From Gemmatimonadaceae bacterium (GTDB lineage: Bacteria > Gemmatimonadota > Gemmatimonadetes > Gemmatimonadales > Gemmatimonadaceae), in NCBI GenBank assembly GCA_036003045.1, contig DASYSS010000032.1:1-64000 (forward strand): 64,000 nucleotides of DNA. The letters run 5' to 3'. A program made the translations under genes and the position numbers. Below the pieces are notes generated by a model. The model ran no database searches, was not told where the DNA came from, and worked only from the letters and a program-made list of their open reading frames with translations. Shown here in pieces: positions 1 through 64,000 of the stretch; the first letter of the stretch is position 1; each line of letters begins with the position of its first letter.

Positions 1-1788
1 CGGCTCCATCTTGGGACCGACGACCCGGCCTCTCCGAGCGCGATATCGCTGTTTCTCGATGGCCGACTCGCCGCCGGCGCGACGCTCGGCGACGTCGCGG
101 TCGAAGCGCGCGTGATCGCCGCACAACAGGACCGGCTTACGCCGGGCCGGCGCACCGCCGTAGTCGCGACGGACGGCGCGATCATCTCGCAGCCCGGGAA
201 CGGCATGGCCGTTGGCGGCACCGTCGCGGTGGTCTTCGTCGCGCTCGCCTGTCTCGCGCTCGTCGCGTGCGCCAGCGTCGTCTCGATTCTCCTCGCCATC
301 GCCCACACCCGCCGAACCGAGATGGCGCTCCGCATGGCGCTCGGCGCCGGCGCTCCGCGGCTGGCGGCGATGCTCGGCACCGAGTCGCTGCTGCTCGCCA
401 GTCTCGCGGGCGTGTTCGCATCCGCGCTCACTTTCAGGCTGCCGCGCGTGCTGATGGAGTGGCTCGTCCAGCGGCCTGTGAATTTTTCCCTGTCGCCCGA
501 CTGGCACGTCTTCGCGTTCCTGATGATCACGACGCTGTTGGCCGCGCTCGTTGCGGCCAACGCCCCAATCCGCGCCGTGCTCTCGCTCGACCTGAACTCG
601 ACACTGCGTCGCGTTCCGGATCGGACGCACGGCCGAGTGAAGCGCGGGAACGCGCTCATGGCGGCGGAGATCGGCGGAGCGACGGCGCTCCTCGTCGCGA
701 CGATCGCGCTCACTCGGTTGCCCGCGCGGATCAACGACTCACCGCCGCGGTTCGACGCGCGACACGTGTTGGCGACGACTCTGCGCGCGCCGCAACCGGT
801 GGGAGGCTGGCAAAGCTTTCATGACGGCCTTGGCCGGGCGTTGGCGAGTGTGCCGGGCGTTCGCGGTGTCGCGTTCGCCACCGCCTCACCGGCGGGCGAC
901 GAAGGGACCGGTGTGCTCGAGGTGACGACGGCCGAGAAGAATCGCCGCCGAATGCCGTGGGCCGAAGTGTCGCCCGACTACTTCGACGTCTTTGGTGTCC
1001 GCGTCGAACGCGGGCACGCCTTCAGCGTCACGGATGCCGCCTGCGCGGCGCCGGTGTGCCCTGTCGTGCTCTCTCGCGAAGCTGCACGAGAGCTGTGGCG
1101 CGGCGTCGATCCACTCGGCAAGCGCCTCACGGTGGATGCGAGCCATTCGCTTGAGGTCGTCGGCATCGCCTCTGACGCGTCGAGCGAAATCGCCGAGGCG
1201 GCACAGGCGCTGATGCTCTACACGCCGTGGCGCCCAAACGCACGGTTGTATCAACCGTTCGTGCGAGTCGAAGACAGCCGGAGCGGAGTCATCAAGAGCC
1301 TCACGTCGCTCGTGAGCGAGCGCTTTGCCGGCGCGGTCGTGGCGCCGATCACCGTGGACGAAAAGCTCAGGCTCCTCACCGACACGTTTCAGCGCATCGG
1401 GCAAGCGGTCGGCGTGGTGGCGGCGATCACGGCGGTTCTGGCGATCGTCGGCGTCTACGGCGTCGTCGCCCTCGCGGCGCGGCGGCGCTCGAAGGAGATG
1501 GGCATTCGTCTCGCACTCGGTGCGCGCCGGATGGATGTCTACCGAGCGATGGTTTCGCCGAACGCCCGCCCGGTGACGCGTGGATTGGTAACCGGTGCGC
1601 TGTTCACCGCGGCGATGGCGGTCGCGTCGGACCGAGTTTTGGCGCAGGAGTTTCCGGTGAAGATCGTGGACCCGATCGCCTTCGTGCTGGCCGCGTTGGC
1701 GTTGGCAGTCGCGGTCTCGATCGCTATGCTGTTGCCGGCAAGGCGCGCGACGAGGGTCGATCCGGCGATGGTACTCCGGCAAGAATGA
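1..1788 (+). CDS. ADOP-type ABC transporter permease (MacB/FtsX fold), 5' end outside window
   Basis: The frame is open to the window edge, so the true start lies upstream; the first internal ATG is not used as the start. The visible part has an FtsX-type block (membrane segment about residues 70-95 of the visible part, then the motif ALRMALGAGAPRLAAML), a periplasmic MacB-like core in the middle, and a second FtsX block with EMGIRLALGARRMDVYRAMV. It ends in the usual ARRATRVDPAMVLRQE tail. This double-FtsX layout is that of the orphan permeases common in Acidobacteria and Gemmatimonadota. No ATPase gene is next to it. The stop overlaps the tag start (ATGA). Family call is firm; substrate unknown. 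Confidence 0.88.
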   Translation, partial: RLHLGTDDPASPSAISLFLDGRLAAGATLGDVAVEARVIAAQQDRLTPGRRTAVVATDGAIISQPGNGMAVGGTVAVVFVALACLALVACASVVSILLAIAHTRRTEMALRMALGAGAPRLAAMLGTESLLLASLAGVFASALTFRLPRVLMEWLVQRPVNFSLSPDWHVFAFLMITTLLAALVAANAPIRAVLSLDLNSTLRRVPDRTHGRVKRGNALMAAEIGGATALLVATIALTRLPARINDSPPRFDARHVLATTLRAPQPVGGWQSFHDGLGRALASVPGVRGVAFATASPAGDEGTGVLEVTTAEKNRRRMPWAEVSPDYFDVFGVRVERGHAFSVTDAACAAPVCPVVLSREAARELWRGVDPLGKRLTVDASHSLEVVGIASDASSEIAEAAQALMLYTPWRPNARLYQPFVRVEDSRSGVIKSLTSLVSERFAGAVVAPITVDEKLRLLTDTFQRIGQAVGVVAAITAVLAIVGVYGVVALAARRRSKEMGIRLALGARRMDVYRAMVSPNARPVTRGLVTGALFTAAMAVASDRVLAQEFPVKIVDPIAFVLAALALAVAVSIAMLLPARRATRVDPAMVLRQE

Positions 1789-2372
1789 CGACTGAACCGA
1801 AACGATGTTCGTGGGTCAATCCCGACGACGAGTTGATGCGCGAGTACCACGACCGGGAATGGGGCGTGCCGGTGCACGACGACCGGACACACTTCGAGTT
1901 TCTCGTTCTCGAGGGTGCGCAGGCGGGGCTCAGTTGGTCGACCATCCTCAAGAAGCGGTCTGGCTACCGCCGCGCGTTCAGCGACTTCGATCCGGAACGC
2001 GTCGCGCGCTACACGGCGGCGCGGATCGCAAAGCTGCTCGCTGATCCCGGCATCGTCCGAAACCGGTCGAAGATCGCGTCGGCCGTGAAGAACGCCAAGG
2101 CATTTCTCGCCATTCAGAAGGAATTCGGCACCTTCGACGCCTACTGCTGGCGCTTCGTCGACGGCCGCCCGCTGGACAACCGCCGAACATCGATGCGCGG
2201 AGTTCCGGCGAAGACCGCCGAGTCGGATGCATTCAGCGGCGACCTCAAGCGGCGAGGGTTCAGCTTCGTCGGCACGACCATCATCTACGCGCACATGCAG
2301 GCGGTCGGCATGGTCAACGATCATCTCACGGACTGCTTCCGATATCGCGAGATCCGCCGCCTCGGTGAATGA
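1785..2372 (+). CDS. tag: DNA-3-methyladenine glycosylase I
   Basis: A 195-residue protein, the normal length for Tag, which removes 3-methyladenine from alkylated DNA in base excision repair. The N terminus carries KRCSWVNPDDELMREYHDREWG, with the family's Cys and the YHDREWG block; the middle has FEFLVLEGAQAGLSW and the C-terminal part has GFSFVGTTIIYAHMQAVGMVNDH, with the Cys/His residues that bind zinc in the family (Cys near residue 8, the late HMQ and NDH histidines). The start ATG overlaps the stop of the permease in an ATGA, so translation is probably coupled. The open frame continues much further upstream, but the upstream part is a shadow of the permease gene. Confidence 0.95.
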   Translation: MTTEPKRCSWVNPDDELMREYHDREWGVPVHDDRTHFEFLVLEGAQAGLSWSTILKKRSGYRRAFSDFDPERVARYTAARIAKLLADPGIVRNRSKIASAVKNAKAFLAIQKEFGTFDAYCWRFVDGRPLDNRRTSMRGVPAKTAESDAFSGDLKRRGFSFVGTTIIYAHMQAVGMVNDHLTDCFRYREIRRLGE

Positions 2373-2394
2373 GTCGGTCTTCGCGCGGCGTCCG

Positions 2395-2592
2395 TCAGTC
2401 CGCATCGATGAAGACGTCGGCCAGCCGAATCTCCGGCGGTTCGTCCGCACCGGTCCAACGCCATGACAAGAGGTCTCGAGCCGTGCGATCCAACTCGTGC
2501 CGAGCGACCGCCGTGACCGTCTTCCGCTCGGGATCGACGATCCAATACTCGGGAATCGCCGTCACCAGTCGCGCCGTTGTCAGCTGCGCCGT
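2395..2592 (-). pseudogene. Uma2-family (DUF820) endonuclease-like C-terminal remnant
   Basis: On the minus strand this reads as about 65 residues including VTAIPEYWIVDPERKTVTAV and ending ...IRLADVFIDAD. That is the typical C-terminal part of Uma2 proteins (the PEYWIVDP signature). An in-frame TGA lies immediately upstream (2593-2595), and no N-terminal half is seen before the start of the next plus-strand gene. It is therefore a decayed fragment, left between tag and the membrane protein. Confidence 0.6.
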
Positions 2593-2622
2593 TCAGATGT
2601 GAAGAGCGTTACATTCCCGCCA

Positions 2623-3354
2623 ATGCGTGAGATGTCGCGATACCGAGAGCTCGACCAGACTCAGATCACGCAGACCCTCCGCCGGCTGCGCGACCGGATT
2701 TCTGAGCGATTTCCGGAATCGGGCCTCGGTAAGGTCGGCGGCGAGCTGGTCGCGCTGTCGGAGGAGGCCTTCGATTGCGTCGACTACGTGCGAAAGCCGA
2801 ACTGGCCGATTCGCATCGCCGTCGGCGCGGTCATCGCGGGGATGGTAGCCGTCGTCGTGCTCGGCGCCGTGAGCATTCGTGTGTCCGGCAGAGTGAACAG
2901 CATCTCCGAGCTCGTGCAGATGCTCGACGCATCGATCAACGACATCGTTTTCCTTGGCGTGGCGATCTTTTTTCTCGTCACGCTCGAGTCCCGACTCAAA
3001 CGGAGAAAAGCGCTCCGGTCACTGCATCAACTGCGCAGCGTGGTCCACATCGTCGACATGCACCAGCTCACGAAGGATCCGGAGCGGCTCATGTCGCCGC
3101 AGCCCGACACGACGTCGTCGCCCGAGCGGTTAATGACCGCGCCAGAGCTGGGACGATACCTCGACTACTGCAGTGAGATGCTGTCGCTCACGAGCAAAGT
3201 CGCCGCGTCGTTCGTTCAATCGCTCAGCGATCCGGTCGTGCTCAGCACGGTCAACGAGATCGAAACCCTGGCGACTGGACTCTCAGGAAAGATCTGGCAG
3301 AAGATCACGCTGCTCGAGCGCGCGACGCGTTCGGACTCGGCGCTTCGCTCATAG
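2623..3354 (+). CDS. conserved membrane protein of unknown function
   Basis: A 243-residue protein starting MREMSRYREL. I chose this ATG because the part of the open frame before it overlaps the Uma2 remnant. There is a soluble N-terminal part (about 1-65), two membrane segments (about 67-90, IAVGAVIAGMVAVVVLGAVS, and about 106-122, NDIVFLGVAIFFLVTL), then a basic stretch and a cytoplasmic tail. The tail carries LRSVVHIVDMHQLTKDPERL, a block I believe recurs in similar hypothetical proteins, and a helical end. No catalytic motif is visible. Function unknown; a structural or regulatory membrane protein is only a guess. Confidence 0.75.
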   Translation: MREMSRYRELDQTQITQTLRRLRDRISERFPESGLGKVGGELVALSEEAFDCVDYVRKPNWPIRIAVGAVIAGMVAVVVLGAVSIRVSGRVNSISELVQMLDASINDIVFLGVAIFFLVTLESRLKRRKALRSLHQLRSVVHIVDMHQLTKDPERLMSPQPDTTSSPERLMTAPELGRYLDYCSEMLSLTSKVAASFVQSLSDPVVLSTVNEIETLATGLSGKIWQKITLLERATRSDSALRS

Positions 3355-3396
3355 CCGCGGCACGAACGCGGAGTCCAAGGCGATCGGCGCGACGAG

Positions 3397-3831
3397 TTAC
3401 GGAATGGCGGCGTGGAACAACGTCAAGGGGCACTGGGTGCCGTCGGCGCCGATGAGGAATCCATCAACTCGCTCGAAGCCGGGCTGCGCCGTGTTGCTGA
3501 GCGTTCCCTCGTACTCCAGCGGCGCCGCGTTGCCGAGCGTCATGTGCCCATGAACGTCGCTCGACGACGACCGAGTGGCGGCGAGAGCGACGGTCCCTTG
3601 ACCGCTCACTTGAATCGAGCCGCATTGCGCGGACGGTGGAAACACAATGTAGGATCCGCCGCCCACGACGAGCTTCCGGGTCCACGACAGCGAGATCCCG
3701 AACTCGAGGCCGATCACCGTGTGTCCGGTGGACCACTCTCCGTCGAGTGCTGTCACCGCTGGATCCGTTCCGGCTGAGCACGCGCTGAGCGCGACAACGA
3801 CTGCGACGAGAGAATAAGGACGTTTCAGCAT
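3397..3831 (-). CDS. small secreted lipoprotein, unknown
   Basis: 144 residues beginning MLKRPYSLVAVVVALSACSA, a clear lipoprotein signal with a lipobox-like LSAC. The mature part is short, beta-rich and ends ...DGTQCPLTLFHAAIP, with the conserved-looking block LDGEWSTG near the start and a pair of cysteines that could form a disulfide. Such DGEW/GTW-starting small lipoproteins are frequent in this group and have no assigned role. It is followed downstream on the same strand by nothing, and preceded 15 bp upstream by another lipoprotein gene, so the two are probably co-transcribed. Confidence 0.75.
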   Translation of the reverse strand: MLKRPYSLVAVVVALSACSAGTDPAVTALDGEWSTGHTVIGLEFGISLSWTRKLVVGGGSYIVFPPSAQCGSIQVSGQGTVALAATRSSSSDVHGHMTLGNAAPLEYEGTLSNTAQPGFERVDGFLIGADGTQCPLTLFHAAIP

Positions 3832-3846
3832 CGGACAGGATCCAAG

Positions 3847-4287
3847 TCAGGGGACGTCGAATTCGTTGGATGTCAGCACGTGACCGTCACTCAGGTCGGC
3901 TTCATCGCCCCCAACGACGGCGAATCGGTAGTGTCCCGCCTCCGACAAGACGCGACTGACTGACAGGGACTGCCCCGCGGCCAATTCGACCGGACCGTTT
4001 TCGCCTGGCGTCTGTACACACAGGAAGTTTTGAACGGCGCCCGTCCACGTTCCATTGACGAACTGCTCGACGAACGTCGTCGGTCCGGGTCCGCAGCGGG
4101 TGAAGAAGACCGGATGCGTGGAGACATTGGTCACGGTCATGACGAGGCTGTCACCCTGCGGACGTCGCCCCGCGAGCGTCACGGCGATTCGAAGATCATC
4201 CGCCGGCGGAACCGTGACAGACATTTCGCCCGCGCAGGCGCAGAGCGAAAGGCACAAGACGACGAACGAAGCGCGGAATTCCTTCAT
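3847..4287 (-). CDS. small secreted lipoprotein, unknown
   Basis: 146 residues starting MKEFRASFVVLCLSLCACAG, a lipoprotein-type signal (LCAC). The start is supported by AGGAGG five bases before the ATG; the longer frame upstream is rejected. The mature protein has an immunoglobulin-like beta pattern: LRIAVTLAGRRPQGDSLVMTVTNVSTHPVFFTRCG, then a segment on a drug-type loop and ...SVSRVLSEAGHYRFAVVGG. This resembles small bacterial proteins with an intracellular-proteinase-inhibitor or BsuPI-like fold, which is a weak comparison. It precedes the other lipoprotein gene by 15 bp. Confidence 0.72.
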   Translation of the reverse strand: MKEFRASFVVLCLSLCACAGEMSVTVPPADDLRIAVTLAGRRPQGDSLVMTVTNVSTHPVFFTRCGPGPTTFVEQFVNGTWTGAVQNFLCVQTPGENGPVELAAGQSLSVSRVLSEAGHYRFAVVGGDEADLSDGHVLTSNEFDVP

Positions 4288-4517
4288 CAAGGCCTCCTGA
4301 CCACCTAACCGCGAAAGCGCGGCGCGGGTCACCCAGCAGGAGGATGCTCTAACGCGCGCGGCGCGGGAAAAACTCGGCGGCAACGCATGATTGGAGTCGG
4401 TCGCGCGAAAGCGCGGTGCCACCGACCGACCCCACAGGACGGGAAAAGTACGGCGTGACGGCCGCCGTCATGCGCGCTATCACAATGCCGACCCTTTAAT
4501 TGCAATGGCGGCGTTGC

Positions 4518-5222
4518 TCACGCGAGGATATTCACCGCCCGCGCGGCCACCAGGGCCAGCGTCAGAAGCGAAACGACCGCCTCGAGCATCATCAACAGCT
4601 TCATCCGCGCCGTCAGCGGCAGCGTGTCGGTCGGTGAGAACGCCGTCGACGTGTTGAAGGAAAGGAACAGATAGTCGACGTACCCGGGCCGTACCTCGGC
4701 GACGATTTCCGCCGGCAGCGTCATGTACGGAAAGATGAACTCCGATGGCCCCCGGTGGTCGCGGGTGTCGATCCACGGGCCGCCTCGATCGAGTCCCCAA
4801 TACCATAGAGAAAACACGACGACGTTGGTCGCCCAGATGTTCAGCGCGTCCAACAACAGCGTGCGTCCGTTGTGCGTCTTTCCCGCGAGCAACGCTTCGA
4901 TGAGCAGAAGGAGCGAGCGTGAGTTGGCGAGACTGACGACGATGAACAGGGTCACGCCAAGTGCGAAGGCGACACCGCGATACGCGCTGGCCGAGGCCCA
5001 CTGATCTTGGTCATGTGCGTACCGCGCGACCCGTTCTGCCCGAAGCCCGATCGCGGTGATCGGAATCAAAAGGATGAGCTCGGCGATCGGCGCGAGCCTT
5101 CGCGACCCGTAGCCAAAATCGTTGATCAGCGAGAACTGCAGCGCGACGACGACCGCGATGGCGGCGCGCGCGAGCCATCGGTCGAGGATCTCGGGGTGGG
5201 CGGAGGTTCGGTCGTCGGACAT
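4518..5222 (-). CDS. integral membrane protein with pore-like C terminus (DUF1345-like)
   Basis: 234 residues with about five or six membrane segments (near 18-38, 45-60, 85-105, 125-145 and 200-230). The block YLFLSFNTSTAFSPTDTLPLT followed by a last helix resembles the pore loop plus inner helix seen in DUF1345-type proteins and in two-TM ion channels. That hints at a channel-like role, but no clear selectivity filter is present. It stands alone: 295 bases separate it from the lipoprotein gene start downstream and 124 from the SRPBCC gene. Confidence 0.7.
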   Translation of the reverse strand: MSDDRTSAHPEILDRWLARAAIAVVVALQFSLINDFGYGSRRLAPIAELILLIPITAIGLRAERVARYAHDQDQWASASAYRGVAFALGVTLFIVVSLANSRSLLLLIEALLAGKTHNGRTLLLDALNIWATNVVVFSLWYWGLDRGGPWIDTRDHRGPSEFIFPYMTLPAEIVAEVRPGYVDYLFLSFNTSTAFSPTDTLPLTARMKLLMMLEAVVSLLTLALVAARAVNILA

Positions 5223-5346
5223 GACGCCCGAATCGACGCGCCAACGCGGTGTCTCTAGCTATGGCACCTTGGGCGCATGCGGGCGAGGAGGGTCGTTCGC
5301 GATCCCCTTCGTGCGTTCAAGCGCATCGTCGAGACCGTTCAACAAG

Positions 5347-5817
5347 CTAGGCACTCAAATGCGTACGCAGCCAACCGAGAACACGCTCCCAACCGCGGCT
5401 ATGACTGTCGCAGTCGGTGCGATTGGTGAATCCCTCCTGTCGAACCGTGACGCGCGAGCCGCCCGGGATCGGCTCGATCTGAAATCGCACGGTCGTCACG
5501 TCGCTCGGCCGGTGCTCGTATCGCCACGTGTGCACGAACAACGACGGCGGCACGACGTCGAGGATCTCTCCGCCGACAGCGAACGTCGTTCCATCTGCAC
5601 CGACACCCTCGCTCCGCCACCAACCGCCGGGGCGCACGTCGCCGGTCCAGCGCGTCACGCGATAGGTCTCCGGCGATCCCCACCAACTGGCGATTTCCTC
5701 GGACGCGACGGCTTGAAAGACACGCTCGGGAGAGGCCGCGATTTCGACCGCCGCCAAAATGATGCCGCGTGTCAGATCAGCGACCGCACGTGCGGAGGAC
5801 AACGTCGGTGCCGTCAT
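5347..5817 (-). CDS. SRPBCC / AHSA1-type domain protein
   Basis: 156 residues. After a short leader it shows the START/AHSA1 pattern: IILAAVEIAASPERVFQAVASEEIASWWG, then WTGDVRPGGWWRSEGV and a C-terminal helix after FEI-type strands (VRFQIEPIPGGSRVTVRQEGF). Such proteins bind hydrophobic ligands, and are often encoded with an ArsR-type regulator, exactly as here: its ATG overlaps the stop of the ArsR gene in ATGA, so the two are translationally coupled. The ligand is unknown. Confidence 0.85.
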   Translation of the reverse strand: MTAPTLSSARAVADLTRGIILAAVEIAASPERVFQAVASEEIASWWGSPETYRVTRWTGDVRPGGWWRSEGVGADGTTFAVGGEILDVVPPSLFVHTWRYEHRPSDVTTVRFQIEPIPGGSRVTVRQEGFTNRTDCDSHSRGWERVLGWLRTHLSA

Positions 5818-6140
5818 CGCCGCTCGCCCTCCAGCCGCTGCTTGAGGTTATCGAGACTGGTCAGCCAAAACGCTCGATATCCCTCGATCCATCCAGCGAC
5901 GCGCTGGAGCGGCAACGGGTCGAGTTGATACAGGCGTTCACGCCCGATTCGCGATTCGGTGACCAATCGGGCGTCGCGGAGGACCTTGAGATGCTTCGAG
6001 ATGGCGGGGCGACTTTGCTCGAACTCGGCGGCGAGCGCGTTCACGGGAACCCGTCCTCCTCGGAGCCGGTCGAGGATCGCGCGTCGCGTCGGATCGGCGA
6101 CGGCTCTGAACACGTCCGTGCTTGCGGCTATGCGGCCCAT
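5814..6140 (-). CDS. ArsR-family transcriptional regulator (SRPBCC-linked type)
   Basis: 108 residues from MGRIAASTDVFRAVADPTRR. It is a compact winged helix: VFRAVADPTRRAILDRLRGG, then the recognition helix region QSRPAISKHLKVLRDARLV, the wing RIGRERLYQLDP and the tail WIEGYRAFWLTSLDNLKQRL. No metal-binding cysteines, so it is of the non-metal, self-sufficient-family subtype that travels with AHSA1 genes. ATG at 6140 was chosen as the first one that fits the family length; ATGs at 6152 and 6212 are possible. It is divergent from the small membrane protein at 6271, with a palindrome between them. Confidence 0.88.
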   Translation of the reverse strand: MGRIAASTDVFRAVADPTRRAILDRLRGGRVPVNALAAEFEQSRPAISKHLKVLRDARLVTESRIGRERLYQLDPLPLQRVAGWIEGYRAFWLTSLDNLKQRLEGERR

Positions 6141-6192
6141 GATAGGTAACATATTGCTCACGCTTTTCTTCCGCCACCATGAAAGTCCGCTA

Positions 6193-6221
6193 TTGACTAG
6201 GCAATACGGCATGAATAGAGT
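6193..6221 (+). promoter_or_regulatory. predicted sigma-70 promoter
   Basis: TTGACT (6193-6198) and TAGAGT (6216-6221) are separated by 17 bases, five and four matches to the consensus boxes. It points at the membrane protein gene starting at 6271 and is followed directly by the palindrome at 6225-6240. Predicted only by eye. Confidence 0.5.
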
Positions 6222-6224
6222 GTC

Positions 6225-6240
6225 GTAACCAATTGGTTAC
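6225..6240. promoter_or_regulatory. candidate ArsR operator: perfect 16-bp palindrome
   Basis: GTAACCAATTGGTTAC is a perfect inverted repeat with no spacer. It sits in the 130-bp divergent region between the ArsR start (6140) and the membrane protein start (6271), four bases after a good -10 box. That is where an ArsR-type repressor would bind. A half-like GGTAAC also occurs close to the ArsR start, near 6150. Assignment to this regulator is inference. Confidence 0.5.
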
Positions 6241-6270
6241 CTATAACCTCAAAGATCGGATCCGACCTTC

Positions 6271-6690
6271 ATGCCTATCTCATTGATCTACCGGATCGCT
6301 GCCGTGCTCCTGGTGCTGTACGCCATCGGGCACACGCTCGGCTTTAGTCGAGTGGACTCTGCCTGGGGCGTTACCGCGCCGATCGCCGAACTGCAGCGCA
6401 TCAGGTTTACGGCCCAGGGTACTCCGGGACGCACCTACTGGGGATTCTATCTCGGCTTCGGATACTTCTGCTCCGTGCTCTTGTTGCTCGCCGCGGCGCT
6501 TGCCTGGCAAGTCGGAAGGCTGCCTGGAGACGTGGTCCGCCGGATGCAGCCGTTGCTGTGGGCGTTTGCGATCGCGTTCGCGGCGACGAGCTTCATCACG
6601 TGGAAGTTTTTCTTCACTGCGCCGGTGGTGTTCTCGCTCCTGGTGACCTTGGGCCTGGTCGGCGGCGCGTGGCTCGCTCGATCGGCCTGA
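6271..6690 (+). CDS. small four-TM membrane protein (LIC_13387-like)
   Basis: 139 residues with four membrane segments (about 5-24, 50-75, 87-107, 110-133). The N-terminal YRIAAVLLVLYAIGHTLGF and the block RTYWGFYLGFGYFCSVLLLL resemble small integral membrane proteins annotated as LIC_13387 family. Function unknown. It is divergent from the ArsR/SRPBCC pair and has a promoter and palindrome upstream, so it is the likely target of that regulator. Confidence 0.75.
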   Translation: MPISLIYRIAAVLLVLYAIGHTLGFSRVDSAWGVTAPIAELQRIRFTAQGTPGRTYWGFYLGFGYFCSVLLLLAAALAWQVGRLPGDVVRRMQPLLWAFAIAFAATSFITWKFFFTAPVVFSLLVTLGLVGGAWLARSA

Positions 6691-6845
6691 CCGTGAACGG
6701 CGGGTGAGTCGACTCGCGTGAGCGGCGCCTGGCATGCACCAGGCTGTCAGCCGTTTGCCCCCGCGACGCGGCGCTTGACTGTCCGAGTCACGGTGGCCAA
6801 CCGGTCCGTTGCTTGCACCCTCCAAGCGCGACGCTGGAGGCGGCC

Positions 6846-8402
6846 ATGGCAAAGGAGAGCGCGAAGGTCCGTTTTACCAGCGAGACGGAGGTTCTGATCG
6901 TCGGTGCCGGGGCAACGGGCCTCACGCTGGCCCTCTGGCTTCAGAAACTCGGCACGCCGTTCCGCATCGTCGACTCGCTGCCTTCAGCGGCGCCCTTCTC
7001 GCGCGCGCTCGGTGTACACGCGCGCACCCTCGAGTTCGACCGGCAGCTGGGATTCGCCGACGACGTCGTGAGCGGCGGCGTCGTCATGAGCGCGATCAAC
7101 CTGTGGGTCAATCGCAGAAAGACGGCGCATCTGACGCTGAGTGATCTCGGATCGGATCTCACGCCGTATCCATTCGTGCTCGATTTCGCGCAAGACCAAC
7201 ATGAGCGCCTGTTGATCGAGCAGCTCGAATCACGCGGGACAACGGTCGAACGGGGGACGCGACTCGTGGCGCTCGATGACCGCGACGACGGATTGCTCGC
7301 GACGCTCGAGTGTTCCGACGGCACGATGGATTCGTGCCTCGCGTCGTACGTCGCCGGCTGCGACGGGGCACATTCCACCGTGCGGTCCGCAACGGGCATT
7401 GGCTTCGCCGGCGGGAGCTACGAGCGCGTCTTCTACGTGGCGGACGTCGACGCGAGTGGGCCCGCGGTGAACGGCGAACTGCACGTCGACCTTGGCGAAT
7501 CCGACTTGTTGGCGGTATTCGCGATGAAAGGCGAGAGCCACGTTCGCCTCGTGGGAACGGTCGAAGGCGACGCGATTCCCAAAGATCGAACGCTCTCGTT
7601 CGACGACGTGAGCCGTCGTCCGATCGACCAGCTCGGTCTCGACGTCCGACAAGTGCACTGGTTCTCGACGTATCACGTGCACCATCGCGTCGCGAGCGCG
7701 TTTCGCAAAGGCCGAGCGTTCCTGCTCGGCGACGCGGCGCACATCCATAGTCCGGTCGGTGCGCAAGGGATGAACACCGGCATCGGCGACGCGGTCAACC
7801 TGTCGTGGAAGCTGGCGTCCGTCTTGCGCGGATCACGCCCCGATTTGCTCGATACATATGGCGTCGAACGGATGGCGTTTGCTCGACGGCTCGTCGCGAC
7901 CACGGACCGCGCGTTCACGATCGCCACGAAACCCGGCCGTGTGGCGGCAGTGGTCAGGACGCGCGTGTTTCCTGGTGTCGTCGGCTCCCTATTCAGAGTT
8001 GCGCCGTTTCGGCGATGGCTGTTTCGGACCATATCACAGATCGCGATCGATTATCGGACGAGCGCGATCAGCGTCGGCCGAGCGGGCGCGGTCCACGGTG
8101 GCGATCGTTTGCCATGGGTGGAGCTCGATGCGCATGGCGCCGACAACTTTGCTTCGCTCCAGTCGCTTGACTGGCAAGTTCACGTCTACGGCGACGCCGA
8201 CGGCCAAGTGACCGATGCCTGCCGGCGACTCGGTCTCACGTTGAGCACGTTTTCCTGGTCACCGGCTGCTGAACGCGTTGGGTTGGCGCGCGACGCAACG
8301 TACCTCGTGCGCCCAGACGGATACGTGGCGATGGCCGCCGAGTCGGGTGCTGGAACGAAGCTGGCCGAATACTTCGAGAGCCGAGGCATCCGGATTACTT
8401 GA
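6846..8402 (+). CDS. FAD-dependent monooxygenase (aromatic-ring hydroxylase type)
   Basis: 518 residues. The start MAKESAKVRF has GGAGG a few bases upstream; an ATG at 6813 is less likely. Near the N terminus is the FAD fold EVLIVGAGATGLTLALWLQKLG (GxGxxG). The middle has CDGAHSTVRSATGI (the DG motif) and then GDAAHIHSPVGAQGMNTGIGDAVNLSWKL (the GD motif that closes the FAD site). The C-terminal part is thioredoxin-like, as in PheA/TfdB-type hydroxylases. The enzyme probably uses NAD(P)H and O2 to hydroxylate an aromatic or polyketide-like substrate. No pathway partner is nearby. Confidence 0.93.
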   Translation: MAKESAKVRFTSETEVLIVGAGATGLTLALWLQKLGTPFRIVDSLPSAAPFSRALGVHARTLEFDRQLGFADDVVSGGVVMSAINLWVNRRKTAHLTLSDLGSDLTPYPFVLDFAQDQHERLLIEQLESRGTTVERGTRLVALDDRDDGLLATLECSDGTMDSCLASYVAGCDGAHSTVRSATGIGFAGGSYERVFYVADVDASGPAVNGELHVDLGESDLLAVFAMKGESHVRLVGTVEGDAIPKDRTLSFDDVSRRPIDQLGLDVRQVHWFSTYHVHHRVASAFRKGRAFLLGDAAHIHSPVGAQGMNTGIGDAVNLSWKLASVLRGSRPDLLDTYGVERMAFARRLVATTDRAFTIATKPGRVAAVVRTRVFPGVVGSLFRVAPFRRWLFRTISQIAIDYRTSAISVGRAGAVHGGDRLPWVELDAHGADNFASLQSLDWQVHVYGDADGQVTDACRRLGLTLSTFSWSPAAERVGLARDATYLVRPDGYVAMAAESGAGTKLAEYFESRGIRIT

Positions 8403-9707
8403 TCAGGCGTCGAGCGGCCCGAGTCGAGGCAGAAGGACCGTGAACGTCGAGCCTTCGCCGATGCAGCTTTCCACGTGGATTTCGCCGCCCATCGCCCGCG
8501 CTAGCTGACGGCTGATGGAGAGACCGAGCCCGGTGCCTTCGACCGCGCGACTCAGCGAGGCATCGCCTTGTGTGAACGGTTCGAAGATGGCCGACAACAG
8601 CTCCGTTCGAATCCCCTGCCCGGTGTCTTGAACCTTGAGCTGAATGAAATGATCGTCGACGGTGCAGACGAGCTCGATGCCTCCCTTGTCGGTGAACTTC
8701 ACTGCGTTTGACAACAAGTTGAGCATGATCTGCTCGGTCTTGGCCCGATCCATGTTCACGACGACGTCCGGACCGGGCGTGGTCAATCGGTAGTTCAGCT
8801 GTTTCAGCGCGACGCGCGGCGCGATGAACGAGCCCAACGTCGCCGCGAAATCGTCGAGTCGCACCGCTTCATATCGGAGGTCGACGTGTCCAGCTTCGAG
8901 CTTCGCGAAGTTCAGCACGTCGTCGATGAGCCGAAGGAGCGTGTTCGCGCTGCGCTTGATTCGACTCAACGCCTCGCGCTGCCCCGGCTCGAGCGAGCCG
9001 TGGAGTCCGAGGTCGAGCAAGTCCACGTAGCCCGTAATGGCGTTGAGCGGTGTACGCAGCTCGTGGCTCATCGTGGCGAGAAAGGCGCCCTTGGCCGCGT
9101 TCGCGTCGTGAGCGAGCCGATGGGCCGCTTCCGCTGCATGAAGCGCCGTCATCAACTGGTCGTTGGTCAGCTCGAGCTCCTCGGCGAGCGCCTGGCCCTC
9201 CTCGACTTGCTGCTCGAGCTCTCCCGCGAGCTCTTGCAGCTGGTCGTTGAGCAGCCGCTCAGCGCGTTGCAGCCTCTTCGCCTCCGTGATGTCACGCGCG
9301 ATCTTGGCCGCGCCGACGATCAACCCGCTCTTGTCCCGGATCGGCGAGACGCTGAGCGAAACCTCCACGATCGATTGGTCTTTGCGAAGGCGAACGGTCT
9401 CGTAATGATCGACTCGCTCCCCGCGGGAGAGGCGGCCGACGATCTCGTTCTCCTCGTGCTCCAGCTCCGGCGGAAAGAGTCGAAGGATCGACTCGCCAAG
9501 CATCTCGGCGGCGGTATATCCAAAGATGCGCGCCGCGCCGCCGTTCCAGCTCCTCACGACGCTGTCGAGCGTCTTTCCGATGATCGCATCGTCCGACGAC
9601 TCGATGATCGCGGCGAGCCAGGCGTCGGTGGCTTCGAAAGGACCGGCGCTGAAGACCGTCGGCTGGTGGTAATGTTCAAGTGTCCTGTTTGAAGGCCGTT
9701 TCGGCAT
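8403..9707 (-). CDS. PAS-domain sensor histidine kinase
   Basis: 434 residues from ATG (a GTG 21 bases earlier is possible; neither has a strong ribosome site). A PAS domain lies at about 30-150 (SSDDAIIGKTLDSVVRSWN... GYTAAEMLGESI), followed by a coiled coil of about 50 residues. Next is a HisKA domain with the phospho-acceptor His in MSHELRTPLNAITGYVDLL, then a HATPase_c domain with NLLSNAVKF, DTGQGI and EGTGLGLSIS. No membrane segment and no receiver domain, so it is a cytoplasmic kinase that signals to an unlinked regulator. The C terminus converges on the monooxygenase gene with no gap. Confidence 0.93.
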   Translation of the reverse strand: MPKRPSNRTLEHYHQPTVFSAGPFEATDAWLAAIIESSDDAIIGKTLDSVVRSWNGGAARIFGYTAAEMLGESILRLFPPELEHEENEIVGRLSRGERVDHYETVRLRKDQSIVEVSLSVSPIRDKSGLIVGAAKIARDITEAKRLQRAERLLNDQLQELAGELEQQVEEGQALAEELELTNDQLMTALHAAEAAHRLAHDANAAKGAFLATMSHELRTPLNAITGYVDLLDLGLHGSLEPGQREALSRIKRSANTLLRLIDDVLNFAKLEAGHVDLRYEAVRLDDFAATLGSFIAPRVALKQLNYRLTTPGPDVVVNMDRAKTEQIMLNLLSNAVKFTDKGGIELVCTVDDHFIQLKVQDTGQGIRTELLSAIFEPFTQGDASLSRAVEGTGLGLSISRQLARAMGGEIHVESCIGEGSTFTVLLPRLGPLDA

Positions 9708-9884
9708 GTCGGTCGTTGATAGTCGCACGAGAGCTGAAGGTTGCCGGTACAGATTGGCAATCCGCCTGCCACTCGCCGGGGCCGCTCCCGGAGTTTGGCA
9801 TTCTCATCCAATGTGCGTTCCCAACTCGAGGTGCGCCACGTCACAACGCGAACGTTGGCGCGCGACGGCCATCGAGTCAGCCGG

Positions 9885-11564
9885 TCAACGCGACTCGCCG
9901 TTTAGATCGAGACCAGACGTGAGGTCGCGCGCCGTCCACCGCTCGGCGAACTGAATGGCCTGTGCCGCTTCGGTGTCGCGGACGTTCTGCGTCCGCCACC
10001 AGGCGGCGTACTCGATCAGACCAACGGCCGCGGTCACTCGTGCGATGGCGAACGCCAATCGCCGCGCACCCGCTTCACGTCGAGCGGTACCTCGCGCGTC
10101 CGCGACATAGCGCGCGATCCGGTCGGTTGCTTCTCTCGCTCGGCCCACCGCCGACCGCAACTCGTCTGACGCCACCGCGCCGAGTCGCCGGCGAACATCG
10201 TCGAGCCACGGCTCGAACGCGCCGGTACGCTCGATCGCGCGCCACACGTCGAGAGCGAGCACGTTCGTCGTCCCCTCCCAAATAGGAAGCACCTGCGCGT
10301 CTCGCAGCAGGCGCGGTAGTCCGGTGTCCTCGATGTACCCTGCTCCGCCGAAGGCCTCGATCGCTTCGCTGGCGACGGCCACCGCTTGCTTGCAGGCATA
10401 CGCCTTCGCGATCGGCGTCAGTAAGCGAAGCCGCGCCTTCTCGTCGCCGGTCGCTTCACCACATTCGTCCTTTCCCATGAGCTCGACCGCGGCGAAGGCG
10501 AGCATGAACGACGCGCGCACGCGTGTCTCGAGCTCGACGAGGGTTTCGAAGTGCAGCGGATGCTCGAGCAGCCGCTTGCCGAACGCCGAACGAACGGTGG
10601 CATAACTCTGAGCGAGCGAAAGAATGTGCCGCATGCCGGACACCGCGGCGACGGCGTTGTACACGCGCGTCACGTTGAACAGCGTCGCAATCTTCCGCAC
10701 GCCGTCCGATTCGCCACCCACGAGCACCGCCGGCGTTCCGTCGAGCGTAAGCTCCGCGGTCGGAAGCGCGCGCGTGCCGAGTTTGTCCTTGAGCCGGTTG
10801 ACGCGAATGCTGCGGAGCGCGCCCGACGAGTCGCGCAGCTCGATTGCGAAAACGCTCAAGCCGCGCCCGCCCGGCGCCAGCTTGCCGTCGGCGCCTTCGA
10901 TGCGAGCGAGCGCCAACGCGAGTTGCGACGTCGTCGCCGATGTGAACCACTTCGTTCCCCACAGCCGATGCGTGCGCTCCGCGTCGTCCCAGCGAGCGAT
11001 GGTCGACGTGAGCGACACGTCCGACCCGCCGGTCCGCTCGGTCATCCATTGTCCCGACGTCCAGAAGCGCGCGGGATCGCGCGTCGTCAGATGCTCGAGG
11101 AGTTCGCGCGCGTACCGGTCGCCGGCGCCGTGCACCTCGAGAAACCGCGCCGCGCCGTCGCCCATCGCGAGCGGACAGCTGTACGTCGCCGAGGGCGCGT
11201 GAAAGAGATAGAGCAACGCCATCTGATGCACGCGCGACAGTGCGCCGTGTCGTCGCTCATACGCCGCCGCGACGATGCCCTCCTCGGCCGAGATCCGATC
11301 GAGCGCGCGCCACGCGTCGGAGACGACGATGTCGTCGACTCGCCGGCCCCACGGATCGTACGGCACGTGCCGCGGAGGCTGTGCTTCCGCGGCGTCGCCG
11401 AGCGCGGCGATCTCAGTCGCGGCGCGTTCGCCGAGTCGGTGGAGGCCCGGTTCGATTTCGGCGCGTATGTCGTCGGGGAGGCGCCACCGCAGATACGAGC
11501 GCAGGAATCCGTCCGCATCGTACCGGTTCGCGAGGCGCGGTGCTTCCTGATAGAACTCGCTCAT
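9885..11564 (-). CDS. AidB-like acyl-CoA dehydrogenase
   Basis: 559 residues, near the AidB length and longer than normal acyl-CoA dehydrogenases. It has an N-terminal extra helical domain, then WMTERTGGSDVSLTST (the AidB/ACAD flavin-site block), a middle beta domain with LWGTKWFTSATTSQLALALA, and a C-terminal four-helix domain with FGKRLLEHPLHFETLVELE and EAFGGAGYIEDTGLPRLLRDAQVLPIWEGTTNVLALDVW. AidB is linked to the alkylation response. The Tag glycosylase near the window start may or may not be related. Substrate unknown. Confidence 0.9.
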   Translation of the reverse strand: MSEFYQEAPRLANRYDADGFLRSYLRWRLPDDIRAEIEPGLHRLGERAATEIAALGDAAEAQPPRHVPYDPWGRRVDDIVVSDAWRALDRISAEEGIVAAAYERRHGALSRVHQMALLYLFHAPSATYSCPLAMGDGAARFLEVHGAGDRYARELLEHLTTRDPARFWTSGQWMTERTGGSDVSLTSTIARWDDAERTHRLWGTKWFTSATTSQLALALARIEGADGKLAPGGRGLSVFAIELRDSSGALRSIRVNRLKDKLGTRALPTAELTLDGTPAVLVGGESDGVRKIATLFNVTRVYNAVAAVSGMRHILSLAQSYATVRSAFGKRLLEHPLHFETLVELETRVRASFMLAFAAVELMGKDECGEATGDEKARLRLLTPIAKAYACKQAVAVASEAIEAFGGAGYIEDTGLPRLLRDAQVLPIWEGTTNVLALDVWRAIERTGAFEPWLDDVRRRLGAVASDELRSAVGRAREATDRIARYVADARGTARREAGARRLAFAIARVTAAVGLIEYAAWWRTQNVRDTEAAQAIQFAERWTARDLTSGLDLNGESR

Positions 11565-11613
11565 CGAACCGGCACAGTCATGCCTGAGTGTACTGCCTCA
11601 GGAGCGCGACGTG

Positions 11614-12009
11614 TTATTGCCAATGCCCCCTGATGTAGTACCAACCATGGAGGTCGTGGTCCCAACGGCCGGCAACCCACCCGCTGCTCGCACGAGGCAG
11701 CTTCTCCCAGCTGCCTTTGACCCACTCGAAATCGTCGTCGTGCCAACGCCAGCGACCGCCGACCCACACGTAGCGATCGCCCGGCGAGTCCGGGATTACT
11801 TCGATGGGCGTCGGTGGCGGCTCGCGGCCGGCATAATCGTCTCGCCATTCGCGCCACATCTGACCCCAGCGCGGCCACTCGTCCCACGTGAGCATCGTGT
11901 CGGAGTAGGCCGAGCTCGAGTAGGACGAGCTCGATCTATAGTAGTAGCATCCGCCGAGCGCGCTCGTGGCGACGAGGCCGGTGACAACTCGCAGTAGTAG
12001 GACTCGGTT
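11614..12009 (-). CDS. lipoprotein with W-x-x-x-G-x-W repeats
   Basis: 131 residues from MNRVLLLRVVTGLVATSALGGC, a lipoprotein signal with GGC lipobox, preceded by GGGAG. It then has a low-complexity Tyr/Ser stretch (YYYRSSSSYSSSAYSD). The C-terminal half has repeated strands of the type YVWVGGRWRWHDD, FEWVKGSWEK, SGWVAGRWDHD and GWYYIRGHWQ. This is the tryptophan-rich repeat found in several cell-surface proteins of unknown function. It is likely envelope-located. The upstream part of the frame (to 12060) was excluded because the signal sequence starts here. Confidence 0.8.
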   Translation of the reverse strand, partial: NRVLLLRVVTGLVATSALGGCYYYRSSSSYSSSAYSDTMLTWDEWPRWGQMWREWRDDYAGREPPPTPIEVIPDSPGDRYVWVGGRWRWHDDDFEWVKGSWEKLPRASSGWVAGRWDHDLHGWYYIRGHWQ

Positions 12010-12069
12010 CATTTCGCAGCTCCCGCAGGTCCAGAGGTGACAATGGCAAGGTTGGGGCAAGGACCCTCG

Positions 12070-12152
12070 GGTGGACAGGTGGACCGGTGGACAGCGACCC
12101 GCCCGGCGTCTGCCTTTAGCCGTCCACCCGTCTACCCGCCCACCTGTCCACC
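12070..12152. repeat. inverted repeat built from GTGGAC/GTCCAC tandem units
   Basis: Left arm GGTGGACAGGTGG (12070-12082) and right arm CCACCTGTCCACC (12140-12152) are perfect complements. Inside, further units of the same hexamer type (CCGGTGGAC on the left, CCGTCCACCCGTC on the right) extend the match imperfectly. The spacer is about 57 bases. It lies between the thrA stop (12159) and the lipoprotein start, both on the minus strand. It may be a terminator-like fold or an intergenic repeat. Confidence 0.6.
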
Positions 12153-12158
12153 CTGGCC

Positions 12159-14630
12159 TTACAGAACCGCACCCAGATACGACGCCAAACGGAGGAGATC
12201 GGCGAACACACCGGCCGCCGTCACTTCACGACCGGCGCCCGGTCCCTGTACGACGAGCGGATTCTCACGGTACCGGCCGGTTCGGAAGAGCACGATGTTG
12301 TCGGTGAGCTGGACACGGGCGAACGGATGCGACGCGGGGTACGGGCAGAGCTCGACGCTCGCCTCGCCGTCGCGCGTGACGCGGCCGACGAATCGCAGAA
12401 CCTTGCCGGCTGCCGCCGCCGACTGGCGTGCCGCCTCCATTTCTTCGTCGTGCGTCGGGAGCGCGTCCAGGAACTGAGCGACGGTCCCACCCTTCAACGC
12501 TTCGGGCACGAGACTCTTCACGGCGACGTCGCCGAGTTCGATCGACAGGCCCATCTCTCGCGCCAGGATGACGACCTTTCGCGCGACGTCCGTCCCGGCG
12601 AGGTCGTCACGCGGATCAGGCTCGGTGTATCCCAACTCGCGCGCGTGTGTGACGAGCTCGGAGAAAGAGCGCCGTCCGTCGAGGCTGTTGAAGAGATACG
12701 ACAGCGTCCCCGACAGAATCCCTTCGATCTCGATGATCTCGTCGCCGGTCTGAATGAGATCCCGCAACGTCTGAATGATCGGAAGCGCGGCGCCGACGGT
12801 CGTTTCGTAGAGATAGTGCGCTCCGACGACCCGGTTCGCCTCGCGCAGCCTGCGGTAATAGTCCATGCCGGCGCTGTTGGCGCGCTTGTTCGGCGTCACG
12901 ACGTGAATTCCACGCGCCAACCAGGACTCGTATTGACGCGCCACCGCGTCGCTCGCCGTGCAATCGATGATCGCGGCGTGCGGCAGGTAGTCGGCATGTA
13001 CGTGAGCGATGAGACGGTCGAGGTCGAGCGGTTCACCGCGGTCCGCGATCGCGCCGCGATCGGTCGCCGTCAGATCGATCGGCCGGTCGCTGAGCAACAT
13101 GCGCGTCGACGTCGACACCGCGCGCACTCGCAGATCGATGTCGAACGTTTGCTTGAGCCGCGCCGACTCCGCGGCAAGCTGCCGCATGAGCTCCGAGCCG
13201 ACGTTTCCTATGCCGACAATCCCGACCGACAGTGTCTGATCAGAGAGGTACAGTCCGGAGTGCGCGGCTCGCAGCGCGCGCGTGGTGTCCGGCGCGTCGA
13301 CCACGACCGAGATGTTTCGCTCGGATGATCCCTGCGCGATCGCCCGAATATTGACCCGCGCTTTGCCGAGCGCGCTCAGGAATTTGGCCGCGATGCCGGG
13401 AGTGCCCGCCATTCCGTCGCCGACCGCTGCGAGAATGCTGCACTCCGACGCGACGTCCACTCGTTGTATCTGCCCGTGATGCCGCTCGGCGAAGAACGCG
13501 CGCTCGACCGCCGACCGCGCGTCGCCGGCGACCGCCGACGGAACGGCGAAGCAGATCGAGTGCTCCGAGCTCCCCTGCGAGATCATGATGACCGAGATGC
13601 CCGCCTCCCGCAGCGCGCCGAACAATCGCTGGGCGGTTCCCGGTACGCCGATCATGCCGGTGCCCTCGAGGTTGAGCAGCGAAACCGACTCGACGGTCGC
13701 CAATCCCTTCACGGGGAATCCGGACGACGGGCCCGCGTGGATTCGCGTGCCGCGCAGCGCCGGATTGAAGGTGTTGCGGATGTAGATCGGCAGGCCGCGC
13801 TGAACGGCAGGCGCCATCGTGCTCGGATGGATGACCTTCGCGCCGAAGTAGGCGAGCTCCATCGCCTCGTCGTACGACATGTCGTCGAGCGTCAGCGCCT
13901 CGGGTACGAGCCGCGGGTTCGCGCTCATCACGCCGTCGACGTCGGTCCAGATGTGGATCTCACTCGCATCCAGCAGCGCCGCGAAGACGGAGGCGCTGAA
14001 ATCGCTGCCGTTGCGGCCGAGGGTCGTGGCGACGCCGTCGTGAGTGGAAGCGACGAACCCCGTGATGATGAGCGTCGGCGGCAGGTCGCCGGCGAGCCGC
14101 TCGTCGAGCCGCCCGCGCGACGCAGACCAGTCGATCTCGACGTTCGCGTCGCGCCACTCGGCGACGAGCACGTCGCGTGCGTTGATCCACGCGCTCGGCG
14201 CTCCTTTCGCAGCAAGCAACGCGTGAAGCACCTGCGCGGACCAGATCTCGCCATACCCAGCGACGAGGTCCAACGTCTCTCGCGACGACCGGCGGAGGAG
14301 CGTCGTGGCCCGCAGCAGGTCGGCGATATCGGCGAGGTCGCGCTCAATGGCGAAATCGATGTCAGCGGCAGAATGCGCGGGCACGAGCTCCAGGAGAGCA
14401 CGGCGGTGCTTGTCGCGCAGTTCGGCGAGAGCGCGTGTGTAGCCGGCGGTATCTCCCACCCCGGCCAGTTCCACGGCGCGAATCAGCGCGTTGGTGACGC
14501 CACTCATCGCCGAGACGACGACGGCGCGGTGGCTCTCCGGTCGCTCGGCGACGATATCCGCCACGCGTCGGAAGCACGCCGCGTCGGCGAGGCTGGTTCC
14601 GCCGAATTTGTGGACGACCCGCACGCTCAC
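12159..14630 (-). CDS. thrA: bifunctional aspartokinase / homoserine dehydrogenase
   Basis: 823 residues, the length of the fused AK-HSD. The N-terminal kinase starts VRVVHKFGGTSLADAACFRRVAD and has LGRNGSDFSASVFAALLDA. A regulatory ACT pair follows (about 320-470: SVSLLNLEGTGMIGVPG, NIRAIAQGSSERNISVVVD). The dehydrogenase part starts LSVGIVGIGNVGSELMRQL (Rossmann), then VVTPNKRANSAG and GAHYLYETTVGAALPIIQTL. It catalyses the first and third steps of Thr/Met biosynthesis from aspartate, probably with feedback by threonine through the ACT domains. No thrB or thrC is next to it. The start at 14630 fits family length. Confidence 0.96.
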   Translation of the reverse strand: MSVRVVHKFGGTSLADAACFRRVADIVAERPESHRAVVVSAMSGVTNALIRAVELAGVGDTAGYTRALAELRDKHRRALLELVPAHSAADIDFAIERDLADIADLLRATTLLRRSSRETLDLVAGYGEIWSAQVLHALLAAKGAPSAWINARDVLVAEWRDANVEIDWSASRGRLDERLAGDLPPTLIITGFVASTHDGVATTLGRNGSDFSASVFAALLDASEIHIWTDVDGVMSANPRLVPEALTLDDMSYDEAMELAYFGAKVIHPSTMAPAVQRGLPIYIRNTFNPALRGTRIHAGPSSGFPVKGLATVESVSLLNLEGTGMIGVPGTAQRLFGALREAGISVIMISQGSSEHSICFAVPSAVAGDARSAVERAFFAERHHGQIQRVDVASECSILAAVGDGMAGTPGIAAKFLSALGKARVNIRAIAQGSSERNISVVVDAPDTTRALRAAHSGLYLSDQTLSVGIVGIGNVGSELMRQLAAESARLKQTFDIDLRVRAVSTSTRMLLSDRPIDLTATDRGAIADRGEPLDLDRLIAHVHADYLPHAAIIDCTASDAVARQYESWLARGIHVVTPNKRANSAGMDYYRRLREANRVVGAHYLYETTVGAALPIIQTLRDLIQTGDEIIEIEGILSGTLSYLFNSLDGRRSFSELVTHARELGYTEPDPRDDLAGTDVARKVVILAREMGLSIELGDVAVKSLVPEALKGGTVAQFLDALPTHDEEMEAARQSAAAAGKVLRFVGRVTRDGEASVELCPYPASHPFARVQLTDNIVLFRTGRYRENPLVVQGPGAGREVTAAGVFADLLRLASYLGAVL

Positions 14631-14693
14631 TCGCCGCTCTCGGTCATGCCCGAATCTATGAGGAGACCGAGCGGGAAGGCGACGAGCTCGCGA

Positions 14694-15905
14694 CTACGTC
14701 GGGGCTTTGCGCACGACGACGATGGGCGCGGTCCACCGGAACGGCCCCCATTCTATAGAAAGGGTGCCGCGTTTTGCGTCGAGCCCGAGTATGCCGATGG
14801 TGAACTGCTCGACCGGTGCCGTTGTCGCCTCCGTCTGCAAGTGCGCCACGCCGAGGTCGCGCTTCCCATCGTACTCCGTGCCCCATTGGCCGTTCTGTTT
14901 GTTGACGATCAGCTCCGCCGCGCCGTTCGCGCGCGGAACAGTCCACAGCGTGTACGTTCCCGCTGGAACGACGAGTCCGGCAAGCGTGATCGGCGCCGAC
15001 GTTGTGAACTGCGTCGCCGCGTTGGCGCCGGTGCGCCACACGTAGTCGAACGGGATGACGTCACCGAGCAGTTTTCTTCCGCGCGCCAACGGACGTCCAT
15101 AGTCGACGGCGAACGTCGTGCCGCCGATGGTCGCGTGCGCTGTATCGCGAACGCTCAGTTGTTTTGCGCCGCCGTTCTTCGATTCGAGCGCCGCGAATCG
15201 CGCTTCGATCTGAGCGACGTCCGGCGATTCGCTGACCCTCGTTACATCAACCTTGTACGTGGTCCGCGCGCCCGAGTACGCGAGCAGCCGACGACTCGAA
15301 TCGAGCGTCGCCTGGCCGACGCCCGAGAGCCAGTCGTGCCACACCTCGCCCTTGTTCCCCGGCAAGCGCCGCACGGTGGCGTGCCCCAGCGGGAAGCGGT
15401 CGAACTCACGGTCGAGGTAGACTTGCCGCAACCGTACCGTATCGGCCGCCGGCGTCGCCGATGCCGAGGGCCGCGCCAGCGCCGCGTCGAAGTAGCGCTC
15501 GTACATGCTGTACATCTGCGGCACGTGTGCGACGACCGGCTCCCCTCCATGCGCGAATGCCCACCGCGTGTACGCCGCTGAATCGCGCTTCGTCATGATC
15601 ACCGAGTCGCCCGTCACGTCGACGATGACGTGGCGCGCACGCTGCGTCGACGGCTCGCTTGGCGTGGTGATCTCCATGACGAGCCGGCGGATGCCGCCGT
15701 CGGGAGAGAGCGTGACGACGGCGTGCCGCCGGCGCACGCGTGGGAATCGGTCCACGTCGTCGATGGTTAGTTCGTCGCCGCGGCGCGCCACGTTTTCGAC
15801 GGAGATCGTGTCGTTGCCGAGCCGGGTGATGAATCCGTAGCGTTCGACGGGACCGCGCGAGGTGCACGCGGCGGCCGCGCAGCACGCCAAAAGGAGTCGC
15901 CTCAT
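14694..15905 (-). CDS. secreted lipoprotein with C-terminal DUF2911
   Basis: 403 residues starting MRRLLLACCAAAACTSRG, a lipoprotein-like signal. The N-terminal 220 residues are a beta-rich region of unknown type with two DITGDS-like blocks. The C-terminal 150 residues carry DUF2911: VDYGRPLARGRKLLGDVIPF, WRTGANAATQFTTSAPITLAGLVVPAGTYTLWTVP and QWGTEYDGKRDLG. DUF2911 proteins are often secreted and of unknown function. The gene is 63 bases upstream of thrA on the same strand but is unlikely to be part of that pathway. Confidence 0.85.
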   Translation of the reverse strand: MRRLLLACCAAAACTSRGPVERYGFITRLGNDTISVENVARRGDELTIDDVDRFPRVRRRHAVVTLSPDGGIRRLVMEITTPSEPSTQRARHVIVDVTGDSVIMTKRDSAAYTRWAFAHGGEPVVAHVPQMYSMYERYFDAALARPSASATPAADTVRLRQVYLDREFDRFPLGHATVRRLPGNKGEVWHDWLSGVGQATLDSSRRLLAYSGARTTYKVDVTRVSESPDVAQIEARFAALESKNGGAKQLSVRDTAHATIGGTTFAVDYGRPLARGRKLLGDVIPFDYVWRTGANAATQFTTSAPITLAGLVVPAGTYTLWTVPRANGAAELIVNKQNGQWGTEYDGKRDLGVAHLQTEATTAPVEQFTIGILGLDAKRGTLSIEWGPFRWTAPIVVVRKAPT

Positions 15906-16001
15906 GGCCTCACGATCCGGCGACGGTCCGAGCCGCGCAAGACATTCTTGGCCGGACGAATGTAATGAATGGGTTAAATCACTCGCCGCAGTCCTACGGG
16001 T

Positions 16002-16559
16002 CTACTGGCAGTGCTGTTTTACCCAGTCGTGCGAGTACTGCATGTGAAGCGGGGCCCGTGGGAACCGCACGGTGCCGTCGGTCTCGATCGCCGCGAACAC
16101 CTCGTTCCCCAGCAACGAAAGACGGATGCCGTCGAAGACCCGTTGATCGACGTCGTTCACGGCGATCATCGCCAGCACGGGCGGCCCGTAGCGTTGCGAC
16201 GTATTGTCGGTCATCGTGACGCGGTACATCACGGCGCCTGATGCCGACTCGATTCGCGCTCCCGTGACGTGCGGGCGCAGCGCCGACGGAATCGTGTCGA
16301 AGTGCGCGGCATCCGTCGCCTCGATGCCGATCTGCAGTTGATGCACGTACGATCCGTCGTGATCGCGCTCCTCATACACTGCGGCGATCGGATCGAGAGA
16401 GACGGTGTCGCCGAGGTCACGCACGGTGGCTTCGGAGAGCGTTTCGCGCGACGTCGGTCCGCCGCAGTCGAACGTCAGGATGCTGCACGACGACGCGCCG
16501 GCGGCGAGCACGAATGTGAGGACAATTGCGCCGACCCACGTCGGCCTGGGGAACACCAT
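16002..16559 (-). CDS. small secreted lipoprotein, unknown
   Basis: 185 residues starting MVFPRPTWVGAIVLTFVLAAGASSCS, a signal with lipobox (ASSC). The mature part includes ETLSEATVRDLGDTVSLDPIAAVYEE, then strand-rich segments with VMYRVTMTDNTSQRYGPPVLAMI. Two Cys residues remain in the mature part, one at the very end (KQHCQ). No family is recognised. It is divergent from the metalloprotease gene at 16705, sharing a 145-bp regulatory region. Confidence 0.7.
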   Translation of the reverse strand: MVFPRPTWVGAIVLTFVLAAGASSCSILTFDCGGPTSRETLSEATVRDLGDTVSLDPIAAVYEERDHDGSYVHQLQIGIEATDAAHFDTIPSALRPHVTGARIESASGAVMYRVTMTDNTSQRYGPPVLAMIAVNDVDQRVFDGIRLSLLGNEVFAAIETDGTVRFPRAPLHMQYSHDWVKQHCQ

Positions 16560-16704
16560 ATCACATCATAAAACATGGACCGGCCCTGGCGGCGACAACC
16601 TGGCGACGCGGGAGACCGGGAATAGACTCTCGACGGCGCCTCGACTCGCGTACGGTGCGAATGACTCGCACATTAGCCGGGCCCCCACCACCTGCGAGAG
16701 TCCC

Positions 16705-19242
16705 ATGTCCGCCACCCGCGCCTCGCTGATCATTCTTGCCTGCACCCTGACTCCCGCCATCGCGAGGGCGCAGGGCAATCCGCCCACGCAGCCGCCGCAA
16801 CAACAGAACCCCCCCGCTGCAGCGCGACCCGACTCGAACGCGCCGCCGGCGGGCGCGCGTCGCGGTCCGCGGCCGTACGCCCAGGTGATCACCGCCCGAG
16901 CGCATTCGGAACGCGGCGCCATCACGGTGCATCGCGTCGACGACCGCTACTACTTCGAGGTTCCCGACTCGTTGATGGGGCGCGACTACTTGATGGTGAC
17001 TCGTGTGTCGGGCGTGCCGGCCGGCTCGGGCGGATTCCAGAGCGCCGGAAGCTCCGTGAACGAACGCATGGTTCGCTGGCACCGCGCCAACGACCGCGTG
17101 ATCCTGCAGGTGGTCACGCCGACGGCCGTCGCCGACGAGTCGCTGCCGATCGCCAGGAGCGTCGCCGAGAACAATTACGGGCCGATCATCGGCGCCTTCC
17201 CGATCGCGGCGTTCGCCCGCGACAGCAACGCGTACGTCGTGGACGTCACCGACTTCTTCGCCGCCGACAATCCGGCGACCTCGGGCATGGGCGCTGCCGC
17301 CCGGCGCCAGTTCGGAGTGCGCCGCTACGATGCGGCGCGGAGCTACATCTCGAGCGTGCGCGGCTTTCCGATCAACATCGAAGTGCGCCAGGTGCAAACG
17401 TTCGACGCCGCGACTCCGCCGGCCGACGTCAATGGCAGCACCGTGACGATGGAGACGCGCGAATCGTTCGTGCTCCTGCCGAAGGTGCCGATGCGTCCGC
17501 GCAAATTCGATCCGCGCGTCGGCTTCTTCACGGTCGACCGCGTCAACTACGGCCTCGACGAACAGAAGGCGGCGTCGGAGGAGTTCATCACGCGGTGGCG
17601 GCTCGAGCCGAAGGATCCGGCGGCCTACGCCCGCGGTGAGCTCGTGGAGCCCGTCAAGCCGATCGTCTACTACATCGACCCGGCTACTCCGACCAAATGG
17701 AAGCGGTACGTGAAGGAAGGCGTCGAGAACTGGCAGAAGGTCTTCGAGAAGGCCGGCTTCAAGAACGCGATCATCGCCCGGGACGCGCCAAATAAGGAAG
17801 AGGATCCCGATTTCGATCCCGACGACGCGCGGTACTCGATGGTCCGCTGGGCCGCGTCGCTCGTCCGGAACGCCGTGGGCCCGCACACGCACGACCCTCG
17901 TTCGGGTGAAATTCTCAACTCGGAGATCACCTGGTACCACAACCACATGCGGTCGTATCGCAACTGGCTGATCATGGAGACGGGTGCCGCCAACCCGATG
18001 GCGCGGTCGCTCGAGATTCCGGAAGAGCTGATGGGCGAGACGATGCGACAGGTGATCACGCACGAGATCGGCCACGCCCTCGGACTCCAGCACAACATGA
18101 TGGCGTCGGCGAGCTTCCCGGTCGATTCGCTTCGCAGCCCGAGCTTCACGAGCAAATACGGCGTGAGCGCGACGATCATGGATTACGCGCGACAGAACTA
18201 CGTAGCGCAACCCGGAGACGGGCTCACACCGAAAGACTTCATCCGACGGCTCGGCCCCTTCGACGACTTCGCGATCAATTGGGGCTATCGCGTGATCCCG
18301 GTGAAGACCTCGAACGACGAGAAGCCGATCCTCAACGATTGGATCACGAAGCAGAGCGGCCCGTACCCGTACCGCTACGTGTCGCAAGGCTTCGGCAGCG
18401 CCGACCCGCGCAACCAGACCGAAGACCTCGGCGACGATCCGGTAAAAGCCACGGCATATGGAGTGAAGAACTACAAGAAGGTGCTTCCGCAACTCGTCGC
18501 CTGGACGACCACGCCCGGCAACGACTACGACGACCTCGAGGAGTTGTACACGGAGACGGTGAATCGCTGGGCCGGGATGATGGGTCACGTCGCGACCGTG
18601 ATCGGCGGCGTGAACGTCGATCTCAAGACGGCCGACATCGCGGGCGCCGTCTTCACGGTCGTGCCGAAGGAGAAACAGAAAGCTGCGCTGGCGTTTCTCG
18701 CCGAGAACGCGATCGCCACGCAAGACTGGCTGGCGCCGAAGGACATTCTCTCGCGGATCGGTCCCAACACCACATTGGCGACGCGTCAAGCGGCATTCAT
18801 CACGTCGCTCCTGAGCGCCCAGCGACTTGCGCGCATGGCCGAAGCGGAGGAGTACGACGCGGCGCGTTCCTATCCGCTCGCGGAATACTTGAGTGATCTC
18901 AAACGCGTCGTGTGGAGCGCGCCGTCGCCCGACGCGGGTCGCCGCCAGCTTCAGCGCGTCTATCTCGCGCGCTTGGCGGTGCTCGTGAATCCGCCGCCCC
19001 CGCCGACGTCGGCTCCAGGTGCTGGCGGCCCTCCGGCGGCGCCGCCGCGAGTGCTTCCGTTCGTCACCGCGCCAAACGTCCCGCTCAGTGACCTGCCGGC
19101 TTTGGCGCGAGCACAGCTTCGCGAGATCCAGCGCGATGCGCGCGCGTCGGCGACCACAGCGAAGACGCCCGTCGAGCGCGCGCATTGGAACGACGTCGCC
19201 GACCGCGTGTCGGAGATCCTGGAGCCGCGCAAGGGCCCGTAG
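16705..19242 (+). CDS. secreted zinc metalloprotease (DUF5117/DUF4953-type)
   Basis: 845 residues. The start MSATRASLIILACTLTPAIARAQ gives a normal signal peptide; the frame upstream overlaps the divergent lipoprotein gene and is rejected. A Pro/Gln-rich linker follows, then the N-terminal DUF5117/5118-like region (RYYFEVPDSLMGRDYLMVTRV). The catalytic motif HEIGHALGLQHN (HExxHxxGxxH, about residue 452) defines a metzincin-like zinc site. A C-terminal extension ends after a Pro-rich loop (PPPPPTSAPGAGGPPAAPP). Probably a periplasmic or outer-membrane protease; such genes often occur beside TonB-linked systems, none is seen here. Confidence 0.92.
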   Translation: MSATRASLIILACTLTPAIARAQGNPPTQPPQQQNPPAAARPDSNAPPAGARRGPRPYAQVITARAHSERGAITVHRVDDRYYFEVPDSLMGRDYLMVTRVSGVPAGSGGFQSAGSSVNERMVRWHRANDRVILQVVTPTAVADESLPIARSVAENNYGPIIGAFPIAAFARDSNAYVVDVTDFFAADNPATSGMGAAARRQFGVRRYDAARSYISSVRGFPINIEVRQVQTFDAATPPADVNGSTVTMETRESFVLLPKVPMRPRKFDPRVGFFTVDRVNYGLDEQKAASEEFITRWRLEPKDPAAYARGELVEPVKPIVYYIDPATPTKWKRYVKEGVENWQKVFEKAGFKNAIIARDAPNKEEDPDFDPDDARYSMVRWAASLVRNAVGPHTHDPRSGEILNSEITWYHNHMRSYRNWLIMETGAANPMARSLEIPEELMGETMRQVITHEIGHALGLQHNMMASASFPVDSLRSPSFTSKYGVSATIMDYARQNYVAQPGDGLTPKDFIRRLGPFDDFAINWGYRVIPVKTSNDEKPILNDWITKQSGPYPYRYVSQGFGSADPRNQTEDLGDDPVKATAYGVKNYKKVLPQLVAWTTTPGNDYDDLEELYTETVNRWAGMMGHVATVIGGVNVDLKTADIAGAVFTVVPKEKQKAALAFLAENAIATQDWLAPKDILSRIGPNTTLATRQAAFITSLLSAQRLARMAEAEEYDAARSYPLAEYLSDLKRVVWSAPSPDAGRRQLQRVYLARLAVLVNPPPPPTSAPGAGGPPAAPPRVLPFVTAPNVPLSDLPALARAQLREIQRDARASATTAKTPVERAHWNDVADRVSEILEPRKGP

Positions 19243-19461
19243 TTCATTCGTCACGAGTAGCGGAAGCGACCGATTCCGAAGCGCCGGTCCCAGTACCGAA
19301 CAGCCTAACCGCTGAGTCGGCGAATCACCTACTGACTTGGCCCGAGACGCCGCAACAATTTGCGATGAGCGAGGAAGGCGCGCCCGTGCACGAGTAATGC
19401 CGACGAGGGATGCCGCACGTTGCATCGGGCCTCCTCGCGATCGGACGATCGGAGATTTGTC

Positions 19462-19506
19462 ATGTCGAATTTGACTGTCGACCTGCGTCACGCGCTTCGC
19501 GGTGCC
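19462..19506 (+). pseudogene. possible ADOP permease N-terminal fossil
   Basis: A short reading MSNLTVDLRHALRGAGRSQ matches the usual start of ADOP permeases (M..L..DLRyALRgL.r.P). After about 15 residues the match ends and the frame runs into the glucosidase gene end. It lies in a 272-base stretch between two convergent genes that holds nothing else I recognise. It is very short, so confidence is low. Confidence 0.3.
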
Positions 19507-19514
19507 GGGCGAAG

Positions 19515-22175
19515 TCAGGTCACAGTCGGAACACCACTCTGTTGAATGAGCTTCGCGACGAGCCCCGTCCACCCAGTCTGGTGCGACGCCCCGAGTCCGG
19601 CGCCGGTGTCTCCGTCGAAGTACTCGTGGAACTGGAGCAGGTCGCACCAGTGCGGATCGTCCTTCACTCTCGACATAAAGCCGAGCGCGGGCCGTCGGGC
19701 TTGATGCGCGACGAAGAGGCCAATGAGCCGGCGCGATAGCTCGACCGACACCTCCCACAACGTCAGCATGCGCCCCGAACCCGTCGGGTGCTCGATGCGA
19801 AACGACGAGCCGTAGTACCAATCGAACTTCTGCAGCGACTCGATGATCAGGTAGTTGAGCGGAAACCACACCGGTCCGCGCCAATTCGAGTTGCCTCCGA
19901 AAAGACCGCTCCTCGATTCGGCCGGTTCATACCGCACCTCGAACTGATGCCCGTCCACCCGCAAACGAAACGGATGGTCCGCGTGCCAGCGCGACACGGA
20001 GCGCAGCCCGTTTGGTGAGAGAAACTCGCTCTCGTCGAGCATGCGCCGCAGAATCGCACGCAGCCGCGGCTCGCTCACGATCGCGAAGAGACGTCGGTCG
20101 GCGGTGCCGACCCGCGTGACCGACGCCGCGTCGCCGACCAAATCGCTGCGGTACTTGAGAAACCATTCGAACCGCGCGCGGAAATCGGGCAGGAGCTGCA
20201 GCAACGCGGCGTCGAGCGTCTCGACAGCCAGCAAGGGAATCAGGCCGACCGCGGAGCGCACGCGCATGAACTCGCACGTTCCGTCGGGCAGGCGCAGGAG
20301 ATCGTAGTAGAACTCGTCCTGCTCGTCCCACAGGTCTTGTGACTCGCCGGTCAACCCCGTGCGGGAATTTGCCGCGTGCGCGATGTAGAAGAAGTGCTCG
20401 AGGAACTTCGTGGCGACGTCCTCGTACGCCTTGTCCTGTCGCGCCAGTTCGAGCGCGATCGCGAGCATGTTGAGGCAGTACATCGCCATCCAGCTCGTCC
20501 CGTCGCTCTGGTCTAGCCGAGCGCCGCCGGGAAGTCCTTCACTGCGGTTGAAGACGCCGATGTTGTCGAGACCGAGAAAGCCGCCCTGGAACACGTTGCG
20601 GTCATCGGCGTCCTTCCGGTTCACCCACCATGTGAAGTTGATGAGCAATTTGTGGAACACGCGCTCGAGGAACGTGACGTCGCCGGCGCCGGTGATGCGC
20701 CGCTCGATCTGGTACACCCGCATCGCCGCCCACGCGTGCACAGGCGGGTTGACATCGCCGAGCTGCCACTCGTAGGCGGGGAGTTGGCCGTTCGGGTGCA
20801 TGAACCATTCGCGCAGAAAGAGCAGCAGCTGTTCCTTGGCGAATACCGGGTCGACCATCGCGATCGGGATCGTATGAAAAGCCAGGTCCCAGCTCGCGTA
20901 CCAAGGATACTCCCACGTGTCCGGCATCGAAATCACATTGTGATTGTTGAGATGCCGCCACTGGTGATTTCGTCCAAGCTTGCGCTCCGTCGGCGGAGGC
21001 GGCGACGACGGGTCGCCGTCGAGCCAACGCTCGACGTCGTAGTGGTAGAACTGCTTGTTCCAGAGGAGTCCGGCGATCGCCTGCCGCTGGATCTGTTGTT
21101 CTTCAACCGACGTTTCGGGTGCCGAGAGCGACTGGTAGAACTCGTCCGACTCGGCGATGCGCGTGGCGAACGTCGCGTCGAACGCCGGTCCGAACGAGGC
21201 CGCGGTCGGCAACTCTTCGGACAGGCGCAGTCGCACCACCCGCTCGGCCCCCGCGCCGAGCGTCATGCGGTAACGCGCGGCCGCCTTGGTCCCGGAGAGG
21301 GCGGAATTGACGGCGTGCGTTTGTCGTCCGACGACGTACTCGTGAAACGCATCCTTCACGAACGGCGTCGCATTGCGAGCGCCGAAGAGCCGTTCGGCGT
21401 TCGTGTCGTTCTCGGTGAACAGGAGCTCCGGATCGCCGTCGCACGCGAGATGATATCGTCCGAAGCTCTCATGGTCCGCCAGGATCTGCATCAGACCTGC
21501 GGCGCCCGGCAACACCGTCAACGACGGACGGTATCCCGCCAACCCCCATGACCACGTGTTGCGAAACCAGAGCGTCGGCAGGAGGTCGAGCGTCGCGGAG
21601 TCCGGCCCGCGATTGGACACTGTGATCCGGATCAGTACGTCGGTCGGCGACGCCTTCGCGTACTCGACCGAGACGTCGAAGTAGCGGCCGTCGTCGAAAA
21701 TTCCCGTATCGAGGAGCTCGAATTCCGGATCGTCGCGCGTCCGCGCGCGATTCTCGTCGCGCAGCCGCTCGTACGGAAATCGCGCCTGCGGATACTTGTA
21801 CAGCGCGCGCATGTACGCGTGAGACGGAACGTTGTCGAGAAAGAACCAGTAGTCCTTGGCGTCCTCGCCATGGTTGCCTTCGCGTCCGGAAAGCCCGAAC
21901 GGCCGTTCCTTGAGGATGTCGTCCTTGCCGTTCCAGAGCGCGATCGCAAAGCAGAGATGCTGCTCGTCGTCGCAGATGCCGAGCAGGCCGTCCTCGTTCC
22001 AGCGATACGCTCGGCTGCGGGCCTGGTCGTGCGGAAAGTATCCCCAGACGTCGCCGTTGGCGCTGTAGTCTTCGCGCACGGTGCCCCAGGCGCGTTCAGC
22101 GAGGTACGGCCCCCATCGCCGCCAGGGGGCGATGCCGGCGTTCGCGTCGTCGAGGCGGTCACGCTCCTCGTTCAT
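19515..22175 (-). CDS. GH63-like glucosidase (MGH1-type, alpha/alpha barrel)
   Basis: 886 residues from MNEERDRLDDA, the usual start in this family; an ATG 36 bases earlier is possible. The N-terminal block is WRRWGPYLAERAWGTVREDYSANGDVWGYFPHDQARSRAYRW. The C-terminal helical barrel contains NNHNVISMPDTWEYPWYASWDLAFH, GFLGLDNIGVFNRSEGLPGG and GGNSNWRGPVWFPLNYLIIE. These are signatures of the GH63/mannosylglycerate-hydrolase-like group, with acidic residues at the catalytic positions (DTWEYPWYASWD). No signal peptide, so it is a cytoplasmic enzyme acting on a small alpha-glucoside or glycerate glycoside. It converges with the metalloprotease. Confidence 0.9.
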   Translation of the reverse strand: MNEERDRLDDANAGIAPWRRWGPYLAERAWGTVREDYSANGDVWGYFPHDQARSRAYRWNEDGLLGICDDEQHLCFAIALWNGKDDILKERPFGLSGREGNHGEDAKDYWFFLDNVPSHAYMRALYKYPQARFPYERLRDENRARTRDDPEFELLDTGIFDDGRYFDVSVEYAKASPTDVLIRITVSNRGPDSATLDLLPTLWFRNTWSWGLAGYRPSLTVLPGAAGLMQILADHESFGRYHLACDGDPELLFTENDTNAERLFGARNATPFVKDAFHEYVVGRQTHAVNSALSGTKAAARYRMTLGAGAERVVRLRLSEELPTAASFGPAFDATFATRIAESDEFYQSLSAPETSVEEQQIQRQAIAGLLWNKQFYHYDVERWLDGDPSSPPPPTERKLGRNHQWRHLNNHNVISMPDTWEYPWYASWDLAFHTIPIAMVDPVFAKEQLLLFLREWFMHPNGQLPAYEWQLGDVNPPVHAWAAMRVYQIERRITGAGDVTFLERVFHKLLINFTWWVNRKDADDRNVFQGGFLGLDNIGVFNRSEGLPGGARLDQSDGTSWMAMYCLNMLAIALELARQDKAYEDVATKFLEHFFYIAHAANSRTGLTGESQDLWDEQDEFYYDLLRLPDGTCEFMRVRSAVGLIPLLAVETLDAALLQLLPDFRARFEWFLKYRSDLVGDAASVTRVGTADRRLFAIVSEPRLRAILRRMLDESEFLSPNGLRSVSRWHADHPFRLRVDGHQFEVRYEPAESRSGLFGGNSNWRGPVWFPLNYLIIESLQKFDWYYGSSFRIEHPTGSGRMLTLWEVSVELSRRLIGLFVAHQARRPALGFMSRVKDDPHWCDLLQFHEYFDGDTGAGLGASHQTGWTGLVAKLIQQSGVPTVT

Positions 22176-22304
22176 CTCGCGAGCATACGGGTGGCGGAAG
22201 GGGTGAGTCAAGCGATGGGGTCGGAGGCGGAATCTGGCGAGGCACCTCCCCGAGAATATGTTTTACCACGCTGGTGCACGTCGGCCTCGACCACGACAAC
22301 TCAT

Positions 22305-25028
22305 ATGGATACGCTCGCACAGGCCCACGCAGCGTTGTCGGCCCGATACCGACTCGAGCGCGAGATCGGCGCCGGGGGCATGGCGATCGTGTACCTCGCC
22401 CACGACCTGCGGCACGACCGCAAGGTCGCGCTCAAGGTGCTTCGCCCGGAGCTCTCGGCCATCCTCGGCGGCGAGCGCTTTCTCACCGAGATCCGGACGA
22501 CGGCGAACCTCCAGCATCCGCACATTCTGCCGCTGCACGACTCGGGCGAAGCGGACGGTCTTGTCTACTATGTGATGCCGTTCGTGGAAGGAGAGTCGCT
22601 GCGCGACCGCCTTCGCCGAGAAAAGCAATTGCCGGTCGATGACGCAGTGCGCATTGCGCGGGAGGTCGCGGGCGCGCTCGACTACGCGCACCGCCACGGC
22701 GTGATTCATCGCGACATCAAGCCGGAAAACATTCTCCTGCACGACGGCCAGGCGCTCGTTGCCGATTTCGGCATTGCGCTCGCCGCGTCGCGCTCCGACG
22801 GCAGCACTCGCCTCACGGAGACGGGGCTCTCGCTCGGCACGCCGCAGTACATGGCGCCGGAACAAGCCATGGGCGAACGCGAGATCACGGGCCGGGCAGA
22901 CATCTACGCGCTCGGCTGCGTGTTGTACGAGTCGCTCGCCGGCGAAGCGCCGTTCGTCGGCCCCTCAGCGCAGGCGATCATCGCGCGATTGCTGACCGAG
23001 CCGCCGCGTGCACTCCACGCCCAACGGAGCACTATTCCGCCGAACGTCGAAGCGGCAACGCTGCGCGCGCTGCAAAAGCTTCCGGCCGATCGGTTCGCCT
23101 CCGCGGCGCAGTTCGCCGAGGCGCTTGCAACGCCGAGCTTTGTTTCCGCGACCGCGGCACCGATGAGCGCGGGCGGCCGATCAACTGCCGGCTGGAGACG
23201 ATGGACTCCGGCCGCCGCCGCAGTCGCTGTCACGGCGATGGTGACGAGCGGAATCTGGTGGCGGCTTGCGGCCCCGAGCGCTCCGCCGCCCGCCGTCGCT
23301 CGGTTTGCGCTCCCCTTGCCGGACGATCAAATGCCGGCAAGCTCGCTTTACCACTTGCTGGCGCTTTCGCCCGACGGAACACAGATCGTCTATGTAGCCC
23401 GTAACCGGCTGTATCACCGCCCTCTGTCACAGCTCGACGCTCAACCGATATCGGGCACGGACGATATGGGCGTCCGCGATCCCGTGTTTTCCCCAGACGG
23501 ACAATCGGTCGCGTTTCTCTCCTCCGGCGGAATCCTGAAGCGCATCGCGATAACGGGTGGCGTGCCGATTCCCCTGGCGACGACCGACATCGCCGGGTTC
23601 TTCGGGGGAATGAGCTGGACGGAGGACGGCATCGTGTGGGCCGCGCCGGGCGTGATCGAACGCATTTCGCCGAACGGCGGCCGTCCCGATACGATCGCCA
23701 CCCTCGCCGCGACCGAAAACGCCGAGCGTCCGGAGATACTCCCCGGCGGCAAGACGGTGCTGTACACGCTCGCCGCCTCCGCCGAGCCCGATCGATGGGA
23801 GAGAGCACAGGCGATCGTACAGCAGATTCCGTCCGGCAAACGAAAGGTCGTCGCCGAACCGGCGACCGACGTGCGCTACATCCCGGCGGGATACATCGTG
23901 TACGGAATCGGCGGCTCGCTGTTCGCCGTCTCGTTCGACGTGAGCGCACTCGAGGCGAAGGGCAGCCCCGTGCCAGTCATCGAGGGTGTGTGGCGCGACG
24001 CAGCCGGCGCCACCGGCGTCGTCCACTTCGCGACTTCGCGGAGCGGCTCGTTGGCGTATCTGCCGGGACCCGCCGACGGGCCTTTGACGACGAAGCGCGA
24101 CATCGCGCTCACCGACCGACGGGGAAACGTTCAGCGACTGAACCTGCCGACCGGATTCTACGACTATCCGCGCGTGTCGCCGGACGGCAAGCGAATCGCC
24201 ATCGGAAGTCTCGACGGCAGGGACGCGGCGATCTGGATGTACGATCTCGACGGGAAGACCGCGCCCCGGCGGCTTACATTGAGCGGCAAAGACCGCTATC
24301 CGATTTGGTCCTCCGATGGAGTGTGGATCGCGTATCAGTCGGAGCGCGATGGATCGCCGTCGATCTACCGGCAACGCGCCGACGGCAGCGGCACCGTCGA
24401 ACGGCTCACCACGGCCGACGCGGGCACGTTGCACACGCCCGACGCCTGGTCTCCGCACAACGACGGCTTTCTATACAGCATCTCGAAAGGACTCGACGTC
24501 GGCTTGTGGTGGTATTCCCTCACCGACAAGAAGTCGGTTCCCTTCGGCGACGTGCGCAACGGCAAAGGGTCGATGCCCGCCGCCACCTTTTCGCCGGACG
24601 GCCGATGGGTCGCCTACACGTCGGGCGCCACCAGCGAGAACGCGGTGTACGTGCAGCCCGTGCCTCCCACCGGAGCCAGATACCAAGTCTCTCAGGCTGG
24701 TGAGAACGGGCATCATCCGCAGTGGTCGCACGACGGAAAGGAATTGTTCTACATCCCGCAGGTCGGACGATTCGTGGCGCGGAGCATTTCTACGGGGTCG
24801 GGAGTCTCGTTCGGCAACCCGGTTATCGTGCCGCGATCGTTTCCGGTGGCGGCGCCGGCGACTCCGCGAACATTCGACATCACGCCGGATGGCAAGATCG
24901 TCAGCGTCACGGCGGTGTTGCCCCAGGGGGGCGAGCAGAAGACCGCCATCGACCTCGCGAACGCGCGTTACATCACGGTCGTGCTCAATTGGTTCGCCGA
25001 GTTGAAGCAGCGGGTTCCCAGACGCTAA
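22305..25028 (+). CDS. membrane-anchored Ser/Thr protein kinase with PD40 propeller
   Basis: 907 residues. The start ATG gives MDTLAQAHAALSARYRLERE; the frame upstream is antisense to the glucosidase. The Hanks kinase (about 15-275) has the loop GAGGMAIVYLA, the Lys in KVALKVL, HRDIKPENILL and VADFGIAL. A membrane segment is at about 303-323 (PAAAAVAVTAMVTSGIWW). The extracytoplasmic part has WD40-like PD40 repeats: LSPDGTQIVYVA, FSPDGQSVAFLS, VSPDGKRIAIGS, FSPDGRWVAYTS. The propeller probably senses an envelope ligand. Substrates are unknown. Confidence 0.95.
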   Translation: MDTLAQAHAALSARYRLEREIGAGGMAIVYLAHDLRHDRKVALKVLRPELSAILGGERFLTEIRTTANLQHPHILPLHDSGEADGLVYYVMPFVEGESLRDRLRREKQLPVDDAVRIAREVAGALDYAHRHGVIHRDIKPENILLHDGQALVADFGIALAASRSDGSTRLTETGLSLGTPQYMAPEQAMGEREITGRADIYALGCVLYESLAGEAPFVGPSAQAIIARLLTEPPRALHAQRSTIPPNVEAATLRALQKLPADRFASAAQFAEALATPSFVSATAAPMSAGGRSTAGWRRWTPAAAAVAVTAMVTSGIWWRLAAPSAPPPAVARFALPLPDDQMPASSLYHLLALSPDGTQIVYVARNRLYHRPLSQLDAQPISGTDDMGVRDPVFSPDGQSVAFLSSGGILKRIAITGGVPIPLATTDIAGFFGGMSWTEDGIVWAAPGVIERISPNGGRPDTIATLAATENAERPEILPGGKTVLYTLAASAEPDRWERAQAIVQQIPSGKRKVVAEPATDVRYIPAGYIVYGIGGSLFAVSFDVSALEAKGSPVPVIEGVWRDAAGATGVVHFATSRSGSLAYLPGPADGPLTTKRDIALTDRRGNVQRLNLPTGFYDYPRVSPDGKRIAIGSLDGRDAAIWMYDLDGKTAPRRLTLSGKDRYPIWSSDGVWIAYQSERDGSPSIYRQRADGSGTVERLTTADAGTLHTPDAWSPHNDGFLYSISKGLDVGLWWYSLTDKKSVPFGDVRNGKGSMPAATFSPDGRWVAYTSGATSENAVYVQPVPPTGARYQVSQAGENGHHPQWSHDGKELFYIPQVGRFVARSISTGSGVSFGNPVIVPRSFPVAAPATPRTFDITPDGKIVSVTAVLPQGGEQKTAIDLANARYITVVLNWFAELKQRVPRR

Positions 25029-25090
25029 GCACCGTGAGCGCGACTGCGTTCACGTTTCCGCTCCGGAGCGGTCCGACTCGTTCTCGAACG

Positions 25091-26218
25091 CTAAGCCGAA
25101 TTCTCGTGGCGACGAGGCAGGCGCATCGTAAACGTGGTCCCGCGTTCTGCCGACGAATCGACCTCGATGCGACCGCCATGCCCGACCGCGATCGCTCGCG
25201 CGATGTAGAGGCCGAGTCCCAGATGTTTCGGATGACGCCGCTTCACGTCCCGCACACTGAAGCGGCGGAGCGGCTGGAAGAGATGTGCGCGCTCCTCAGC
25301 CGGGATCGGAGGCCCTTCGTTGTGGACGGTGATCTTCACCTCCCGATCATCGGCTCGGGCCAACAGGTCGATTGGTGAGTCTTTCGCTCCATGGTCGACG
25401 GCATTGCCAAGCAGATTCCCCACCGCTTGGCCTATCCGGCCCTCGTCCCAGCTTCCTTTCAGGTCGCCGGATATCCTCACATTGACGGCGCGATCGGGAT
25501 GAGATGTCGCGAACTCCCCGACGACATTTCTGACGGTTCGCGTGAGATCGGACTCGTGACGTTCGATCGGCAGTTGCCCGCCGAGGCGTGTGCGCGTGAA
25601 GTCGAGAAGATCGTCGACGAGTCCATGCATCCGCTCGCTGGTACTGGCGATAAGGGCTAACATCTCGCGCGAACTGGCGGCATCGAGCCGTTCGTCACGC
25701 AGCAGCGTCGACCCCGTGATGATCGTGGAAAGCGGGTTGCGTAGATCGTGCGCGAGAATGCTCAAGAATATTTCCCGCGAACGATTCAGACGATCCATGA
25801 ATGCGGATACCGCTTGTGTGAGGGCAATGTCGAGGGACTCGTCGAACCGAAGGAGGTCGTCGAGGTCCTCCGGGCTCGAGCACGACTGCGACCCAAGCCA
25901 ATGCCGGAGCACACATGACCGCAAGACGGGGAACTCGCGAACCATTTCCTTGAGCGACAGGCCCTGGTGCGCGCGGCCGGCGGCATGTTTTTCGGCGATG
26001 ACTTCCACGTTCTTCGATGCGCGGTCGTTCAGTTCTTCGGCGATGTGGTCCGCGCGGTCGGCGGATTCAAGATCGCTCGCGATGACGTCCAATAGCTCGC
26101 CCAAGTGATCACGTAGACGGTCCACGCTTGCCAGTCGAGGCACTCGCTTCGCCGCTTGTTGTTCCCACGCGGTGAGCACCTGCTCGCGATGGGTAGCAAG
26201 GAAGGAAGACAGTTTCAT
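25091..26218 (-). CDS. sensor histidine kinase with RsbRD-like N terminus
   Basis: 375 residues from MKLSSFLATHREQVLTAWEQ, preceded by GGTGGTGA; the longer frame (to 26464) is unlikely. The N-terminal 140 residues are helical and resemble the RsbRD N-terminal domain of stress kinases (HREQVLTAWEQQAAKR... LSLKEMVREFPVLRSCVLRHW). HisKA carries the phospho-acceptor in FLSILAHDLRNPLSTIITGST. HATPase_c has NLLGNAVDHGA, HNEGPPIP and LGLGLYIARAIA. Cytoplasmic, no receiver. It is divergent from hsp20 with 275 bases between, so it may control the stress genes there. Confidence 0.9.
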   Translation of the reverse strand: MKLSSFLATHREQVLTAWEQQAAKRVPRLASVDRLRDHLGELLDVIASDLESADRADHIAEELNDRASKNVEVIAEKHAAGRAHQGLSLKEMVREFPVLRSCVLRHWLGSQSCSSPEDLDDLLRFDESLDIALTQAVSAFMDRLNRSREIFLSILAHDLRNPLSTIITGSTLLRDERLDAASSREMLALIASTSERMHGLVDDLLDFTRTRLGGQLPIERHESDLTRTVRNVVGEFATSHPDRAVNVRISGDLKGSWDEGRIGQAVGNLLGNAVDHGAKDSPIDLLARADDREVKITVHNEGPPIPAEERAHLFQPLRRFSVRDVKRRHPKHLGLGLYIARAIAVGHGGRIEVDSSAERGTTFTMRLPRRHENSA

Positions 26219-26384
26219 GGCGTCACCACCGGACTGACCCACATCGCTCGAAGAAGTTCCGCCTCTTGGTGACCGTTCGCGGCGGCCTGAACCTTGTTCT
26301 TGGCCATCTCGGCCGCCCGGTTTTTCCGCCATGGCCCTGCAAAATCGACAGCGGATCTCTGCCAAGCGACTGGGCGAGTCAACG

Positions 26385-26397
26385 TGACAATTTGTCA
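26385..26397. promoter_or_regulatory. palindrome TGACAA-T-TTGTCA upstream of hsp20
   Basis: A perfect 6-1-6 inverted repeat in the 275-bp divergent region between the histidine kinase and hsp20, about 97 bases before the hsp20 ATG. It is AT-rich in a GC-rich context. It is not a CIRCE or ROSE element and I cannot name the binder. Confidence 0.35.
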
Positions 26398-26493
26398 AAA
26401 TGGCAAGCCTGCGCGGCACGCGCGGTGCGTGGCCGATCGCACGCCGTCCACCGATAGACGGCATTCACAATTCAACGCACAGGAGGTTTGGCT

Positions 26494-26952
26494 ATGTTCA
26501 CCGACCGCAGTCTCGCATACACCGCCGGCCGAATGATGCCGGCCGGTCAGGTCCTCGATGAAGCATTCGGCGACCGTTCCGCTGCCGCCGAGTCATATTG
26601 GATGCCCACGTTCGATCTAGCCGAGCGAGCGGGTGAGTATGTGCTGATCGTGGAGTTGCCCGGGGTCGATCCGAATGCGATCGATCTCAGCGTTGAAAAG
26701 AACGTCCTCACGGTTCGCGGTGTGAAGCATCCGAGCTTCTCGGTTGAATCAAATCGTGACACGCGAGTGTACGCACTGGAACGGAACACTGGGCCCTTCG
26801 GTCGCGCCGTGCGCCTGCCCGAACACATCGAAAGCCAACAGATCGAGGCGTCGTTCACCAATGGCGTTCTCGAAGTTCGCATTCCGAAGAGTTCGGCCGC
26901 GCAACCACGAAAGATTCCGATTGCCGGCGAGCGGGAGCGTTCAGTGAACTAA
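26494..26952 (+). CDS. Hsp20 / alpha-crystallin family small heat-shock protein
   Basis: 152 residues starting MFTDRSLAYTAGRMM, with AGGAGG seven bases before the ATG; a TTG six bases earlier is rejected. The alpha-crystallin domain spans about 40-140: WMPTFDLAERAGEYVLIVELPGVDPNAIDLSVEKNVLTVRGV, then ERNTGPFGRAVRLPEHIE and ASFTNGVLEVRIPKS (the family's A-x-x-x-N-GVL-x-V motif). It is an ATP-independent holdase chaperone. The HPF-sigma fusion gene follows 46 bases downstream on the same strand, so both are likely co-transcribed. Confidence 0.95.
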   Translation: MFTDRSLAYTAGRMMPAGQVLDEAFGDRSAAAESYWMPTFDLAERAGEYVLIVELPGVDPNAIDLSVEKNVLTVRGVKHPSFSVESNRDTRVYALERNTGPFGRAVRLPEHIESQQIEASFTNGVLEVRIPKSSAAQPRKIPIAGERERSVN

Positions 26953-26998
26953 CGAAACTCATTCCTTCTCGACAAAGGGCCTTTCATCGGCGCGTGCT

Positions 26999-28033
26999 AT
27001 GAACAAGACGTCTGCAAATGCCGAGACCGACCTACGTTTGACCCCTCTCTCGGAAACGGCTGACGGGCAGGGGGGGCCGCTGAGCGCGGAGGCGTGGGCC
27101 TCCGCGCTTCGGCGCATCGAAAAGCTGGTTCGCCATGCGTCCTTTGACCAACGCGCGTTGCGGGTGCGGCTTCGGCCCCGCGGCTCCCACCACGAGGCGC
27201 GTGTGGTTCTGGTCCTCCCGGCCGATACACTCGTTGGACTTGGCGAAGGCGCAACGGCCGACCTGGCGTTTTCGGACGCCATCGGCTGGCTGGCTGGCGA
27301 ACTTCGACGACGCACTGAAATTGCACGCGCCGAAGCCGTCGAACTGCGACGCCGATTGCGCCAGCGAGACATTGCCGGCGCAACCGGTTTTCTTGTGCTC
27401 GATTACGCTCGCGGCGACGACGCGTCTTTCATCGATGTTTTTCGCCCGCTGTTGCGCCACGTGCGAGATCACGCCTATCGCGAGCTCGCGGCGGCGGAAT
27501 GCGTGGGGGCGGCTGAATTGAGGGCTGTCACGGTATCAGACGTCCTCGACCAAGCCTTGGCGCGCGCGTGGGATCGCTTCGGAGACCGGCCCCGCGATCG
27601 CGCCGTCGACGAATGGCTCATCATTCTTCTTGAAGAACTTCTCGATGAGTATGTCGGCGAAGCCGTGCCGCTGTCTACGTCGGAGGGCGACGACGCGCAG
27701 CGCATCGGGCGTCTTGCGGCGAGGCACGAGCGCCTCGCCGACAGTGAGCCGCACTGGGGACGCCGGTCGTTGCTCAGCTGCGAAGCGGTGTTGCCTGACG
27801 CGGAGCCGAGTGAGTTGTTCACAGGCCTCGGTCCTGATGCTGAGGACCGGATATTGATGAACCTGCTTGCAGATGTACCACCTGCGCCCCGGCGCGCATT
27901 TACGCTGTCCACCTTGGAGGGATACAGCGTCGACGAAATCGCGCGTATTCAGTCCCGCTCGCCGGACGCTGTGCACGCGGATATCCGCCGGGTGCGCGAC
28001 CGCCTCCGCGGGCGCGTCACCGACTACGGTTAG
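26999..28033 (+). CDS. HPF/RaiA-like domain fused to sigma-70-like regions 2 and 4
   Basis: 344 residues from ATG. After about 36 variable residues there is an HPF/RaiA-like domain (about 37-125): RIEKLVRHASFDQRALRVRLRPRG, VVLVLPADTLVGLGEGATADLAFSDAIGWLAGELRR. Then comes a divergent sigma region 2-like stretch (about 130-230; VSDVLDQALARAWDRFGDRPRD, DEWLIILLEELLDEYV). Last is a region 4-like helix-turn-helix (about 290-342; PPAPRRAFTLSTLEGYSVDEIARIQSRSPDAVHADIRRVRDRLRG). This would link ribosome hibernation with transcription control in stress. It lies 46 bases after hsp20. Domain calls are by eye; promoter binding is unproven. Confidence 0.75.
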   Translation: MNKTSANAETDLRLTPLSETADGQGGPLSAEAWASALRRIEKLVRHASFDQRALRVRLRPRGSHHEARVVLVLPADTLVGLGEGATADLAFSDAIGWLAGELRRRTEIARAEAVELRRRLRQRDIAGATGFLVLDYARGDDASFIDVFRPLLRHVRDHAYRELAAAECVGAAELRAVTVSDVLDQALARAWDRFGDRPRDRAVDEWLIILLEELLDEYVGEAVPLSTSEGDDAQRIGRLAARHERLADSEPHWGRRSLLSCEAVLPDAEPSELFTGLGPDAEDRILMNLLADVPPAPRRAFTLSTLEGYSVDEIARIQSRSPDAVHADIRRVRDRLRGRVTDYG

Positions 28034-28181
28034 GACAGCCGGCCAGGCTGCATGGCGATGTGGCGCCGACAGTGTGCCGATCGGGCTCGAGCTTGAAGGG
28101 GGAGTCGGCGCGATTCTGTCGATCTTTCACCAGCAGGTGCTGCACGGTCACAGCCCATTCGCCGGCGGTATCAGGGTCCCA

Positions 28182-29048
28182 CTATGTGCGCCTCGGACTC
28201 GCCTGGCGCCCCTGAATCAAAGCCGTCGCTGTGAGCGAATACACCTGAAAGTCTCCGACAAGCTCGTAACCCAAACGTTTGTAGATAGCGTTTGATGTCG
28301 GATTAGCCAGGTCCGTGTGCAGGAAAGCGAACTCACGGCCGCCATCCAGGACGGCTTGTGTAAGTGCGGCTACCAAGGCGCTCGCGTATCCGCGGCCCCG
28401 CTCTTCTGGTGGCGTGTAGACGTTGTTGATTCGAATGCCATGGGGCGTCGGGGCGACAGCCGCCGCCACCGACACCAGACGCCCTTCGACTTCCCACACA
28501 TGCATGTCGCCACGATCTATGTGCCCGTCAACGCGGGCGATCGCGCTCTCGAGGGAAATCTCTTCAGACAGCGCCTCCGCGTGGAGACGCCGTGACCAGT
28601 GCGCGAGTAGGTCGCGGTCGTTCGACTGGGCTTGGCGAAACCGACCGTGGGCCCTCGGTGCCCCGACGACACGGCGGCTCTCATAGATCCCCTGAGTCAT
28701 GCCGCGGCTCCATGGCAGTTGCGACCCGGCAACGAATGCATCGACCGCCGCAATCGGCCCCAAAACGGCATCGCACCCGGGGGGGTGGGCGTCAGCCGCG
28801 ATGAGAGCCATCGCCCCACCCCTGCCCTCGCGGGAAACGATCAGTCTCGTGTTGGTGCGTAAGCCGGCGGCAACGACATTTCCATTTGCCAGCACAAGTG
28901 CGCAATAGACCGGAGCCGAGGGTCTGGTCGCGATGGCAACACCGAGCATGAGGCCATGCTGAGCCTCATGCTCCGAGAGAAACGAGGTGCCGTACTGGAG
29001 GAATTCAGTCACGCTTGCTGGGCGCATGAGTTCCATGCGTCCAAGCAT
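28182..29048 (-). CDS. GNAT-family N-acetyltransferase
   Basis: 288 residues. The N-terminal half is a degenerate GNAT-like region. The C-terminal half has the acetyl-CoA motif in YTPPEERGRGYASALVAALTQAVLDGG and then HTDLANPTSNAIYKRLGYELVGDF, the usual end of FR47-like acetyltransferases. Two-domain proteins of this kind often modify small molecules or antibiotics. Start uncertain: ATGs at 29048, 29036 and 29027 all lack a strong ribosome site. It stands alone between plus-strand genes; 148 bases before its stop hold nothing recognisable. Confidence 0.85.
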   Translation of the reverse strand: MLGRMELMRPASVTEFLQYGTSFLSEHEAQHGLMLGVAIATRPSAPVYCALVLANGNVVAAGLRTNTRLIVSREGRGGAMALIAADAHPPGCDAVLGPIAAVDAFVAGSQLPWSRGMTQGIYESRRVVGAPRAHGRFRQAQSNDRDLLAHWSRRLHAEALSEEISLESAIARVDGHIDRGDMHVWEVEGRLVSVAAAVAPTPHGIRINNVYTPPEERGRGYASALVAALTQAVLDGGREFAFLHTDLANPTSNAIYKRLGYELVGDFQVYSLTATALIQGRQASPRRT

Positions 29049-29184
29049 ATCGGCTTCAACGTCCAGTCGTCCAGCCGCCGAGTCGCCGCCGGGTTACCGC
29101 TTGGGCGGATTGATACAGACGACGAGCGATTGAAAGAAATGTTCATCACGCCGCGACACCGGACCCGCCGCTACCTTCTATTGA

Positions 29185-30452
29185 ATGCCTCTTACTGCCC
29201 TCGCACGCAACACGTTCGCGCTCGTCGCAATCGTCGCGGCTCACACTGCGGCGCAGGTCGCACCGCCGAGGAGTCCGTCTCCCCGGCCTGACATGCTTCA
29301 CGTGCCGGGACATGAGGTCACCATCTCCCTGCTCACCATGGGCGACGGAGACGCGGTGTGGGAGATGTTCGGCCACACCGCGATTCGCGTCCGCGACACC
29401 GTCGATGGCCGCGACACCGTGTTCAACTGGGGCGCGTTCGACATGAGCAAACCCCACTTCATCCTGCACTTTCTACAGGGATTGAACCGCTATCAGATGG
29501 TCGGCGACCCGATGCAGAGCGTGATGCTCGGCTACCGAGCAATGAATCGGAGCGTGACCGAGCAGGAGCTCGCCCTCACCGACGCGCAGAAGGACTCGGT
29601 CATCGACATCATCCGCGTCAACGCGGAGCCGCAGAACTTGGAGTACTGGTACGACTATTTCGTCGACAACTGCGCCACTCGGCCGCGCGACATCCTCGAC
29701 CATGTGCTCGGTGGTCAGCTCCACGCCGGCGCGGACTCGCTCACACCGACGTCGTACCGCTTCCACACGCTGCGCCTGATGCAGGGCGACAAGCTCCTCG
29801 TCACGGGCGTCGACATCGGACTCGGCGAGCCGTCGGACCGGCCGATCACCAAGTGGCAGGAGATGTTTCTCCCGCAGAAGCTGCACGATTGGGTGGCGAC
29901 GAAGCAGGTCCGCGACAGCGCCGGCACGCCGCACTCGCTCGTGCGGCGCGAACAGGTGCTCTATCAGGCGACGCGGCCGCCCGAGCAGGCGGCGCCGCCG
30001 AACCTGGCGCTGTGGCTGACGCTCATCGGATTCGTGCTCGCCTCGATCTTCGCGTGGCTCGGCGTAAGGGGTGGCCCAACGGCTGCGTCGGTGGTCTACG
30101 CCCTGTGGGCGCTCGCATGCGGGCTGCTCGGGTGCGTGGTCTTCGCGCTTTGGACGATGACCAACCACCGTTTCGCGTACTACAACGAGAACCTGCTCGT
30201 CTTCAACCCCCTCTGGCTGGCCCTCGTCATTCTGCTGCCGATGTACATGCGCAGCGGCCGCGCGCCCCGCGCGACGCGCGGCATCCTCGTCGTGCTCGCC
30301 GGTCTCGCGGTGCTTGCCCTGTTGGCACATGCGGTGATGGTGTCGAGGCAGGTGAACGTGGGCGTGATCGGGCTCGTTCTACCGCCGACGCTCGCCATTG
30401 CATATGTCGCGACGAACCGATTTCGAATTGATCGCGCACCGCACACGACGTA

Positions 30453-30456
<4 letters not shown>
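29185..30456 (+). CDS. DUF4105 (Lnb N-terminal-like) membrane protein
   Basis: 423 residues. The N-terminal signal ends near PRPDMLHVPGHEVT. The DUF4105 part shows VWEMFGHTAIRV, VFNWGAFDMSKPHFILHFLQG and LEYWYDYFVDNCATRPRDIL, containing the family's FGH, NWG and D-N-C residues, which suggest a thiol hydrolase or transferase-like site. Four or more C-terminal membrane helices follow (about 268-410). Probably acts on the periplasmic face of the inner membrane. The stop overlaps by four bases the stop of the convergent permease. Confidence 0.85.
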
Positions 30457-32918
<2,462 letters not shown>

Positions 32919-33048
32919 TGGTTTGTCGGGATGCGGGTTCAGACAGCTTGAGGGAGAGAGACGGCGGCGTCAATGCTTCCTATCCCTACGTCGTTTGGAG
33001 TGGGGAAAAATCGACATGGTCGACGATGGCCCCCCATACGGGGAGTGC

Positions 33049-33268
33049 CGGCCACTCTGAGTTCGATTGCCTGGTTGGGTCCGGCTTTTCGCTCGTCAAC
33101 AGGGACGGACATCAGACCACTGATCACTTTCGGCGCTGGACGGCGACGCTCCCCTTCCGCGTACCGTCCATAGTCACGCCTAACCCGTTGTCTGACATCA
33201 GGAATCAGTCTTCCGACTTCGAGCGCGCAGCCGCACCCCGCCCGCCGAGACAGACCTCACAGTGGCCG
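33049..33268. repeat. dispersed repeat with terminal inverted repeats, copy 1
   Basis: 220 bp, left end CGGCCACTCTGAG and right end CTCACAGTGGCCG (one mismatch in the 13-bp terminal inverted repeat). The interior shares GGACATCAGA, TGTCTGACATCAGG and CTTCCGACTTCGAGCGC with the other two copies. No long reading frame is conserved between copies. It lies 130 bases upstream of the ADOP gene start. The rest of the 616-base gap between 32918 and 33535 holds only the ArsR-like remnant. Confidence 0.8.
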
Positions 33269-33271
33269 CGA

Positions 33272-33502
33272 TCAATCGCTGCTGTTCACGGGGATCTTCT
33301 CCTGTGCTTGCGCGCACGGGCCGCTTCCCTTTCGCTCGGAATACACGACGAGGCGGTCGACGGCCCCTGTCCAGAATCGCTCGTAGTCGCGAAGCCATTC
33401 GCTTGGTCCGCGGAGCGATTTCGCGGAGAGGCGCACGTCGACGGTGCGGCTCACCAGGCGAGAAATTGACGCGCTGGAGTTGCCGGGAGCGACGCCCGGC
33501 AT
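33272..33502 (-). pseudogene. possible ArsR-family regulator C-terminal remnant
   Basis: On the minus strand the reading contains RLSAKSLRGPSEWLRDYERF followed by WTGAVDRLVVYSER, the C-terminal helix pattern (P-L-x-x-x-x-x-WL-x-x-Y-x-x-FW-x-x-x-x-DRL) of ArsR regulators of the AHSA1-linked type, like the intact one at 5814. The DNA-binding part is missing and the rest looks random. It abuts repeat copy 1. Confidence 0.45.
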
Positions 33503-33534
33503 AGCTTCGAGCTTTCCCCTCTACCCCTCGCGCA

Positions 33535-34797
33535 ATGTTCAATCGCCGCATTTCTCCTGTCTTCGTGGCCGGCGCGGCGACGCTGGTTGCGGCGCACGCC
33601 AACGCTCAAGCCGCCACGCACGACCGCTGGATGGCGACGTGGGCGCCCAGCATGTCCGCCTCGCCGCCGCGCCCGCCCGCCGACTCGATCGATCGCACGC
33701 CGACACTCGTGAACCGCACGCTCAGGGAAATCGTCCGCGTGAGCACCGGCGGGAGTCGCGTGCGGCTCAAGTTGTCGAACCAGTACGGCGACCGTCCGTT
33801 GGTCATCGGAAGCGTCCACGTGGCGCTCCGAAAGTCCGGCGCCGAGATCGATCCCGGCACCGATCGGCCGGTCACGTTCAACGGACGATCGTCGGTCGTC
33901 ATCCGCGCGGGCGCGAGCCTCGTCAGCGACGGCGTGGCTCTGGCGCTTCCCAATCTCGCCGACGTCGCGATCTCCTTGTTCGTCGCCGACTCGGCGCGCC
34001 TCAGCACGCGACACGCGTTGGGGCTGCAGACGAATTACGTATCAGCGTCCGGCGACTTCACCGGATCGGCGAGCTTCGCCCCCGACACGACGCTTCAGAT
34101 CTGGCCCTTCCTCGCCGGGATCGACGTCGTCAATCCGGCAGTGACGGGAGTGATCGTCGCATTCGGGAACTCGATCACCGACGGCGTCGGCTCGAAGGCC
34201 GACTCGAACTCGCGCTGGCCGGACGTTCTCGAGCGGCGCCTCCTCGCCTCGAAGGAACCGCTCAAGGCGATCGTCAACGCCGGCATCTCAGGGAATCGCG
34301 TGCTGTCGCCTGGCGCCGGGCCGAGCGCGCTCGAGCGGTTCGACCGCGACGTGTTGATGCAGCCGGGCGTGACGCACGTGATCGTGCTCGAGGGAATCAA
34401 CGACATCAATGGCGGTACCTACGGGGGCGGCACCGGTGCGCCGAATCCGCGCAACGAAGTGAGCGCCGACGAGCTCATCGCGGGCCACCAACAACTCATC
34501 GATCGCGCGCACGAGCGAGGGATCGTGATCTTCGGCGCGACGCTCACGCCCGAGGGCGGGATGCGTGGCGCGAGCGCGGCGCGTGATGCCAAGCGCATTG
34601 CGTTGAACAATTGGATCCGGACGAGCGGAGCGTACGACGGTGTGATCGACTTCGACAAGCTGACGCGCGATCCGTCCGACACGACGCGATTCCTGCCCGC
34701 GTACGATTCCGGCGACCACCTGCATCCGAGCGGTGCGGGATACGTGACGATGGCCGGAGGAATAGACCTCGCACTGTTCCGGAAGACGCCGCGCTAA
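33535..34797 (+). CDS. secreted SGNH/GDSL-family hydrolase
   Basis: 420 residues with signal MFNRRISPVFVAGAATLVAAHANAQA. It shows the SGNH blocks in order: VIVAFGNSITDGVGS (block I; Ser nucleophile in GNSITDG, where GDS is more usual), NAGISGNRVL (block II Gly), VIVLEGINDI (block III Asn) and SGDHLHPSGAGY (block V with D and H). The N-terminal 190 residues are a beta-rich domain as in plant-cell-wall esterases of this type. Periplasmic or secreted esterase; substrate not predictable. Overlaps the end of the small minus-strand gene by four bases. Confidence 0.92.
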   Translation: MFNRRISPVFVAGAATLVAAHANAQAATHDRWMATWAPSMSASPPRPPADSIDRTPTLVNRTLREIVRVSTGGSRVRLKLSNQYGDRPLVIGSVHVALRKSGAEIDPGTDRPVTFNGRSSVVIRAGASLVSDGVALALPNLADVAISLFVADSARLSTRHALGLQTNYVSASGDFTGSASFAPDTTLQIWPFLAGIDVVNPAVTGVIVAFGNSITDGVGSKADSNSRWPDVLERRLLASKEPLKAIVNAGISGNRVLSPGAGPSALERFDRDVLMQPGVTHVIVLEGINDINGGTYGGGTGAPNPRNEVSADELIAGHQQLIDRAHERGIVIFGATLTPEGGMRGASAARDAKRIALNNWIRTSGAYDGVIDFDKLTRDPSDTTRFLPAYDSGDHLHPSGAGYVTMAGGIDLALFRKTPR

Positions 34798-35150
34798 TGG
34801 CCTAACGCGTCCAACGCTTGCGCGGCGTCGGGATAGAAATTCGCGATGAACTGAAGTGTCTCCCCCGCCTTGCTGCGCTGAAAGACGCACGTGTACATCG
34901 AAAGCTCTCGCAGCTTGACGAGATCGGGGATCTCGCCGCCCTCGACGTCGCCGCCGTTGAAGAGCGCCCGGTCGTATCCGCCGAAGATATTCGGTACTCT
35001 CGCCGTCAGCCCTTTGAAAGGGCAGCCGGCTTTCGGCGGCGATGCGCCGCCCTTTTGCTCGCCACCCTGCGCGCGGGCGGGTCGCACGATCAGTAGCGAT
35101 CTACCGGCCGCACGCGCTGTAAAGCTTTCTCCCCATCGCAGGAACGGCAA
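34794..35150 (-). CDS. hypothetical protein (C-terminal part looks coding)
   Basis: Up to 118 residues. From about residue 48 to the end (LTARVPNIFGGYDRALFNGG... IPDLVKLRELSMYTCVFQRSK... LQFIANFYPDAAQALDALGH) codon use is strongly GC-rich in the third position, as in real genes here. The first 45 residues are weaker and the true start is unclear. No family recognised. It converges with the SGNH hydrolase, overlapping its stop. Confidence 0.4.
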   Translation of the reverse strand: MPFLRWGESFTARAAGRSLLIVRPARAQGGEQKGGASPPKAGCPFKGLTARVPNIFGGYDRALFNGGDVEGGEIPDLVKLRELSMYTCVFQRSKAGETLQFIANFYPDAAQALDALGH

Positions 35151-35160
35151 TTCAACACAG

Positions 35161-35249
35161 ATGACGCAGATTTGAACTACAATCCCGCAGATTGTTTCGC
35201 TCTATATCTGCGTCATCGTCGTTCCAGTCTGCGTCATCTGCGTCATCTG
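35161..35249. repeat. TCTGCGTCA tandem/inverted repeat block
   Basis: ATGACGCAGAT (35161-35171) is the exact inverse of ATCTGCGTCAT (35206-35216). Two more direct units of TCTGCGTCA follow, starting at 35228 and 35237. The block lies just left of the insertion element end at 35254. It is an intergenic repeat motif; role unknown. Confidence 0.55.
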
Positions 35250-35253
35250 ATCT

Positions 35254-36444
35254 TATAAAGCGTTGGCCTCCGAGCCGGTCGGACACTAAGGTGGATTGTC
35301 CAAGATCCCCAGAGTGCCTTCCCAACAAGGAGGCCAACGTGTTTGTCGTCGGAATTGATGCTCACACAAGGTATGTCGTCCTCGTGGTCCTCAACAGCAG
35401 CGGTCAGCGCGTGCTTGGCCCGACGCGCGTGCGCGTGAGCGAGCCGGCGCGCGTGCGCGAGGTGCTCGCCCCGTTTCAGCCGCTGGAGGCCGTCGTCGAG
35501 ACGTCCTCGACCTGGCCCTGGCTGGAGGACGTGCTGCAGCCGCTCGGGGTGCGGTTCGCGCTCGCGCATGCGCGGCGGCTGCGCGCCATCGCCGAGGCGA
35601 ATTACAAGCGCGACGAGATCGACGCCGAACTGCTCGGCCGCATGCGCCTCGCCGGCCTCATTCCGGCCGTGTACGCCACGCCGCCCACCCAGCGCGAGTG
35701 GGCGACCCTCATCCGCCATCGGACCGCGCTCGTGGCGCAGCGCACGGCCCCGGTGAATCGCATTCATGCCCAGCTTCATCGCCGGGGCCTCTGGCTCGAG
35801 CGCGGCCGACTGCTCACGCGCCAGGGCCGCGCGTGGGTGCGCCACGAGGCCGGGCCGCAGCTCAGTCTGGAAGAGCGCGCGCTGGTGCGCAGCTACGCCG
35901 GCCTTGCGCCGCGCTCGTCGCAAAGTGGGGGCGCGGCATCCGGCACGGACCGATTCCCGCCGGCGCGAATCGGTGGCTCCGCGGCGCACTCGTGCGGGCG
36001 GTCGTCTCGCACGTCCAGACCGCGCCCGCCAGCGCACTCTCGCAATATTACACGATGCAGAAGGCGCGCGTGGGCTGGCCCGTCGCGCGCGTCGCCACGG
36101 CGCGGAAGCTCGCGCGCGTCATCCATGCACTGTTGCGCACGCAGCGTACCTGGATTGAGACACCGACTCGGGGAGAGCTCCGCTCAACGCATGCCGCCCA
36201 GACGGCCATCATCTGATTGAGCCCCCCAACTCGCATAGGAGATCATGAGTCTTCAATCCACCGAAGCAACTCGCATAGCTGCGTGAGGTAGCGCCGCTGC
36301 CTCGCCCCACGATCGGTCGCGAATCGGTTTCATCACGGCACCATGAAGGATCTTGGACGAACCTCCGTGCTCCGCCGCCGCGCTCATGTGCTGTCTGTGA
36401 ACGCGGGAGCTGGGCTACGCCCACTTGACAGCCAACGCTTTATA
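35254..36444 (+). mobile_element. IS110/IS1111-type insertion sequence remnant
   Basis: Outer ends TATAAAGCGTTGGC (35254-35267) and GCCAACGCTTTATA (36431-36444) form a perfect 14-bp inverted repeat around a damaged transposase gene. Inverted repeats at such positions are known from the IS1111 group of IS110. About 214 bases of the 3' part (36217-36430) are non-coding. No target duplication was seen. The boundary is inferred from the repeat and the gene only. Confidence 0.6.
35339..36216 (+). pseudogene. IS110-family DEDD transposase, internally deleted and frameshifted
   Basis: Start GTG with AAGGAGG about seven bases before. N-terminal DEDD_Tnp part: VFVVGIDAHTRYVVLVVLNS (first Asp), VVETSSTW (Glu) and NYKRDEIDAELLGRM (Asp pair). 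The reading passes directly from the central helices to SYAGLAPRSSQSGG; the helix-hairpin-helix region before it (normally with PGIG) is missing. The C-terminal part (RHGPIPAGANRWLRGALVRA, ARKLARVIHALL) continues in another frame after a shift near 35930. About 292 codons in all, shorter than intact IS110 proteins. Inactive. Confidence 0.8.
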
Positions 36445-36478
36445 GCTGCGTTGAAGTAGTTTCGCAGTACGTCGTGAC

Positions 36479-37165
36479 TCAAGGGAGCGCCTGCTGAAAG
36501 GTCCGCGCTTCCGCGGGCACGTTCGCCGGGGGTCCGCCGAACAGCAATTGCGTAGTGGTCGCGCCGCTGCCGTAATAGTCCCGGTTGTCGTCCTCGTCCG
36601 GCTTCAGCTCCGCGCCCTCGAGCGAGACTCCAGCGAACAGGCCTTTCGACTTGGCGTAGGAGTAGATCTCGGCTTTCAGGTCGAGGTTGGTGGCGGCTTC
36701 GGCGCTGCGCCCGAAGGGGCCCGCTGCGACGCTGGCCTGACCGCCCAGGGTCACGCGCGACCCATCGACGAGCGAATGCGCCCCACGGTCGTTCATGAAG
36801 AACAACGCGATGTCCGACGACTCGGCGCCGAGTTGCAGGCCCCAACTTCCGCCGCTGATGCTGATGAACGCTGGGGTGCTCCACCCGCTTTCCGTTCGAC
36901 AGGAAATCACGCCGCTCCCGTGGCGCGCCCCGAAGCCCACGGCCGCCTTGATCACACCGGGCAGAACCGCGATGCACTTTGCGCGAGCCAGCAACTCCTT
37001 GGGAACCGCCTTGTCGGCCGTCGTGGTCAGCTCACGATATACCGCAGTCGCGTCCGCCAGCTTGGCGCCCGGCCCTTTCGCCTTACCGCGCGGAGTTTCC
37101 GCCCGCGCGGTTCCAACCATGGCCACCGCCGCGCACAGCGCCAACGCGTTTGAGTATTTCCTCAT
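36479..37165 (-). CDS. SYLF-domain (Ysc84-like) lipid-binding protein, secreted
   Basis: 228 residues from MRKYSNALALCAAVAMVGTARAE (signal peptide), with AAGGAGG upstream; longer frames are rejected. The SYLF domain runs from about residue 45: KAVPKELLARAKCIAVLPGVIKAAVGFGARHGSGVISC, AFISISGGSWGLQLGAESSDIALFFMNDRG and DLKAEIYSYAKSKGLFAGVSLEGAELKPDEDDN. Such proteins bind phosphoinositide-type lipids in eukaryotes; the bacterial role is unknown, likely envelope-located. It is divergent from the kinase gene with 211 bases between. Confidence 0.92.
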   Translation of the reverse strand: MRKYSNALALCAAVAMVGTARAETPRGKAKGPGAKLADATAVYRELTTTADKAVPKELLARAKCIAVLPGVIKAAVGFGARHGSGVISCRTESGWSTPAFISISGGSWGLQLGAESSDIALFFMNDRGAHSLVDGSRVTLGGQASVAAGPFGRSAEAATNLDLKAEIYSYAKSKGLFAGVSLEGAELKPDEDDNRDYYGSGATTTQLLFGGPPANVPAEARTFQQALP

Positions 37166-37376
37166 CTGAGCCCTCCTTGGGTGCTCCCCCTGGCGCAACA
37201 ACCGTTCCTCCGCCGAAGGGGGGTGATACAGTGTCGTACTCCCGCGGTTCGCGACGTGTTCCGCAGGCAGCGGTTGGGCCGATGGTCGTCCCTGCGGAGC
37301 AGTCGAACCCATTACGGTGAGGCACCACGCGCCGTACCTTAGTCGATCCTCACCCCGGCGACGTCGCCGCGTTGAC

Positions 37377-39782
37377 ATGACCCCACCCCGCCTGCGCGAC
37401 GACCTCCAACGCGCGCTCGGCACGGCGTACGCGATCGAGCGGGAGCTTGGCGGCGGCGGGATGTCGCACGTTTTCCTGGCCACCGAGACGTCGCTCGGTA
37501 GACAAGTCGTCATCAAGACGCTCGCCACGGAACTCGTCGAGGGAATCAGCGCCGGTCGCTTTGCGCGCGAGGTCCAGGTAGCGGCGCGGCTCCAACAAGC
37601 GAACATCGTTCCTGTCTTGAGCGCCGGCGACGCGAACGGGGTGCCCTACTATACGATGCCCTTCGTGCGGGGCGAATCGCTCCGCGCGCGTCTGGCGACC
37701 GGCACGCCGCTCTCCTTGGGCGAGACGATGCACATCTTGCGAGACATCGCGCGCGCGCTCGCCTTCGCGCACACCGAAGGGGTCGTCCATCGCGACATCA
37801 AGCCAGAGAACATCCTTCTCTCCGGCGGCACCGCCGTCGTCACCGACTTCGGAATCGCCAAAGCAGTCGCCGCATCGCGAACGCAGGAGACCTCGAGCTC
37901 GCCGTCGATCACTCTGGTCGGCAGCTCACTCGGGACGCCGGCCTACATGTCCCCCGAACAAGCCGCGGGTGATCCGAACGTCGACCAGCGGGCCGATATC
38001 TATGCGTGGGGATTGCTCGCATGGGAGCTGCTCGCCGGCCGGCATCCGTTCGCGGGAAAGACATCGGTGCATTCGCTCGTCGCGGCGCAAATGGCCGAGA
38101 TTCCGGAACCGCTCGGGTCGGTTCGCGCCGACATCTCCCCGGTCTTGAGCGAGGTCGTCGCGCGCTGTCTCGAAAAAGAGCCCGCCCGACGCCCCGCGAC
38201 GGCGGCCGAGCTGCTTGCGTCGCTGGATCAGGCGACGAGCAACCCGCCCGTCGTCGCGATTCAACGTGCTTCCAACTCTCGACGCTCGATGCGCCGCGCG
38301 CTGACGATCGCGTCCACCGGCATCGTCCTCGTCGCCGCGGGCGCATACGCCTTCGCCCGAGCGAGACACGGAGCAGCCGCCGTCACCGTGAGAACGCTCG
38401 CCGTGATTCCGTTCTCGTCGGTCGCGGGTGACACGTCGACCAACTACCTCGGCGAAGGGATCGCGACCGAGGTGACGAATACGCTATCAGAAATTCCTAA
38501 TCTACGGCTCGCCGGGCGCAGCTCCGCGGCACGATTCGCCGGTGGCCGCTCGAGCGCGCAGGAGATCGGACAATCGCTGAGCGTCGAAGCGGTGCTCGAC
38601 GGAACGGTGCGCCGCGTCGGCGACCAGATACAGGTCGTCGCCGAGTTGTCGAACGCGAGCGACGGGCTGGTGATCTGGCACCAGAGTTACGAGCGCGCCG
38701 CAAAGGACGTATTCGCGGTGCAAGACGAGATAGCGCACGCCATTGCCGGCCAACTCGACGTCACCCTCCGGAACGCGGGGAGCAACGCGGCACGCGGGAC
38801 CGACGACGCCGCGGCGTACGACCTCTATCTCAAAGGGATGTATCTCTACCGGCAGCGCGGTCCGGGGCTCGCCGACGCGATCAGCGCGCTCGAACAGGCG
38901 ACGACGAGAGACAGCAATTTCGCCCGAGCGTGGGCCACGTTGTCGGAGGCACTCGCCGTCTCATCTTCCTACATCGCCGTGCGCGCTGGCGACGCCCTCC
39001 CCCGAGCGCGCGCCGCCGCGGAGCGCGCCGTGCGTCTGGCTCCGAATCTCGCGGATGGCCACCGCGCATTGGGGTACGCTCTCGCCGAGACCTTCGATTG
39101 GAAGGGAGGCGAGGCGGAGCTGAATCGCGCGATCCAGCTCGACCCGGGCAACGCCGACTCGCGCTACCGGTTGGGGTACATGCTGGTGAATCAGGGACGC
39201 ACGCGCGAAGCGTTGCCCGCGCTGCAGGCCGCGGTCGCGCGGGATCCTCTCTACGCGATCGCCAGAGTTTACCTCGGATGGGCGCAGGCATGGAACGGCG
39301 ACATCGACGGCGGACTCGAAGAGCAACGTCGCGCGTTGCGGCTCGATCCGTCGAACATCACGACGCTGTCCGTCCTCACGAGTACGTTTGTGGCCGTCGA
39401 AGAGAAGGACTCCGCGACGTTCTACGCGCACCGCATGTTGTCACTCTCCAATAGCGCGGGGCGGCTCGGCGTCGCCGCGCGCGCCCTCGCACTCGCCGGT
39501 CACACGGCAGAAGCGAAAGCGATCACCCAGCGACTCGAGGCGACGCCGACCAATACCTGGTTGCGCAACACGGGCCTCGTGATGGCGTACGCCGGACTGG
39601 GCGACAGCGCGAACGCAGTCGCGGCGATGGAGCGGGCCGCCGCGGGAGACGGCGAGCTCTTGCCGACGTACACGTGGAACTGCGCGTACTCGTTCCCGAC
39701 CGGGCCGCGCGCGCTCGCCGTGTGGAAGCGCTACAATCTCGACCCGGCGAAATTCGCGAGGCCCGTCGCTGCGCCGCGCTGA
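37377..39782 (+). CDS. membrane-anchored Ser/Thr kinase with TolB-like and TPR domains
   Basis: 801 residues from MTPPRLRDDLQRALGTAYAIERE. The Hanks kinase (about 20-280) has GGGGMSHVFLA, VVIKTLA, HRDIKPENILLS and VTDFGIAK. A membrane segment lies at about 305-325 (ALTIASTGIVLVAAGAYAFA). The extracytoplasmic part begins with a FlgO/TolB-like alpha-beta domain (RTLAVIPFSSVAGDTSTNYLGEGIATEVTNTL... VVAELSNASDGLVIWHQSYER), as in many adenylate-cyclase-type regulators. It ends in TPR helices (about 475-770: FARAWATLSEALAVSS, NLADGHRALGYALAE, NADSRYRLGYMLVNQG). It differs from the PD40 kinase at 22305. Confidence 0.94.
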   Translation: MTPPRLRDDLQRALGTAYAIERELGGGGMSHVFLATETSLGRQVVIKTLATELVEGISAGRFAREVQVAARLQQANIVPVLSAGDANGVPYYTMPFVRGESLRARLATGTPLSLGETMHILRDIARALAFAHTEGVVHRDIKPENILLSGGTAVVTDFGIAKAVAASRTQETSSSPSITLVGSSLGTPAYMSPEQAAGDPNVDQRADIYAWGLLAWELLAGRHPFAGKTSVHSLVAAQMAEIPEPLGSVRADISPVLSEVVARCLEKEPARRPATAAELLASLDQATSNPPVVAIQRASNSRRSMRRALTIASTGIVLVAAGAYAFARARHGAAAVTVRTLAVIPFSSVAGDTSTNYLGEGIATEVTNTLSEIPNLRLAGRSSAARFAGGRSSAQEIGQSLSVEAVLDGTVRRVGDQIQVVAELSNASDGLVIWHQSYERAAKDVFAVQDEIAHAIAGQLDVTLRNAGSNAARGTDDAAAYDLYLKGMYLYRQRGPGLADAISALEQATTRDSNFARAWATLSEALAVSSSYIAVRAGDALPRARAAAERAVRLAPNLADGHRALGYALAETFDWKGGEAELNRAIQLDPGNADSRYRLGYMLVNQGRTREALPALQAAVARDPLYAIARVYLGWAQAWNGDIDGGLEEQRRALRLDPSNITTLSVLTSTFVAVEEKDSATFYAHRMLSLSNSAGRLGVAARALALAGHTAEAKAITQRLEATPTNTWLRNTGLVMAYAGLGDSANAVAAMERAAAGDGELLPTYTWNCAYSFPTGPRALAVWKRYNLDPAKFARPVAAPR

Positions 39783-39858
39783 CCGCTAGGCACCTATCGG
39801 CTGGTCTCCGCTGGGATAGGGGTCGTCAGCCACGGCCTACGGGCGCATTTTTGCCGGC

Positions 39859-41550
39859 ATGGCCGCTCTCGAGCTGGTACTCGCGCTGCTAGCTGCCGCG
39901 ACCGCCCTTCGATTCTTCGCGGACCGGTGGCGAGTTCCGTATCCGTCGGCGCTTGTCGTCGGCGGTGCGCTGCTGGCGCTCACACCCGGGCTCCCGACGG
40001 TCGAGCTCGCGCCCGAAACGCTTTTCCTCGTGTTCGTGCCTCCGCTGCTCTACTGGGGCGCGTTGACCTATCCGCTACGCGACGTCCGAAATCAGGCTGG
40101 ACCGATCGCGAGACTCGCCGTACTTCTCGTGCTGGTTTCGGCTGCCGCGGTCGCGGCGGCGATTCACGCCATGGATGCGGCATTCACGTGGGCGAGCGCA
40201 TTCGCCCTCGGCGCAATCGTCGCTCCGCCGGACCCCGTGGCGGTGCTCGCGATGTTGCGCTCGCTACGCCTGCCGACCGCCGTTCAGAACCTGCTCGAGG
40301 GCGAAGGGTTGTTCAACGACGTCACGGCGTTGGTGGCGTACCGCATCGCCGTCGCGGCGGCAGTGAGCGGCGCCTTCGCCTTTGCCCCGGCGACGATGAC
40401 GTTCCTGTTTACGTCGACAGCCGGCGTCGCGATCGGTCTCGGCGTCGGGTTCGTGGTGCTGCAAGTCCATCGCGTGGCGAGCGAGGCGACGGCGGTAGAG
40501 TTGACCATCTCGCTGCTCACGCCATTCGCGTCGTATCTCGCCGCGGAACGCGTCGGCGCGTCGGGTGTGTTGGCGGTCGTGGCGACCGGTTTGTACGTGG
40601 CACGCGTCTTTCCGCGCGTCGTACGACCGCAGACGCGGGTTCAATCGGTCGCGATGTGGAACGTGGTGACGTTTCTGCTGGAAGGCCTGTTGTTCATCCT
40701 CGTCGGGCTGGAGCTGAAGGACGTGAGCCGATCGCTGCGCGGCGCGCCCTTCCTGACGATACTGGGTGAGGCGATTGTCGTGACGTTGGTCGTCGTCGTC
40801 ACGCGCTTGGTTTGGATGCCGATCAGCGCGTACTGGCTACGAGCGATCGGGCGGGCGTTCGTGAAGAAACGAGTAGCCGCCCCGGCAGCGCGCAGTGTCG
40901 CCTTCGTCGCTTGGGCAGGCCTGCGAGGCGGCGACTCGCTCGTCATCGCGCTGGCGCTGCCGCTCCGGACAGCCGCCGGCGCCGCATTTCCGGGCCGCGA
41001 GCGAATCATCTTCATCACCTTCGTGGTCATCTTCGCGTCGCTCGTGCTGCAGGGACCCACGCTTCCGTGGATCGCGCGACTGCTGCGCCTGCGTCGCGGA
41101 CGTAGCGAGGTTGCCGAGGAGGCGCACGCACGGCTCGCGGCCGCCGAGGCGGGGTTGAACGCGCTCCAGTCCGTGTCAGCCGGCGACGATGCGGCGGTTC
41201 GTCCAGAGGTGTCACGATATCTTCGCCGCCGCCACCTCCAGCGCGCGCGACGCTGGGCTTCGCGGGAGAACAGTGAAAGTCAGAGCGAAGCGCCCTGGCT
41301 TCGGCACGAACACGTCGTAGGAGCGACCTCCGGCGTGGACCGACTCGTCGACGACGAGCGGGCGCGCGAGTATCGCCGGCTGCGGCGAGTGATGATTGAG
41401 GCGGAGCTTCGGGCGGTGCTCGACCTGCGCGACGACGGATCGATCGACGACGAGGTGATGCGCCGCATTCAGCGCGACCTGGATTTCGAGTCGATGCTGC
41501 TCGACGCGGCGGAGCCGGTGGGAGAGACCGGCGACACCTTTGCGGAGTGA
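39859..41550 (+). CDS. Na+/H+ antiporter, CPA1 family
   Basis: 563 residues with about twelve membrane helices in the first 420 and a cytoplasmic helical tail of 140. The CPA1 signature is clear: APPDPVAVLAMLRSLRLPTAVQNLLEGEGLFNDVTALVAYR (the ND ion-site Asp) and SVAFVAWAGLRGGDSLVIALALP (conserved Arg and Gly). The first helix is MAALELVLALLAAATALRFFADRW. It exchanges Na+ (or K+) for H+ to control pH and salt. The long tail (with RRRHLQRARRWASRE) may regulate activity. It follows the kinase gene by 76 bases, perhaps co-transcribed. Confidence 0.94.
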   Translation: MAALELVLALLAAATALRFFADRWRVPYPSALVVGGALLALTPGLPTVELAPETLFLVFVPPLLYWGALTYPLRDVRNQAGPIARLAVLLVLVSAAAVAAAIHAMDAAFTWASAFALGAIVAPPDPVAVLAMLRSLRLPTAVQNLLEGEGLFNDVTALVAYRIAVAAAVSGAFAFAPATMTFLFTSTAGVAIGLGVGFVVLQVHRVASEATAVELTISLLTPFASYLAAERVGASGVLAVVATGLYVARVFPRVVRPQTRVQSVAMWNVVTFLLEGLLFILVGLELKDVSRSLRGAPFLTILGEAIVVTLVVVVTRLVWMPISAYWLRAIGRAFVKKRVAAPAARSVAFVAWAGLRGGDSLVIALALPLRTAAGAAFPGRERIIFITFVVIFASLVLQGPTLPWIARLLRLRRGRSEVAEEAHARLAAAEAGLNALQSVSAGDDAAVRPEVSRYLRRRHLQRARRWASRENSESQSEAPWLRHEHVVGATSGVDRLVDDERAREYRRLRRVMIEAELRAVLDLRDDGSIDDEVMRRIQRDLDFESMLLDAAEPVGETGDTFAE

Positions 41551-41598
41551 ATCGGTTCTGGGCCCGAGGTGTTCCTGTTCTCGTGCGGCGACGATGTG

Positions 41599-41853
41599 CT
41601 AGTTGGCTGAGTGGGACGCGATCTTATCGAGCGCTCCGCAGACTTGCGCGCATCCATCGGCACTCGCGCGCGCAACCGCTAGCGGTGATTCTCCGTCGAG
41701 GAACCGGTTCGGCTTCGCGAGCCACGCGGTCGCACGCGAACCATCGCCGAACACGCGGGTCGCCAATCCAATGACTCGCTCCGCGCGCTCGTCCGCCGTA
41801 GAGGCTGATTGGGTCTGGGTTTGACTGATCCGAGGGGGGAAGAGACGCAGCAC
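41599..41853 (-). CDS. orphan MbcA/ParS/Xre-type antitoxin fragment (DUF2384)
   Basis: 84 residues from GTG. The main part reads AERVIGLATRVFGDGSRATAWLAKPNRFLDGESPLAVARASADGCAQVCGALDKIASHSAN, the typical C-terminal toxin-binding domain of Xre/MbcA/ParS antitoxins (WL-x-x-PN-x-x-L-x-G-x-x-P). The N-terminal DNA-binding helices are missing: the frame above the GTG lacks an ATG and ends at a TAG. No RES-type toxin gene is beside it. Probably a truncated remnant that may still be expressed. Confidence 0.6.
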   Translation of the reverse strand: MLRLFPPRISQTQTQSASTADERAERVIGLATRVFGDGSRATAWLAKPNRFLDGESPLAVARASADGCAQVCGALDKIASHSAN

Positions 41854-42024
41854 CGCGTTACCCGCCGTAGATGTTTGCCGAGCGTACTGGTTGTGAACGT
41901 CGTCCTAAGTCTCAGACCTAATGATCGGCGGCAGCGGCTCTAACTCGCGATCACCGTTCTCTTTCGTTGCAGATGCATACCGCGAGAGTACATGGCGCTT
42001 TGCGGGGCGAGCACATTTCCATCC

Positions 42025-43041
42025 ATGAAGAAGATCGGCTTCCTATCCTTCGGCCACTGGAACTCATCGCGGCATTCGGCCACGCGATCCGCGCGCGACG
42101 TTCTCCAGCAGTCGATCGAGCTCGCCGTGGCGGCAGAGGAGCTTGGTGCGAACGGCGCATACTTTCGCGTCCACCACTTCGCGCAGCAGCTTGCGTCCCC
42201 CTTCCCCCTCCTCGCGGCCGTCGGCGCCAGGACAAGCCGTATCGAGATCGGAACGGCCGTCATCGACATGCGGTACGAGAATCCCTTCTATATGATCGAG
42301 GATGCCGGCGCGGCCGACTTGATCAGCAACGGCCGGCTCCAGCTCGGGATCAGCCGCGGCTCTCCTGAGCAGGTCATTGAAGGTTGGCGTCACTTCGGCT
42401 ACGCGCCGCCGGAGGGCGGAACCGACGCAGACCTGGGCCGTCATAACGCCGAGGTTTTTCTCGGGCTGCTGACAGGAGAAGGGTTCGCCAAACCGAATCC
42501 AAGGCCGATGTTTCCGAACCCGCCCGGCCTGCTACGACTGGAGCCGCATTCCGCGGGCCTGCGCGATCGCATTTGGTGGGGCTCCGCGTCCAACGCGACC
42601 GCGATCTGGGCCGCGCAGAAAGGCATGAACATGCAGAGCTCGACGCTCAAGGCGGACGAATCGGGCGAGCCCTTTCATGTCCAGCAGGCCCGCCAGATTC
42701 GTCTCTTCCGGCAAGCGTGGACCGAGGCCGGGCATACACGAGAGCCGCGCGTCTCGGTGTCTCGATCCATCTTCGCGTTGATGGACGATCGCGACCGCGC
42801 CTACTTCGGCGGCGATCGGGGCAGCGATCAGATCGGAGTCATCGACAACTTCCGGGCCGTGTTCGGTCGGACGTATGCCGCTGAGCCGGATGTGTTGATC
42901 GACGAGTTGAGAGGCGACGAAGCGATCGCCGAAGCGGACACGCTGCTGCTGACGGTGCCCAACACACTCGGCGTCGAATACAACGCGCACGTGATCGAGT
43001 CGATCCTCACGCACGTCGCACCGGCGCTGGGCTGGCGATAA
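42025..43041 (+). CDS. LLM-class flavin-dependent oxidoreductase
   Basis: 338 residues from MKKIGFLSFGHWN, chosen over the ATG at 41992 because this is the family's normal start. The luciferase-like barrel has LAVAAEELGANGAYFRVHHF, TSRIEIGTAVIDMRYENPFYMIEDAGAADLISNGRLQLGISRGSPEQV and later IWWGSASNATAIWAAQKGMN and VSRSIFALMDDRD. It uses FMN or F420 for an unknown monooxygenase or reductase step. It is preceded by about 170 bases without a gene and followed by repeat copy 2. Confidence 0.9.
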   Translation: MKKIGFLSFGHWNSSRHSATRSARDVLQQSIELAVAAEELGANGAYFRVHHFAQQLASPFPLLAAVGARTSRIEIGTAVIDMRYENPFYMIEDAGAADLISNGRLQLGISRGSPEQVIEGWRHFGYAPPEGGTDADLGRHNAEVFLGLLTGEGFAKPNPRPMFPNPPGLLRLEPHSAGLRDRIWWGSASNATAIWAAQKGMNMQSSTLKADESGEPFHVQQARQIRLFRQAWTEAGHTREPRVSVSRSIFALMDDRDRAYFGGDRGSDQIGVIDNFRAVFGRTYAAEPDVLIDELRGDEAIAEADTLLLTVPNTLGVEYNAHVIESILTHVAPALGWR

Positions 43042-43056
43042 CTGACGGCGGTTTCT

Positions 43057-43281
43057 CGGCCACTCTGAGTTCGATCGGCAAGTCGAGTACGGCTTTGCGC
43101 TCGACGACGGGAACGGACATCAGAGAACTGACGTCAGTTTCGGCGTTGAGCGGCGACGCTCGGTCTTGATCGAGACTCCACCTCGTCGCGCCTAACCTGT
43201 GGTCTGACATCAGGCGTTCTGTCTTCCGAATTCGAGCGCACAGCCGTACCCCGCCCGCGAAAACAGACCTCAGAGTGGCCG
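43057..43281. repeat. dispersed repeat with terminal inverted repeats, copy 2
   Basis: 225 bp; the terminal inverted repeat is perfect here: CGGCCACTCTGAG at the left and CTCAGAGTGGCCG at the right. The interior has GGACATCAGA, TTTCGGCGTTGAGCGGCGAC and TGGTCTGACATCAGG as in copy 3. It lies between the LLM oxidoreductase and the UPF0182 gene, filling most of a 331-base gap; about 90 bases before 43373 hold nothing clear. Confidence 0.85.
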
Positions 43282-43372
43282 TGATCCAGCCGCCATCCCC
43301 GCCGCCACGATCGCAAGCCGACCGCGGGTCGCCGATGGTGGGCAACGCCCGACCATGCCATGTTGAACGCTC

Positions 43373-46156
43373 ATGACACACCCCGAGCCACCACTCGCGC
43401 TAGGCTTTCGCGCACGACCGCCCTCGAGAAGACTGCGCTGGGCTCTGCTTGGCCTCGTTGCCGCGGTCCTGTTCGACGTCCTGATCGCCCCATGGCTGGC
43501 CGGCGTCGCAACTGACTGGCTGTGGTTTCGCGAGGTGCATTTCGAGTCGGTGTTCCTGACGTCGTTCGTGGCGCACGCGGTGTTATTCGTCGTCGGATCG
43601 CTCGCCGCATTCGCGTTCCTCTACGCGAACCTTTCATGGGCGCGACGCGGATGGGTTGGCATGGCGGAACTCGTGAGGCCGGCCGGACTCCAAGTCGAAC
43701 TCTCGAGGCTCCTCCCCAAATTGCTCACCGGCATTGCCGGCGTCGTCGCGTTCGTCGTTGGACTCGTCGCGGCGGGACAGTGGATGACGGTCCTCACGGC
43801 AATGCACGCCGCGACCGTCGGCGAGGCCGACCCGGTGTTCGGGCGCGACATCGGCTTCTACCTGTTTCAGCTGCCCGCGCTTGCCGGCGTGCTCGCGGCG
43901 GTCGCGGCGCTCACCGTGCTCGCCATCGTCGGAGTCTCATTGATGTATTTGTCCGAGGGCGCGCTGTCCTTTCGCGGTGCGACGGGGCGCCCCTCGATCG
44001 ATCAGGTCGCGTCGCGTCACGTGGGTGCGCTGATTGCCCTGCTGTTCGTCGTTTTTGCGGCCCAGCTCTGGGTCGTCGATTCGGCAGGCATCCTCGCCTC
44101 GACCACCGGCCCGTTCGCCGGCGCGAGCTACGCCGACACCCACGTGCTGCTCCCGGGCATTCGCGTCTCGGCCGTTGCCGCCCTTCTTGCCGCGGGCCTC
44201 GTGGTGTACGGGGTGGTTCGCGACAAGCTTCTCTGGTTCGGCTTCCTCGGCATCGTCGGGTACGCCGTCGTGGGCGTCGTTTCACGCGGCCTCATTCCCG
44301 CGGCGACTCAACGCTTCGCCGTCGCACCGAACGAGTTGTCGCGCGAGCGCCCATATCTCCAGCGGCACATCGCGGCGACACGCCGCGCCTGGCGGCTCGA
44401 CAGTGTGGTCACGCGTGATCTCGAGGGCGACATCCAACTCACCATGGCCGACGTGCGCGCCAACGCGGCAACGATCGACAACGTGCGCCTGTGGGAGCGC
44501 GACCTCCTGAAGCAGACATTCGGCCAGCTCCAAGAGATTCGAACGTACTATGACTTCGCGTCCGTGAGCGACGATCGGTACATGATCGACGGCCGCTATC
44601 GCCAAGTCCACATCTCGGCGCGCGAGCTCAACACGGCGTCGCTGCCGACGCGCAATTTCATCAACGACCGTCTGACCTTCACGCATGGCATGGGCATCGC
44701 CATGGCGCCGGTGAACCAGGTCACCGCCGAGGGCCTGCCGGTGCTGTTCATCAAGGATCTGCCGCCCGTGTCGACCGTCTCCGTCAAGGTCACGCGTCCG
44801 CAGATCTATTACGGCCAGCTCACCAACAGCTACGTCTTCGTCGGGACGGGGCAAAAGGAATTCGACTACCCCGCCGGCGACAAGAACGTCTACACGAACT
44901 ACACGGGTCGCGGCGGCGTTCGCGTCGGCTCGCTCCTGCGACGAGCGCTGTTCGCGTGGCAGTTCGGGTCGATGGACGTGTTGCTTTCGTCGTACCTCTC
45001 GGCCGACGCGCGCGTCCTGTACCGCCGCAACATCGTCCAGCGCGCCAAGACCGCCTTGCCGTTCCTCGACTTCGACGCCGAGCCGTATCTCGTGGTCAGC
45101 GATTCGGGAACCCTGAAGTGGATTCTCGACGCGTACACCTCGAGCGACAGCTGGCCGTACTCGCAGCCGGCTGAGAACGGCGTCAATTACCTGCGCAACA
45201 GCGTGAAGGTCGTGATCGACGCGTACGATGGAACGGTCGACGCCTACCTCGCGGATGCCGGCGACCCCGTCGTTCGAACCTATGCCTCGATCTTCGGCGC
45301 GATCTTCAAGCCGATCGACGCGATGCCGGCCGACCTTCGCGCCCACCTTCGCTATCCGGGCGATCTCTTCCGCCTGCAGACCACGCTGTACGCGAGGTAT
45401 CACATGGTGGAACCGGACGCGTTCTACCATCGCGAAGATCAGTGGCAATATCCCGGCGGCGACAGGGGGGGAAGCGCGGCGAACACGACCCCGTTCCTGC
45501 GGCACATCATTCTGCGACTGCCCGGCGAAACGAATCCGGAATTCATCTACATGACGCCGTTCACGCCGCAGGGAAAGGACAACCTCGCGGCATGGATGGC
45601 GGCGCGCATGGACGGCGCGAATTACGGCAAACTCGTCGTCTACCAGTTTCCGAAACAGAATCTCGTGTACGGCCCGACGCAGATCGTCAACCGAATCAAT
45701 CAGGAGACCAGCATCTCGCAGCAGCTCACGCTGTGGGACCAGAAGGGCTCGCAGGTCATTCGCGGCGAGCTGCTGGTGATTCCCATTCGAGGTTCGCTCA
45801 TCTACGTGCAGCCGCTGTATCTCCGCGCCGAGGGCGGCTCGATTCCGGAGCTCAAGCGGGTGGTGGTCGCCCATGAGAATCGTGTGGCGATGGGCGAAAC
45901 GCTGGAGGAGGGGCTCGCGCTGTTGTTCGGCGCGGGGGCCCCGGCGCGTCCCTCGGCGACGCTCGCCGGCGATTCAAGCGCCGCGGCCACGGCCGCGGCG
46001 GGTTCGACCGCCCTCACCGCCGACATGCTGCGGCAAGCGCAGCAGCACTACGATCGCGCCATCGCGGCACAGCGCGCCGGCGATTGGGCGACGTACGGGC
46101 GGGAGATCGATCAGTTGGGAGCGGTGCTCAAGCAGGCGGGCGTCAAGAAACCCTAA
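43373..46156 (+). CDS. UPF0182-family membrane protein
   Basis: 927 residues, the usual length. The N-terminal third has seven membrane segments (from LRWALLGLVAAVLFDVLIAPWL to about residue 305). The soluble part follows: QRFAVAPNELSRERPYLQRHIAATRRAW, ETSISQQLTLWDQKGSQVIRGELLVIPI and GSLIYVQPLYLRAEGGSIPELKRVVVA, all typical of UPF0182. The tail is an Ala/Gly linker and a helix (ADMLRQAQQHYDRAIAAQRAGDWATYGREI). Function unknown; widespread in Actinobacteria and related GC-rich groups. It stands alone. Confidence 0.95.
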   Translation: MTHPEPPLALGFRARPPSRRLRWALLGLVAAVLFDVLIAPWLAGVATDWLWFREVHFESVFLTSFVAHAVLFVVGSLAAFAFLYANLSWARRGWVGMAELVRPAGLQVELSRLLPKLLTGIAGVVAFVVGLVAAGQWMTVLTAMHAATVGEADPVFGRDIGFYLFQLPALAGVLAAVAALTVLAIVGVSLMYLSEGALSFRGATGRPSIDQVASRHVGALIALLFVVFAAQLWVVDSAGILASTTGPFAGASYADTHVLLPGIRVSAVAALLAAGLVVYGVVRDKLLWFGFLGIVGYAVVGVVSRGLIPAATQRFAVAPNELSRERPYLQRHIAATRRAWRLDSVVTRDLEGDIQLTMADVRANAATIDNVRLWERDLLKQTFGQLQEIRTYYDFASVSDDRYMIDGRYRQVHISARELNTASLPTRNFINDRLTFTHGMGIAMAPVNQVTAEGLPVLFIKDLPPVSTVSVKVTRPQIYYGQLTNSYVFVGTGQKEFDYPAGDKNVYTNYTGRGGVRVGSLLRRALFAWQFGSMDVLLSSYLSADARVLYRRNIVQRAKTALPFLDFDAEPYLVVSDSGTLKWILDAYTSSDSWPYSQPAENGVNYLRNSVKVVIDAYDGTVDAYLADAGDPVVRTYASIFGAIFKPIDAMPADLRAHLRYPGDLFRLQTTLYARYHMVEPDAFYHREDQWQYPGGDRGGSAANTTPFLRHIILRLPGETNPEFIYMTPFTPQGKDNLAAWMAARMDGANYGKLVVYQFPKQNLVYGPTQIVNRINQETSISQQLTLWDQKGSQVIRGELLVIPIRGSLIYVQPLYLRAEGGSIPELKRVVVAHENRVAMGETLEEGLALLFGAGAPARPSATLAGDSSAAATAAAGSTALTADMLRQAQQHYDRAIAAQRAGDWATYGREIDQLGAVLKQAGVKKP

Positions 46157-46273
46157 GAGTCCCGCGAGGTGATGCCGCCGCGGTACTGCGGACGGCGAGC
46201 GCCTTCATTTTCGGAGTTCGTCAGTTTCGTCGTTCGGCAGTTTCGGCGTTCGTCAGTTCTCGCCGTTCGGCGG

Positions 46274-48916
46274 TCACGAGTCCGCTCGAAGCGCCTCGAC
46301 GGGGTTGACGGTCGCCGCTCGCCGAGACGGGATGTACGCCGCCATTGCGCACGCCAGCAGCACCGTGCCGATTCCGGTCGCGTATCCCGTCACACTGTAC
46401 GCGTCGACGAACGTGAACTGCGACGCCATGTAGCGCGACATCGCGAGGGCGCTCAGCGCCCCGGCCGCAATCGCGACGAACGCGAGTCGCATCAACTGCC
46501 GAAGGGCGAGCCCCACGACGTCGCCGGCCGTAGCGCCGAGAGCGAGTCGGATGCCGAACTCTCGCGTGCGCTGTGCGACGACGTACGCCACGACGCCGTA
46601 CACGCCTGTGATCGTCAACAACAGCGCGATCAGTCCGAGGGCCGACGCCAGCCAGTACGCAGCGTGAAACGGATACCGCTGCACTTCGAGCGATGCCGTC
46701 ATCGAGTGCATGTCCTGAATCGCCGCCGAGTCGCCGCGCGTCAAATCGCTTTCCAGCTTCGCGAGCGCCGCCTGGCCGGCGTCCGGAACGCGCGCCAGGA
46801 TGACCCCTTCTACTGCGTCGAGCGGCTGCGGCAAATAGAGAAGCGGCCATTCACGCGACATGCCGATCCAACCGGGACTCACGTTCGACACGACGCCGAC
46901 GACCGTCCCTTCATGAAACACCGGGCCGGCTGAATCACCCCGGGAGACGGGGAGAGCCCACCGCAGCCGTTGGCCAATGGGGTCGGCGTTCGGCCAGAAC
47001 TGGCCGGCGGCTGCTTGACTCACCATCACGACGTCCTGCCGGCCGGCCGCTTCGTCCGAGGTGAAGGCTCGGCCAGCCAGTACTCGGATCCCGAGAACGT
47101 TGAAATACTCCGCCGAGACGACGTTGTATTTCGCGCGGCGCAGCGAATCGCTCGAGGTTTGGAGAACCACATTCCGCAGAATGCCGTCGAGCGGGTTGCG
47201 GGACGACGACGCGATTGGCCCGATACCGGGTTCGCGACGGAGTACGTCGAGCGCCCGGGCTCGGGAAGCCTCGGTCGGAAGCACCTGGACGACGCCTGAC
47301 GTTCGCATGCCGGGCGAGATCGCGTCCGTGTTGCGCGCGGCGCGCAGCAGCACACCTGCCGTGACGAGCAGTAGGGCGCTCATTCCAATTTGCGCCACGA
47401 CAAGTCCGTTGCGCAGCTTCGAAGGGCGAAGGTTGGAATCAAAGTCTCCCCGGGTCGCGTGAACGATTCCCGGCCGCGTCGATTGCAGCGCAGGTGCCAG
47501 GCCGAAGGCAATCGCCGCGGCGACCGCGGCCAGGGCGACGAACGCGAGCAGCCTCCCGTCGGGTGTCAGGGCGACCGGCCGCAGGTACGCCGCATAGCCA
47601 CTCGGCGTCGAAGCGTACATCGCCGTGATGCCGAGCGCGATCGTCGCACGGGAGACGACGAAGCTCAGTGCGCCGGCGGGAACCGAGAGGAGCAGACTCT
47701 CGGTCAACAATTGCCGGATCAGCCTCGCGCGTGACGCGCCAAGCGCCAGCCGGACTCCGACCTCGCGTTGGCGCGCCATCCCGCGCGCGAGCATGAGGTT
47801 CGCCACGTTCGCGCACGCAATGAGCAGTACCAGCCCGAACGCGATGGCCATCGGAATGACGACTGCCAGCGTCTCGGCGTTGAGCGGAATCGAACCGTTA
47901 TGCGACTCGAGGTTCGCGGTCGCGTTCACCCAATCCGGCCCACGACTCTTCGTGAAATCCCGGATGGCAGGCGCAAGCGCCGCCGCCGCTTGCTCGACGC
48001 TCACGCGTTGACGCAGCCGGACGATCAGCCGCACTCCGCGCCGGTTGTTGGGTTTCGCCGCCGGATCGAAGTAGTTGCGCGCCGGATCGAGCACGCTGCC
48101 CATCGTGATCGGCGCCCAGAAGTCGAACGGGACGCTCTCGATGCCGCCGAATCCCTTGGTCATGACTCCGACCACGCGGAGTCGCACACCGTTCAGCGCG
48201 ATCGTCGAACCGACGATCGACGAGTCGCCCCCGAACCGCGACGTCCACATTTCGTGCGAGAGCACGACGACCGCTTCCGTCCCCGGCGCTCGGGAGTCGT
48301 TCGGGATCAGCGTCCGACCGATGGCCGGTGGTACGCCGAGCATCGAGAAATAGTTGCCGGTAACGAGTTGCCCGAAGACAGGCGTACCGCGGAAACGCGT
48401 AATGTAGATGTCATATGCGAGTGCGTCTTCGACGGCCTCGCGGTGGTCACGGATCGCGTTGGCTTGCGCCCAGGTGAAGAAGTAGTCCACCGCGTTCCCG
48501 CCGTGCGCGGCCACGGTATAGAGCGCCGACGGGTCGCGTACCGCGACGGGACGGAGTACGTAGGCGTCGAACAGGGTAAAGGCAGCGGTCGTCAAGCCGA
48601 GCCCAAGCCCGATCGTCACGACCACGGTGGCGACGAACGTCGGCGCGCGTCGGAACGCGCGCATCGCGTAGCCGACGTCCTGTCTGAGCTCCTCGATCGG
48701 CCGAAAGCGCATTGTGTCGCGTGCACGCTCGGCGGCGACGGTCGGGTTGCCGAATGCGCGCCGAGCGGCGAAGCGAGCGGCATCGGGTGACATTCCCTTG
48801 GCGACGTTCCGCTCGGCCTCGCGCTCGAGATGGTAGCGCAGCTCTTCGTCCAGCTCGGCGTCCGCAACGCGGCGATTGAGAAACGCACGAATGCGGATGC
48901 GGATCGAGTCAAACAT
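46274..48916 (-). CDS. ADOP-type ABC transporter permease, PadR-linked
   Basis: 880 residues; the ATG at 48916 has GGAG eight bases before and is preferred over a GTG at 48925. The N terminus carries the extra ADOP helix block (RRVADAELDEELRYHLEREAERNVAKGMSPDAARFAARRAFGN), then the first membrane helix (TVVVTIGLGLGLTTAAFTLFDAYVLRPVAVRD) and the usual core-FtsX-core-FtsX layout, with ANVANLMLARGMARQREVGVRLALGASRARLIRQLL and a last block TREFGIRLALGATAGDVVGLAL. It ends RRAATVNPVEALRADS. It overlaps the PadR gene, which likely controls it. Confidence 0.94.
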   Translation of the reverse strand: MFDSIRIRIRAFLNRRVADAELDEELRYHLEREAERNVAKGMSPDAARFAARRAFGNPTVAAERARDTMRFRPIEELRQDVGYAMRAFRRAPTFVATVVVTIGLGLGLTTAAFTLFDAYVLRPVAVRDPSALYTVAAHGGNAVDYFFTWAQANAIRDHREAVEDALAYDIYITRFRGTPVFGQLVTGNYFSMLGVPPAIGRTLIPNDSRAPGTEAVVVLSHEMWTSRFGGDSSIVGSTIALNGVRLRVVGVMTKGFGGIESVPFDFWAPITMGSVLDPARNYFDPAAKPNNRRGVRLIVRLRQRVSVEQAAAALAPAIRDFTKSRGPDWVNATANLESHNGSIPLNAETLAVVIPMAIAFGLVLLIACANVANLMLARGMARQREVGVRLALGASRARLIRQLLTESLLLSVPAGALSFVVSRATIALGITAMYASTPSGYAAYLRPVALTPDGRLLAFVALAAVAAAIAFGLAPALQSTRPGIVHATRGDFDSNLRPSKLRNGLVVAQIGMSALLLVTAGVLLRAARNTDAISPGMRTSGVVQVLPTEASRARALDVLRREPGIGPIASSSRNPLDGILRNVVLQTSSDSLRRAKYNVVSAEYFNVLGIRVLAGRAFTSDEAAGRQDVVMVSQAAAGQFWPNADPIGQRLRWALPVSRGDSAGPVFHEGTVVGVVSNVSPGWIGMSREWPLLYLPQPLDAVEGVILARVPDAGQAALAKLESDLTRGDSAAIQDMHSMTASLEVQRYPFHAAYWLASALGLIALLLTITGVYGVVAYVVAQRTREFGIRLALGATAGDVVGLALRQLMRLAFVAIAAGALSALAMSRYMASQFTFVDAYSVTGYATGIGTVLLACAMAAYIPSRRAATVNPVEALRADS

Positions 48917-49157
48917 CGGCGTCACTCCGCGCTCGACGGTTGTTCTCCGACGCGCCCCAGCGACCTCTGATCCGGCCCTTTGCTTCCAATCGACGGAGCG
49001 CCGGGTAGAGCGACCCGTAGTTCACGTCGAGCGCCCCCTTCGACACAACCTGAATGGATTGCGTGAGATCCCAGCCGTTCGCCGGGCTGGCGAGCAACAG
49101 CTTCAACACGATCAGGTCCAGCGTTCCCTGAAGCAGCTCCGCCCTTTGTTCGGCCAT
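48909..49157 (-). CDS. PadR-family transcriptional regulator, short form
   Basis: 82 residues from an ATG with GAGGA before it (a GTG at 49172 is possible). It shows the PadR winged helix: AELLQGTLDLIVLKLLLASPANGWDLTQSIQVVSKGALDVNYGSLYPALRRLEAKGRIRGRWGASENNRRAR. The normal C-terminal dimerisation helix (about 25 more residues, usually starting YY-x-LT-x-AG) is missing: the reading ends SDADV. The stop overlaps the permease start by eight bases (ATGTTTGA). It may dimerise poorly or be decayed. PadR-ADOP pairs are usual in Acidobacteria and Gemmatimonadota. Confidence 0.85.
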   Translation of the reverse strand: MAEQRAELLQGTLDLIVLKLLLASPANGWDLTQSIQVVSKGALDVNYGSLYPALRRLEAKGRIRGRWGASENNRRARSDADV

Positions 49158-49161
49158 TTTT

Positions 49162-49216
49162 CCTCTAGACACTCAATAGGTCGAAGCTCGGCGTTGACCT
49201 CTAGAATGTCAATAGG
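49162..49216. promoter_or_regulatory. 19-bp direct repeat in the PadR leader, candidate operator
   Basis: CCTCTAGACACTCAATAGG (49162-49180) and CCTCTAGAATGTCAATAGG (49198-49216) match at 16 of 19 positions, 36 bases apart. The nearer one overlaps the ribosome site of the PadR gene. Two evenly spaced copies before a PadR start suggest an autoregulatory operator. Read from the minus strand the outer one contains TTGACA, a -35-like box. Confidence 0.5.
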
Positions 49217-49327
49217 GCGGTGACGCTGAGCCCGACTTCGATGACCGAAGACCACACGCCGTTTGGCTTCGAGAAGGCGCCTCGGTACATTGACCGGCGG
49301 TTCGAGCCCGCGACAGTGGCGGAGTGC

Positions 49328-49553
49328 CGGCCACCCTGAGTTCGATTGCCGGATCGAGTACGGCTTAGCGCGCGACGACAGGAACGGACATCAGACGACT
49401 GACATCGGTTTCGGCGTTGAGCGGCGACTCTCCATTTCAACTCGACACTCTACCGCGTCACGCCGAACCTGTTGTCTGACATCAGGCGTTCAGTTTTCCG
49501 ACTTCGAGCGCACAGCCGTACGCAACTCGCCAAGACAGACCCCAGAGTGGCCG
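49328..49553. repeat. dispersed repeat with terminal inverted repeats, copy 3
   Basis: 226 bp; left end CGGCCACCCTGAG, right end CCCAGAGTGGCCG (near-perfect 13-bp inverted repeat). It shares GGACATCAGA, TTTCGGCGTTGAGCGGCGAC, TGTCTGACATCAGGCGTTC and CGACTTCGAGCGCACAGCCG with copies 1 and 2. It lies in the 450-base gap between the PadR leader and the M14-type gene. The left flank GGAGTGC is shared with copy 1. Confidence 0.82.
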
Positions 49554-49623
49554 TGATCCACGCACTCCAAACAGCCGGCGGTGTCTCTGTCCGCCCTGTG
49601 TGTCTTGGCGTCGTTTGGAGGAC

Positions 49624-50802
49624 TCACTCGGAGTAGTCCACCGGGAGCTCGTGAGCCGGGTCGTTGTACAAGATGGCGACCAACGGAATGCCGGGCTCGG
49701 CGACTGCGTCCGAGCGACGAGCCATGACCTCGCCGGCCACCCCGCTCGTGTATTCCGCCACTATTTCGCCAAACGCATTGCGCTGGATGGCGACCTTCTG
49801 CCCGACTTTGACCTTGTCATTCAGCTTGACCAGAAGCTCGACGAATCCGCCATGAGTCGTCAGGATCGTGTGCCCGCTGTTGCCAATGAAGATGTCCGTA
49901 TTCCGCCCGGTGCGACCCATCTGACCGGAGATGATCCCGTGGTGCTTGAGCACATTCATCGTGCCTTCCACGAACAAGGGAATCATGTTGAGGTCCAGGA
50001 TGCGTGAAGCGCCAATCTCGGGCGTGAGTGCGGGAATGCCCGCATCGATGAATGCGTTTGCGAGCAAAGTGGGATAGGCGGCATTGTCGAAGATCTGGTC
50101 GATCGGAAAGAGTTCCGCCATCGCCCGCACCTCGGGCAACTCCATTCGGGCAAGATTGAACGCCGTCACATCCATACCTGTCGTCCCCGTATGAAAATCG
50201 AGGGCGTAATCGGCGTTCGGTTTGAAGAGTCGGTTGAACAGGATCCCAGCATGCCGGCTGGCGGCACTGGCGCCATTCTCGTTTCCGGGCCATTCGCGAT
50301 TGATGTCGACGAGGTCGATTCCTCGTCCTGAATTCGGCCACCTGCGCGCCATGCCTTCCAGGGCCGGACGGGATACGTCAGGGACCGCCAGCACCGTGCC
50401 CGACATCTGAGCCGGATCGAGCCGGCCCATGACGGTTTGTATGGTGTGCACCGGACTGATCTCATCGCCGTGCACACCGCCGGTCAGAGCGATGCGTTTG
50501 CCCGGCTTCGTCCCCACGGCGACCATCACCGACACGTACCAGTGGTGCCCCGTGGGCATTTGCACACCTTCGAAATAGAACGCGTGCGTCTTGCCACGTT
50601 CCAGATCATTCACGTCAAGAGCACTGATGACTTTCTTCCCGTGGATCACATCGCCGGTGTAGACCGTCGTTTGTGACTTTTTGGTGCCCTGAGCTCTCGC
50701 AGCGCCGGCCGTGCCCGCAAGAACAGCCGACGTGCCAACCAGGCCGATGGCTGCCATCATGAAGTCGCGTCGATCGATGCCTTCTTTGTGCTCGGACCGC
50801 AT
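49624..50802 (-). CDS. Tat-exported succinylglutamate desuccinylase/aspartoacylase family protein
   Basis: 392 residues. The N terminus DRRDFMMAAIGLVGTSAVLAGTAGAARA is a twin-arginine signal. The M14-type zinc site is visible: ALTGGVHGDEISPVHTIQTVMG (His and Glu), VDINREWPGNENGAS and DFHTGTTGMD (His), with a later Glu in TPEIGASRI as in aspartoacylases. The C-terminal part is a beta domain (IFIGNSGHTILTTHGGFVELLVKLNDKVKVGQKVAI). It would hydrolyse an N-acyl amino acid or similar amide in the periplasm. AAGGAG lies eight bases before the ATG. Confidence 0.92.
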   Translation of the reverse strand: MRSEHKEGIDRRDFMMAAIGLVGTSAVLAGTAGAARAQGTKKSQTTVYTGDVIHGKKVISALDVNDLERGKTHAFYFEGVQMPTGHHWYVSVMVAVGTKPGKRIALTGGVHGDEISPVHTIQTVMGRLDPAQMSGTVLAVPDVSRPALEGMARRWPNSGRGIDLVDINREWPGNENGASAASRHAGILFNRLFKPNADYALDFHTGTTGMDVTAFNLARMELPEVRAMAELFPIDQIFDNAAYPTLLANAFIDAGIPALTPEIGASRILDLNMIPLFVEGTMNVLKHHGIISGQMGRTGRNTDIFIGNSGHTILTTHGGFVELLVKLNDKVKVGQKVAIQRNAFGEIVAEYTSGVAGEVMARRSDAVAEPGIPLVAILYNDPAHELPVDYSE

Positions 50803-51015
50803 GGTGAAAGCTCCTTACGCTTTGCATGAGTCAGGAAAGCGTAGGCGCTGCATTGACGGGCAGCTATTGGCCGTAGGTTGACCGCCGTCGTGCGGACGGA
50901 ACTGTCCGACATCCGGCTGGAATTCAGGCGGCGTGTGGCACGGGTCCACGCTCCAACGGCTCACCAAAGAGTAAGCGACCCTGAAGCCCCCGCCCCTCAC
51001 TGGGGTGGACATCGG

Positions 51016-51029
51016 ATGTAATTTTACAT
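51016..51029. promoter_or_regulatory. AT-rich inverted repeat upstream of lipoprotein gene
   Basis: ATGTAA-TT-TTACAT, a perfect 6-2-6 inverted repeat, 12 bases before the ATG of the lipoprotein at 51042. In this GC-rich DNA an AT-rich palindrome at that place suggests an operator or a leader fold over the start region. Confidence 0.35.
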
Positions 51030-51041
51030 TACGATGTTTTC

Positions 51042-51506
51042 ATGAGCGGGCGACGCCGTCCGGCCGACTCCAGACTCGGAGGGCCGTTGAGGGTCCCGCC
51101 GCTTGCTTGTGCGCTGCTCATCGCGGCCGTTGCCTGCGATGGAGGCAACGTAGTTCCATCCGGCGCATCGCTCGGCGGGACTTGGACGCTCCGCGCCATC
51201 AACCACGCGGCGCTGCCGTACGCGCTTCCTCAATCGCCCAACGGCTATCCCACGACGATCCTCGGCGCCATCCTCACCATCTCCGGAAGCGACTCTGGTT
51301 CGTACCTGGACGTCATCGCCGCTCGCGTAGTCACTCCCATGAGGACCATCGATACGTCGCTGACGTACTCGGGCACCTGGGTTTTCAGCGGCGGCTCGAT
51401 CACGTTCAACGACAATATCGTTGGCGACGTTTATCAGGCTTCAGTGGTCAACGACACGATCGTGAAGCCCGTGTTGTTCGGGTACTACGGCGAATATTCC
51501 CGATAG
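51042..51506 (+). CDS. small secreted lipoprotein, unknown
   Basis: 154 residues from MSGRRRPADSRLGG; the signal PPLACALLIAAVAC includes a lipobox (AVAC). The mature part has GASLGGTWTLRAINHAALPYALPQ, a block typical of a small beta-barrel-like lipoprotein family seen elsewhere in this group (and like the DGEW-type protein at 3397). A sandwich of strands follows (ILTISGSDSGSYLDVIAAR, GTWVFSGGSITFND). Function unknown. Confidence 0.75.
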   Translation: MSGRRRPADSRLGGPLRVPPLACALLIAAVACDGGNVVPSGASLGGTWTLRAINHAALPYALPQSPNGYPTTILGAILTISGSDSGSYLDVIAARVVTPMRTIDTSLTYSGTWVFSGGSITFNDNIVGDVYQASVVNDTIVKPVLFGYYGEYSR

Positions 51507-51677
51507 CCTCTCAACGCGAGGCCGGAGGTTCGGCCACCGCCCGACGGGCGGTTGCTCTCCTACTCGTTGACGCGCGACTTCAGTTCCGAGCTTCATGTGG
51601 TGACGCCAGACAGAACCGATTCGCGGATGCTCCCCGGTTCTAGGACGTTCGACTACCTCGCCGTATGGAGACCTTGA
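51507..51677 (+). pseudogene. C-terminal fragment of a PD40-type protein
   Basis: Directly after the TAG of the lipoprotein and in the same frame, 56 codons read as ...PPPDGRLLSYSLTRDFSSEL... RTFDYLAVWRP, which has the PD40 strand pattern (PDGRLLSYS). It has no start. Probably the tail of a lost kinase-like PD40 protein (compare the gene at 22305). The remaining bases to 51793 hold only a 40-residue open reading from 51665 that I cannot identify. Confidence 0.45.
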
Positions 51678-51793
51678 CTCAGGTTCTCCAATCGTGGCGG
51701 GACGGCCCCCATTCGCTCTCTTTGTGGTCAATTCGCTGGTTGAAGCACGACGGAAACCGATTGCTCGTCGACATGCCGCACCGTTAAGGCTCT

Positions 51794-54700
51794 TCAATCG
51801 GCACCAACGAGCTGGAACGCCGCCCAATACCGCGGATTCGACCAGGCTTTGTGCAGCTTATCCGTTCGGACGGCCTGCTGCGCGCGTTGTAGGGCCAGGG
51901 CCTTTGAGGGCTTGTCCGTGTCGGAGAGCCAGTGGCGATAAAACGCAGTCATGAGCGCATTTGTCGCCTCGTCATCGACGCTCCACAGGCTGCCGATCAC
52001 GCTGAGAGCACCTTTGGCGAGAAATGCACGTTGCAATCCGAGGACGCCCTCCGCGGCGTTGAAGTCGCCAAAACCCGTTTGACACGCGCTCAGCACGACC
52101 AGATCCGCCTCGGTATGGATCGCGCGTTCGTCGACCAGCTCGGACACGGTCAACACGCCGTCTCCCGCGGATCCCGCGTTCCGTGACGCCGCGAGCGCGA
52201 CAAACGATTTCCGTGAGTCCGATGGATTCGCGAATGCGACGCCGTGAGTCGCGAGATGTATGACGGTCGCGGTACTCATGCGCGCGCGGAGCTCTTGTTC
52301 GGAAGCCTGCCGTCCCACGAGGGGCTGGACGCCGAACAACCCGGCAATCGTGCGTGCCTCGGACTCCGCGCTATCCAGTGGGCCTAGCGAGAAGCCGTCG
52401 AGCGCTTTCGGAAGTGTTGGTGCGCCGAGGACCAACGCCGAACGGCGCCAGGCGAGGCTGTCGCGATACGGCGTGCCGCGCCCGTCGAGCAGGCTAAGAG
52501 CCGGCTGTCGCCACCGGCGCGGCGAAATCATGGCTCCTGTATTCGCAAATTCGATCTCCGCTACCGCCGCAAGAGATGGCCCGTACCGAATCGCAAAACG
52601 AGCGCCGAGCGGCTGCGTGTCGCGCGGCACGGTCAGCGCCGCGAAGGGAACTACCCCAAGGATTCCGTGGGGGATGACCACGAGCTCGCCTGTCGGCGAC
52701 AACACGCGCGCGATCTCCGCTGGCAGGAGCACATTGCTCAACGCGCCAAGCGCCGCGCGAAGCTTCACGGAATCGCCGACCAAACCAGCGACGAGTCCTC
52801 GGGCTCTTTCTTTCGTCTCGGGGCGCGTCCCAGCTCGCGTGAGAATCCCATCGACACCGAGCTGGTCGCGCACCGCGCGTACGAGACCGGCTATCGAGTC
52901 ACGACGGACTCTGCGCGGCGGCGCCGCGGCAATCTCATACGCCCCGTTGCGATAGGACTTCAGCCAGACGACCAAGGTATCGTCGGCGAGCAAGTACGAC
53001 AGCACCTGCGCTTCCAATCCGCCGGCCCCGAGCAGCCTCTCACCCTCGACGGCAAGCCCCGCGTCGTCGACGTTCGTATCCGGCATCACCGATGAGATCT
53101 GTATCATCGAGTCACGGCGCACTCCATTCAACGAGGCGAATCGCTGAATGAGGGAATCATTGTCGGCCTGAGTGGTCTGACGGATATCCTGGAGCACCTG
53201 TCCGCGACCGCGATCCGCGAGCGCCAGCGCGATCAGCATGCTCGGCCGCATCCCGAGGCGCGGCGCCTCGGTGAGGAGCGCAAGCGACCAGTGCTCGTAC
53301 ACCTGCTCGAGACGTGAAGCCAGAGCAATGCGATTGGATTCGGAGGGGCTACCCCGCATGAGCGCCGCCAGAACGTGCGTTGCGCGCTGATACTCGTCCG
53401 AGGCCTGATCCACACTCGTAGCACGCTGGCGGTCGGCATCGGCGACCAGTAGCCGAGCCTCCTCCATGGGATCGCCGCGGTCGTGCGCTGCTTGAATCGA
53501 ATCGGCGCGTGAGCGTTGGACTGTCACGCTCGACGATGCGCCCGCGATGATCTGGCCGCCGCTTCTGCGGGCAAGGTCCGCGAAAAACGCCGCGGAATCC
53601 GAGCGTTGAATCTGATCGTACAATCGGCTGATCTGCGTGTAGTCACGTGCGGCGGCGGTGTCGACGTGCGCGCGCTGCCAAATCGCGCTCGCCCATCCGC
53701 GGTATTGAATCGCGCTGTCGATGCGCGAGCGGGCTCGCAACTCGAGATCAGCAACCACCTCGAGCATGCGGGCGACCGCAATGCGATCAGGGATCGGTCC
53801 CTGAGCGGCCGAGAAGGCGGCCTGCACCACGGTGTTCGCCGAATCGAGGCAGCCCGAGCGGAGCAATATCGTGGCCCACGACGTGAGATGCTCTCGCGGC
53901 GCCGACGTGGACACTGCGCGAGAAAACATTGCCGCCGCCGAGTCGTCGCGACCCAGCTGAGCATACAACCGCCCGACGAGAGACATGCGGGTGTCTGCCT
54001 CGGACTTGTCGTGCGGCGGGATCTGCATGCTTCGGTCGAGGACGGATCGAAGTAGCGTGCGCGCGACAGAGGGCTGACCGGCCGCCGACAGGGCATCGGC
54101 CAGCTCGAGTTCGCGGGCCATCGCCGTGGACTCCTCCCCCACTGCGGCGGCGTGGCCGACGCTCGCCTGTAGCGACGTCACCGCGGAGTCGGGCCGCCCG
54201 ACTGCGCGCCACAGGAACGACAGCTGTTCCTCGAGATTGCCGGCCAAGCGTGCGTCGCCCTTCTGCCGCGCCAGCGCGGTGGCGCTTCGGAGCACGACGA
54301 CGGCCGAGTCCAGGCGGTCGTTGGAAGCGTGGAGCGAGGCGATCTGCGTCAGGATCTCGGCGGCCAGAGCTGTATCGCCGCCACGAATCGCCTGGGTTGA
54401 AAGCGGCAGCAACGCGCCGATCAGCGGCGCCCCGTTCTTATCTCGAGGGGGCGCTAGGAGTGCGCGCGTCCGTCTCGCGCGCGCGGCGACGCCAATCGCA
54501 TTTCCGCGCGCCGCGACCGCGGCAGCCGAATCGACGAGTCGAACTACACTTGCGAGCTTGACAGAGTCCGTCGCCACCGCTCCTTCGACGGCGGCCATTC
54601 GCATCAATGTTCGCGCCAGGCCCGCGCCGTCGTTCGCGTGCAGGCGGAGAGTATGCGCGGCGCGCAACGTCTGCCGCGCGGAGTCGAGCATCGCGGAGTC

Positions 54701-57202
54701 GACGGTGAACTTCGTGATGCGCGCCTGGAAGATGGCGGCGACGGCGTCGAGCAGCCGCGCAGCGTTCGACGTGTCCCCGCTCGCGGCCAGACGGAGGGCC
54801 ATGCGATGAAGATTTGGGACGCTGGATGGGACGCCGAACAGGCTAGAGAAGCTGGCGTCGAGTGCGTCGTCCCAAGGAATCAGCGTTTCGAGTTGCGAAG
54901 CCAGGTTCGGAGGCAGCGATGCCAAGGCCTCCGCGTAGTCCGGCTCATCGAACGCCAGGCGCGAGGCCCGTGTGTAGGCGCTGTGCCGCTCAGCGGCATT
55001 GCTTGGTAGCAGCTTGCCGAGCGCCACGAGAGCACGCGCTTCGGCCGCTCGATCGCCCAGCTGCTTCGCAAGCCGCGAACGCTGGCGTGCGTTGGCGAGC
55101 ACCGAGTCGTCATCCGATGTGACCTCTGCCAACGCCTCGAGCGCCCTGTATTCGGTACTGCGCGCGCTGCTGCGCGCGCTAAGATCGGCAGATGTGGCCA
55201 AGGCCCGGGCTGCACCGGCACGCCACGTGTCCGCCTGCTTCTCACGCCAATCGTTGGCGCGCTCGGCCCGCGCAAGGCCCAATCCGAGGAGCAGCCGCGC
55301 GGCCGCGAGGGTATCACTCGCCTTCAGCGCGGCGGCCGCGGCGAACTCCTGGGCGGCAAACGCCGAATCTCGTGTCGGCGCAATCAGTCGCCGCAGTACG
55401 CTATCGCGAACGTGTTGCGACAAACTGTCGGTCATTCGCAAGAGATCAGAAAACAACCGATAGGCTGTCGTGCTATATGCGCGAAGCGAATCCGATGGCG
55501 TGATAGCGCGCCGGAGCGGCGTTACGTCGTCAACGACGGGTGTCGCCGGCAGGCGGCATGCGGCAACCGGCGCCGCTTGGGGAGTTGCTCGCGAAGGCTG
55601 GGCACGGGACGTGGCCGCTGCAATCGCCGCCGTGGGCTTCGCCACCGATGGTCCAAGCGCGACGGCATAGTCCGCGAGCAAGTCCGCGAGGACGATGTGG
55701 ACGTTCGGCAACATCCGATCAAACGGAACGCCGACGAGGGCCGTGTCGCGCACGATGATGATGGTGCCGGTGTCCGGAACGAACGGCGCGATCGTCGCCG
55801 GAATGAACCGGCGACGGAGCGAGTCAGGCTGAGACGACGGAGCGGACGGCGGCGCTGAAAAGCCAACGGTTTCCTCGAGCAGGTCGCCCGAGCGCGAAAT
55901 CAAGAATACGGCGAGGCTGTCGCGGACGCGCCGATACGCGAGCGCCGTTTGGCCTCGCGACTGAATCCGATCGATGATCTCAGACGAGGCCCCGGACAAC
56001 TCTTCCGCGCCGATAATGCGGTCGCTACAGGGGCGAGGATATACGCGAATATCAACGTACGGGTGGCCTAGCCGGCGGCCGCCGGCCGCGTTCAGCGAGT
56101 CGAGCGTCGCGTGCCTCACCGTCGCTTCTTTGGCGATCATCGCCGCGCCGACCGCCCGTTCACGCCCGAGGACCGGCATGGCTCGCAGATACGCGCGCGT
56201 GGTTTCGTCACCGAGTTCGCGAACTGTGAGCAGAGCCGGGAAAGGGGGGATCTGGTCGACTTGGTCGGCGGGCGGACCCCGGCCCGAGTCGGCAACCTCA
56301 CTCGCCGCGCCGTCGATCAGCCGCATCACCGTGGTGTCAGGTGTTCGCACCTCGAGAGCGGCCAGATACACCGCGTCGCGCGCGCGCTGTGCATCGGCCG
56401 CGCAGGAAAGGCCACTGTAGTAGACGTCTGATCGGCCCGGATGCGACCAATAAAAAAGCGCAGAGTCGGCTCGTCCCAAGGCGAAGTGCCCCGCGCCGAT
56501 GCCTATGGCTGCATAGGCGCGCAAGCGGGGATCGAGCGAATCGCGCGACGCCCACATCGACCGGTAGTCGGCCAGCGCTAGGCTCCAATCGCCGTCCACG
56601 GCGCGCAGCTTTGCTCGCGCGAATGTGGCAGGCGCGGTCATACTCCAGAATGCGACGCGCGAGCGGGCACGTTCGGCCGCGTGGGCCATCTTCAGCGCCT
56701 CGTCGAGCGCGGCGACCGCGGAGTCACGCCGTCCGCGGCTCGCCAGCTGAGCGGCGAACTTTCGAAAATAGACGAATCCTGTATCTGCGGCCGGCCAGGT
56801 TCCCAGTACCGAGTCGCCACCAGCGAGGCCCAGCTCCGCAGCGCGCAAGGCATGCGCACCGGCATTCCCAAGGTCACCTGCAGCGCCGAGCCGCCGCGCC
56901 AATTGAAACTCAACACGGCCGGTGTAGGCGCGGAGCTGCGCTACGGATCGGTCGCCGATGGAAAGCGCGAAGTTGACGGCGGCGTCGGCGAGAGAAACGG
57001 CCGTGTCCAACTTGCCGGCCATCATCGCGTCGACCGATGCCCGACGAAGCGTGTCGAGCCGCAGTACTTGCGCGAGCGTGGGCGAACGAGCGCCACTCGG
57101 CCGCTGCGCCGCGGCGCCGCTGGAAACGGCGAGCACGCAGATGCAAACGAGCGAGAGAGCTGCGCCCGCGAAACGAGCCCGAACCATCGACGGCGTTCTC
57201 AT
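51794..57202 (-). CDS. giant TPR-CHAT protein with an extra degenerate CHAT half
   Basis: 1802 residues. A signal peptide (MVRARFAGAALSLVCICVLAVSSGAAAQ) suggests export. Layout: TPR-like helices about 40-340; a CHAT-like half about 430-525 (VPDTGTIIIVRDTALVGVPFD, ADYAVALGPSVAKPT) that lacks the catalytic part; a second TPR array about 560-1480; a full CHAT domain about 1520-1802 with His1653 (VIHLATHGVAF) and Cys1707 (LVVLSACQTGFG), and GELVVIPHGILGVVPFAALT. CHAT is a caspase-like peptidase. The ATG overlaps the stop of the gene before it (ATGA), so it is the last gene of the caspase operon. Confidence 0.95.
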   Translation of the reverse strand: MRTPSMVRARFAGAALSLVCICVLAVSSGAAAQRPSGARSPTLAQVLRLDTLRRASVDAMMAGKLDTAVSLADAAVNFALSIGDRSVAQLRAYTGRVEFQLARRLGAAGDLGNAGAHALRAAELGLAGGDSVLGTWPAADTGFVYFRKFAAQLASRGRRDSAVAALDEALKMAHAAERARSRVAFWSMTAPATFARAKLRAVDGDWSLALADYRSMWASRDSLDPRLRAYAAIGIGAGHFALGRADSALFYWSHPGRSDVYYSGLSCAADAQRARDAVYLAALEVRTPDTTVMRLIDGAASEVADSGRGPPADQVDQIPPFPALLTVRELGDETTRAYLRAMPVLGRERAVGAAMIAKEATVRHATLDSLNAAGGRRLGHPYVDIRVYPRPCSDRIIGAEELSGASSEIIDRIQSRGQTALAYRRVRDSLAVFLISRSGDLLEETVGFSAPPSAPSSQPDSLRRRFIPATIAPFVPDTGTIIIVRDTALVGVPFDRMLPNVHIVLADLLADYAVALGPSVAKPTAAIAAATSRAQPSRATPQAAPVAACRLPATPVVDDVTPLRRAITPSDSLRAYSTTAYRLFSDLLRMTDSLSQHVRDSVLRRLIAPTRDSAFAAQEFAAAAALKASDTLAAARLLLGLGLARAERANDWREKQADTWRAGAARALATSADLSARSSARSTEYRALEALAEVTSDDDSVLANARQRSRLAKQLGDRAAEARALVALGKLLPSNAAERHSAYTRASRLAFDEPDYAEALASLPPNLASQLETLIPWDDALDASFSSLFGVPSSVPNLHRMALRLAASGDTSNAARLLDAVAAIFQARITKFTVDSAMLDSARQTLRAAHTLRLHANDGAGLARTLMRMAAVEGAVATDSVKLASVVRLVDSAAAVAARGNAIGVAARARRTRALLAPPRDKNGAPLIGALLPLSTQAIRGGDTALAAEILTQIASLHASNDRLDSAVVVLRSATALARQKGDARLAGNLEEQLSFLWRAVGRPDSAVTSLQASVGHAAAVGEESTAMARELELADALSAAGQPSVARTLLRSVLDRSMQIPPHDKSEADTRMSLVGRLYAQLGRDDSAAAMFSRAVSTSAPREHLTSWATILLRSGCLDSANTVVQAAFSAAQGPIPDRIAVARMLEVVADLELRARSRIDSAIQYRGWASAIWQRAHVDTAAARDYTQISRLYDQIQRSDSAAFFADLARRSGGQIIAGASSSVTVQRSRADSIQAAHDRGDPMEEARLLVADADRQRATSVDQASDEYQRATHVLAALMRGSPSESNRIALASRLEQVYEHWSLALLTEAPRLGMRPSMLIALALADRGRGQVLQDIRQTTQADNDSLIQRFASLNGVRRDSMIQISSVMPDTNVDDAGLAVEGERLLGAGGLEAQVLSYLLADDTLVVWLKSYRNGAYEIAAAPPRRVRRDSIAGLVRAVRDQLGVDGILTRAGTRPETKERARGLVAGLVGDSVKLRAALGALSNVLLPAEIARVLSPTGELVVIPHGILGVVPFAALTVPRDTQPLGARFAIRYGPSLAAVAEIEFANTGAMISPRRWRQPALSLLDGRGTPYRDSLAWRRSALVLGAPTLPKALDGFSLGPLDSAESEARTIAGLFGVQPLVGRQASEQELRARMSTATVIHLATHGVAFANPSDSRKSFVALAASRNAGSAGDGVLTVSELVDERAIHTEADLVVLSACQTGFGDFNAAEGVLGLQRAFLAKGALSVIGSLWSVDDEATNALMTAFYRHWLSDTDKPSKALALQRAQQAVRTDKLHKAWSNPRYWAAFQLVGAD

Positions 57203-60200
57203 CGTGCTCCTACGAGCTGAAACGCCGCCCAGTAGCGTGGTTGCTCGAACTGTTTCTTTTGCCGCACATCGCTCTGCGCCCGGCGGAGCGCCTCCGATTT
57301 AGAGGGAGAGTCACGATCGTCGAGCCAATGTGAATAGAACTGTCGCATGAGCAGCGCGGTCGCGTCGTCCGAGACATTCCAAAGGCTGACCAGCACGCTT
57401 TGCGCGCCTCGCGCGATGAATGCGCGTTGAAGTCCGATCGTCCCCTCAGCCTGCGCCAAATTCCCGAGGCCCGTTTGGCACGCGCTGAGCACGACGAGGT
57501 CGGCGTGGAGCCGGGGCAACGAATCGAGGATCTTGGTGATCGTGAGCAAACCATCATCCGCGGCCCGCGGTGACAAGGCAATGAAGCTGTCGCGCTCGTG
57601 CGCGTCGGAGCTGTAGGCGTAGCCGTGCGTGGCGAAATGGATGATGGGCACGGAGTCGGTGATCACCCCGCGAAGCGCTGCGAGGTTGGCATCCGGACCG
57701 GTGAGAAGTCGTGTCGTCTTGAGGCGCGCGGCGAGCCACCTGCCTTCTGCACCGGCTCCGTCAAGCGCCGGAAGTCGGACTCGATTCCCGGAGGAATCGG
57801 TGACGACCGGCATGCGAGGATTCGCTACGACGATCGAGCGCGAGAGCCATGACGCGTCAGCTCTGCCTTCGCCGGACCCCGGCCCCTCGGCAATCGCGGC
57901 GAGTGTCGTGAGCGACGGCGCATATCGAATCGCAAAGCGCTCGCCGAGCGGCATTCCATCCGGAGTCGACAATGCCGCGAAGGGAACCGCCGATAGCGGT
58001 CCGTGCGGGACGATCAGCAATTCGCCGGCAGGTGGTAGCTCGGCCAACACCTCGGGCGGGAGAAGGTAGGTTCGCAGTTCCGAAAGCACCGCCGTTGAAA
58101 CGGCGGGGCGGTTGCCGCGCGCGTGCAAGCCCCGCTGAGTGTCGGGCGCTGAATCGGCAGCATCGCGCTTCTCGAGCACTAGTCCGCGAGACCCCGCTCC
58201 ATCGGTCTGGAGCCCGTCGCGCAACTCTGCGACCAGCGTCGACAGCGAATCCCAGCCAATACGCCTCACGTGCGCCGTGACCGAATCGCGATCTCGAAGC
58301 ACCCAAATGACAAGGGTGTCGTAGGTACTGTGGTAAGCGAGGGTCGTCGTCCCCGGCAATGATGTGGCGCGAAGCACAGCGGCCCCCTCACTGAGAAGAT
58401 CGCCGCCGGCTTGCACTACGTTGGCTTCGTTCTGCGCGCGCTCGCGCACCAAACGGAGGAGTGCCTGTGACCGGCTTCGCTCGCTGACGGCGAGCGCCCG
58501 CAACGCGGCTTCGCGCGTGATCGCCCCATCGGCAGCTATGTTCAGCGTGGCGGAGACCCAGGCGTCATACGTGGTGGAGTTCTGCTCGGCGATTCGCACG
58601 CGTTCGACGTCGCGCTTGAACACTCGAGCGATGCGACCGCCGATCGCGATGGAGGAGTCATAGTACTGACCCGCGAGATCCAGCCGCCGAGGCGACGCGG
58701 CCACCTGGTACCATCGACCCAACATTCGAAGCGCATCGGCCTCATCGCCGAGGCTGCTCTCCTCCCGGGCGGCGCGAACCCCAGCTTCAAGTAGAATCTT
58801 CGCGGAGTCCCGTCCCATGTCGGTATATAAGTCACCAAGCATGCTGTAATACCGGGACAGGCTGCGCTCCTTTGCGCGCTTCGCGGTCTCGAGCGCATCG
58901 ATGTAAACGAGGCGCGCCGTGTCGGGCTTGTTTTGCGCTTCGAGGGCGGCTCCGAGATTCGTGAGCGCCGTTGCGACGAGATCGGGCGAGCCGCGACGCG
59001 CGACATCAACCGCCCGTCGAAGGTAAACGGCGGCCGTATCGGGCTCGCCCCAGTAGTTGGTGTACACGATGCCGAGGCCGTTCAGCGCCCGCGCCTCGAC
59101 GGGTTGATCGCCTCCCATTCGCGCCAGCTTGAGCGCCAGGCGATACTGTTCGTCGGCCTCCAATTCTCGGTCTACATCCTCGAGGACGTCGGCGAGGTCG
59201 GCGCGGTCGTGCGCCTCGGCGAGGTGATATCCAGTCCGGTGTTCGAGGTCGACTGCGCGCCGTAGTATCGCGATCGTCGAATCGTATTTCGGATACGAGC
59301 GATATACGTCCGCGAGATACGCGAGCGTCAAGGCCTCAGACTTGGTATTGCCGGCGCGGTGTCGCGCATCGGCCGCCGCGCGATAGTACGGGACCGCCGA
59401 ATCCGCGGTGTGTTCGTAGTCGCCGAACGTGGTGGCGATGTTGGACAAATACTGTCCCTCATCACCCGCGTTTCGGCGGAGCCGAGCGAGCGCGAACGCT
59501 TCGCGGAACGTTGCCCGTGCGCCGGAGAAATCGCCGCGCGCGCGCCTGGCGAGACCCACGACGTTCAACAGGTAATCCTCCGCTGCCGAATCGTGGCGCG
59601 CTCGCAGTTTCGCCAACAGGGCCGGATAGCGCTCGATAACCGCATCGGGGCGATTGGCATCTCCATACGCCGCGAGCACGGCGTAGGCCACCAGATCCGC
59701 CCGAAGGGTGTCCTTCGCTGCGTTTGCCGCCGAATCGGCACGAGCGAAGTTCGCGAGGGCCGAGTCTAGACTCCCCGCGTTGCCGTAGAATCGGCCAAGA
59801 GAATACCAGCCGAGCGCAGCGTACTTCGCGGTCCGAGAAAGGAGTGGAACAGACTGGCGAAAGTAGTACAGCGCGGAGTCGGGGCTGTGCGCATCGACAA
59901 ACGCGTCGCCGATGTTATTGACGAATATTCCTTCGTTCGTCGAATCATCTGTCGCGTGGCTAAGTGCCGCGGCGCGGCGATAGTACATGACCGCCGAATC
60001 CGGACGACCTGTCCGCACGGCGATGCGCCCGAGATTGTTGGCCGCACTCGCTTGTCCCGAGAAATAGTGCGCGTTTTCGTAGATGGCGAGCGCTCGGTGA
60101 TACACTACGCTCGCCTGTTTGAACCCCGCCGCGTCGGCGCGATTGAACGCTGAATCCGCGCGGCGCAGCAGCCGGCGCGCCTCGGCGGTGTCGGCCTCGG

Positions 60201-60249
60201 GGGTTTGCACGGCGATGGCCGTCGCGAGAAGAACTCCTGCGATCAGCAT
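57199..60249 (-). CDS. TPR-CHAT caspase-like protein, predicted exported
   Basis: 1016 residues. Signal-like N terminus (MLIAGVLLATAIAVQTPEAD). TPR helices fill about 20-560 with regular units such as ASAANNLGRIAVRTGRPDSAVMYYRRA and ALTNLGAALEAQNKPDTARLVYIDALE. The C-terminal CHAT domain (about 700-1016) has GELLIVPHGPLSAVPFAAL, the His in IIHFATHGYAYSSD (H875) and Cys in VVLSACQTGLG (C924), and ends PRYWAAFQLVGAR. The last 100 residues are nearly the same as those of the giant protein (57202 gene), so they are paralogues. It starts 43 bases after the outer-membrane gene and overlaps the next gene by ATGA. Confidence 0.95.
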   Translation of the reverse strand: MLIAGVLLATAIAVQTPEADTAEARRLLRRADSAFNRADAAGFKQASVVYHRALAIYENAHYFSGQASAANNLGRIAVRTGRPDSAVMYYRRAAALSHATDDSTNEGIFVNNIGDAFVDAHSPDSALYYFRQSVPLLSRTAKYAALGWYSLGRFYGNAGSLDSALANFARADSAANAAKDTLRADLVAYAVLAAYGDANRPDAVIERYPALLAKLRARHDSAAEDYLLNVVGLARRARGDFSGARATFREAFALARLRRNAGDEGQYLSNIATTFGDYEHTADSAVPYYRAAADARHRAGNTKSEALTLAYLADVYRSYPKYDSTIAILRRAVDLEHRTGYHLAEAHDRADLADVLEDVDRELEADEQYRLALKLARMGGDQPVEARALNGLGIVYTNYWGEPDTAAVYLRRAVDVARRGSPDLVATALTNLGAALEAQNKPDTARLVYIDALETAKRAKERSLSRYYSMLGDLYTDMGRDSAKILLEAGVRAAREESSLGDEADALRMLGRWYQVAASPRRLDLAGQYYDSSIAIGGRIARVFKRDVERVRIAEQNSTTYDAWVSATLNIAADGAITREAALRALAVSERSRSQALLRLVRERAQNEANVVQAGGDLLSEGAAVLRATSLPGTTTLAYHSTYDTLVIWVLRDRDSVTAHVRRIGWDSLSTLVAELRDGLQTDGAGSRGLVLEKRDAADSAPDTQRGLHARGNRPAVSTAVLSELRTYLLPPEVLAELPPAGELLIVPHGPLSAVPFAALSTPDGMPLGERFAIRYAPSLTTLAAIAEGPGSGEGRADASWLSRSIVVANPRMPVVTDSSGNRVRLPALDGAGAEGRWLAARLKTTRLLTGPDANLAALRGVITDSVPIIHFATHGYAYSSDAHERDSFIALSPRAADDGLLTITKILDSLPRLHADLVVLSACQTGLGNLAQAEGTIGLQRAFIARGAQSVLVSLWNVSDDATALLMRQFYSHWLDDRDSPSKSEALRRAQSDVRQKKQFEQPRYWAAFQLVGAR

Positions 60250-60291
60250 GGACCCTCTGTAGTGACACCGCAGGGCCAGCCACCGACGTGA

Positions 60292-61800
60292 TCAACCGCC
60301 GATGCTCAACCCCCAGAAAAACGCGGGACGATACGCAGGATTGCCGTTCTGTATCGCCTGCCTGATGACTGGGTCCTTCGTGAGGATCCCAGACACAACT
60401 CCGGAAGGCAGGCGTTGGATGCGCTGCCACACCGCGCCACTGTTGAGCCGAATTGCATCCGAGAACTGCCAGCTCAAACCCGTATACCAGTCGGGACGAT
60501 GGCTCGCTCCGAGTCCGGCTCCCAACACCGCGCCGACGGGCACCGGCGTTTTTCGCCAGTCCAAATGCAGCAGAACCGACGCCGCGCTGCGTTGATCCGG
60601 AGACGTCACGTCAGCGACGGTGTCGCCGTGCATCGCGTAGCCTTTCGGCGGCTCCATCAACGAGAGCCCAATGGCAAGCTTGCATGTCCAGTTCGGCGTC
60701 GGATCGGTGATCGCGTCGACGCTCCCCTGGCGCAGACGGGGCACATCGGTGAACTGTTTCGTCGGCGTCAGCGCAATGGTGAGACGTCGAAAGTCCCCGC
60801 TCGGAGCGACGGTGAACCGCTGCGTGGTGGCCGCGCGCGCTTGTTCGATCTGGTGGAGTTGGCCTTGCAGGGTGCGATAGCCCCGGCGCAGATCGGAGAG
60901 CGCTGAGTCGGCGCGGGTCCTGAGGCGCTTTGCCGCGGCGGAATCGCTGCTCGTCTTGGAATCTGCCATCACTTGGCCCGCCTTGGCTGCGAGCGGAACT
61001 GCGGCGGTACGCGCCTGCTGGTATGCCGCGCCGACATCGGCCGCGGTCTTCACGTTCGGAAGTTGACTCGAGACCCACGTATGCAGCCGGCCCAGCAGGA
61101 GCTCGGCGTCAGTCGTTTCGCCGAGTTCCGCGATTACCCCGAGCGAGTCATCCGTCGATCGCGATAGCGCCATGACCGAGGCGCTCTGGGCGGCAAACTG
61201 TGTCACCAAGACATCGAGATCGGATAATTCTCGGGAGACATCGGCGTCTCCCCGGCCCACGAACCCCGTGGGTGCTGCGAGCGACTCCGTGGTGAGCGTT
61301 TGCCGGAGAATCGTGTCGAGACTTATCTTCGACGCGGCAATCCCGGCGAGTCCCAGGGTCTGAATCTGCAAACTGATGTTGGTGAACGTGCCCAAGACGT
61401 TGCGGCACGTGCGCACCTTTCGCTCCTGCACCGTCGTAACGGTCGCGTCATAGTCATACAGGAGCGGGTTGGCGTGAACGACCTCGATCTGGAGTGGGCG
61501 GTCGGCGGGTAGGGGTATGAGCGGCGTTTCGGACGTGTCGCTGGTGGCGAACGTTGCGCGCTCCACCCCGCCCTGATCGAACACGGTCACTCGGCCCGCC
61601 ACATGATCGAACCGCGCCGTCCATGGTTTGGCACCGGAAACGGTGCGAATCGGACGCGAGCGCATCACCGTCGGCGCTGCTGGTGCGGGCGCGGGCGCCG
61701 GCGCTGGTTGGCCGCTCTGAGTAGGCGTCGTCGGCTTTTGCGCCGCGAGTGTCGCCGGCAGAGCGCCCAGGGAGACCAGTATTAGAGATCGTCGTGTCAT
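60292..61800 (-). CDS. predicted outer-membrane protein of the caspase operon
   Basis: 502 residues from MTRRSLILVSLGALPATLAAQ, a signal peptide; longer upstream readings are shadows of the caspase gene. A Pro/Ala-rich linker (QPAPAPAPAPAAP) follows, then a helical middle (about 150-335, including a long coiled-coil-like stretch RLRTRADSALSDLRRGYRTLQ). The C-terminal 160 residues have barrel-like strands (VPVGAVLGAGLGASHRPDWYTGLSWQFSDAIRL) and end FFWGLSIGG, as in outer-membrane proteins. No family is recognised. The ATG overlaps the caspase stop (ATGA), so it is coupled to the protease. Confidence 0.8.
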   Translation of the reverse strand: MTRRSLILVSLGALPATLAAQKPTTPTQSGQPAPAPAPAPAAPTVMRSRPIRTVSGAKPWTARFDHVAGRVTVFDQGGVERATFATSDTSETPLIPLPADRPLQIEVVHANPLLYDYDATVTTVQERKVRTCRNVLGTFTNISLQIQTLGLAGIAASKISLDTILRQTLTTESLAAPTGFVGRGDADVSRELSDLDVLVTQFAAQSASVMALSRSTDDSLGVIAELGETTDAELLLGRLHTWVSSQLPNVKTAADVGAAYQQARTAAVPLAAKAGQVMADSKTSSDSAAAKRLRTRADSALSDLRRGYRTLQGQLHQIEQARAATTQRFTVAPSGDFRRLTIALTPTKQFTDVPRLRQGSVDAITDPTPNWTCKLAIGLSLMEPPKGYAMHGDTVADVTSPDQRSAASVLLHLDWRKTPVPVGAVLGAGLGASHRPDWYTGLSWQFSDAIRLNSGAVWQRIQRLPSGVVSGILTKDPVIRQAIQNGNPAYRPAFFWGLSIGG

Positions 61801-63788
61801 TGGCGCGCGGGTAGGATGAGAATCGAGCGTGTCGTGGCGCCCCAGCCTTTGATCGCGGATCGTGAAGGCGGCCCGAGCCCTCGGCTTACTTCCTTCGCGC
61901 CGCACTGAGGCAGCGCCGCGGCCAGTGACTGAAGCGAGTATTGCTTGTCCGCCGCGACAACTTTGATTTGTTCCAACCCGTGCGGCTCCGTCACGCTGAA
62001 GTTGCGGTAGATCGCCTGCCAGCCGGCGGTAGGGAAGGTCCCAGCCGACGACGGCGCCGGGTAGAGAACGGTCGGATCGCCAAGGTACCCCGCGATCGCA
62101 ACGGTCAAGTAGAGAGTCGACCAATCGGGGACATGGGCGCGCACCCACAGCGTGTACGATTGACCGATAAACGCGGTGTCCAAAGCCGTGTAAGGGGCGA
62201 ATTCGCTCGGCACGGTGTCGCCCGCGACGAGCCGCACGTCTATTGGAGGCATCATCGCGGGATTCTCGATGAGCGACAGGGCGCTGATCATGTATGCCCG
62301 CGTCAACGCCCCGCATATCGCGGCCGCGGTCGGCGCGAAGCCAGTATCGGCCCCGGCGACGACCTGCGTCGACGCATCGAGGGGCTTGATCTCGGCGGCG
62401 TGCGCGAAGACCCGCACGGTGCCATTGCGCGCGGCGAGCACGACGTCCGCCGTCGCCCGGTCAGCGGTCTGGCTAACGACACGGGCGGCCGGGAACTGGC
62501 GAACGATCGTTGAGATCGCCGGATCGTCCGGCGGGGCAAACACGCTAATCGTCGTGAGCCGTCGCACCCCGTACGGAACGATGGACAAGATCGCGCGCGC
62601 GCCGCGGGGAATCGGCGACGTACGGGCATCGACGCGCCTCCCAAAACCCTGGAACCGTGTCACAGAGTCGATCTCAATGCGGCCGTACGGCGGTTCTCCT
62701 CTGAACGTCGTCTCGCCGGCGCCGAACACGTCATATTGCGCCGACGGCCGAACTCCGTTCACCGCCCCCGCGTCGATCCCGACGGTTGTATCGCTGAGCG
62801 GCGTAATCGCGACCACCTGCTGGGCCGGCACGGGTTCGCTCACGTGGAACAGCAATGCTGAGTGATCGCCCTCGAGCTGTGGATCCTGGTGAGGGACCGA
62901 CCCCTGAAGCGACGCGAGGCCCTCCTCGACGTGCCGCATCAGGTCGTCGTAGTGCGTCCCCTCGTTGGCCGCGTCCAGCGCTTCTGTGAAGTAGTATGTC
63001 AAAATGCCAAACGCCGTCCGCTTTCCGTCGCCGGTCGCGAACTCCCACTCGCCGGCGGTCTGGTTGGAGGCGGCGGCCGTAAGGAGTACCTGCCGCGGCA
63101 AGAGCCCGTCGAGCCCACTCGATGGCTTCGCGGGTGTGGCCACGCCGGCGGGGGGAAGACTCCCGCGAGGCCGGTACGACGCCAGGCCGCCCCGGGTGAT
63201 GGTACCCGAATAGCAGGCGTCGACGACGATCGTGACATTGGCAGAACGCAAACGACCGAGCCATTGTCCGATTTGATCGTCGATGATCAGCTGGTTCGGG
63301 TCATGTATGGAGCCTGTATCTCCCTTCACGTCCCACGGTACGAGGGCCTCGTCATAGTGGTCGTTGGGGTCGATCTTCGCTTCGTCGCCATCCAGGTCCG
63401 GCGCCGAGCTACCGTGCCCGGAGTAATAGATGAAGACGACATCTCCGGTGTCTACTCGGGCGTCCAGCCACTCGAACGCCGACGTGATGCCCTGGCGTGT
63501 GGCCTGCGAGTCGCGCAGGACCGTCATATCGGGGCCCGCGCGAAATCCCCATTTACTCAGGGCACGTTCGACACGCGGAAGGTCGTTCGCCACGGGAGCG
63601 TGGAGCTTCGATCGGCCGGGCGGCCCGCCCTCGGCGAAGTTCTTGTAATCGGAAATACCAATCAGGAGGGCCACATGCCGCCGCGCGTCGTTGGGGGCGA
63701 CGACGTTGCGTCGAACGCTCGCCACGCCGCTCGGCCGAAGCGCGAGTGTCGCGATACCGACGGCGAGGAACAGCGGGCGAAGCGTCAT
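61797..63788 (-). CDS. exported caspase-family (C14) protease with DUF4384-like tail
   Basis: 663 residues from MTLRPLFLAVGIATLALRPSG, a signal-like start preferred over the frame up to 63872. The caspase p20 domain (about 40-325) shows RRHVALLIGISDYKNF, the catalytic His in VFIYYSGHGSSAPD (H125) and Cys in VTIVVDACYSGTI (C192). The following part (about 340-520) is beta-rich and unknown. The C-terminal 120 residues resemble DUF4384 (YLTVAIAGYLGDPTVLYPAPSS, FSVTEPHGLEQIKVVAADKQY), the usual companion of bacterial caspases. It is the first gene of a four-gene operon. Confidence 0.94.
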   Translation of the reverse strand: MTLRPLFLAVGIATLALRPSGVASVRRNVVAPNDARRHVALLIGISDYKNFAEGGPPGRSKLHAPVANDLPRVERALSKWGFRAGPDMTVLRDSQATRQGITSAFEWLDARVDTGDVVFIYYSGHGSSAPDLDGDEAKIDPNDHYDEALVPWDVKGDTGSIHDPNQLIIDDQIGQWLGRLRSANVTIVVDACYSGTITRGGLASYRPRGSLPPAGVATPAKPSSGLDGLLPRQVLLTAAASNQTAGEWEFATGDGKRTAFGILTYYFTEALDAANEGTHYDDLMRHVEEGLASLQGSVPHQDPQLEGDHSALLFHVSEPVPAQQVVAITPLSDTTVGIDAGAVNGVRPSAQYDVFGAGETTFRGEPPYGRIEIDSVTRFQGFGRRVDARTSPIPRGARAILSIVPYGVRRLTTISVFAPPDDPAISTIVRQFPAARVVSQTADRATADVVLAARNGTVRVFAHAAEIKPLDASTQVVAGADTGFAPTAAAICGALTRAYMISALSLIENPAMMPPIDVRLVAGDTVPSEFAPYTALDTAFIGQSYTLWVRAHVPDWSTLYLTVAIAGYLGDPTVLYPAPSSAGTFPTAGWQAIYRNFSVTEPHGLEQIKVVAADKQYSLQSLAAALPQCGAKEVSRGLGPPSRSAIKGWGATTRSILILPARQ

Positions 63789-64000
63789 TGCGCGACTCGC
63801 GGACGTTTGGGCCGGCGGCAAATCTTGCGCTCGGGCAACGCGCGATTCTATCGCCGGCCCTGCGAATGTCAATGCCGGCCCCGACTGTTGCGCGGCCCGG
63901 TAGTGAAGCCCACATTAGCATCCCCTCGTTGCCGACACCGCATGCCACGACGCCGGCTCTCTGCGCCTGGAATGTCGAAGGTGCACGCTCCTATCGCGCG

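What the first reader, a model, noticed from the sequence alone, without database searches (positions are those of the whole stretch)
51794..63788. Four-gene operon combining a caspase, a barrel-like protein and two TPR-CHAT proteases
Seen: caspase (H125/C192), an outer-membrane-like protein and two TPR-CHAT proteins (H875/C924 and H1653/C1707) in one compact minus-strand unit with two ATGA overlaps and a 43-base gap. Known: C14 caspases and CHAT are related cysteine-peptidase folds and TPR-CHAT acts as an activated protease in some defence systems. Inference: a proteolytic cascade or regulated cell-death/envelope-sensing system. I do not know of a described system with this exact set.
Basis: partly seen in the sequence, partly recalled or inferred. 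Interest (0 to 1): 0.75.

Follow-up and report, generated by a model that had tools for sequence, protein, structure and literature searches.

The report
Exported caspase–barrel–TPR-CHAT protease operon
A bacterium of the phylum Gemmatimonadota carries four co-directed genes for a caspase-like protease, a new outer-membrane-like partner protein and two caspase-related TPR-CHAT proteins, most of which look exported, suggesting a proteolytic system that works in the cell envelope rather than inside the cell.

Summary
Four real genes (caspase, barrel-like protein, TPR-CHAT1, TPR-CHAT2) form one minus-strand unit with two ATGA overlaps, a 42-base gap (not 43), one promoter-like site just upstream, and all six stated catalytic residues. 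The genome is Gemmatimonadota. Three things were added. (1) At least three of the four proteins have signal-peptide-like N-termini, so the set should act in the envelope, unlike cytosolic Craspase or STAND systems. (2) The barrel protein founds a small family with no Pfam, PADLOC or NCBIfam hit. All four full-length members sit next to a caspase homologous over its whole length; in G307 (another bacterial family) an exported TPR-CHAT flanks the same pair. (3) In 295 genomes of the phylum, 23 of 120 caspases lie within 10 kb of a CHAT gene against 0.6 expected, though this count mixes several architectures. The exact four-gene order was seen only here; caspase+barrel is the core and CHAT a recurring partner. 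Best reading: an envelope caspase/CHAT proteolytic module with an outer-membrane-like partner. The direction of any cascade, and whether it ends in surface-protein processing or lysis, is not shown. Anti-phage defence is not supported.

The parts
63845..63872 (-). sigma70-like promoter TTGACA-N16-TAGAAT, about 56 bases before the caspase ATG
   Evidence: 11 of 12 consensus positions; only such site on this strand in 50800-64000
61797..63788 (-). CASP1: exported-looking caspase (signal-like N-terminus, metacaspase-type p20/p10, C-terminal DUF4384-like region by alignment only), 663 aa
62868..63680 (-). Peptidase_C14 domain of CASP1 with H125 and C192
60292..61800 (-). BARREL: new family, signal peptide, N-terminal beta domain, helical bundle, C-terminal outer-membrane-barrel-like strands, 502 aa; ATGA overlap with CASP1
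61435..61623 (-). N-terminal beta domain (aa 60-122) with the conserved motif NPLLYDY (residues 111-117) that marks the family
60832..61245 (-). helical bundle (aa 186-323)
60295..60828 (-). C-terminal beta domain (aa 325-502); weak matches mostly to outer-membrane barrels
   Evidence: low model confidence
57199..60249 (-). TPR-CHAT1, 1016 aa, H875/C924; hydrophobic N-terminus without a charged n-region
57205..58092 (-). CHAT domain of TPR-CHAT1
51794..57202 (-). TPR-CHAT2, 1802 aa, signal peptide, H1653/C1707; ATGA overlap with TPR-CHAT1
51800..52756 (-). CHAT domain of TPR-CHAT2

Best explanation
An exported, envelope-located proteolytic module. The caspase is a metacaspase-type, Arg/Lys-directed and probably calcium-responsive protease. 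The barrel-like protein is its dedicated partner: an outer-membrane-anchored scaffold whose periplasmic N-terminal beta domain and helical bundle hold, present or restrain the protease. The two TPR-CHAT proteins are further cysteine peptidases of the same clan that use their TPR arrays to dock on partners or substrates. Most likely sequence of events (inferred): a change in the envelope (damage, Ca2+ entry, misfolded or foreign surface protein) activates the caspase, which cleaves itself and then the CHAT proteins and/or the barrel, leading to processing of surface proteins or, when strong, loss of envelope integrity. Shown: gene structure, active-site residues, recurrence of caspase+barrel and of the trio. 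Supported by heuristics only: export and outer-membrane location. Inferred: order of activation, trigger, output.
For: Operon structure and promoter. Signal-like N-termini of CASP1, BARREL and CHAT2 by a home-made rule, and of CHAT relatives in G019, G037, G113, G256, G307 and two of the three in G020 C4. CASP1 is closest among solved structures to yeast metacaspase-1 and T. brucei MCA2 (E 1.9e-7 and 3.3e-6). Mapped on MCA2: catalytic H158=H125 and C213=C192, the Asp two before the Cys (D211=D190), and three of the four published Ca-site Asp (D173=D146, D189=D170, D190=D171; the fourth, D220, is R199) (site from PMC4357240). All these are invariant in eight full-length homologues. BARREL family: window, G052, JAOUHR010000135 (L063) and G307 all have this caspase type adjacent. 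In G307 two contigs share an exact 121-base end overlap inside the caspase gene, giving TPR-CHAT<- ->caspase->barrel. Caspase-CHAT proximity in the phylum: 23 of 120 caspases within 10 kb of a CHAT against 0.61 expected. Both window CHATs fall in one clade (support 0.996) of mostly signal-peptide-bearing TPR-CHATs that includes the tandem pair of G019. A distant fifth barrel relative in G317 is ATGA-coupled to an HExxH, weakly M36-like protein, followed by a TPR protein, so the family pairs with protease-like genes.
Against: No SignalP-class predictor was available. CHAT1 has no positively charged n-region and failed my rule. The barrel models have low confidence (pLDDT 60 and 49) and Foldseek matches to OmpA-like barrels are not significant (E 0.057, 0.025). 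The exact four-gene order is unique so far, and the barrel family is rare (3 full-length hits in 395 genomes including this one, plus 1 distant). CHAT is not next to the barrel in G052 or L063 (L063 is a short contig). The phylum-wide caspase-CHAT enrichment includes cytosolic STAND systems and a sigma-factor type. No cleavage site or substrate is demonstrated.
Confidence: 0.5

Rival explanations
1. Surface-protein maturation: like the secreted clan-CD enzymes gingipain and PorU, the caspase and CHATs trim or attach proteins at the outer membrane next to a barrel partner, as a housekeeping function without cell death.
For: Export signals and an outer-membrane-like partner; clan CD includes secreted processing proteases (PMC4357240); related operons in G011, G137 and G052 hold several caspases with PPC domains, typical of extracellular proteins.
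Against: No surface substrate or T9SS-type sorting domain was searched for; the TPR-CHAT pair is not explained.
Confidence: 0.22
2. Anti-phage or abortive-infection defence system with caspase and CHAT as effectors.
For: CHAT and caspase are effectors in known conflict systems; PADLOC hits 'caspase' and 'TPR'; other caspase-CHAT loci in the phylum do carry nSTAND1/WD40 switches.
Against: Exported-looking proteins; no NTPase switch, nucleic-acid sensor or CRISPR part in the operon; the scanned window neighbours are ordinary (histidine kinase, acyl-CoA dehydrogenase, homoserine dehydrogenase, MacB permeases, Na/H exchanger); Csx29 model 21.7 of 300 bits; no barrel on 72,556 plasmids or 50,697 phages.
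Confidence: 0.1
3. Periplasmic death switch: envelope damage activates the caspase, which frees the barrel or CHATs to lyse the cell.
For: Metacaspases are tied to death in other organisms; three of four Ca-site Asp kept; every one of eight homologues has Arg-Gly in the p20-p10 linker, a candidate self-cleavage site.
Against: Arg-Gly is common by chance in high-GC genomes; no pore-former identified; nothing shows toxicity.
Confidence: 0.12
4. Chance neighbours: functionally unrelated exported proteins that happen to share an operon.
For: The full order is seen once; CHAT relatives in G019, G037 and G011 have no caspase among the genes read next to them.
Against: Four of four full-length barrel genes adjoin a homologous caspase and one of the three relatives also has TPR-CHAT; two ATGA couplings.
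Confidence: 0.06

Closest known systems
Type I metacaspases / bacterial orthocaspases (Peptidase C14B)
   Same: p20/p10 with H/C dyad, Asp two positions before the Cys, three of four Ca-site Asp
   Different: Exported-looking, extra C-terminal DUF4384-like region, recurrent barrel-like neighbour; fourth Ca Asp is Arg
Craspase (type III-E CRISPR Cas7-11 with TPR-CHAT Csx29)
   Same: TPR array fused to a C-terminal CHAT protease
   Different: No Cas7-11 or CRISPR part; Csx29 model far below cut-off; belongs to a clade of mostly signal-peptide-bearing proteins
STAND-coupled caspase/CHAT and EACC1 conflict systems (PMC7159879, PMC8195603)
   Same: Caspase and CHAT genes side by side, or caspase effectors
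   Different: Those use NTPase switches and cytosolic effectors; relatives of that kind (G263, G373) were seen in this phylum and are distinct
Gingipain/PorU (C25) surface proteases
   Same: Clan CD proteases working at the outer membrane
   Different: Different family; the resemblance is a recalled functional analogy, not tested

Membership tests
Type I metacaspase / orthocaspase | His-Cys catalytic dyad in a p20 domain | tested here: met
   H125/C192, Pfam C14 E 9.6e-19; invariant in 8 homologues
Type I metacaspase / orthocaspase | S1 Asp associated with Arg/Lys specificity | tested here: met
   D211 of MCA2 aligns with D190; specificity itself not assayed
Type I metacaspase / orthocaspase | Ca site of four Asp (D173, D189, D190, D220) | tested here: inconclusive
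   three kept, D220 is R199
Craspase TPR-CHAT (Csx29) | scores above the NCBIfam Csx29 cut-off | tested here: not met
   21.7 bits against 300
Craspase TPR-CHAT (Csx29) | adjacent Cas7-11/gRAMP | tested here: not met
   no such gene among the operon and flanking genes read and scanned
EACC1-type caspase conflict system | caspase model NF047832 above cut-off | tested here: not met
   CASP1 36.7 bits against 140; second caspase 75.1
STAND-coupled caspase/CHAT system | adjacent STAND NTPase | tested here: not met
   no NTPase in the operon or adjoining genes scanned
Bacterial gasdermin system | gasdermin gene next to the protease | tested here: inconclusive
   barrel has no hit in Pfam, PADLOC or NCBIfam; whether each library holds a gasdermin model was not checked
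Outer-membrane beta-barrel proteins | closed transmembrane beta-barrel | tested here: inconclusive
   low-confidence model; weak OmpA-like matches; amphipathic alternation reached by 14 of 500 shuffles
TPR-CHAT proteins | TPR repeats plus C-terminal CHAT with His/Cys | tested here: met
   TPR only below cut-off in CHAT2

The most novel reading that the evidence does not exclude
A new kind of envelope protease cascade: an exported metacaspase held by a dedicated outer-membrane partner family that switches on exported TPR-CHAT proteases, i.e. caspase-type signalling moved to the periplasm.
Probability: 0.25. Interest if true: 0.85.

Novelty: new variant of a known kind. Interest (0 to 1): 0.55.

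Why it matters
Bacterial caspase and CHAT systems that have been studied work inside the cell. An exported set with its own conserved outer-membrane-like partner would extend caspase-type proteolysis to the bacterial envelope, and it offers a small, testable gene set and a protein family without annotation.

Tried and rejected
The search of relatives with TPR-CHAT2 failed on the server and was not repeated. Empty-site comparison: neither flanking gene has a close orthologue in the five congeners, so insertion versus loss cannot be told. Papers on CHAT with periplasm, on Gemmatimonadota caspases and on DUF4384 gave nothing on such an operon; most subscription papers are not in the library. Matches in G122, G130 and G213 to the barrel were partial: the ORFs in G122 and G213 are unrelated, and the G130 match has five stops inside. 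Matches of the helical bundle to solved structures are generic bundles and were discarded. The phylum-wide enrichment was not used as evidence for this architecture alone because it mixes several types.

Full report
Observation. The frames are far longer than chance allows and have coding third-position GC. A promoter-like site, TTGACA-N16-TAGAAT, lies about 56 bases before the caspase start and no other is found on that strand in the unit, which fits a single transcript but does not prove it.

Origin. The window is bases 1-64000 of a 122-kb contig in a 5.4-Mb, 106-contig genome. Named records that hold the barrel family, one of the same length and layout as the contig of the same-order genome G052, are 'Gemmatimonadota/Gemmatimonadetes bacterium' MAGs, so the genome is placed in that phylum by inference. 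The genome has two CHAT proteins, both here.

Surroundings. Upstream of the operon, outside the window, lie a divergent 571-aa stretch without a family, a small OMP_b-brl protein and a second caspase on the minus strand (contig 66414-67688; Pfam E 4.8e-15). The family search of the genome had missed the second caspase. Downstream are an AstE/AspA-type enzyme, a PadR regulator and MacB-type permeases.

The caspase. Among solved structures CASP1 is nearest to yeast metacaspase-1 and T. brucei MCA2. Residue mapping gives H125, C192, D190 (S1) and three of four Ca-site Asp; the fourth is Arg199 (site definition from PMC4357240). An alignment of eight caspases, four of them from barrel or CHAT loci (L063, L080, L044, L079), runs over the full length, including a C-terminal region which in the G052 caspase scores just under the DUF4384 cut-off (25.4 bits, cut-off 27); CASP1 itself has no direct DUF4384 hit. 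All eight keep H125, C192, D190, D146, D170, D171 and R199. Each has at least one Arg-Gly in the p20-p10 linker, a possible self-cleavage site, but this is weak evidence in GC-rich genomes. The 2012 survey PMC3501461 found no intact dyad in its single Gemmatimonadetes sequence; the loci here show intact dyads.

The barrel family. No hit in Pfam, PADLOC or NCBIfam. Full-length relatives: G052 (layout of QHUY01000053), JAOUHR010000135 (L063) and G307 (sequence of JAHECN010000095, L064). All carry a motif like ANPLLYDY. The model shows an N-terminal beta domain, a helical bundle and about six long C-terminal strands. Foldseek's best hits for the whole model and for the C-terminal domain are outer-membrane barrels such as OmpA, but none is significant and confidence is low (pLDDT 60 and 49). 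So 'barrel-like' is a lead, not a result.

Recurrence. In the window the order is caspase-barrel-CHAT1-CHAT2. In L063 it is caspase then barrel on one strand. In G052 the barrel is divergent from a DUF4384-type caspase and overlaps a WD40-caspase downstream. In G307 contig C194 ends inside a caspase gene, and its last 121 bases are identical to the start of contig C67, which continues through the caspase end into the barrel; on C194 an exported-looking 1240-aa TPR-CHAT diverges from the caspase. G113 has the same caspase type divergent from an exported-looking 1614-aa CHAT protein, without a barrel. A profile search of 395 genomes added only one distant relative, in G317, coupled by ATGA to an HExxH protein with a weak M36 score and followed by a TPR protein. 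The family is therefore rare and, in the five loci seen, always beside a protease-like gene.

Phylum-wide test. Among 295 genomes, 69 have a C14 caspase and 95 a CHAT. Of 120 listed caspases, 23 lie within 10 kb of a listed CHAT, expected 0.61 by random placement. The CHAT list was cut by the tool, so the count is a lower bound; the random-placement model ignores shared ancestry. At least three architectures are mixed in it: caspase-CHAT-nSTAND1/WD40 without signal peptides (G263, G373), a TPR-CHAT with a ~310-aa orphan, sigma-like genes and a short caspase (G264, G322, G384, G070, G238), and the exported caspase plus exported TPR-CHAT type of the window (G113, G307, G256).

CHAT tree. Both window CHATs lie in a clade (0.996) with mostly signal-peptide-bearing TPR-CHATs of G019 (a tandem, overlapping pair), G020, G037 and G256; the G113 and G307 proteins come next, weakly supported. 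Loci were partly chosen for having caspases, so the tree does not measure linkage.

Mechanism. Shown: genes, active-site residues, conserved linkage. Heuristic: export (a home-made rule; CHAT1 fails it). Inferred: envelope proteolysis with the barrel as anchor or regulator, activation order, trigger and output. Defence is a weak reading because the proteins look exported, no switch or sensor is present, and the neighbours scanned are ordinary.

Novelty. Each enzyme belongs to a known family, and caspase-CHAT pairs are known. I found no report of an exported caspase with this partner family and exported TPR-CHATs in the papers searched. I class it as a new variant of a known kind.

Noticed in passing
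contig bases 66414-67688 (L004:16414-17688), outside the window: Second exported-looking caspase on the same strand, with an OMP_b-brl protein (L004:15789-16397, +) and a family-less ~571-aa protein between it and the operon.
   Followed up: partly
L073, L074, L075, L076, L077, L082: Recurrent cluster of TPR-CHAT, an orphan ~310-aa protein (motif like SGLCLFVPE, no Pfam) and a short caspase, in some loci with a sigma-70 region-4 protein and a putative anti-sigma, in several genomes of the phylum.
   Followed up: partly
L099:4493-7122: Distant barrel relative ATGA-coupled to an HExxH, weakly M36-like protein, followed by a TPR protein.
   Followed up: partly
L044:8748-11942: WD40-repeat caspase overlapping the G052 barrel gene.
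   Followed up: no
L045, L084: Operon of three caspases with a multi-PPC protein, next to sigma-like and anti-sigma-like genes on the other strand, in two related genomes.
   Followed up: no
window 30453-32918 and 46274-48925: MacB_PCD/FtsX permease genes; the second has a PadR regulator directly upstream (48909-49172).
   Followed up: no
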